This document shows, one piece after another, positions 1 to 36,191 of a stretch of DNA of 36,191 nucleotides. How positions within the stretch are numbered: position 1 is the first letter of the stretch; each line of letters begins with the position of its first letter. Source of the stretch: Candidatus Cloacimonadota bacterium (lineage in GTDB: Bacteria > Cloacimonadota > Cloacimonadia > Cloacimonadales > JAMOQM01); the NCBI GenBank assembly GCA_027064005.1, contig JAMOQM010000108.1, forward strand, positions 1 to 36,191. The letters run 5' to 3'. The position numbers and the translations under genes are program-made. Under the pieces are notes generated by a model. That model was given only the letters and a program-made list of their open reading frames with translations. It was not told where the DNA came from and did no database searches.

Positions 1-2
1 TT

Positions 3-338
3 GTAGTTGATAATGATGACAATACAAGTGCAACCATAAATACAATTATTTTGAATCAAAACTATCCAAATCCTTTCAGTCCAACCGGATCTGAACGTGG
101 AAATTCAACAACAATTTCATTTACAATTCCTACTGATGGGAATGTAAATATCGCTGTTTATAATATTAAAGGTCAAAAATTAAAAACACTAACAAACCAA
201 GAATATTCAAAAGGAAATCATAAAATTATTTGGAATGGAAAAGACGACAACAATAAAACCATTTCAAGCGGTGTCTATTTCTATAGATTAAAATCAGGGA
301 AATATACTTCTACGAAAAAAATCCTTGTTTTGAAATAG
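3..338 (+). CDS. 3' end of a secreted protein with C-terminal FlgD-like/T9SS type A sorting domain (5' truncated by window)
   Basis: Frame is open from base 3; NYPNPFSP...ISFTIPTDGNVNIAVYNIKGQKLKTL...HKIIWNGKDDNNKTISSGVYFYRLKSGKYTSTKKILVLK is the classic sorting-tail pattern. Confidence 0.85.
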   Translation, partial: VVDNDDNTSATINTIILNQNYPNPFSPTGSERGNSTTISFTIPTDGNVNIAVYNIKGQKLKTLTNQEYSKGNHKIIWNGKDDNNKTISSGVYFYRLKSGKYTSTKKILVLK

Positions 339-362
339 ATAGATTTAATTAGTAAACATTAA

Positions 363-410
363 CGGAAGTTTCGCATTTGGTAATTGCCAAAAAGAACTTC
401 CGTTTTTTTG
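363..410 (+). terminator. Rho-independent terminator after the sorting-domain gene
   Basis: cggaagtt (363-370) pairs with aacttccg (395-402), inner ttgg/ccaa, followed by a T run. Confidence 0.65.
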
Positions 411-437
411 TATAAACATCAGCTTTAAAAATTAACC

Positions 438-477
438 ACGAATTTTCACGAATTAAGACGAATGAAAACGAATTTAA
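438..477. repeat. Four ACGAAT units at exact 10-bp period
   Basis: ACG at 438, 448, 458, 468: ACGAATTTTC ACGAATTAAG ACGAATGAAA ACGAATTTAA. Confidence 0.6.
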
Positions 478-638
478 GAAAGAAATTTGCCATGGAAATT
501 TATGAACAAACTCAAACGAAGTTTTATAGATTTTCGTTTTCACCGGAATGACAATATATCAAGATTTTGATTTCGGGAGACCGCTCTATAAAGATACCTT
601 TTATAAACAAAAATTTGAACCTCAAAAATTAATCATAA

Positions 639-741
639 AACATTATTAACAACTTTTTCCATTTGACATATTTTTTTAAAATATAATATTTTGCTCAAGA
701 ACTTGAGGAGGCACATTGGAAATAATGATTAGCAAAAATAT
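639..741 (+). repeat. Leader/promoter-like repeat, copy 1
   Basis: aaaacattattaacaactttttccatttgacatatttttttaaaatataatattttgctcaagaacttgaggagg...ggaaataatgattagcaaaaat is nearly identical to 10894-10997. Confidence 0.8.
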
Positions 742-788
742 TAAGATTAGTAGGGACAATCATCTACTTGGCTATTTTGATTTATTGA

Positions 789-896
789 ATCAAAAAAGAT
801 ATGGGAAAAAACTATAAAACAACAGAAATTTACACACATATAACGTCAAAAACACTGCAAAGGATAAATATTCTTTTAAATAATTTGGAAATTTAA
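789..896 (+). pseudogene. C-terminal remnant of a tyrosine recombinase/integrase
   Basis: Translation IKKDMGKNYKTTEIYTHITSKTLQRINILLNNLEI* matches the conserved (HKxxKTTEIYTHI) box plus tail; a stop lies immediately upstream in frame (786-788). Confidence 0.65.
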
Positions 897-901
897 TATG
901 A

Positions 902-1019
902 AAATAAGGTTTACAATAAAACACATTTTTAGGTTATTGCCTGCCCTAAAAGTGGACAAGGGTATAGATGTTACGTACAATACAGCTTATTGACATAACG
1001 AATAACATAAACCTTATTT
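902..1019. repeat. 118-bp interval bounded by perfect 12-bp inverted repeats
   Basis: AAATAAGGTTTA (902-913) and its reverse complement TAAACCTTATTT (1008-1019). Confidence 0.6.
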
Positions 1020-1097
1020 AATAATTGATTAACAATTTTCTTTTATTCTGGACAAAATATTAATCAGAAAATATTTGTAGAAAAAGGTGGTAAAGAA

Positions 1098-1802
1098 ATG
1101 AAGAAAAAGATATTTGCGGTAGACGATGAGCCTGATATTCTCGAGTTAATTTCAATTAATATTAGAGAAGCTGGTTATAATGTCTTAACTTTTGAAGATT
1201 CACATTCATTGATGGTACAACTTGAAAAAGAAATTCCGGATTTGATTGTTCTTGATATTATGCTTCCGGAAATAGATGGTTTTGAAGTTTGCAGAATCCT
1301 TAGAAATTCTAAAAAATATAAAGAAATACCCATTTTGATGTTAACTGCAAGAAGTGATGTCACAGACAAAATTTTAGGATTGGAATTCGGAGCTGATGAT
1401 TATATGGTAAAACCCTTTTCACCACGAGAACTTGTTGCTAGGATCAAAAGCATTTTACGAAGAGTAAATACAAAATCAAAAATAGAAATCCCAAAAGAAA
1501 CAATTCGAAAAATTGGTGGATTAGAAATTGATATTGAAAAATATGAAGTACGCTTAAATAGTAAATTAGTGGATTTAACAACTACTGAATTCAAAATTCT
1601 TGAATTACTTTCAGAACGACCGGGGAATGTATATTCTCGAAATACTTTGCTTAATCATCTTTGGGGAAATGAAAAAATTGTTATTGATAGAACAATTGAT
1701 GTTCATATTAGAAATTTAAGAAAAAAACTCGGAGAAACAGGGAAATTAATAAAAAATGTTAGAGGAATAGGATATAAATTACGAAAGGTAATATGTAAAT
1801 GA
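1098..1802 (+). CDS. phoB: PhoB-family response regulator (receiver + winged-helix DNA-binding)
   Basis: MKKKIFAVDDEPDILELISINIREAGY...DLIVLDIMLPEIDGFEV...DDYMVKPFSPREL...RTIDVHIRNLRKKLG...RGIGYKL; next to phoR and upstream of pst. Confidence 0.9.
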   Translation: MKKKIFAVDDEPDILELISINIREAGYNVLTFEDSHSLMVQLEKEIPDLIVLDIMLPEIDGFEVCRILRNSKKYKEIPILMLTARSDVTDKILGLEFGADDYMVKPFSPRELVARIKSILRRVNTKSKIEIPKETIRKIGGLEIDIEKYEVRLNSKLVDLTTTEFKILELLSERPGNVYSRNTLLNHLWGNEKIVIDRTIDVHIRNLRKKLGETGKLIKNVRGIGYKLRKVICK

Positions 1803-3526
1803 GAGTAGGAATTTTCTCAAAGTATTTATTGAGTTTTACAGTTTTGATTGTAACGTCATTATCAATTTCTCTCGTAGTATCTATTAGCACCATCAAAAAA
1901 AGTTATCTGAAGCAGAACAAAGCACATCTTCTTACACTTTCTAAAGTAGTTAAAATTTTAATTGAAGAAAATTCGTTTGACTTAAATAATTCAAAACTTC
2001 AACAAAAGATAAAAGAACTTTCCAAAAATATTGATTATAGAATAACAATAATTCTTAAAAATGGAAAAGTAATTTTTGATTCGGAAAAAAATCCGGCGTT
2101 AATGGAAAATCATAAAAACAGACCGGAGATTATCGAAGCTCGCAAAAGCGGAAAAGGTTATCGGTTACGTTGGAGCAATACTCTAAAAAAAGAGATGATG
2201 TATTTTGCTATTCCGATTTATCAGAACAAAGATATAGTTGCTTTCGTTCGTGTTAGCAGTTTTTCTGATGAAGTATTTATTCTCCTTAACAGCATCAAAA
2301 AAAATATGTTCTTAACCTCTTTCTTTATAATTTTGTTTTCATTTATAATTTCTTTTATCCTGGCAAATCGTTTTACGAAGCCAATAAAACAACTTGCTGA
2401 AGCCTCACAGCAAATAGCTAAAGGAAATTATCAAACTCGTGTTTTTACGAAAAATAGAGATGAAACGTATGAATTGACAAGTGGTTTTAATTATATGGCT
2501 AAAAAAATAAATGATCAAATTTCAGAAATTTCAAAACAATCTGAAAGGTTATCAATAATTATCAATTCAATTAATGAAATATTTTTTGTTATTGATAAAG
2601 AGGAAAAAATTGTATTTCAAAATCAAGAATTCTTGAATTTTATACAAAATAAAAATTTTAGTGAAAAAAGATATTGGGAAATAATCAGTAATCCTAAATT
2701 AATTAAAAAAATCGACAATGTTCTAAAATTTAAAACAAATGAAAAAGCAGAAATAAAAATCGGAGAAAGTTCCTATCTTTTCAGTAGCTCATATTTGCAA
2801 AAATCTTCTTCCGCAATCTTTCTTTTATTTGATGTAACTGAGATAAATAAATTTCGGGAAATAAAAAAAGATTTTTTGATAAACGCTTCTCACGAACTTC
2901 GAACTCCGCTGACTTCTATCAAAGGTTTTCTGGAAATAATGTCCGAAAATCCCAGTGCAGACAACTCTAAATATCTGAAAATATTAAATAGAAATACTAA
3001 CCGTTTAATAAATATTGTAAATGATATTCTAACTCTATCGCAAATTGAAACAAAACTTCAACTTTCATTAGAAAAAATTGATATTAGAAAAGTTCTGCAA
3101 AATTCAATAAAAATTTTTGAACATAAGACAAATGAAAAAGAGATAAAATTCACAACAAATTTTGAAAAAATACAGAAATTTAAATTTGACCCTTTCAAAT
3201 TGGAACAGGTTTTTGTTAATTTAATTGATAATGCAATAAAATACTCAAATGAAAAATGTAACATAAATATTTCACTTTTTTCTGAAAACAATTTTGTAAG
3301 AATAGATTTTTCAGACAACGGAATTGGTATAAAAAAAGAACAGATCCCTCGTTTATTTGAGCGATTTTATGTTGTTGATAAATCTCGTTCAAGAAAAGTT
3401 GGTGGAACAGGTTTGGGACTTTCAATAGTGAAACATATTATTCAGCTTCATAATGGTAAAATCAATATTCAAAGCGAATATGGAAAGGGAACAACAATTC
3501 AGCTATGGCTTCCGATAAAAATTTAG
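1799..3526 (+). CDS. phoR: PhoR-like membrane sensor histidine kinase (TM, periplasmic domain, HAMP, PAS-like, HisKA, HATPase)
   Basis: SHELRTPLTSIKGFLE H-box; NLIDNAIKYS, DNGIGIKKEQIPRLFERFYVVDKSRSRKVGGTGLGLSIVKHI; ATGA overlap with phoB. Confidence 0.9.
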   Translation: MRVGIFSKYLLSFTVLIVTSLSISLVVSISTIKKSYLKQNKAHLLTLSKVVKILIEENSFDLNNSKLQQKIKELSKNIDYRITIILKNGKVIFDSEKNPALMENHKNRPEIIEARKSGKGYRLRWSNTLKKEMMYFAIPIYQNKDIVAFVRVSSFSDEVFILLNSIKKNMFLTSFFIILFSFIISFILANRFTKPIKQLAEASQQIAKGNYQTRVFTKNRDETYELTSGFNYMAKKINDQISEISKQSERLSIIINSINEIFFVIDKEEKIVFQNQEFLNFIQNKNFSEKRYWEIISNPKLIKKIDNVLKFKTNEKAEIKIGESSYLFSSSYLQKSSSAIFLLFDVTEINKFREIKKDFLINASHELRTPLTSIKGFLEIMSENPSADNSKYLKILNRNTNRLINIVNDILTLSQIETKLQLSLEKIDIRKVLQNSIKIFEHKTNEKEIKFTTNFEKIQKFKFDPFKLEQVFVNLIDNAIKYSNEKCNINISLFSENNFVRIDFSDNGIGIKKEQIPRLFERFYVVDKSRSRKVGGTGLGLSIVKHIIQLHNGKINIQSEYGKGTTIQLWLPIKI

Positions 3527-3996
3527 ATTTTGAAAAAGAACTTAAAGAGCTAACACCTCTTATCAAAAAAATTGCTTCCAACTTTATAACTCCCAGCATA
3601 ACTGCTGATGAATTATTTCAAGAAGGAGCAATAGGCGTTTATGAAGCTTTGAAAAAATTTGATTCGCAAAAAAACACAAAATTCTCAACTTATGCGTATT
3701 TTTGGATAAAAAAACATATTATGAAATATGTGGAAAAAGAAAAATCTAAATATAAACTCAATGATAAACTATTTCAAAATAAAATTGATGAAAATCCGAA
3801 AGAAGAATTCACATCAAAAAGTAGAATTTCTTTTCCTGAAACAATGCCAAAACCCGAAAAACAAGTGTTGGATCTTTTACTTAATGAAGAAAAACCACTT
3901 ATTGAAATTTCTAAAATTCTGAATATTTCAAGAGAAAAAGTTCGACAAATCAAAGAAATGGGTTTGAGACGACTAAAAATAAAAAAAACTTTGTAA
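3505..3996 (+). CDS. Small sigma-70-family sigma factor (regions 2 and 4)
   Basis: ELFQEGAIGVYEALKKFDSQKNTKFSTYAYFWIKKHIMKYVEKEKS (region 2) and EKQVLDLLLNEEKPLIEISKILNISREKVRQIKEMGLRRLK (region 4); overlaps phoR by 22 nt. Confidence 0.85.
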   Translation: MASDKNLDFEKELKELTPLIKKIASNFITPSITADELFQEGAIGVYEALKKFDSQKNTKFSTYAYFWIKKHIMKYVEKEKSKYKLNDKLFQNKIDENPKEEFTSKSRISFPETMPKPEKQVLDLLLNEEKPLIEISKILNISREKVRQIKEMGLRRLKIKKTL

Positions 3997-4047
3997 CTGT
4001 TTAAATTGTTTCATAAATTCAACTGTTTATTAAACTAATTTCTCCCC

Positions 4048-4101
4048 TTAACACAATCTTAACAATTCCTTTATTTTTAATTAACATTCGAATAGTATAA
4101 T
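4048..4101 (+). promoter_or_regulatory. Candidate Pho box plus -10 element
   Basis: TTAACA at 4048, 4059 and 4081 (11- and 22-bp spacing), then TATAAT at 4096-4101. Confidence 0.6.
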
Positions 4102-4130
4102 TATACGAAAGAAAAAATGAAGGAGGTAAA

Positions 4131-5183
4131 GTGAAAAAAACACTTTTGTTAGTAGTAATAATTTTGATAGTTGTCAGTTCATTGACAGCAGAAACAAAAT
4201 TAAAGATGGAATCGTGGAACAGATGGACTTATCAAACGGAAGATGGTGAACTTATTAAAAACGAGATGGCATTGAAAAGAGGTTATCTAAGATTAGAGCC
4301 TAAATTCGGTAGTAATATCTCAGGACGGTTTAATCTTGATTTCTTTAGCGATGACGATGCCGGAGATGGAGCAGGTATTAAGTTGAAATATGCTTATCTT
4401 GATTTCAGCAATTTGCTTCCTGTAAAAGATCTAAAATTTACAGTCGGTTTGATGAAAACTTATTTCGGAACAATTTATTCTTGGAATTATACAACAATTG
4501 AAAAAGACCCTTCAGACAAGTATAAATTTGTAAGTTCAACAGATTATGGATTTGGGCTAAGCGGTTATTTCCCAAATGGATTTGGAACTTATCAAGCAGC
4601 AGTTTATAATGGAGAAGGTTACAAAAAAACCGGTGATGAGCTTAATAAAGACATGAATTTTCTTGGAAATATTCGTGTGATTCCGATCCCAGGAATTACT
4701 GTTGGTGGTTCATTTATGATGAAGACAGCTAAGGATAGTGAAATCCCTGACAGTCAGGGAAATATGATTGATAATCCCGAAAGAGAGGAATTTACTCAAT
4801 TTGCTGTAATCGGTAATTTTGCTTATGGAAATGTCAAAATATTATCTCAGTATCTCAATCAAACAAAATCAACTCCAAATATAAACGGTTCAGATGATGT
4901 TGTAAAAACAGTAATTTCCTTGATGCCGACTTACAAAATAAATAACAAAATTGATTTGGTTGCAAGATATGATCTTTATGACCCAAACTCAGATGTAGAT
5001 GATGATGGAAAATCTTTAATGCTTTTCGGAGCAAATTATCATTTGATGAGAGATGCTAAAAACAAACCCAAATTAATGATTCAAGCTAATTATGAAATTG
5101 AAACACCGGAAGATAGCGATGCAGATGCTGTAAACACAATGATGGTTCAGTTACGCTGGATATTTTCAAACAAATTAAAATAA
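4131..5183 (+). CDS. Outer-membrane porin, phosphate-selective porin-like (GTG start)
   Basis: Signal peptide MKKTLLLVVIILIVVSSLTAE, GYLRLEPKFGSNISGRFNLDFF, alternating beta-barrel pattern, SD aaggagg; directly upstream of pstS. Confidence 0.75.
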   Translation: MKKTLLLVVIILIVVSSLTAETKLKMESWNRWTYQTEDGELIKNEMALKRGYLRLEPKFGSNISGRFNLDFFSDDDAGDGAGIKLKYAYLDFSNLLPVKDLKFTVGLMKTYFGTIYSWNYTTIEKDPSDKYKFVSSTDYGFGLSGYFPNGFGTYQAAVYNGEGYKKTGDELNKDMNFLGNIRVIPIPGITVGGSFMMKTAKDSEIPDSQGNMIDNPEREEFTQFAVIGNFAYGNVKILSQYLNQTKSTPNINGSDDVVKTVISLMPTYKINNKIDLVARYDLYDPNSDVDDDGKSLMLFGANYHLMRDAKNKPKLMIQANYEIETPEDSDADAVNTMMVQLRWIFSNKLK

Positions 5184-5199
5184 AAAAATAGGAGACAAA

Positions 5200-6039
5200 A
5201 TGAAAAAATCAACAAAAATTATCTTGATCGGATTAGTAGTAATGATGATGTCTGTTTCAGCTTTTGCGAGAGGGAAAAAATCAACAATTACAATTGCCGG
5301 TTCAACAACTGTTTTACCGATAGCTCAGGCAACAGCTGAAGTATTTATGGATAAAAATCCTGATATTAATATTTCTGTTCGAGGAGGAGGTTCAAGTGTG
5401 GGAATAGCTTCCATTATGTCTGGTACAGTTGATATCGGAGATGCTTCTCGACATATAAAAAACAAAGAACTTGCTGCTGCAAGAAAATCAGGAATTAATA
5501 TTGTAGAACATATTGTGGCAAATGACGGAATTACAATTGTTCTAAATAATTCAAATACAATAGATGCTCTTACATTATCTCAATTAAAAGATATTTATAC
5601 CGGAAAAATCCAAAATTGGAAAGAACTTGGTGGGAAAAATATGCCAATCGTTGTTGTTTCAAGAGATGTTTCTTCAGGAACTTTTGAAGTATTTAACAAA
5701 CTTGTTTTAAAAAATGCAAAAGGTTTGAATAGTGCATTGATGCTGGCATCCAATAATGCAGTGGTTACGACTATTTCAACAACTCCGGGAGCAATTGGTT
5801 ATGTAGGATTGGGATATGTTACCGATAAAATAAAAGCTGTTTCTGTTGATGGAGTAAAAGCAACTGAAAAAACAATTCAAACGAAAGAATATCCAATTTC
5901 CAGAACTTTGCAAATGTACACAAGAGGTATTCCGACTGGTATTGTAAAACAATATATAGATTTTGTTCTCTCTCCTGAAGGGCAAGATATTGTCGAGCAA
6001 CAAGGATTTATAAGAATTATGGATGATAAAAATAAATGA
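5200..6039 (+). CDS. pstS: Phosphate ABC transporter substrate-binding protein
   Basis: ITIAGSTTVLPIAQATAEVFMDKNPDINISVRGGGSSVGIASIMSGTVDIGDASR; signal peptide. Confidence 0.95.
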   Translation: MKKSTKIILIGLVVMMMSVSAFARGKKSTITIAGSTTVLPIAQATAEVFMDKNPDINISVRGGGSSVGIASIMSGTVDIGDASRHIKNKELAAARKSGINIVEHIVANDGITIVLNNSNTIDALTLSQLKDIYTGKIQNWKELGGKNMPIVVVSRDVSSGTFEVFNKLVLKNAKGLNSALMLASNNAVVTTISTTPGAIGYVGLGYVTDKIKAVSVDGVKATEKTIQTKEYPISRTLQMYTRGIPTGIVKQYIDFVLSPEGQDIVEQQGFIRIMDDKNK

Positions 6040-6050
6040 TAAATTATGAA

Positions 6051-6093
6051 ATAAGCCTTCGGAATGGTATTTTATTACCTTCCGAATGCTTAT
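6051..6093 (+). terminator. Intercistronic hairpin between pstS and pstC
   Basis: ATAAGCCTTCGGAATGGTA-ttttat-TACCTTCCGAATGCTTAT, imperfect long stem followed by aaaaaac rather than a T-tract. Confidence 0.55.
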
Positions 6094-6137
6094 AAAAAAC
6101 AATGTAACAAAATTAGTAATGAAATAAGGATAAATTT

Positions 6138-7010
6138 ATGAAATCAATGAAAACATTCAATGAAAAGCTTTTTAAGTCAATTACATATCTTGCTACATTA
6201 TTTACAATTTTATGTTTAGGTGGAATAATAATCACAATTTTTTCCGAGGGTTTACCAATTTTAAAATATTCAAAATTAAATGAACTTTTTGGGATAGCTT
6301 GGCATCCTACAAGTTTCCCGCCGGAATTCGGATTCTTGCCGTTGATTGCCGGCTCGATAATTATTACGATCGGAGCTTTAATTATAGCAATTCCCTTTGG
6401 CATCGGTTCTGCAATATATATTTCTGAAATTGCAGGAAATAGAACAAAAGAGATAATCAAACCAATCATTGAGCTTCTCGCAGGAATTCCTTCTGTTGTT
6501 TACGGCTTATTTGGAATGGCTTTTCTCTCTCCTTTTTTGATAAGAATTTTTAGGATTCCAACCGGATTGAATGCTCTTTCCGCTTCAATAATTCTTGGAA
6601 TAATGGTAATTCCGATAATATCAAGTATGAGTGAAGATGCTCTTTCTGCTGTTCCCAAAAATCTAAGAGAAGCTTCTTTGGCACTTGGTGCTACAAAATG
6701 GGAAACAATTATAAAAGTTGTTCTTCCTTCAGCAAAAAATGGAGTTGTAGGAAGTATTACTTTAGGCTTTGGAAGAGCAATTGGTGAAACGATGGTTGTA
6801 ATAATGGTTGCCGGTGGAGCTGCTCAAATTCCTTCTTCAATATTTCAACCTGTTCGCCCTATGACAACTGCAATCGCTGCGGAAATGGGAGAAACCGTAA
6901 ATGGAAGTCCTCATTTTCACGCACTATTTGCTATATCAATTATCTTGTTTCTAATCACTTTTATTACAAATTTTATTACTGAATTTGTATTTTTAAAAAG
7001 GAAAAATTAA
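6138..7010 (+). CDS. pstC: Phosphate ABC transporter permease PstC
   Basis: [65 protein letters not shown]. Confidence 0.95.
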   Translation: MKSMKTFNEKLFKSITYLATLFTILCLGGIIITIFSEGLPILKYSKLNELFGIAWHPTSFPPEFGFLPLIAGSIIITIGALIIAIPFGIGSAIYISEIAGNRTKEIIKPIIELLAGIPSVVYGLFGMAFLSPFLIRIFRIPTGLNALSASIILGIMVIPIISSMSEDALSAVPKNLREASLALGATKWETIIKVVLPSAKNGVVGSITLGFGRAIGETMVVIMVAGGAAQIPSSIFQPVRPMTTAIAAEMGETVNGSPHFHALFAISIILFLITFITNFITEFVFLKRKN

Positions 7011-7870
7011 TGAAAATAAATAAACGTAAAATTAATCAAATCATTGGAATTAATCTTCTTCGCTTTTTCCTGCTCTGCACTTTATTATTCATTATAATAT
7101 TTCTCTATATTATTTTCAGTAAAGGCGGAAAAGTTATTTCTTGGGAATTTCTAACGCAATCACCAAGAAAATTTATGACGGAAGGCGGCATTTTCCCGGC
7201 AATTGTCGGAACTTTTTGGCTAACAATTTTATCAATTGCAATCGCTTTCCCCTTTGGAATTTTTACAGCAATTTATATGACTAATTATGCAAAATCAAAT
7301 TTATTTCTTAAAATTGTAAGAATTTCCGTAAACACACTTGCAGGAACTCCATCTATAATTTATGGTCTTTTTGGACTAACGGTTTTTGTGCGATTTTTCG
7401 GTATGGATGTTTCAATGTTGGCAGGTTCACTTACTTTAGCGATACTAGTTTTACCTGTGATTATCAATAATACAGAAGAAGCTATCCGTAATGTTCCTGC
7501 TGATTTTATAAAAGCATCATTGGCACTGGGAGCAACTCAAAAACAAACTATTTTACGAGTGATTATTCCAACTGCTTTACCGGCAATTTTAACAGGTACG
7601 ATTATTAGTATTGGTAGAGTTGCAGGTGAAACAGCTCCGATATTATTTACAGCTGCGACTTTTTATACTCGCAAATTACCACAATCTGTTATGGATGAAG
7701 TTATGGCGCTTCCATATCAAATTTATGCACTTCTCACTGAAGGAGCTCACCCCGAGAAGCAAATTCCTATTGCTTATGGAACAGCTGTTGTCCTGCTATC
7801 ATTTGTTTTGATTGTCAGTGGAATTGCAATATTAATCAGATACAAAATGAGGAGAAATAGAAAATGGTAA
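7010..7870 (+). CDS. pstA: Phosphate ABC transporter permease PstA
   Basis: [70 protein letters not shown]. Confidence 0.95.
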
Positions 7871-8619
7871 ACAAACATATTCAAACAAATGATTTTAATT
7901 TATGGTTTGGAAACAAGCATATTTTACACAATATTTCTATTCCTGTGTATGATAAAAAAATAACAGCATTAATTGGACCATCCGGTTGTGGAAAATCAAC
8001 TTTACTTCGCTCTTTCAACAGAATGAACGATTTAATTCCGGAAACCAAAATCAAAGGAAAAGTAATGCTTTTTGATGATGATATTTATAAACCAAAAATT
8101 GATGTTACAAAAATTAGAGCTCAGGTCGGAATGGTTTTTCAACGTCCAAATCCATTCCCGAAGTCTATTTATAAAAATGTTGCCTACGGATTAGAGATAA
8201 GAGGTGAAAAAAAATCACATATCGATGAAGCAGTGGAAAGAAGTTTGAGAAGCGCTTGGCTTTGGAACGAAGTAAAAGATAGATTAAATGATTCGGCTTT
8301 TTCATTATCCGGTGGTCAACAACAAAGACTTTGTATAGCAAGAGCCTTGGCAAATGACCCGAAAATTATTTTACTTGATGAACCAACTTCCGCTCTTGAT
8401 CCGCAATCAACAGCAAAAATTGAGGAACTCTGCATTGAACTTCGTGATAAAGTTACTATTCTGATTGTAACCCATAATATCGCTCAAGCAGGTAGAATTT
8501 CCGATTATACAGCATTTATGTATCTCGGAGAAATAATTGAATTTGGCGAAACAAAAAAAGTGTTCACTGTTCCCAAAAAGAAACAAACCGAAGCTTATTT
8601 GAATGGTGTTTTTGGATAA
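7864..8619 (+). CDS. pstB: Phosphate ABC transporter ATPase PstB
   Basis: [78 protein letters not shown]. Confidence 0.97.
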
Positions 8620-8846
8620 GCAGGTCATAAAATGTTGGAGAAGTTTTTTGCATTTGAGATTATTTTCATTTGATCTGATCTTTTCATATTTGACATATCT
8701 CAATTTAATATTGACAATATTGATATATGCTTAAATATAATAGTATCTTTTCTTCAACAATTTTAATGTATGTACAGCAAGCTATTGCATCACCAGAAGA
8801 AAAAATTTTTATGACAATAGAATAAAAAACACAATATCAGGAGAAA

Positions 8847-9497
8847 ATGATGATTTATAAAATGGATGAATTTAAAAAGAAGGTAATCCTTCAAGCCGGA
8901 ACAGTAGAATTTATGTTTGAACTATTTATAGAAAATCTTCAAAGAAAGAATGAAAAAAAGTTGAAAGAAATTTTCCTCTTAGAAGAAAAAGTAAATACAA
9001 AAGAGATAGAAATCGAAGAAGATATTATTGGTATGATAGCACTTTATCAGCCGGAAGGAAAAAATCTTAGAACTGCTTTAATGATTATGAAAATGAATAA
9101 TGATTTGGAAAGAGTAGGTGATTTAGTAAGCGATATGGCTAACTTTTATTTATCTGATTCAATGGGACACAATTTTAAATTCCTTGAAAAACTTATTCTT
9201 ATGTGTAAAAAATCTTACGAAATGTTAAAAGAAAGCATTGAATCATTTATAAAGGAAGATCCTATCATTGCAAAAACAGTCTGTGAAAAAGATGATTTTG
9301 TTGATGATTTACACTCTGAACTAAGAAAAGATATTATTAAATATGTTCAAAAAAATCCTACTGAAACTGAAAAAATTTTAAATTACTATAATATTATTTT
9401 TAAAATTGAACGAATTGCCGACCTTGCCACAAATATTGCTGAAGAAGCAATCTATTTATCAAAAGGCAAAGATATTAAACACGGATTGTTTGGATAA
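8847..9497 (+). CDS. phoU: PhoU-domain phosphate signalling protein
   Basis: EEKVNTKEIEIEEDIIGMIALYQPEGKNLRTALMIMKMNNDLERVGDLVSDMANF ... IFKIERIADLATNIAEEAIYL. Confidence 0.85.
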   Translation: MMIYKMDEFKKKVILQAGTVEFMFELFIENLQRKNEKKLKEIFLLEEKVNTKEIEIEEDIIGMIALYQPEGKNLRTALMIMKMNNDLERVGDLVSDMANFYLSDSMGHNFKFLEKLILMCKKSYEMLKESIESFIKEDPIIAKTVCEKDDFVDDLHSELRKDIIKYVQKNPTETEKILNYYNIIFKIERIADLATNIAEEAIYLSKGKDIKHGLFG

Positions 9498-9685
9498 TAA
9501 AATAATTTCACGTAACAAAACACTTACAATAAGCACGAAAAAAGCAGGAAGAACGGGGCATGCTCAAACATTACCGGCAATCACCAAAAGAGGAAGTCTA
9601 AATGGATATTATTTTCAGTGAAAACAGTATTGGTATTGTTATGAAAATAACCCTTTGAACATATTAAATAAGAGGAGGGACTAAA

Positions 9686-10633
9686 ATGAGAATCAACACC
9701 AAACCAATTAATGGAAATCTAATTATAAAATTTGCGAATGATCCTTTAGAAAACGCACTGATTGATGGCATCCGGAAGACAATTAACAGGTTTAGAGAGA
9801 GACCATTAAATTTTTTTACTGAATCCGATATCCATTCTTCATTGATGAAAGATATAATGGTTGGGAATTCAAAGGTATTTTTATTTAAAGATGACAAATA
9901 CCCCGAAGTTTCATTAGTTCACAATGAATATCCAACAAATTTCAGATATGAAAAGAAAAAGTTGTTGAAAGGATATACCGGAAATGACACTGAAATTGAA
10001 AAACAAACAAACATTGAAGTAAAAACAGGTGACAGGGGAAATTTTGATTTGTCTATACTAAATAGAGATTTTGTAGAAAATATGTTTAACAACCCTACTT
10101 GTCTAATAAACAGCAAAGGGAAAAGAAAAGATAAGCATGATTTGAATGAATCAATAAAAAATATCATTAATAAAAATATAGGTTATCCTATTCAAAGAAA
10201 ATCAAAGAATAATATTAAATTTCAAGAAGAATTACTATATGCTATTGAAGTAAAATTCATTCACCCTTTTAATGCTCGAGATAAAGGTATGTTGGACGAA
10301 GTAATCAAAGATAATAGAAAGCTTAAATTAACAAGAATTCATTCCGGCAACAAAACCAAAGTTCTTAACTTAATCTTTTGCTCTTCCGATGCATTAAAAA
10401 GAAGAGATAAAGAAAAATCAGTAATTGATCGGATAAAGAAGTATGTTCGCCAACAAAATAAAACCCAAAAAATACCCGATGATGTGATCAATATATTCAT
10501 AGAATCATACATTTTTAAAGATTCAAAAAATAACAGTACAATAAAAGAAACTGAAAAGCCATTAATCTCAATTGGAGGCAACTGCACGGATAACCTGTTT
10601 TTCAAGCAACTTAAAAATGCCTTAAAAATATGA
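9686..10633 (+). CDS. Hypothetical protein, candidate PD-(D/E)XK nuclease-fold protein
   Basis: Good SD (gaggaggg); FFTESDIHSSL, VHNEYP, GNFDLSIL, ELLYAIEVKF resemble the E...D...ExK layout of PD-(D/E)XK enzymes. Confidence 0.5.
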   Translation: MRINTKPINGNLIIKFANDPLENALIDGIRKTINRFRERPLNFFTESDIHSSLMKDIMVGNSKVFLFKDDKYPEVSLVHNEYPTNFRYEKKKLLKGYTGNDTEIEKQTNIEVKTGDRGNFDLSILNRDFVENMFNNPTCLINSKGKRKDKHDLNESIKNIINKNIGYPIQRKSKNNIKFQEELLYAIEVKFIHPFNARDKGMLDEVIKDNRKLKLTRIHSGNKTKVLNLIFCSSDALKRRDKEKSVIDRIKKYVRQQNKTQKIPDDVINIFIESYIFKDSKNNSTIKETEKPLISIGGNCTDNLFFKQLKNALKI

Positions 10634-10886
10634 AACTTAACTTCAAAATCCATAGAAGAACAAAAGGAATTGGTGGTTCTTGGCCAGAAGTCCGAACTTT
10701 AAACACAAGAATCATTATGGATATCGGAATGCCATTAGCCAATGCAATGAAAAAGCAACTTAATTTCAGGAAATATGAGAAACTTGAAAATGCGGAATTG
10801 ATAAAACGAAAAATCCTGCCGACATTAAATGGCCTTATGATAGAAATGAGAATTTAGTTGATGTGGCATTAATTTCTATAGATTAA
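10630..10886 (+). pseudogene. Truncated, frameshifted N-terminus of MBL-fold metallo-hydrolase
   Basis: KIHRRTKGIGGSWPEVRTLNTRIIMDIGMPL resembles IHRGTKEIGGSCVEV..TRIVIDIGMPL; after a 1-nt shift near 10835-10840 the frame reads YDRNENLVDVALIS then stop, before any HxHxDH motif. Confidence 0.6.
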
Positions 10887-10893
10887 ATTCAGG

Positions 10894-10997
10894 AAAACAT
10901 TATTAACAACTCTTTCCATTTGACATATTTTTTCAAAATATAATACTTTGCTTAAGAACTTGAGGAGGCTCTTTGGAGATAATGATTAACAAAAATC
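10894..10997 (+). repeat. Leader/promoter-like repeat, copy 2
   Basis: Near-identical to 639-741 including TTTGACATATTTTTT, TATAATA, CTtAAGAACTTGAGGAGG and the following TTGGAgATAATGATTAaCAAAAAT. Confidence 0.8.
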
Positions 10998-11180
10998 TTG
11001 ACTATAAAAAATAATAGAAATTATTGAAAATAATTGGATGAATTATAAAAATGATAAAAGAAAAATATACACAATTGTTGTTATCCTGCCAAATAAGAAG
11101 AATAACAACAATTTATGATACAGACAAGTTAGCGGTTATTGAAAAGAAATTTCGATTATCTTTGTAGAAAAGGAATTAGA

Positions 11181-11342
11181 ATGACAAAATTAGAAAGAAA
11201 TATAAATTTGAATTTTTACAATAAGATTGCTGAACTTTTAAAGAATGCTCAAAATAAAGTTGTTCACACTGTTAATAAAACAATGGTTTATACATACTTT
11301 GAAATAGGCCGAACAATTGTAGAAGATAAATCCATTTTGTGA
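11181..11342 (+). pseudogene. Truncated DUF1016 (YhcG N-terminal-like) gene
   Basis: NFYNKIAELLKNAQNKVVHTVNKTMVYTYFEIGRTIVEDKS then stop; matches the DUF1016 N-terminal pattern but only ~53 aa. Confidence 0.6.
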
Positions 11343-11733
11343 AATTAAAATTATCGAGGAGAAACTGTCCGAAAAAATAGATTTATCTCCCTTTCAATTT
11401 GACGGAATTGCTGATTGTTTAGATAATTATGAAAGCAGATTTAACTTAGAAAATAAAATTACGGAACAGCATTTTCTTGTTCATGGTGGAGTTGCGAAAG
11501 ATTTTGGACAAGTTACTACAATTATAAAAAATAAAACTAAGAAATTAGCAGAGATTTTTCAGGGCTCAAATTATACCGGTAATGAGGGGGTATTGCCTCA
11601 AATAGTTAATATTATCGGTTCGATTATGTCTAAAGAAATTATCAATAATTTGCTTGAAGAACCGGAATTACTGAACAAAATTTTGGTTTTTGAGTTGGAA
11701 GATTTTTCACTTGAATTTATTAACTTGAAATAA
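11341..11733 (+). pseudogene. Orphan open frame of ~130 aa without ATG start, probable gene remnant
   Basis: Uninterrupted EIKIIEEKLSEKIDLSPFQFDGIADCLDNYESRFNLENKITEQHFLVHGGVAKDFGQVTTIIKNKTKKLAEIFQGSNYTGNEGVLPQIVNIIGSIMSKEIINNLLEEPELLNKILVFELEDFSLEFINLK*; protein-like composition; absent from the ORF track. Confidence 0.45.
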
Positions 11734-11831
11734 AATAGGAATTATTGATTTACGATAAATGAATCGGATTCATTTATTTTCTTATATTTTTACTTGACAT
11801 ACAACTCTATAGAAATAAAAAATTTTTCTGT

Positions 11832-11850
11832 TACATTTCTAAAAAATGTA
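11832..11850 (+). promoter_or_regulatory. Inverted repeat in leader of starch cluster
   Basis: TACATTT-ctaaa-AAATGTA, a perfect 7-bp dyad just upstream of SD gaggagg. Confidence 0.5.
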
Positions 11851-11864
11851 GCGAGGAGGTAGTT

Positions 11865-14093
11865 ATTAATAGAAAAGGAATTTGTTTTATTAAATTTGTT
11901 TTATTCATTGTTTTATTAAATATTTCACCTAAGATTTTTGCCAATCCTAAACTGGATACTTATATCCAATCTAGCTTCACAAAATTTTCAAATAATAAAT
12001 ATGATAATTCTTCTACTTTCTTTTCTCATAAATCTATTATAGTTTGGGGAACCCATTCCGATGACGAAGATGAAGCGGATATTAACGAAACAATGGCGGA
12101 AAATGTTGTTGATTTCAGAATTAAAAAATGGCTAAACCACGAAAATAATGTTGTAAAAGTCATTCCTGATACAGATGTTACTTTGTCAGATTTACAAAAC
12201 TACAACCTGATCTTGGTTGGAACTCCATCTTCAAATATATATTTGAAGAAAATTACTAAATTTCTGCCAATAAAAATTACTGAAGATGAAATTATCGCCG
12301 ATAATAAGAAATTTGAAGGTGATGAAGTTGGAATCAATTTCCGTTATGCAAATCCTTATAATCCCAAAACCCAAATTTGGATAATTTCAGCTCCGTCTTA
12401 TGAAGCTCTGCGTTTTATTCCGAAAAAACAAGATTATTGCATTTATCAACTTACAAGTTACAATCCGTCTGCTGATCGCTTTAAAGAGCTCGCTATTGGG
12501 AATTTCTCAAAAAAATGGAATCTTAAAAAATTAGCTTTGGTTGATACTGTCTCTATTGAAACTGACGAAAATAATCCTATCAAAGTATCGGAATTAAAGA
12601 ATTTTCCATCTCCAAATTGGATTAAAACCGGTGTGATGTATGAGATTTTTGTACGAAGTTTTTACGATAGTGATGGCGATGGTATTGGTGATTTGAATGG
12701 AATTACGAAAAAGCTGGATTATCTCAATGATGGGAATCCTGACACTGATACTGATTTGGGAATTAAAACTATTTGGTTGATGCCGATTTTCGAATCACCG
12801 AGTTATCATGGTTATGATGTTACAAATTATTTAAAAATAAATCCCGATTATGGTACAAATGAAGATTTTAGAAAATTGTTGCGAGAAGCACATAAAAGAG
12901 GAATAAAAATTATTACCGATATAGCTTTGAATCACTGTTCTTCTCAACATAGATTTTTTAAAGACGCTTACGGGAATTTAAAATCAAAATATTCTGATTG
13001 GTTTTATTTTACAAATCCTTCTCATACTAAAGCTGATAATTGGGAATTCCGAACCAATAAAAAAGATAAAGATATGCTCGATCCGCCAATGCCGGCTTGG
13101 AATGTGAATAATCCTAAAGTGGCAAAATATTTATTTGATGCTGCTAAATATTGGCTCGATCCGAATAAAGACGGTGATTTTTCTGACGGTATTGACGGTT
13201 TTAGATGCGATTATGTAAAAGGACCTCCCAAAGAATTTTGGCAAAATTTTAGACAAGAAGTTAAAGCGATTAATCCGAACATTTTGCTTTTAGCTGAAGA
13301 TTGGGAAGGATTGGATTCGATAGCAAAAGATTTTGATAATGAATTTGATATGGCATTTGATTTTCCGTTTCAAGGAAGTTTGATGGAAGCTGTTTCGGAA
13401 GGGAATGCCCGTGATTTTATCCATTTGATTATGAGCGAAAAAGATGCTTTACCGAAAAATGCCGTGATGAACCGATTTGTAAATAATCATGATATGAATA
13501 GAATTTCTTCCGTTTTGAGATCCGAACAAGTTAAATTGGCTTTTGTAACATTGTTGACTTTCCCCGATATGCCAATGCTTTATTACGGAGATGAGATTGG
13601 GATGAAAGGAATTAAAGATCCTTATGATGAAGGGATTCGCCGTCCAATGGAATGGACTTCTTTAAATTCTTCTAAAGGTACCACAAATTGGTATCCTGCC
13701 TGGTCAAATGAAAAAGATGGGATTTCGGTCGAAGAAGAATCAAAAGATAAAAATTCGCTTTTTAATTTTGTGAAGAAATTAATTGCTCTCAGAAATGAAA
13801 ATAGCGTCTTTGAAACAGGGAAAGTGAAATTTAATAGCGTAATAATCAATTCCGGAGATGATGCTGAAGATTATAAACGAGCAATTTCTTATACTGTTTC
13901 TAATAAAAAAGATAGTTTTGTTGTAGTAGAAAATCTTTATAAAGAGAAAAATCTAACTATTGAGCTTTCTAAAAATCAGGAAATCACTGCAAAAGAAATA
14001 ATAAAACAAGATGGTGTTAATTATAAAATTATCGGAAATAAACTTAGCGGTTTTTTCCCAAATAGAAGTTTTTTAATAATTAAAATAAAATAG
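11865..14093 (+). CDS. Secreted GH13 alpha-amylase family protein with N-terminal accessory domain (start likely upstream of tracked ATG, at ATT)
   Basis: GH13 motifs: DIALNHCS, DGFRCDYVKG, LLLAEDWE, FVNNHDMNR. Frame extends upstream of 12093 to a signal peptide INRKGICFIKFVLFIVLLNISPKIFA behind SD GAGGAGG (11853-11859). Confidence 0.8.
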   Translation: MNRKGICFIKFVLFIVLLNISPKIFANPKLDTYIQSSFTKFSNNKYDNSSTFFSHKSIIVWGTHSDDEDEADINETMAENVVDFRIKKWLNHENNVVKVIPDTDVTLSDLQNYNLILVGTPSSNIYLKKITKFLPIKITEDEIIADNKKFEGDEVGINFRYANPYNPKTQIWIISAPSYEALRFIPKKQDYCIYQLTSYNPSADRFKELAIGNFSKKWNLKKLALVDTVSIETDENNPIKVSELKNFPSPNWIKTGVMYEIFVRSFYDSDGDGIGDLNGITKKLDYLNDGNPDTDTDLGIKTIWLMPIFESPSYHGYDVTNYLKINPDYGTNEDFRKLLREAHKRGIKIITDIALNHCSSQHRFFKDAYGNLKSKYSDWFYFTNPSHTKADNWEFRTNKKDKDMLDPPMPAWNVNNPKVAKYLFDAAKYWLDPNKDGDFSDGIDGFRCDYVKGPPKEFWQNFRQEVKAINPNILLLAEDWEGLDSIAKDFDNEFDMAFDFPFQGSLMEAVSEGNARDFIHLIMSEKDALPKNAVMNRFVNNHDMNRISSVLRSEQVKLAFVTLLTFPDMPMLYYGDEIGMKGIKDPYDEGIRRPMEWTSLNSSKGTTNWYPAWSNEKDGISVEEESKDKNSLFNFVKKLIALRNENSVFETGKVKFNSVIINSGDDAEDYKRAISYTVSNKKDSFVVVENLYKEKNLTIELSKNQEITAKEIIKQDGVNYKIIGNKLSGFFPNRSFLIIKIK

Positions 14094-14107
14094 TCTGTGG
14101 AGGAATT

Positions 14108-15304
14108 ATGAAAAAAAGAATATTTGTAATATCATTGTTTTCCTTAATGTTAAACATGTTGTTTTCACAAACACAAATAGTATTATGGCACTCATATCGA
14201 GGAGCTGAAAAAACTGCAATAAATAAGGTTGTGGCTAATTTTAATGCTCAAAATAAAGATGTAAAAATCAAAGCTTTGGCTGTTCCGTTCGATGCTTTTC
14301 CTGATAAAATAACAGCTGCTATTCCCCGTGGAAAAGGACCTGATATCTTTATTTTTGCTCACGACAGAATAGGCGGTTGGGTAGAAGGAAATGTTATTGA
14401 ACCTCTTGATTATTATTTAGATGACGATATAAGCGAAAATTTTGTAGAAGGTGCATATAAACCAATGGTTTATAATGAATCTCTTTACGGACTGCCAATG
14501 GCTGTAAAATCTATTGTTCTTTATTACAACACAGATTTATTGAAAAATCCACCTAAAACAACTGACGAAATGATTGCAGTGGCAAAAAAATTTACCGATC
14601 CTAAATCCGGAAAATACGGACTTGTTTATGAAAATGCAAATTATTATTACAATGCCTGTTGGATGCAAGGTTTCGGAGGACGTGTTTTCGATAAAAACAA
14701 TCATCCGATAATCAATTCACCGGAATGTGTCCGATCTTTTCAATTTTCACAAGATTTGTTTTTAAAAGATAAAATTGTTCCGCCGGAAGTTTCCAATATT
14801 TTGGTGACAACTCTATTTAATGAAAATAAGGCGGCAATGGCTATCAGTGGACCTTGGTTTAGAGGAGAAATAGCCAAAAACATACATTATAAAGTTGCAC
14901 TTCTTCCTATAATTTCCGAAACAAATACTCGAGCATTACCGTTTATGAGTTCAGAAGGTGTTATGATGAGTGCCAAATCTAAAAATAAAGATGCTGCCTT
15001 TAAAGTTATGAAGTATTTGGTTAACGATGAATCTGCTTACATTATGGCGAAAATCGGGAAACAACCTGTTGCCAATAAATCTGTTTATTCTCATAAAGAT
15101 ATTGCCGATGATCCGTTTTTACCTATTTTCAAAAAACAAATTAAATATTCAATTCCGATGCCAAGTATTCCCCAAATGACATTTGTTTGGTCTCCGGCTT
15201 CGAGTGCGATAAATGCGGTTATCAATGGTGAATCTCCTAAGAAAGCTTTGGACAAAGCTGAAAATACTGTTCTGAAAAACCTAAAAGCTGCCGGATTTAA
15301 ATAG
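14108..15304 (+). CDS. malE: Maltose/maltodextrin-type ABC transporter substrate-binding protein
   Basis: Signal peptide; QIVLWHSYRGAEKTAINKVVANFNAQNKDVKIKALAVPFDAFPDKITAAIPRGKGPDIFIFAHDRIGGWVEGNVIEPL. Confidence 0.9.
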   Translation: MKKRIFVISLFSLMLNMLFSQTQIVLWHSYRGAEKTAINKVVANFNAQNKDVKIKALAVPFDAFPDKITAAIPRGKGPDIFIFAHDRIGGWVEGNVIEPLDYYLDDDISENFVEGAYKPMVYNESLYGLPMAVKSIVLYYNTDLLKNPPKTTDEMIAVAKKFTDPKSGKYGLVYENANYYYNACWMQGFGGRVFDKNNHPIINSPECVRSFQFSQDLFLKDKIVPPEVSNILVTTLFNENKAAMAISGPWFRGEIAKNIHYKVALLPIISETNTRALPFMSSEGVMMSAKSKNKDAAFKVMKYLVNDESAYIMAKIGKQPVANKSVYSHKDIADDPFLPIFKKQIKYSIPMPSIPQMTFVWSPASSAINAVINGESPKKALDKAENTVLKNLKAAGFK

Positions 15305-15313
15305 GATTTTCTA

Positions 15314-17083
15314 ATGAAAAAATCTACTAAGTGGAAGATTTCATCTTTTATTATCCTGATTATATTTTTTGGGTTAATTTATCAGAAGCTTTTAACCAAT
15401 ATTAGTGTTGATCAAGAAGAGAAATATACAATTGAAAATGCTCAAATTGTCGTAAATTCTTTATCAAAAGATTTGGAAGATAATGGATTTAATTTTTCTA
15501 AAGATCAGGAATTTATTAATAAAATCAAAAATGATCAAAGCAATATTAACGAAATAAGTATTGTTTTAGGAAGAAAATATTTTGTTAGTACTAATTCAAA
15601 TTTAACGGCAAAAAAGATATCTAAAAAAATATTCGACATCCAAAAAAAAATAAAGTTTGAATTTAAAAAAACTAAAAATGTTAAAATAAAATCTACCGTG
15701 ATTAAAGGGAAATATGCCTTCTATAAACCAATCATTATCAAGGGAAAATTTAAAGGATTGGTAATTGTCAAAAATACGAAAGAGACCTTTTTTAAAGCTA
15801 ATTTTTCAAGTACTTTTCTAATTTTTACTTTGATTATCTTAGTCGGATTATTGATTCTAATGGAAATATTTCTGCCAAAATATCAAATGATTGTTGGAAT
15901 TGCTTTGTTTGCCATATCCATTTTGATGATTAACAACAATATTGGACAGAAACTTCAAAAAAATGTTGATTCTTGGAATATTCAGAAACAAAATCTTGCT
16001 GAAAATTTTAGGACAAAATTGGGAATTACAAATCAAATCTCTTTACCAAAAACTCAAATTACTGTTAGTCAATCAGTTAAAGTTTGGAATATTTCTTTTA
16101 TTTTAATTGGAACTATCTTGCTTCTTCTGGTTTATTTAAATGTAGTTCAGAGATTTTTTGAAACTCTTTATGAATATCGTGAGGCGTATTTTTATATTTT
16201 ACCCGCGATGACGGGAGTTTTTCTTCTTGTATTTTTCCCTTTTATTTACGGAATTCTAATTGGATTTACCGATTATAATCTTACAAATTTCAGTACAAAT
16301 TTGGTTACGTATTTTACCAACATTAGTAACTATACTTTTTCTAATTTCATAAATATTTTAAAAGTCTTTAATCTTCATGATTATAATAATTTCTATTTTA
16401 CTTTGATTCATACTATCGTTTGGACTGTATTGAACTTATTTTTTCATGTTACAATTGGTGTTGCTTTAGCTTTGCTATTGAATAATCCCAGATTAAAAGG
16501 GCGAACTTTTTTTAAAATTTTGTTGATTTTACCGTGGGCGATTCCAAATTATATTACTTCGCTTATTTGGAAAGGAATGTTCCATAAACAGTTTGGAGCA
16601 ATCAATGGTTTGTTACAAACTTTAGGTTTTCAACCGATTAGTTGGTTTACGCAAGCTCATACAGCGTTTATTGCCAATTTAGTAACAAATGTTTGGTTAG
16701 GATTTCCTTTTATGATGATTATTGCACTCGGTGCTCTTCAAAGTATTCCTAAAGAATTATATGAAGCTTCGGCAATTGATGGTTCAACGAAATGGCAATC
16801 ATTTTGGACGGTTACGGTTCCATTATTAAGACCGGCAATGATTCCGGCGATAATTTTAGGTACTATTTGGACGTTTAATCAATTTAATGTGATTTATCTT
16901 GTTTCCGGTGGCGGACCTGACGGAGCTACGGAATTGCTGATAACAGATGCTTATAAAATGGCTTTTGAACAATATCGATATGGTTACGCAGCAGCGTATT
17001 GCATCATAATTTTTATAATCTTATTAGGTTATGGTTCGTTCACTTCTAAAATTTCGAAAGCAACTCAAGGAGCTTATGAATGA
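15314..17083 (+). CDS. malF: MalF-like ABC permease with long N-terminal membrane/extracytoplasmic extension
   Basis: C-terminal half carries EASAIDGSTKWQSFWTVTVPLLRPAMIPAIILGTIWTFNQFNVIYLVSGGGP; N-terminal ~270 aa has extra TMs and a sensor-like domain. Confidence 0.88.
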   Translation: MKKSTKWKISSFIILIIFFGLIYQKLLTNISVDQEEKYTIENAQIVVNSLSKDLEDNGFNFSKDQEFINKIKNDQSNINEISIVLGRKYFVSTNSNLTAKKISKKIFDIQKKIKFEFKKTKNVKIKSTVIKGKYAFYKPIIIKGKFKGLVIVKNTKETFFKANFSSTFLIFTLIILVGLLILMEIFLPKYQMIVGIALFAISILMINNNIGQKLQKNVDSWNIQKQNLAENFRTKLGITNQISLPKTQITVSQSVKVWNISFILIGTILLLLVYLNVVQRFFETLYEYREAYFYILPAMTGVFLLVFFPFIYGILIGFTDYNLTNFSTNLVTYFTNISNYTFSNFINILKVFNLHDYNNFYFTLIHTIVWTVLNLFFHVTIGVALALLLNNPRLKGRTFFKILLILPWAIPNYITSLIWKGMFHKQFGAINGLLQTLGFQPISWFTQAHTAFIANLVTNVWLGFPFMMIIALGALQSIPKELYEASAIDGSTKWQSFWTVTVPLLRPAMIPAIILGTIWTFNQFNVIYLVSGGGPDGATELLITDAYKMAFEQYRYGYAAAYCIIIFIILLGYGSFTSKISKATQGAYE

Positions 17084-17916
17084 TTAACGGCAAATCAAAA
17101 AAAGGATTATTCTTTTCTTACCTAATTTTGACAATTGTGTCTCTCATAACAATTTATCCGGTGTTGTGGGTTTTAAAAGTTGCTTTTGGGGGAACGTCTT
17201 TATTAAGTACTTCTTTAAGTTTGATTCCTCAACATATTTCTTTAGATAATTTTAAAGAAATAATTTATGATAAACCATTCCTTTTGTGGTTAAAAAATAG
17301 TGTTATTGTTTCCGGTGTTACAACAATTTCCAGTTTATTTTTAGCAACAACTGCCGGTTATGCTTTTTCAAGATTTAAATTTCCCGGTCAAAAAGAAGGA
17401 TTGTTGGCTCTTTTGGTGACCCAAATGTTTCCCGGTGTTTTGATGATTATTCCGCAATTTATTCTTATCTCAAGTGTTCTGCATCTTTATGGCTCATTAT
17501 GGGGATTAGTTATAATTTATAGCACGACTGCTTTACCGTTTTCAATTTGGATTTTAAAAGGTTATTTTGATACAATCCCAATTTCTTTGGAAGAATCCGC
17601 AAGAATTGACGGAGCGTCGAGAAGCAGAGTTTTCTGGCAAATCATTATTCCTTTAAGCAAACCTTCCATAGCAATAACTGCACTTTTTTCTTTTATGACA
17701 GCTTGGAACGAATTTATTTTAGCAGCTACATTTTTGGATTCTGAAGCAAAATATACTTTACCAATCGGTTTAAAACAAATGGTCGGAGAATTTGGTGCCG
17801 AATGGGGTCATTTTGCAGCTTCTTCAATCTTGGTTGCAATTCCGGTTGTTGTACTTTTCATGATTTTTCAAAAATTCCTCATCTCCGGTTTGACTGCCGG
17901 CGGTGTAAAAGGATAA
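17080..17916 (+). CDS. malG: MalG-like ABC permease
   Basis: EESARIDGASRSRVFWQIIIPLSKPSIAITALFSFMTAWNEFILAATFL; ATGA overlap with malF. Confidence 0.92.
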   Translation: MINGKSKKGLFFSYLILTIVSLITIYPVLWVLKVAFGGTSLLSTSLSLIPQHISLDNFKEIIYDKPFLLWLKNSVIVSGVTTISSLFLATTAGYAFSRFKFPGQKEGLLALLVTQMFPGVLMIIPQFILISSVLHLYGSLWGLVIIYSTTALPFSIWILKGYFDTIPISLEESARIDGASRSRVFWQIIIPLSKPSIAITALFSFMTAWNEFILAATFLDSEAKYTLPIGLKQMVGEFGAEWGHFAASSILVAIPVVVLFMIFQKFLISGLTAGGVKG

Positions 17917-17933
17917 ATAACAAAGGAGGATAT

Positions 17934-18755
17934 ATGATTAGAAAAAAAATCACGTTTCTTGTCGTTTTGTTGAGCTTTTCAATGATATTAACGGCAGGGA
18001 CAAAGATTACTTTCGAAGATCCGAAAGGTGATGACAAAGGACCGGGGACTTATACTTATCCAACCGATCCGATTTATGTTCATGGCTCATTTGATTTAAC
18101 AAAAGCTGTGATAAGTGATAAAGGAAAAACTGTCGAATTTAAAATTTATTTTAACGCACCGGTTTCTTTTAATTGGGGTGATTTTTGGGATGTTCAACAA
18201 ATTCAAATTTATTTGGATCTTGCAAAAGGCGGACATACAAAAACTATTCCTGGTACGCAAGTTGTTGTAGATAAAAACGATGCTTGGGATAAAGTTGTAT
18301 TTGTTGATCCTCATACAGTTTCTAAAATTAATGGTGAAATTGGAATGAAAGCAAAAGATTTGAAAAATGACATTGTACTTCCTGAAAAAATTAAACCGAT
18401 TGGTAAATCCTTAAAAGCTATTGTTAAAAAATCTGATCTTGGTGTTCCCGATGATGCTGATATTTCAAAATGGGGTTATGGAATTCTTATGTTAAGTGCA
18501 ACAGGATTCCCCGGTAATTGGTGTGTGTTAATGCGTCGTGTTAACGAATATGAAGGTCAACATCGTTTTGGCGGTGGATCTGATGGTGCTGGAGATCCTA
18601 ATGTAATTGATATGTTTGTAGATAACGCTGACGGTTCAAAAGACGAGGCTCAAATTCAATATGATATGTTGAATAAATGGAAAAGCGGATCTGACCCTGA
18701 AGATATGTCGAAAGATAAATTATCAATAATCAAACTGGTTTATCCCGGTAAATAA
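17934..18755 (+). CDS. Secreted Glucodextran_C/DOMON-like domain protein
   Basis: Start corrected to 17934 (SD aaaggagg; MIRKKITFLVVLLSFSMILTAG signal). FEDPKGDDKGPGTYTYPTDPIYVHGSFDLTKAVISDKGKTVEFKIYF is the Glucodextran_C-type opening. Confidence 0.8.
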   Translation: MIRKKITFLVVLLSFSMILTAGTKITFEDPKGDDKGPGTYTYPTDPIYVHGSFDLTKAVISDKGKTVEFKIYFNAPVSFNWGDFWDVQQIQIYLDLAKGGHTKTIPGTQVVVDKNDAWDKVVFVDPHTVSKINGEIGMKAKDLKNDIVLPEKIKPIGKSLKAIVKKSDLGVPDDADISKWGYGILMLSATGFPGNWCVLMRRVNEYEGQHRFGGGSDGAGDPNVIDMFVDNADGSKDEAQIQYDMLNKWKSGSDPEDMSKDKLSIIKLVYPGK

Positions 18756-18775
18756 GGAATTTAAAAGGAGATATA

Positions 18776-20698
18776 ATGAAAAAAATTATTTTGATAGTTC
18801 TGGCTATGTTTTTAGTTGGATCAGTATTTGCTAATATTGATATTAGCGGTAAAATTTATAGTCAGTACAGATGGACGAATTCATCAGGAAATGCCTATTG
18901 GAACAGTCCTAATTTTGGTTCATTTTCAAGCGGTGCTTCAGTTTGGCCTGGTTATGGCAGATTAGATAAAAAATTTGCTAACTTCCTCAGAACCGAATCT
19001 GAATTTACCGTAAATGCAAATGTCTCAAAATACGTTAAAGCTTATGTAAGAGTTAAAACAATATTTAATTCTGATGAAACAAACGGCGATGGAGAACAAA
19101 GTGCTTCAGCTTGGGCTGATGATTGGGACAATGCGAGAGGATTTTTCAAATTAAGAGGATTCTTAATTAAACTCAATCCTAATAACAATTTTATTAAATC
19201 AATTGATCTTGGAACTCCAATGGGTTTACCTTTCAATAAATGGCTTGTTTCGGACAGAAGATATATTGATCGTGATAATCTAAAAGGTATTGTTGTTAGA
19301 GGTCATCAAATTAGTGATAAATTTAGTTGGAATTTTGCCAGAATGTGGAATGCCGGATATATGGGACCGGGCTGGAACAGTTTGAATACATTTAGATCTG
19401 AAGATGGTACTTATGCTGCAAGCTTTAAGTTAAATGTTAATGATGATGCTTGGATTTCCAATCTTAACTTTATGTATTATTCCGATACAAATTTGGACCC
19501 TAAAGATGAAGATCTTACCGGAACTGATGATGGCAATATTAAAGCTAAAGATGATTATGATGAATTTGGTATAACTTATGAATCCAATTATAATCTTACT
19601 GATGAAATTGGTGTTGATCTTTTAGGAATATTTACAAATCAAAAATTTGCAGATAGATTAGATGCTAATGATGATAATATTGCTGATAATCTTGCGTGGG
19701 TTACTCCTTTAACTCCTGCTCATTGGTGGGGAATAAACGAACCTTATGCGGATATCAATACTTTTAGTGGTATTCTTTCTTTGAATACAACTGATCCGTT
19801 TGATGTTGGAATTACTCCAAAAGCTCAATTTTTCTATATTGATAACAATCTTTATACTCCATTCGGAAGTAGAAGAGAAGATGATATGTTAATGATTCAC
19901 GGTGGTTTGAATGCTCTTGCTTTTACAAGTGGAGACGATACTGCCGAAGGCGGGCGACAACATCAAAGTCTTAATACATTCTTGTACGGTGGCGGTCAAT
20001 CTGCTGTTAATGAAGCAATGACAGACAATAATTTCCTCCGTTTAGGCGAAGATTTTTATGAAACTGCCATCGGATATACAGGTGGAACTTTAGAAAGTGA
20101 TTTTGATCTTGGTAATTTCTCTATTAATGCTCAAGGTAACTATATTTTGAGAACTGATAATAATGATGGAAAAATTAATGAAAAAAACGATAATTATGAT
20201 GGAAACGATACAACAAATGCTTGGTATTATAAAGTACCGCATGATTTTAAAGCAATTGTCGGTGATGTTTCCGCAAAAACTGCAATTAACGGTTATAACT
20301 TAAAAGCCAATGTAAAATATGGAAACTGGCAAGATGTTAAAGCTGATTATTACGGTGATAGTTTAACTCCAGTTGGAACTCACGCAGTTGAATGCACGGC
20401 TATGGTTTTTGAAATAACAGCTCAAAAACAACTAACAAAATCAATTAGCTATGAATTTAGACCTCGTTATCAAACCGTATTATTCAATGAATCAGGAATA
20501 GATTTCAGCGGAAATGCTTTTGATAATGATTATTCTAATAATGATGTAATGTTTAACCAAAAAATAGTCTATAATTTCGGTGGATTTGATTTTTGGTTGA
20601 GAAGTGAAAATGTAATTCGTAAATTCAAAAGTGAAGGTGCCGATGACCTTAAATTGAACTGGGGTACGGTTCATGCAGCTTTTGAAGTAAAATTCTAA
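18776..20698 (+). CDS. Large outer-membrane beta-barrel protein, probable maltodextrin channel
   Basis: Signal peptide MKKIILIVLAMFLVGSVFA; many amphipathic beta strands; C-terminal strand GTVHAAFEVKF ending in Phe; position in the mal cluster. Confidence 0.65.
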   Translation: MKKIILIVLAMFLVGSVFANIDISGKIYSQYRWTNSSGNAYWNSPNFGSFSSGASVWPGYGRLDKKFANFLRTESEFTVNANVSKYVKAYVRVKTIFNSDETNGDGEQSASAWADDWDNARGFFKLRGFLIKLNPNNNFIKSIDLGTPMGLPFNKWLVSDRRYIDRDNLKGIVVRGHQISDKFSWNFARMWNAGYMGPGWNSLNTFRSEDGTYAASFKLNVNDDAWISNLNFMYYSDTNLDPKDEDLTGTDDGNIKAKDDYDEFGITYESNYNLTDEIGVDLLGIFTNQKFADRLDANDDNIADNLAWVTPLTPAHWWGINEPYADINTFSGILSLNTTDPFDVGITPKAQFFYIDNNLYTPFGSRREDDMLMIHGGLNALAFTSGDDTAEGGRQHQSLNTFLYGGGQSAVNEAMTDNNFLRLGEDFYETAIGYTGGTLESDFDLGNFSINAQGNYILRTDNNDGKINEKNDNYDGNDTTNAWYYKVPHDFKAIVGDVSAKTAINGYNLKANVKYGNWQDVKADYYGDSLTPVGTHAVECTAMVFEITAQKQLTKSISYEFRPRYQTVLFNESGIDFSGNAFDNDYSNNDVMFNQKIVYNFGGFDFWLRSENVIRKFKSEGADDLKLNWGTVHAAFEVKF

Positions 20699-20713
20699 GA
20701 AAAGGAGAGAAAA

Positions 20714-21448
20714 ATGAAGAAAATTTTAGTATTGGTCAGTCTCGTAATTGCCGTTTTAGGTCTAGGTTTATTAACTTCTTGTTCGGATGACGATGATACT
20801 ACTGCACCGGTTGTAACAGGGGTAACTTTCAAAGTTGTTGATGGAACTAATTCCTACTCAAACATCAAAGTAAAAGGTGCTTTTAATGAATGGGTTCCTG
20901 TTGCTATGAATCAAGACGGAAACGTTTGGACTGTGACAATTGATGTTCCTGACACACTGGCAGCCGGTACTTATGAATGGGGTGCAATTGAAGATGACGG
21001 CTCAGAATGGGGAATTTGGTTAATTGACGGTCCTAACCCTACTGTTGATATTAATGAAAACGGATTTGGTTCTGCTGAATACGATATTCCTGAACCACAA
21101 GGAACAGTTAACGTTACTTTAAATGTTGATATGAATGCAGTTGATCCAATTTCTGCTGATGGCGTTCACGTTGCCGGTTCTTTCCAAAATTGGGATCCGG
21201 CTGGAACTGAAATGACCGATGACGATGGTGATGGAATCTATTCCGTAACTGTAGAAATGGAAATGAACAGTACTATTCAATTCAAGTTTTTAAATGGAAA
21301 TGCTTGGGGTGACGGAATCCAAGAAGTTGTTCCTGAAGATTGCGGTGTTGATGATCAAAATGGTGGATTTAACAGACAAGAAACTGTTCCGACTACCGAT
21401 GCATCATTTACTTATGTTTTCAGCGGTGAACCTGTAGAAGGTAAATAA
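20714..21448 (+). CDS. Lipoprotein with two tandem starch-binding (CBM20/48-like) domains
   Basis: Lipobox LLTSCSDD; KVKGAFNEWVPVAMNQDGNVWTVTIDVPDTLAAGTYEWGAIEDDG and VHVAGSFQNWDPAGTEMTDDDGDGIYSVTVEMEMNSTIQFKFLNG. Confidence 0.75.
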   Translation: MKKILVLVSLVIAVLGLGLLTSCSDDDDTTAPVVTGVTFKVVDGTNSYSNIKVKGAFNEWVPVAMNQDGNVWTVTIDVPDTLAAGTYEWGAIEDDGSEWGIWLIDGPNPTVDINENGFGSAEYDIPEPQGTVNVTLNVDMNAVDPISADGVHVAGSFQNWDPAGTEMTDDDGDGIYSVTVEMEMNSTIQFKFLNGNAWGDGIQEVVPEDCGVDDQNGGFNRQETVPTTDASFTYVFSGEPVEGK

Positions 21449-21458
21449 ATTAATAGGG

Positions 21459-21487
21459 CGGATGATTAAGTCATCCGTCTTCTTTTT
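21459..21487 (+). terminator. Terminator hairpin after starch-binding lipoprotein
   Basis: cggatga-ttaag-tcatccg followed by tcttcttttt; abuts the next ATG. Confidence 0.65.
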
Positions 21488-22528
21488 ATGAAATATATTC
21501 AAATTTTTCTTATCCTCCTATTTTTTTCTATCTTAAATTCAAAAACTATTTTAGATCTCAAAGACAATACTTTTGATGATTATGGTAACGGAAAAGTAAT
21601 TTATCCCGATAATCCTATTTTTAAAAAAGGTATTTTTGATATCACAGAGTTTAAAATAGAAGAAAATCCCAATTCCTATAAATTCAAAATAATTGTTAGA
21701 ACAAAAATTAACAAAATAAAAAATACCGGTCTTTTGCAATCCAATAATATTAATGATGATTTTTATTTGCCATTAGTCCAACTTTATCTTGTTGAAAAAG
21801 ATGACAGGAATATCGGATTAAAAAAATTATTGCCGGGTGTAAATGCATCTTTAGAAAATAATTATTCTTGGAATAAAGTTATTGTTTTTACCTCGATTCC
21901 ATCGGATTTTAAAAGTTCGCTATCTTCAATAAACCACCATCTCATTCAAAATGTTATTTTTCCGAAAAACATTAAATACTATAAAAATTCTATCACCGGA
22001 ATTGTATCAAAAAATAGAATTAAATTAGATAAAGAAACAGGTTATTCTTTGATTATGCTCGGTCATAATTTTTCAAATTTAAGGAATAATGTTTACGTTA
22101 TTCCGGTAAGATCTGTATCAGGACAATATAATTTCGGAGGTGGGGAACAGAATATTTTGAAAAGATATAATTCCAATATTATTGACTTGATTTGCCCACC
22201 CGAAAATTCACAAGAAAAAATGCTTTCTTCCTATAATCAAAATTTAAAAAAATACGCCAAAATTATTCCATATTTTAAAAACAAACAGAATTATGTAAAA
22301 TTGGATAAATATTTTGAGATTAAAGAAATATCCGGATACAAAATCATTATTAATGCCGGTTCAAAAGATAATCTTAAATCAGGAGATGAATTAATAATTG
22401 ATGATGAATTTATTGCTGTCATAAAAGATGTTTTTCCAACTCTCAGTATTGCCGAAATTTTAAATCATAAAGAAATGAAAAATATAAATAAAGAAATGAA
22501 AATAAGAAAATTAACTAAAGAAAATTAA
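21488..22528 (+). CDS. Second Glucodextran_C-like secreted protein with C-terminal extra domain
   Basis: ILDLKDNTFDDYGNGKVIYPDNPIFKKGIFDITEFKIEENPNSYKFKIIVR and QYNFGGGEQNILKRYNSNIIDLICPP parallel the 17934 protein; C-terminal GYKIIINAGSKDNLKSGDELII is FlgT-C-like. Confidence 0.65.
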   Translation: MKYIQIFLILLFFSILNSKTILDLKDNTFDDYGNGKVIYPDNPIFKKGIFDITEFKIEENPNSYKFKIIVRTKINKIKNTGLLQSNNINDDFYLPLVQLYLVEKDDRNIGLKKLLPGVNASLENNYSWNKVIVFTSIPSDFKSSLSSINHHLIQNVIFPKNIKYYKNSITGIVSKNRIKLDKETGYSLIMLGHNFSNLRNNVYVIPVRSVSGQYNFGGGEQNILKRYNSNIIDLICPPENSQEKMLSSYNQNLKKYAKIIPYFKNKQNYVKLDKYFEIKEISGYKIIINAGSKDNLKSGDELIIDDEFIAVIKDVFPTLSIAEILNHKEMKNINKEMKIRKLTKEN

Positions 22529-22537
22529 GAGGAGATT

Positions 22538-25500
22538 ATGAAGAAAATACTAATTGCTTTACTTGTCGTTTTGAGTTTTTCGCTATTTGCAGAACAAATA
22601 GATTTAACCGTTCATTATCATCGATATAATAGTGATTATGCCGGTTGGGGATTACATTTGTGGGGAGCTGTTCAAGAATCCGGAGGAACTTTCGTTATTG
22701 ATGGGCAAACTTATGATTGGCAAAATGCTTTGCCGTTTTCTGATGATGATTCTTACGGAAAAGTGGTTACTTTTCCCGTTGATGATACTACACCGCTCGG
22801 TTTTATCGTTCATAAAGGTGATGAAAAAGATCCGCCGAATCTTGATAGAAATTTCAACGATTACGATCAAACTCACGAAATTTGGCTTTTACAAGGAATT
22901 GCAGATATTTTTTATTCCGAACCCAGTGTTGAAATTCGGGTAAAATCAGCTTTTAGTGACGGGATAAATACAATCAATATCGTAATGACGGGAGCAATTG
23001 ATAATTATCAAAATAGGTTTGAGATTTATAAAAATAATGTTTTGGAAAATACAGATTCTATAACTGAGACAGGAAGTACAATTAGTGTTATTTTGAGTAA
23101 TTCCATAGATATTACGCAAGTTTATAAAGTTTATGATTCTGAAGTTCAAGATACAATTTTTGTTCAACATCATTTTCCTGAAGATCAATATGTTTATGAT
23201 GGTAACGATTTAGGATTTACCTATTCTGCCAATTCAACTCAATTCAAATTATGGAGTCCAACCGCTTCCGAAGTGAATGTACTATTGTATTCAACTCCGT
23301 CCGATAATTCTGAAGAACCGCAATCTTATCCAATGGTTAGAGAAAATGACGGTGTTTTCGTGACAAATGTAGATGGTGAGTTGAATGGAAAATACTATCT
23401 CTATCAAATTACAATGTACGGAGAAACTTATACGACTCCGGATCCATATTCCAAAGGCGTTTCAACAAATACGAAAAGAAGTATGATTTTTGATGATGCG
23501 ATGACTAATCCTGACGATTGGCAAAGTGATTCATCACCTGTTTTAGAAAATTTGACTGATGCTATTATTTATGAATTTCATATCAGAGATTTAACAATTA
23601 ATGATACTTGGAATGGAACAGAAGCAAATCGCGGAAAATATCTCGGTGTTGCGGAAACCGGAACAAGTTATAACAATATTGCTACCGGGATTGACCATAT
23701 TTCCGATTTAGGTGTCAATTGTGTTCAAATCCAACCATTTTATGATTTTGGAAGTGTTGATGAAACAAATTCTCTTTCGCGAAATTGGGGATATGATCCA
23801 ATGCTTTATAATACGCCGGAAGGAAGTTATTCTTCAAATTCGGATGATATTTCCAGAATTATTGAGACAAAATCCATGATTAAAGCTTTTCATGATAAAG
23901 GTATAAAAGTAATTATGGACGTGGTTTACAATCATACTTTCCATACCGGACATAATTCTGCTTTTGATTCAGCTGTTCCGAATTATTATTATATTATGAA
24001 TGATGACGGTGAATATGAAAATTGGACAGGTTGCGGAAATACAATTGATACCGATAAACCGATGGTACAAAATTTTATTCTTCAATCTGTAAAATATTGG
24101 GTGAACGAGTATCATGTTGACGGGTTTAGATTTGATTTAATGGGATTGATTAATACAAATTTGATGGAATCCGTAGTAGATTCTTTAAAAGAAATAAAAC
24201 CTGATATCCTTGTTTACGGTGAGCCTTGGGGTGGTTGGGGAGCACCGATTATGACCGGTAAAGGAGATCAGAGAAGTAAAGGCTTTGGTTGTTTTAATGA
24301 TAATATTAGAAATGCAATTCGCGGAGATACTGATGGAACAAATCGCGGTTATGCAATGGGAAAAACCTCAAGTTGGAATGCTGTTAAAAAAGGTGTGATG
24401 GGTTCAATAAATGATTTCACTGATTTTCCTTCTGAAACTATAAATTATATTTCTGCTCATGATAATTATACTTGGTGGGATAAATTGAAAAGAACGGTTA
24501 CCGGATTACCAGATGACGCTTTAATTCGTATGGATAAATTAGGTAACGGCATAATATTAACTTCTCAAGGAATTCCTTTTTTACATGCCGGAGTGGAATT
24601 TTTAAGAACAAAAAGAGCTCCCGGAGCAACCGAAGAACAGGTTCGAAATAGTTACAATGCCAATGATGAAGTAAATAAATTGGACTGGGCAAGATTGGCT
24701 GACAATATTGAGGTAAATAATTATTATAAAGGTTTAATTCAATTACGAAAATCTCATAAGGAATTTCGTTTGGATACTGCCGAAGAAATTACCAATCATC
24801 TGCATTTTGAAAATAACAATATGAACGGAGTTATGCTCTATACTATTGATGATGTTACACCTGATGATAATTGGGGTGATATTTTGGTAGCATACAATCC
24901 AACCGGTTCAACTCAACATCCTATTTTGCCTGCCGGAGAATGGAATGAAGTTGTCAATTCAGAACAAGCAGGGATTGATGTCATTTCTCATTTTAACAGC
25001 AGTTCAGGTGGTTTTGAATGTTCGTTCGAAATGCCGGCTTACAGTATGGTTGTGATGTACAAAGATAATTCCGATAATATAAATTTGAATATTTTCCAAA
25101 ATGCAGGTTTAAATAACTATCTTCATTTTGCTGTGAATACAACTAATTCCGAGATAAATGCAATTTCCGTTAAAGCAAATAATTCAAATGTTATTATGGA
25201 TTCTCTTGCGGTCGGAAGCTGGTACGGTTCTTATAAAATGGAGCAAACAGGCAATATTGAGGTTTCCGTTACATCTAATATTGGAACTTCTTTAAGTAAA
25301 AATTTTGTGATTGGCAAAATTGAACCGTCAAAAACATATTCTTCGTTTGATCATAAAATGAAAATCGAATTTGACCAAAACGAACCTTCTACAAATATCT
25401 ATTTTGCAATTTTAAAAAATAATGAAGATGTTCAATTAGGCTATTATCAATTTGGTTCCGAATTAGATTTAGCCAAAAAAGCAGAAATTTCGTTCTTAAC

Positions 25501-25936
25501 TAATGATAAATCCAAAGCGATCTATCAATTTGTAAATGGAGAATGGAAAGAGTTGATTTGCAATTATCATAATCAAAGTATTTCTTCAAAAATATCTTCT
25601 TTAGGAAAATTCAAACTTGATAAAAGAACCAATTTTATTAACAAAACTCACATTATTGGCAATTATCCTAATCCTTTTATTGCTGGTGCTAATAGAGGAA
25701 TCGGTACAAATATTAAATATTTTGTTGCCAAAGATTCGAATGTAAAAATAGAAATATTCAATATCAAAGGACAAAGAATTATTACTTTGATTAATCATCG
25801 CCAAAAATCAGGAGTTCATACTATAAATTGGAATGGTAAAAATAGTAACAATAAATCTGTTGCAAGTGGTGTCCTTTTTTATAAATTAACGACAAATGAC
25901 CATTCAGAAATCAGTAAAATGCTGTTATTGAAATAA
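22538..25936 (+). CDS. pulA: Type I pullulanase (CBM41-like + CBM48-like + GH13) with C-terminal sorting domain
   Basis: DLTVHYHRYNSDYAGWGLHLWG (CBM41), SRNWGYDPMLYNTPEGSYS, DVVYNHTF, VDGFRFDLMGL, LVYGEPWGGWGAP, YISAHDNYTWWDKL; tail NYPNPF...GVLFYKLTTNDHSEISKMLLLK. Confidence 0.93.
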   Translation: MKKILIALLVVLSFSLFAEQIDLTVHYHRYNSDYAGWGLHLWGAVQESGGTFVIDGQTYDWQNALPFSDDDSYGKVVTFPVDDTTPLGFIVHKGDEKDPPNLDRNFNDYDQTHEIWLLQGIADIFYSEPSVEIRVKSAFSDGINTINIVMTGAIDNYQNRFEIYKNNVLENTDSITETGSTISVILSNSIDITQVYKVYDSEVQDTIFVQHHFPEDQYVYDGNDLGFTYSANSTQFKLWSPTASEVNVLLYSTPSDNSEEPQSYPMVRENDGVFVTNVDGELNGKYYLYQITMYGETYTTPDPYSKGVSTNTKRSMIFDDAMTNPDDWQSDSSPVLENLTDAIIYEFHIRDLTINDTWNGTEANRGKYLGVAETGTSYNNIATGIDHISDLGVNCVQIQPFYDFGSVDETNSLSRNWGYDPMLYNTPEGSYSSNSDDISRIIETKSMIKAFHDKGIKVIMDVVYNHTFHTGHNSAFDSAVPNYYYIMNDDGEYENWTGCGNTIDTDKPMVQNFILQSVKYWVNEYHVDGFRFDLMGLINTNLMESVVDSLKEIKPDILVYGEPWGGWGAPIMTGKGDQRSKGFGCFNDNIRNAIRGDTDGTNRGYAMGKTSSWNAVKKGVMGSINDFTDFPSETINYISAHDNYTWWDKLKRTVTGLPDDALIRMDKLGNGIILTSQGIPFLHAGVEFLRTKRAPGATEEQVRNSYNANDEVNKLDWARLADNIEVNNYYKGLIQLRKSHKEFRLDTAEEITNHLHFENNNMNGVMLYTIDDVTPDDNWGDILVAYNPTGSTQHPILPAGEWNEVVNSEQAGIDVISHFNSSSGGFECSFEMPAYSMVVMYKDNSDNINLNIFQNAGLNNYLHFAVNTTNSEINAISVKANNSNVIMDSLAVGSWYGSYKMEQTGNIEVSVTSNIGTSLSKNFVIGKIEPSKTYSSFDHKMKIEFDQNEPSTNIYFAILKNNEDVQLGYYQFGSELDLAKKAEISFLTNDKSKAIYQFVNGEWKELICNYHNQSISSKISSLGKFKLDKRTNFINKTHIIGNYPNPFIAGANRGIGTNIKYFVAKDSNVKIEIFNIKGQRIITLINHRQKSGVHTINWNGKNSNNKSVASGVLFYKLTTNDHSEISKMLLLK

Positions 25937-25948
25937 AGGAGTGAAATT

Positions 25949-26548
25949 ATGTTAAAAAAATATTTGATCGCAGTGATTGTTCTCGGAATGGCTCTTTTTG
26001 TTGGATGTTCCAAAAGCAGTACTTCTCATAATCCTTATGAAAATTATTCGGATCAGGAATTGTTGGATTCAGGCTGGGAAAATTATGCTAATAATGAATT
26101 TGAACAATCTCTTGATTTTTTTAATGAAATGATTAATAGGAATACAAGATTGTCGGAAGCAAATAATGGTTTGGGTTGGAGTTATGCAAAATTGGACTCT
26201 CTCTCTAAATCTTTAAATTACTTTGATGAAGCATTGGCTGAAAATCCTTCCAATCAAACTAAAGATGATTGTCTTGCAGGTAAATGTTTTGTAAAAGACG
26301 CTCAAAATCAGGCTCAAAATTGCTTAGATTATTCTTTGGAAATTTCAAATTCTTGGCAATTCGAGTATGACCAAAATCTAAATTATGATGATATTATCGT
26401 TCTGAGAGCAACCTCATTCTATTCTTTAGCAAATTTTTCATCAAGCTTAATCGAAATCCAAAAATTAGAGCCGGATTTTCAAGTTGATGTTTCGACTGTA
26501 GAAGGCAGAATTTCTCTTGCTGAAAAAATTGAATCTTTAAGGAATTAA
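25949..26548 (+). CDS. Lipoprotein with TPR-like repeats
   Basis: Lipobox ALFVGCSKS; ELLDSGWENYANNEFEQSLDFFNEMINRNTRLSEANNGLGWSYAKLDSLSKSLNYFDEALAENPSN. Confidence 0.7.
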   Translation: MLKKYLIAVIVLGMALFVGCSKSSTSHNPYENYSDQELLDSGWENYANNEFEQSLDFFNEMINRNTRLSEANNGLGWSYAKLDSLSKSLNYFDEALAENPSNQTKDDCLAGKCFVKDAQNQAQNCLDYSLEISNSWQFEYDQNLNYDDIIVLRATSFYSLANFSSSLIEIQKLEPDFQVDVSTVEGRISLAEKIESLRN

Positions 26549-26549
26549 A

Positions 26550-28181
26550 ATGAAGAAAATACTCTTTATGATGATGATTACAGCAATTTTGCTGAGTTGT
26601 CAGTCAACAAAATATACTGCTCCTCCTGTAGTTCAGGATGTTCCTCAAGATCAAGGTCAAACTTATTGGTGGAATAATACGGTTTTTTATGAATTATTTG
26701 TGCGAAGTTTTTATGATAGCGATGGTGATGGTATTGGTGATTTACAGGGAATTATCGAGAAACTGGATTATCTGAATGATGGAAATCCTGACACTGATAC
26801 AGATTTGGGAATTACGGGAATTTGGCTAATGCCGGTTTGCGAATCACCGAGTTATCATGGTTATGATGTTACCGATTATCGTAAAATTGAAGAAGATTAT
26901 GGAACTAATGCCGATTTTATCGAATTGATGAATCAATGCCATGCTCGTGGAATAAAGGTAATTGTTGATTTTGTCATGAATCACACTTCCAGCGATAATC
27001 CCTGGTTTGTAAATTCTCAAGATGAAAATTCTTCTTATCGAAATTGGTATATCTGGTCTGATAATAATCCGGGAACTTCAGGACCTTGGGGACAGCAAGT
27101 TTGGCATAATTCTCCGTCAAGTTCATATTATTACGGATTGTTTTGGGGTGGAATGCCGGATTTGAATTATCGGGAACCGGCAGTTAAAAACGAAATGTTT
27201 GATATTGCAAAATTTTGGTTGAACGATATGGATGTTGACGGATTCCGTTGTGATGCGGTTAAATATATTTTTGAAGACGGAACTCAATTGGAAAATACAC
27301 CTGAAACTTATTCATTTTGGCAAGATTTCCATAATCTTTATAAAGGTGAAAACAGCGATGCTATGGCTGTCGGAGAAGCTTGGGATAATAGCAATATTAT
27401 CGAAAGTTACACCGGAGATAAATTTGATTTCTGCTTTGAATTTAATTTAGCTAATAGCATTTTGCAATCCGTAAATAGCGGAATATCTTCTAATATAGAG
27501 ATGAAAATGGAAGATGTAAAAAATCTATATCCTTATCATCAATATGGGACTTTTTTGACTAATCATGATCAAAATAGAGTGATGGATGATTTTATAGGTA
27601 ATGAAGATAAAGCAAAATTGGCTGCCTCAATTTATCTGACTTTACCGGGTGTTCCTTTTTTATATTATGGAGAAGAAATTGGAATGAGAGGACAAAAACC
27701 GGACGAAAATATCAGAAGACCAATGCAATGGGATAATAGTTCTAATGCCGGATTTTCATCAGCAACTCCTTGGAATTCTGTTAATTCTAATTTTAGGACA
27801 TATAATGTCGCTTCTGAATCTGATGATGCTAACTCTATTCTTAATCAATATAAAAAGATTATTAGTTTGAGAAATACTCATCAAGCTTTGACTATTGGAA
27901 CCTATCAACCTTTACATAGTTCTAAAGATAATGTGTTTACTTTTTTAAGGCAATATAATGATGATATTATCTTGGTTTGTGCCAATTTAAATTCAACGGC
28001 TCAAAACGCAGTGAATGTTACGGTTTCGAAGACAAATATTGAATCCGGAGAATATCAAGTAGTTGATTTGGAAAATAAATCTAAAAAAAATATTAATATT
28101 GGGAGTAATGGCAATTTTGCTCTGACAATTAATTCTATTGATAAAAGAAAATTGGAAATTTATAAATTGGTAAAAATGTAA
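26550..28181 (+). CDS. Lipoprotein GH13 alpha-amylase
   Basis: Lipobox AILLSCQS; FYDSDGDGIGDLQGIIEKLDYLNDG, DFVMNHTS, VDGFRCDAVKY, AVGEAWD, FLTNHDQNR. Confidence 0.92.
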   Translation: MKKILFMMMITAILLSCQSTKYTAPPVVQDVPQDQGQTYWWNNTVFYELFVRSFYDSDGDGIGDLQGIIEKLDYLNDGNPDTDTDLGITGIWLMPVCESPSYHGYDVTDYRKIEEDYGTNADFIELMNQCHARGIKVIVDFVMNHTSSDNPWFVNSQDENSSYRNWYIWSDNNPGTSGPWGQQVWHNSPSSSYYYGLFWGGMPDLNYREPAVKNEMFDIAKFWLNDMDVDGFRCDAVKYIFEDGTQLENTPETYSFWQDFHNLYKGENSDAMAVGEAWDNSNIIESYTGDKFDFCFEFNLANSILQSVNSGISSNIEMKMEDVKNLYPYHQYGTFLTNHDQNRVMDDFIGNEDKAKLAASIYLTLPGVPFLYYGEEIGMRGQKPDENIRRPMQWDNSSNAGFSSATPWNSVNSNFRTYNVASESDDANSILNQYKKIISLRNTHQALTIGTYQPLHSSKDNVFTFLRQYNDDIILVCANLNSTAQNAVNVTVSKTNIESGEYQVVDLENKSKKNINIGSNGNFALTINSIDKRKLEIYKLVKM

Positions 28182-28182
28182 A

Positions 28183-28206
28183 AAAAGGCACTGATTAGTG
28201 CCTTTT
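28183..28206. terminator. Bidirectional terminator between convergent operons
   Basis: aaaaggcac-tgatta-gtgcctttt, A-run/T-run on both sides. Confidence 0.8.
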
Positions 28207-28226
28207 CAATATGCTAATAATTATTA

Positions 28227-28376
28227 TTAATCCGTTTCACTAAACATATCTTTGCCGACTCCGCAAGTTGGACAAACCCAATCTTCACCCAAATCTTCAA
28301 ATTTTATCGAATTGTGTTCAGCCGGATCGTAAATGTATCCGCAAACATCGCAAACGTATTTTTGTAAGTTTTCCAT
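28227..28376 (-). CDS. Rubredoxin (49 aa; below the ORF-track cut-off)
   Basis: Reverse translation [49 protein letters not shown]; two CxxCG knuckles. Confidence 0.95.
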
Positions 28377-28385
28377 AATTATTAC

Positions 28386-28796
28386 CTATTTAATTCCATG
28401 TTTATGCATAAATGCCATATATTTTTTGTCAGTAACCTTAATATGATTTAAAAGCCAGTCTTTTAAGAAATTTAAAATTTTTGATGAAACGAAAAGTTTG
28501 TTACTTTGAACGTCTTTTTGAAATTTTAGCACTTCATTAACAAAGTCCTTATGAATCTTTTTATGAGCATCTGTTTCTTCATAACCATATTGATCAAAAT
28601 ATTTTTCTTCCGTTGAAAAATGATAAGCAGTATATTCGATTAACTCATCAATCACTTCTCCTAAGATTTCTTTCGCTTTTCTAGCCATCATAGAAGAGTG
28701 CAATTCATTTATGAGATTAACCAATTGTTTGTGTTGATCGTCAATTTCTATAACTCCGACTGAAAAATCTTTATCGTTCCAATCGATAAAAGCCAT
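28386..28796 (-). CDS. Bacteriohemerythrin
   Basis: FSVGVIEIDDQHKQLVNLINELH...YTAYHFSTEEKYFDQYGYEETDAHKKIHKDFV...WLLNHIKVTDKKY. Confidence 0.93.
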   Translation of the reverse strand: MAFIDWNDKDFSVGVIEIDDQHKQLVNLINELHSSMMARKAKEILGEVIDELIEYTAYHFSTEEKYFDQYGYEETDAHKKIHKDFVNEVLKFQKDVQSNKLFVSSKILNFLKDWLLNHIKVTDKKYMAFMHKHGIK

Positions 28797-28804
28797 ATTT
28801 CCTC

Positions 28805-29337
28805 CTAATAATTTTCCGATTTTATTTCAAAATAGGATTGTGGATGTTTACAAACCGGACAAACTTTTGGTGCTTCAGCCCCTTCATAAATAAATCCGCA
28901 ATTCCTGCATTTCCAAAATACATTACCACCTTTAACAAAAGCAGTACCTTTTTCTATATTTAATAAAAGTCTTTTATAGCGTTCTTCGTGAGTTTTCTCA
29001 ACTTTGGCAATACCTTCAAACATAAGAGCAATTTCTTCAAAGCCTTCTTCGCGAGCTTCTTTTGCCATTCTCGGATACATTTCCGTCCATTCGGAATTTT
29101 CACCGTCGGCTGCATTTTTCAAATTTTGTATTGTATTTCCGATACCGTTTAATTTTTTAAAATGAAGTTTTGCGTGTTCTTTTTCATTTTCCGCCGTTTC
29201 TAAGAAAAGAGCTGCAATTTGTTCATAACCTTCTTTTTTCGCTACTTTTGCATAATAAGTATATTTGTTTCTTGCTTGAGATTCTCCCGCAAATGCTTCC
29301 CATAAATTCTTTTCGGTCTTACTTCCTTTCAAATCCA
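28805..29337 (-). CDS. Rubrerythrin (ferritin-like domain then C-terminal rubredoxin)
   Basis: Start moved to [61 protein letters not shown]-terminal [28 protein letters not shown]. Confidence 0.93.
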
Positions 29338-29427
29338 TAATAACTCCTTTCTCAGTTTGAAAACTATAATTAAACAACAAAACGGATTTTTAAAAAAAAT
29401 TGAATTCCAGTCAATAAAAATATTAAA

Positions 29428-29460
29428 AAACTCCCCCGTTTTTTGCGAGGGAGATTTTAT
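29428..29460 (-). terminator. Minus-strand hairpin downstream of reverse-order rubrerythrin
   Basis: ctccc...gggag stem flanking ccgttttttgcga; on the minus strand followed by T-run. Confidence 0.5.
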
Positions 29461-29461
29461 T

Positions 29462-30004
29462 TTATTTGAAATATCTGCCTAACAAACCTTTAAATGCTTT
29501 TCCATGACGAGCTTCGTCTTTACACATTTCGTGAACAGTATCGTGAATTGCATCATAACCTAATTTCTTAGCTTTTGTTGCCAAATCTTTTTTACCTTTT
29601 GTTGCACCGTATTCAGCTTCAACTCTCATTTGGAGATTTTTCTTTGTGTCCGGAGTAACAACTTCGCCTAAAAGTTCAGCAAATTTAGCAGCATGTTCAG
29701 CTTCCTCAAAAGCTATTCTTTTGTAAGCTTCAGCAACTTCAGGATAGCCTTCTCTGTCAGCTTGACGACTCATTGCCAAATACATTCCCACTTCAGTACA
29801 TTCGCCGGCAAAATTAGCTCTTAAACCTTCAAGAATTTCCGGATCAACATCTTTTGCAATCCCGATTCTATGTTCGTCAGCCCAAACCATTTCACCTTCT
29901 TGCAATTCAAACTTATCTTTCGGAGCTCCACAAACCGGGCATTTTTCCGGAGCTTCTTCACCTTCATAAACATATCCGCATACAGTACATATCCATTTTT
30001 TCAT
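29462..30004 (-). CDS. Reverse-order rubrerythrin (N-terminal rubredoxin + ferritin-like)
   Basis: [32 protein letters not shown] then [46 protein letters not shown]. Confidence 0.93.
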
Positions 30005-30073
30005 TTTAATTTCTCCTTTATTTTTAAATTTTCTCGAATTAATTATTTATTGTTTCTCCGAGATTATTTTAGA

Positions 30074-30454
30074 TTATGATTCCCAAAGTCCGTGTAAATT
30101 ACACCATTCGCGAGCCGAAATAACTTCTTCTTTTTTGATTGGGAATTCAGCTTGAGGTGCATCACCGGGATTTAAATCTTTTCGATAAACTTTATCTTTT
30201 GTTATAACTTCGATAAATTTAATATAATGATTTTCTATCATCGGATGATTTGTTTCTTTTCCGACTTTCACTAAAATTCCGTTTTCCGTTTCTTCAATAT
30301 AAGGAACATGTTTTTCATTGGATGCGTCTTCCGTTTTTGCTTCGAGTTTTATCATTTTTTGACCGCAACAAACTAATGCCGGTGCTTTACTATTTAATAC
30401 TTCAACGACGTTTCCGCATTTTTCACAATAATAGATGTCTCGTACTTCAATCAT
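30074..30454 (-). CDS. Desulfoferrodoxin/superoxide reductase
   Basis: YYCEKCGNVVEVLNSKAPALVCCGQKM, EKHVPYIE, NHPMIENHYIKFIEV, AREWCNLHGLWES. Confidence 0.95.
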   Translation of the reverse strand: MIEVRDIYYCEKCGNVVEVLNSKAPALVCCGQKMIKLEAKTEDASNEKHVPYIEETENGILVKVGKETNHPMIENHYIKFIEVITKDKVYRKDLNPGDAPQAEFPIKKEEVISAREWCNLHGLWES

Positions 30455-30467
30455 TTTTTCCTCCGTT

Positions 30468-30974
30468 TTATTTTGTTGGTGGCACGAAAGTTCTTTGAGC
30501 TAATTCTCTATCAAGCATTATAATTCCGTGTCCGTTGCCGTTCAGGCGTTTTAGTTGATTTACATATTTACTCATCGAAGCTTCTTCTTCCACTTGTTCG
30601 TCGATAAACCATTGCAAAAAACTTTGAAGAGCATGATCATTTTCCTTAATTGCTATATCCATCAAATTATTAATTGATTCGGTAACAAATTGCTCATGTT
30701 TATATGCCAATTCAAAAACTTGCAACGGTGATTCAAAATCAGTTTTAGGACTTTCAATTCCTTTTAAGATTACTTTTCCGCCTCTTTCGTTAAGATAATC
30801 AAAGAATTTCATTCCGTGAAATCTTTCTTCTTCAACTTGTACTCTGAAAAATTGAGCAAATCCCGATAAATCTTCGGATTCGAAATATGCTACCATCGAA
30901 AGATAATAATATTCCGAAAAAATTTCTTTATTAATTTGATCGTTAATCGCATTTTGAAGTGTTTTCTTAATCAT
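30468..30974 (-). CDS. Ferritin
   Basis: LQNAINDQINKEIFSEYYYLSMVAYFESEDLSGFAQFFRVQVEEERFHGMKFFDYLNERGGKV. Confidence 0.95.
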   Translation of the reverse strand: MIKKTLQNAINDQINKEIFSEYYYLSMVAYFESEDLSGFAQFFRVQVEEERFHGMKFFDYLNERGGKVILKGIESPKTDFESPLQVFELAYKHEQFVTESINNLMDIAIKENDHALQSFLQWFIDEQVEEEASMSKYVNQLKRLNGNGHGIIMLDRELAQRTFVPPTK

Positions 30975-30984
30975 TTTTTACCTC

Positions 30985-32160
30985 CTAATTTTGGGATTCT
31001 TTTATTTGTTTAACGAGATTTTCTTTTATTTGTTTCATTTCATCGTCATCCGGAATATATTCAACTCGAATTTTATCCAAAGTTTTAAATCCGCATTTTT
31101 TCAAATCTTCATCAATAAGACCGATACTTTGTCCGCCCCAACCGTAAGATCCGAAAGCCAAACCTATTCTTCCTTTAGGAGCTAATCCTTTAAAATAAGA
31201 CAGAAAACCCGCTACTGTTGCCAGCATATTATTATTCAAAGTAGGCGATCCGACGCAAATGTATTTTGCGGTTAGAACTTCCGTCATTACATCGGAGATA
31301 TGATTTACTTTCAAATTGAACATTTTTGTTTTTACATTGGATTCTTCAAAAGCTTCCTGGATTTTATAGGCAATTTTTTCCGTAGTTTTCCACATTGTAT
31401 CATAAATAATCAAAGCTTTCTTTTCCGTATCGTTTTTCGACCATTTTGTATATTCGGCAACAGCTTCTTTAATATATTTTTTCCAAATGAGACCATGGGA
31501 AGGACAAATCATTTCAATATCAAGTTGTGCCGCTACCGCCAATTCTTTTTGAACCATTTTACCATAGGGCATTACGATATTTGCATAATATTTTTTAGTT
31601 TCTTCCATTAAAATACTAAATGGATATTCTTCATCAATTCTTTCTGAGGATGCAATATGCTGTCCAAACGAATCATTAGAAAACAAAATTTTTTCTTCAG
31701 GACAATAAGTGACCATATTGTCGGGCCAGTGAACCATTGGAGTCGGAACAAAATGTAAGTTTCGTTTTCCGATATTAAGAATATCTCCGTTATTTACCGG
31801 CACAAAATTCCATTCTTTTTTATAATGCCTTTTCAATCCGTAAATACCTTTTGCAGTTGCATATATTTTGGCATTCGGGCATTTTTCCATCAAAAATGGT
31901 AAGCTTCCCGAATGGTCCATCTCAATATGATTTTGAATGATAATGTCAATTTTACAGGGATCAATAATCTCAGAAATTCTGGAGATCATTTCATCCGCCA
32001 TATAGTATTTTACATTGTCAATTAGAGTAATTTTTTCATCAATAATTAGATAAGAGTTATAAGTTGAACCTTTTTGAGTGAGATATCCGTGAAAATCACG
32101 TAAATCCCAATCGATTCCACCAACAAAATAAATCCCTTTTTTCAATTCTCTCGCTTTCAT
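30985..32160 (-). CDS. Flavodiiron protein (A-type flavoprotein, MBL + flavodoxin)
   Basis: QNHIEMDHSGSLPFLMEKCPNAKIYAT, MVHWPDNMVTYCPEEKILFSNDSFGQH, ALIIYDTMWKTTEKIA, GSPTLNNNMLATVAGFLSY, GSYGWGGQSI. Confidence 0.95.
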   Translation of the reverse strand: MKARELKKGIYFVGGIDWDLRDFHGYLTQKGSTYNSYLIIDEKITLIDNVKYYMADEMISRISEIIDPCKIDIIIQNHIEMDHSGSLPFLMEKCPNAKIYATAKGIYGLKRHYKKEWNFVPVNNGDILNIGKRNLHFVPTPMVHWPDNMVTYCPEEKILFSNDSFGQHIASSERIDEEYPFSILMEETKKYYANIVMPYGKMVQKELAVAAQLDIEMICPSHGLIWKKYIKEAVAEYTKWSKNDTEKKALIIYDTMWKTTEKIAYKIQEAFEESNVKTKMFNLKVNHISDVMTEVLTAKYICVGSPTLNNNMLATVAGFLSYFKGLAPKGRIGLAFGSYGWGGQSIGLIDEDLKKCGFKTLDKIRVEYIPDDDEMKQIKENLVKQIKESQN

Positions 32161-32880
32161 TTAGCCTCCGATTTTATTTAATTTTGTAAATTGTTTTTTC
32201 CCAACACCGCAAATTGGACATTTCCAATCGTCAGGAAGATCTTTAAATTCTGTATTTGATTTGATTCCGTGAATATCATCACCAATATTAAAATCATAAA
32301 CATATCCGCAAATATCACACACATATTTCATTTTTAAATCTTCTTTTTTCTCTTTTATGATGATATTTTCTGCTGATTGTTGAGCAAATGTCGGAGCGTT
32401 TTTTGATGATTTTCCGCCTTTTACTTTATGATAGTATGAATAAGTTAAAGGTTCGTTTTTGCATAAATTTTCGCATTCGATAATCTTTCCAATGAAAATA
32501 GTATGAGTTCCAACATCTGTAGAATTAATTACTTCCGCTTCAATATATGTTATAGAATTTTCTCTTAAAAAAGGAACTCCTGTAATTCCCAAATCATATT
32601 TTGTATCGTTAAACTTGTCTATATTACGACCGCTTTTAAATCCGAATTTCCCTATAAACGGGAGTGGTGTATCTTTTTTTAAAATTGAAATGGTGAAAAC
32701 TTTACTCTCGGTTATGAATTCATGCGTTAAATTATTTTTAGCGACACTTATTGCTATGGTAGGATTTTCTGCTGTAACTTGAAAAACCGAATTGACGATA
32801 CATGCGTTAAATTTATTTCCCCTTTTTGATGAGATTACATAAATTCCGTAAGTCAGGTTAAATAGAGCTGATAAATTCAT
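32161..32880 (-). CDS. Flavin reductase-rubredoxin fusion (high-molecular-weight rubredoxin-like)
   Basis: Start corrected to MNLSALFNLTYGIYVISSKRGNKFNACIVNSVFQVTAENPTIAISV; C-terminal KYVCDICGYVYDFNIGDDIHGIKSNTEFKDLPDDWKCPICGVGKKQF. Confidence 0.9.
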   Translation of the reverse strand: MNLSALFNLTYGIYVISSKRGNKFNACIVNSVFQVTAENPTIAISVAKNNLTHEFITESKVFTISILKKDTPLPFIGKFGFKSGRNIDKFNDTKYDLGITGVPFLRENSITYIEAEVINSTDVGTHTIFIGKIIECENLCKNEPLTYSYYHKVKGGKSSKNAPTFAQQSAENIIIKEKKEDLKMKYVCDICGYVYDFNIGDDIHGIKSNTEFKDLPDDWKCPICGVGKKQFTKLNKIGG

Positions 32881-32888
32881 TTGTTCTC

Positions 32889-33689
32889 CTATTTGAATAA
32901 TTTTTGGCATTCATCACAAAAATATGTTGAACGTCCGGCAATTTTAATTTTCGAAATCTTGTTTCCGCATTCACAAAAATCTTTTTGATATACTTTGAGA
33001 AAATTCTGGAATTCACCGGTTTTACCATCCACTCTCCTGTAATCAGATATTGTAGTTCCATTATGCTTTATTGCTTCAGACAAAACAATTTTTGTTTGAC
33101 GAACGATGTTTTCGATTTCCGTCTCCGGCAAATTTTTCCCAAAAGATTCAGGGTGGATTTTTGCACGAAATAAGATTTCGCAAACATAAATATTTCCTAA
33201 TCCGGCAATAATGTTTTGTTCTAACATTAAACTTTTTATAGGAACTTTACGATTCTGAATTTTTTCTTTTAAATAATCTTTGTCAAATTTTTTTTCTAAA
33301 GGTTCGGCACCTAAATTTTTTATTCCACTTAATTCTTCGGCATTAGGTAAAATCCAGATTTTGCCAAAAGTTCTTACATCATCAAAAATTAATTTAGTTT
33401 TATCCAAAAAAAGAATTTCCGCTCTGGAATGTGATGAAGATTCTGCAAGATTTTCTTCATAAATTAATTTTCCCGTCATTCTTAAATGAACTACGATATT
33501 AGAATGTGAAGTTTTTAAAATAATATATTTACCTCTTCGATTAATTTTATTTAATTTTCCAAATTTAAATTCTTTATTGTTGCTGATAATTGTTCCATTT
33601 CTATTTTCGATAATAGAGGTGATTGATTTTCCAATAATTTGGGAATTCAATTCATCTACGATTGTTTGAACTTCAGGTAATTCAGGCAT
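32889..33689 (-). CDS. mutM: Formamidopyrimidine-DNA glycosylase
   Basis: MPELPEVQTIVDELN, IIAGLGNIYVCEILFRAKIHPE, C-terminal zinc finger CECGNKISKIKIAGRSTYFCDECQ. Confidence 0.96.
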   Translation of the reverse strand: MPELPEVQTIVDELNSQIIGKSITSIIENRNGTIISNNKEFKFGKLNKINRRGKYIILKTSHSNIVVHLRMTGKLIYEENLAESSSHSRAEILFLDKTKLIFDDVRTFGKIWILPNAEELSGIKNLGAEPLEKKFDKDYLKEKIQNRKVPIKSLMLEQNIIAGLGNIYVCEILFRAKIHPESFGKNLPETEIENIVRQTKIVLSEAIKHNGTTISDYRRVDGKTGEFQNFLKVYQKDFCECGNKISKIKIAGRSTYFCDECQKLFK

Positions 33690-34107
33690 TATTTTCTCCA
33701 TTTTTATTAAGGCAAGAATTACAAATTCCTCTTAGATTTATTTGGTAGTCAAAAATTTTATGTCCGTTAATAACGGATTCTGCAAATATTTTATTTCCTT
33801 CGTGAATATCAAAAATATTTCCACACTTAATACATTTAAAATGAATGTGATTTTCCGTATTATATTCATATCGGGTTTCATTTTCAAAAACAGTTAATTC
33901 ATGAATTAAACCGGATTCTACAAAAAGTTTTAAGGTATTATAAACGGTTGCTTTTGATAGCGAAATCATTTTATCTTTCAAGCCGAGATAGACTTGTTCG
34001 GCTGTTGGATGTGTTCTGTTCTTATCAAGAAACTCAAGAATTTTAACTCTTTGAGTTGTCGGGCTTATTTTATGATTTATCAAACCTTTTTTATAATTTT
34101 GAAGCAT
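33682..34107 (-). CDS. Fur-family (PerR-like) transcriptional regulator
   Basis: TTQRVKILEFLDKNRTHPTAEQVYLGLKDKMISLSKATVYNTLKLFVESGLI, HIHFKCIKCGNIFDI, CNSCL. Confidence 0.92.
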   Translation of the reverse strand: MLQNYKKGLINHKISPTTQRVKILEFLDKNRTHPTAEQVYLGLKDKMISLSKATVYNTLKLFVESGLIHELTVFENETRYEYNTENHIHFKCIKCGNIFDIHEGNKIFAESVINGHKIFDYQINLRGICNSCLNKNGENNA

Positions 34108-34131
34108 TCCGGTCTCCTTATTTTTAAATTA

Positions 34132-34155
34132 ATTCTAAAATTAGAATTATTCTAA
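34132..34155. promoter_or_regulatory. Fur/PerR-type operator
   Basis: TTAGAAT-T-ATTCTAA (34141-34155) perfect 7-1-7 palindrome; overlapping third half-site ATTCTAA at 34132-34138; lies next to TTGACA on the minus strand. Confidence 0.75.
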
Positions 34156-34376
34156 ATCTGTCAATCATTTTTTTTATTTGACATCAAATGCTTTGATAAA
34201 GTTTCTGAATACTGAAGATTGATTCTTGTTCTTTATGAGATAAAGTGTTGCTACAATTGATTTTGATTATTCTAAAATAATTATTATCAATGTTCTAAAA
34301 TTTTTCCCCAAATAATTAATATTTTCTACATCTTGTTTCTACATAAATTTTGATCAAATGTTTAAAATTTCGAAAA

Positions 34377-34396
34377 CTAATTATAAGAATAATTAG
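34377..34396. promoter_or_regulatory. Inverted repeat upstream of NCS2 permease
   Basis: CTAATTAT-AAGA-ATAATTAG perfect 8-bp dyad. Confidence 0.55.
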
Positions 34397-34415
34397 AAAA
34401 ATAAGGAGGTAGTTG

Positions 34416-35714
34416 ATGGAAAAATTTTTCCAATTGAAAAATCACAAAACCACAGTGAAACGAGAAGTTATTGCAGGTTTAACAACATTTTTGACAATGT
34501 CATACATAATGTTTGTAAATCCTTCAATTTTGAGTGCTACGGGAATGGATAAAGGTGCTTTAATAACGGTAACTGCGTTAGCATCTTTTATCGGAACTTT
34601 TTTGGTAGCTGTCTGGGCTAATGTGCCTTTTGCCATGGCTCCGGGTATGGGATTAAATGCTTATTTTACCTATACTTTGGTTATTGGTGAAAAAGTTGAT
34701 TGGCAAACTGCTCTTGGAGTTGTGTTTCTTTCCGGAGTTTTCTTTTTAATTTTAACATTAATTGGTGTCAGAGAAAAAATAGTAAATGCTATTCCTCTTT
34801 CACTGCGAATTTCAATTTCAAGCGGTATCGGATTATTTATTACTTTTATCGGATTTAAAAATCTCGGACTTATTGTTGATAATCCCGCTACTTTAGTTTC
34901 TTTGGGACATCTCACAACACCGGTAATTTTGGGATTAATTGGAGTTTTTGTAATTGCAATCTTAGAAGTTAAGAAAATTAAGGGATCTATTCTAATTGGT
35001 ATTTTAATAACTACAATTCTGGGAATTATTTTCGGAGAAGTTGCTATGCCAAAAGAAATTATTTCTTTACCACATTCTATCGCTCCAATTGCCTTCAAAT
35101 TGAATATTATGGCTGCGTTTAAATGGGGATTATTTGGTGCTATTTTCTCATTTATGTTTGTTGATTTATTTGATTCCATCGGTACAATCTTAGCTTGTTC
35201 TTACGAAGCTGAATTAGTAAAAAAAGATGGAACTGTTAAGAAAATTGAGAAGATGCTTGGTGCCGACGCTATTGCCACGATTTCCGGGGCAGTTTTAGGA
35301 ACTAGTACAACAACAACTTACATTGAATCATCATCAGGTATTGCTGACGGTGGACGTACGGGTTTAGCATCTGTAGTTACGGCTGTAATGTTTTTAATTG
35401 CTTTAGTTTTTACTCCGATTATCTCGATTGTACCTGCTTTTGCCACAGCTCCGGCCTTGATTATTGTTGGTGTTTTTATGTTCAAAAATATTAAGAATAT
35501 TAATTTTTCAGATTTTTCTGAATCTGTTCCTGCTTTTCTTACAATTATTCTGATGCCATTGACATATAGTATTAGTACAGGGTTAATATTTGGATTTTTA
35601 TCATATATCATTATTAATGCTTTTAGTGGTAATTTAAAAAAAATATCTCTTACAATGTGGATTATTGGAATTTTGTCGGCAATTGATTTATATATTACCG
35701 CTTTCATTCATTAA
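34416..35714 (+). CDS. NCS2-family (AzgA-like) purine permease
   Basis: FFQLKNHKTTVKREVIAGLTTFLTMSYIMFVNPSILSATGMDKGA, ANVPFAMAPGMGLNAYFTY, GTSTTTTYIESSSGIADGGRTGLASVVTAVMFL. Confidence 0.93.
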   Translation: MEKFFQLKNHKTTVKREVIAGLTTFLTMSYIMFVNPSILSATGMDKGALITVTALASFIGTFLVAVWANVPFAMAPGMGLNAYFTYTLVIGEKVDWQTALGVVFLSGVFFLILTLIGVREKIVNAIPLSLRISISSGIGLFITFIGFKNLGLIVDNPATLVSLGHLTTPVILGLIGVFVIAILEVKKIKGSILIGILITTILGIIFGEVAMPKEIISLPHSIAPIAFKLNIMAAFKWGLFGAIFSFMFVDLFDSIGTILACSYEAELVKKDGTVKKIEKMLGADAIATISGAVLGTSTTTTYIESSSGIADGGRTGLASVVTAVMFLIALVFTPIISIVPAFATAPALIIVGVFMFKNIKNINFSDFSESVPAFLTIILMPLTYSISTGLIFGFLSYIIINAFSGNLKKISLTMWIIGILSAIDLYITAFIH

Positions 35715-35720
35715 ATTAGT

Positions 35721-35742
35721 GGGCGAGTTAATCGCCCTTTTC
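35721..35742 (+). terminator. Rho-independent terminator after NCS2 permease
   Basis: gggcga-gttaa-tcgccc followed by tttt. Confidence 0.8.
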
Positions 35743-35974
35743 TAACAATATACAAATTCAATTTATGATTAGTTCAAAGAGCAAGAACGAAAATTCCGTT
35801 TTTATATTTTAAGCAACCTGATTGGATCTTTTTATATTCTTGCCGATAATTTTCTAAAATAAGATAAAATGTTTGACATATTGACTGGATAATATCGTGT
35901 AAAATTAATTTATTTTATTATAAAATATAACAAAATAGTACAATAAATATTAACAGGAAAATAAGGATAATATT

Positions 35975-36191
35975 ATGCAAAAAGAATTTAATGACACAGG
36001 AACTTGTATTCCTTCTAAACATTATATGGTTGATATTTCGGAAAAGTTGAATACCACTTTGAAATTGGTTGAGAAGGGAAAATATTTTATCATTAACAGA
36101 CCCAGACAATTTGGTAAAACAACGACAATTTATCTTTTAAATCAAATTTTAAAAAAGAAAAAAGATTATTTGCCGATTAAAATTAGCTTTG
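35975..36191 (+). CDS. 5' part of AAA-ATPase-like (PF09820-type) protein, truncated by window end; absent from ORF track
   Basis: MQKEFNDTGTCIPSKHYMVDISEKLNTTLKLVEKGKYFIINRPRQFGKTTTIYLLNQILKKKKDYLPIKISF; the HYMVDIS...GKYFxINRPRQFGKTT opening is typical of this family. Confidence 0.8.
   Translation, partial: MQKEFNDTGTCIPSKHYMVDISEKLNTTLKLVEKGKYFIINRPRQFGKTTTIYLLNQILKKKKDYLPIKISF

Follow-up and report, generated by a model that had tools for sequence, protein, structure and literature searches.

A predicted single-Cache-like domain fused to a MalF-type ABC permease in Cloacimonadota and other bacterial phyla

Ordinary CUT1 permeases of ABC importers, such as UgpA and SugA, work with neither a P2 loop nor a Cache domain, and the MalE-MalF fusion permeases of the Bdellovibrio type carry an additional N-terminal extracytoplasmic module, at a place equivalent to that of the domain reported here. 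Bce-type transporters act as co-sensors together with their kinases, and the alpha2-delta subunits of eukaryotic calcium channels bear Cache domains on a transport complex, outside the membrane. The fused regulatory domains of transporters of which we know are cytoplasmic; the domain reported here is predicted to lie outside the membrane. The P2 loop of Escherichia coli MalF contacts the binding protein, MalE, and the ATP cycle affects this loop (PMC3150292). A survey of Cache domains (PMC4822843), built on models that would miss the domain reported here, describes them as extracellular sensory modules with signalling outputs only, SMP_2 excepted. Fused regulatory domains figure in a review of how transporters are regulated, which also notes many transporters whose fused domains have no known function (PMC10710835). 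We found no report of a Cache-permease fusion in the open-access literature searched (subscription papers were outside its scope).

The metagenome-assembled genome (MAG) of a Candidatus Cloacimonadota bacterium contains an intact open reading frame at 15314–17083 on the forward strand of the window (the whole stretch of 36,191 nucleotides that was analyzed), encoding 589 amino acids with 10 predicted transmembrane segments (TMs). The analysis (open reading frame, Pfam, hydropathy, and AlphaFold) confirmed that the product, hereafter Cache-MalF, is a MalF-type ABC permease with about 285 additional N-terminal residues. It consists, in order, of TM1 (residues 9–27; 15338–15394), about 138 residues outside the membrane predicted from AlphaFold and Foldseek to form a single-Cache-like extracytoplasmic domain (residues 28–165; 15395–15808), TM2 (169–187; 15818–15874), TM3 (192–210; 15887–15943), a short second outside segment of about 50 residues (211–255; 15944–16078), TM4 (260–278; 16091–16147), and a six-TM MalF/CUT1 permease core (291–589; 16184–17080). 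The four TMs ahead of the core were placed by hydropathy, in agreement with the original prediction, which had described one TM, about 140 residues outside, and several further TMs before the permease. That the permease itself is canonical and has an EAA loop was also borne out: the only Pfam match of the protein is to PF00528 (BPD_transp_1; residues 380–572, 1.6e-19), and the EAA loop occupies residues 484–503, with EASAIDG at 484–490. This core, the adjoining MalG and MalE-like genes, and a MalK-type ATPase in the genome place the protein among the MalF/CUT1 type I ABC permeases. The TM count and the charges fit an extracytoplasmic position of the N-terminal domain, and the same side holds the substrate-binding protein (SBP) in related fusions. 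Neither the open reading frame nor Pfam reveals a cytoplasmic output domain, only the permease following the Cache domain, and Cache-MalF, having no known signalling output domain, does not qualify as a Cache signal-transduction receptor.

The closest curated family is NF008232 (MalF), which Cache-MalF matches with 193 bits, below the equivalog cut-off of 392. Aligned to the profile, E. coli MalF shows 54 residues ahead of the core match; its two matching blocks are separated by approximately 177 residues, most of them belonging to the P2 loop, whereas the Cache-MalF family has 32 profile positions there. The extension is thus not the N-terminus of E. coli MalF, and P2 is missing.

We modeled residues 1–209 with AlphaFold, using 16 diverse relatives. 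Structure prediction had been proposed as a check on this region, and it gave a confidently folded domain with a mean pLDDT of 84 over the whole segment and mostly 90–97 in the soluble part. A long helix (3–57), continuous with TM1, is followed by helix 61–74, strands 78–85 and 88–92, helix 104–120, and strands 126–130, 133–142, and 145–155, after which comes TM2. This order is that of a single-Cache (sCache) domain, namely a PAS-like antiparallel sheet with a helix between strands 2 and 3. In Foldseek searches of the PDB, the best match was the extracellular domain of WalK (E-value 1.8e-4; TM-score by target 0.61), followed by KinD (3.7e-4) and then by the sensor domains of rpHK1S, Tlp3, DctB, and CitA; nearly all top matches were Cache domains, with few exceptions, and TM-scores to the best ones were moderate (about 0.5–0.62 by target length). 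A full-length model, in which TM3 is part of a single long helix (191–234) that runs into the periplasm, gave MalF structures as best matches and recovered WalK too, its core being so poor (pLDDT 40–70) that domain placement cannot be read from it. Sequence profiles from Pfam, NCBIfam, and the PDB gave no match above threshold to the N-terminal region, and hhalign against the sCache domain of the PhoR encoded in the window was weak (18–29% probability). On the other hand, Pfam Cache models gave sub-threshold matches in relatives (Cache_WalK at 0.0095 in one member, sCache_3_2 at 0.003 in another), and a Cache-type consensus occurs in relatives, for example at locus L132 (AHSDPDKTGQRL). Because the AlphaFold and Foldseek results, this consensus, and the sub-threshold matches concur, a Cache-like fold is supported as a prediction, outside Pfam membership. 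The segment first singled out as reminiscent of single-Cache domains ('KGKYAFYKPII...') turns out to be the last strand pair, strands 4–5 (residues 133–155; 15710–15778). The region is neither predicted to be disordered nor simply the known MalF N-terminus, which in E. coli offers only 54 residues.

Other identities were rejected. The AlphaFold model rules out a degenerate binding protein, TM1–TM2 of E. coli MalF supply 54 residues where about 285 are found here, and Cache-MalF does not belong to the SBP-MalF fusions, since its SBP is encoded by a separate gene (14108–15304) and its N-terminus models as a Cache domain.

The two parts of the protein differ widely in conservation. Within Cloacimonadota, mean identity is 31% in the Cache region versus 81% in the core, and between Cloacimonadota and other phyla it falls to 15% versus 55%. 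Despite this divergence, all 17 aligned members share K104 and D108, position 101 is a lysine or an arginine in 16 of them, and F/Y107 is kept; the resulting K-x-x-[FY]-D motif (residues 104–108; 15623–15637), at the N-terminal end of the helix that connects strands 2 and 3, was present in every member scanned. W221 of the second outside segment is likewise invariant (17/17). The Myxococcota relatives at L133, L135, and L136 have a shortened TM3–TM4 region, with this second segment reduced and the Cache domain kept.

The Cache-MalF gene lies among genes of the same strand (assigned by Pfam where so marked). Upstream are an alpha-amylase family protein (12093–14093; Pfam) and, directly ahead, the separate MalE-like SBP (PF01547; 14108–15304). 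A MalG-like permease (17080–17916) overlaps the Cache-MalF stop by four bases and is followed by a Glucodextran_C protein (PF09985; 17934–18755) found in the operon across phyla, a 640-residue protein with no Pfam match (18776–20698) that is an operon member across phyla at low identity, a CBM48-type protein (20714–21448; Pfam), a second Glucodextran_C protein (21488–22528), also kept in the operon elsewhere, a pullulanase-like protein (22538–25936), and an alpha-amylase family protein with a maltogenic amylase C-terminus (26550–28181). The 640-residue protein is probably an outer-membrane protein and would then serve as the outer-membrane channel of the system. A syntenic operon in the order amylase, SBP, Cache-MalF, MalG, Glucodextran_C, 640-residue protein, second Glucodextran_C is common to several distant phyla (12093–28181 in the window; L035–L046, L122–L126, L140, and L141). 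Wherever the contig reaches, the SBP gene is immediately upstream of Cache-MalF and MalG immediately downstream, except at L132, where the SBP gene is about 1 kb upstream; after MalG, most operons have a Glucodextran_C protein, often with the 640-residue type and the second Glucodextran_C, and amylases and pullulanases lie around. This gene content suggests that the system imports products of alpha-glucan breakdown, with maltodextrin as the putative substrate. The genome has one match to an OB_MalK-type ATPase, which is unlinked (G000:C129, 7344–8549); this gene is an orphan, with no homologue of the permease genes adjoining it. Elsewhere in the window, a histidine kinase (1799–3526) that contains both an sCache_like and a HAMP domain adjoins its response regulator and pst/phoU genes (1098–9497).

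The distribution of the architecture was surveyed with a profile of the N-terminal module; only some candidates per genome were scored, so that all counts are lower bounds. Within the order, at least 10 of 107 genomes (this one and nine others) contain the module with E < 1e-70. It was also found in at least 53 of 195 Myxococcota, including complete large genomes, at least 7 of 247 Acidobacteriota, and at least 2 of 399 Pseudomonadota (phylum samples), as well as in at least 1 of 42 genomes from the class of a 'Deltaproteobacteria' MAG. The named collection comprises eight Cloacimonadota loci together with representatives of Acidobacteriota, Myxococcales, and Nitrosomonadales and the one 'Deltaproteobacteria' MAG. 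At every locus inspected, the Cache domain was fused to MalF, and in the host genome the profile matches the Cache-MalF gene alone. Its recurrence in nine further genomes from the order, and at about 15% identity in three other phyla, shows that the module is not a chance assemblage. The taxonomic survey thus finds the architecture in Cloacimonadota, Myxococcota, Acidobacteriota, and Pseudomonadota; it had been called unusual, which holds for the open-access literature searched but not for genomes, where it is widespread and not confined to this one.

In phylogenetic trees of the core, the Cache-MalFs of Cloacimonadota form one clade (98–99% bootstrap), to which SBP-MalF fusion permeases of other Cloacimonadota are closest, with only 86–90% support. 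A single common Cache-MalF clade is not rejected (AU test, p = 0.21) against the alternative that places the SBP-MalF fusions within it. These fusion permeases, of about 770 residues, have an SBP with a signal peptide ahead of a MalF core approximately 50% identical to that of Cache-MalF (L118, 7918–10215, reverse strand; L119, 9671–12010, reverse; L120, 3500–5806; L121, 3–2240, reverse), and TM4 of Cache-MalF matches the place of the TM that follows their SBP. No homologue of the Glucodextran_C or 640-residue genes was found in the stretches fetched around these four loci. Another, distant lineage comprises SBP-permease fusions of about 820 residues that have a long MalG-type partner, and it recurs in the same order (L128, 6825–9284, reverse strand; L129, 3382–5838).

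What role may the Cache domain play? The reading that we prefer, with a confidence a little short of even, is that Cache-MalF supplies the MalF half of an importer for alpha-glucan (maltodextrin), in which the membrane-anchored sCache domain and a helical stalk of TM2–TM3–TM4 would dock the binding protein and relay its state to the core. The domain would sit in the periplasm near the entrance of the importer and act on the importer itself, and its effect should run through the permease because there is no cytoplasmic output domain. It would most likely aid docking of the separate MalE-like protein, whose loaded or unloaded state would be passed to the core via TM1/TM2 and the stalk, whether or not the Cache pocket also holds a small ligand; this is the kind of job that P2 of MalF does in E. 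coli. The N-terminal position suits recruitment of a binding protein, since related Cloacimonadota permeases hold the SBP itself there, before TM4. We favor docking and gating because this position is used for the SBP in relatives, because P2 is missing, and because divergence of the Cache domain tracks that of the SBP; fusion to MalF, flanked in several phyla by the SBP gene immediately upstream and by MalG downstream, also speaks for it. Over all operons, the partial correlation of Cache divergence is 0.31 with the SBP (0.10 to 0.51 on taxon resampling), versus 0.15 with the core and −0.03 with MalG. The Cache-SBP correlation is, however, weak, the taxa are not independent, and it fails in subgroups taken alone: among Cloacimonadota (n = 7) the Cache-MalG correlation exceeds it, and among the other phyla the Cache-core correlation is as high, both of which count against docking. 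Furthermore, UgpA and SugA indicate that a permease needs no replacement for P2, and to our knowledge Cache domains are ligand sensors, not docking domains.

Direct ligand sensing is a serious alternative, nearly as likely as docking: a small molecule of the periplasm (a sugar or some other metabolite) may bind in the Cache pocket and tune import allosterically, independently of the SBP. The nearest structural relatives found by Foldseek are sensors, Cache domains are extracellular sensory modules (PMC4822843), and transporters with fused allosteric domains are known (PMC10710835). Moreover, K104, D108, and mostly R/K101 are fixed across phyla at about 15% domain identity, as a binding site might be, although the i, i+4 spacing of K104 and D108 would also fit a structural salt bridge, and no known Cache ligand motif was recognized. 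We give somewhat less than even credence to the broader claim that an ABC sugar importer family in several phyla has its own extracytoplasmic Cache receptor, which would bind ligand and gate transport directly, without an intervening kinase or regulator.

A part in structure or assembly alone, with the domain aiding folding, membrane insertion, complex stability, or proximity of the SBP and carrying no signal, appears unlikely. It would accord with the fast evolution of the Cache domain in Cloacimonadota and with the trimming of the second outside segment in some relatives, but the domain has invariant polar residues and was not lost in any operon inspected, with the qualification that loci were found by the N-terminal profile, so that most searches miss Cache-less operons. 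That the permease is a co-sensor relaying signals to a separate regulator is very improbable: Cache domains normally feed signalling (PMC4822843), but the only histidine kinase found in the window has an sCache-like domain of its own and neighbors the pst/phoU phosphate genes, and no regulator recurs in the compared loci, in which homologues of window genes were sought. Least credible of all is that the Cache call is a modeling error and the region an unrelated alpha-beta domain, which would suit the Pfam Cache scores below cut-off, the weak hhalign result, and the moderate TM-scores but not the high pLDDT, the top PDB matches that are almost all Cache domains, or the consensus at L132.

An ABC importer with a Cache domain of its own would add transport to the list of Cache outputs. 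Among the plug-on regulatory domains known from transporters, it would also supply a case predicted to lie outside the membrane. Roughly one in four of the Myxococcota genomes searched has the fusion, complete large genomes among them, so that it is probably testable in culturable bacteria.

Of the systems already known, MalF from the E. coli MalFGK2 importer (PDB 2r6g, 3fh6) is the top relative among curated families and PDB structures and shares the six-TM core, the EAA loop, a separate binding protein, and a MalG partner; Cache-MalF differs from it in falling below the equivalog cut-off, in lacking P2, and in having approximately 230 additional residues, with the Cache domain, ahead of the core. 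The sCache sensors WalK (4ywz, 7dud) and CitA (2j80), as well as KinD (4jgo), resemble the N-terminal domain in predicted fold, in helix and strand order, and in extracytoplasmic position between TMs, but their Cache domains are joined to a kinase, a chemoreceptor, or a cyclase, whereas here the partner is an ABC permease, and Pfam Cache models miss Cache-MalF. The SBP-MalF fusions of other Cloacimonadota have a closely related core and an N-terminal extracytoplasmic module at the equivalent place, although Cache-MalF has a Cache domain as this module, with the binding protein encoded by a separate gene. Transporters with fused CBS domains, or LacS with its EIIA-like domain, resemble Cache-MalF in the idea that a plug-on domain controls transport (PMC10710835). 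The alpha2-delta protein, finally, is a separate auxiliary channel subunit that, unlike the Cache domain of Cache-MalF, is not fused to an ABC permease.
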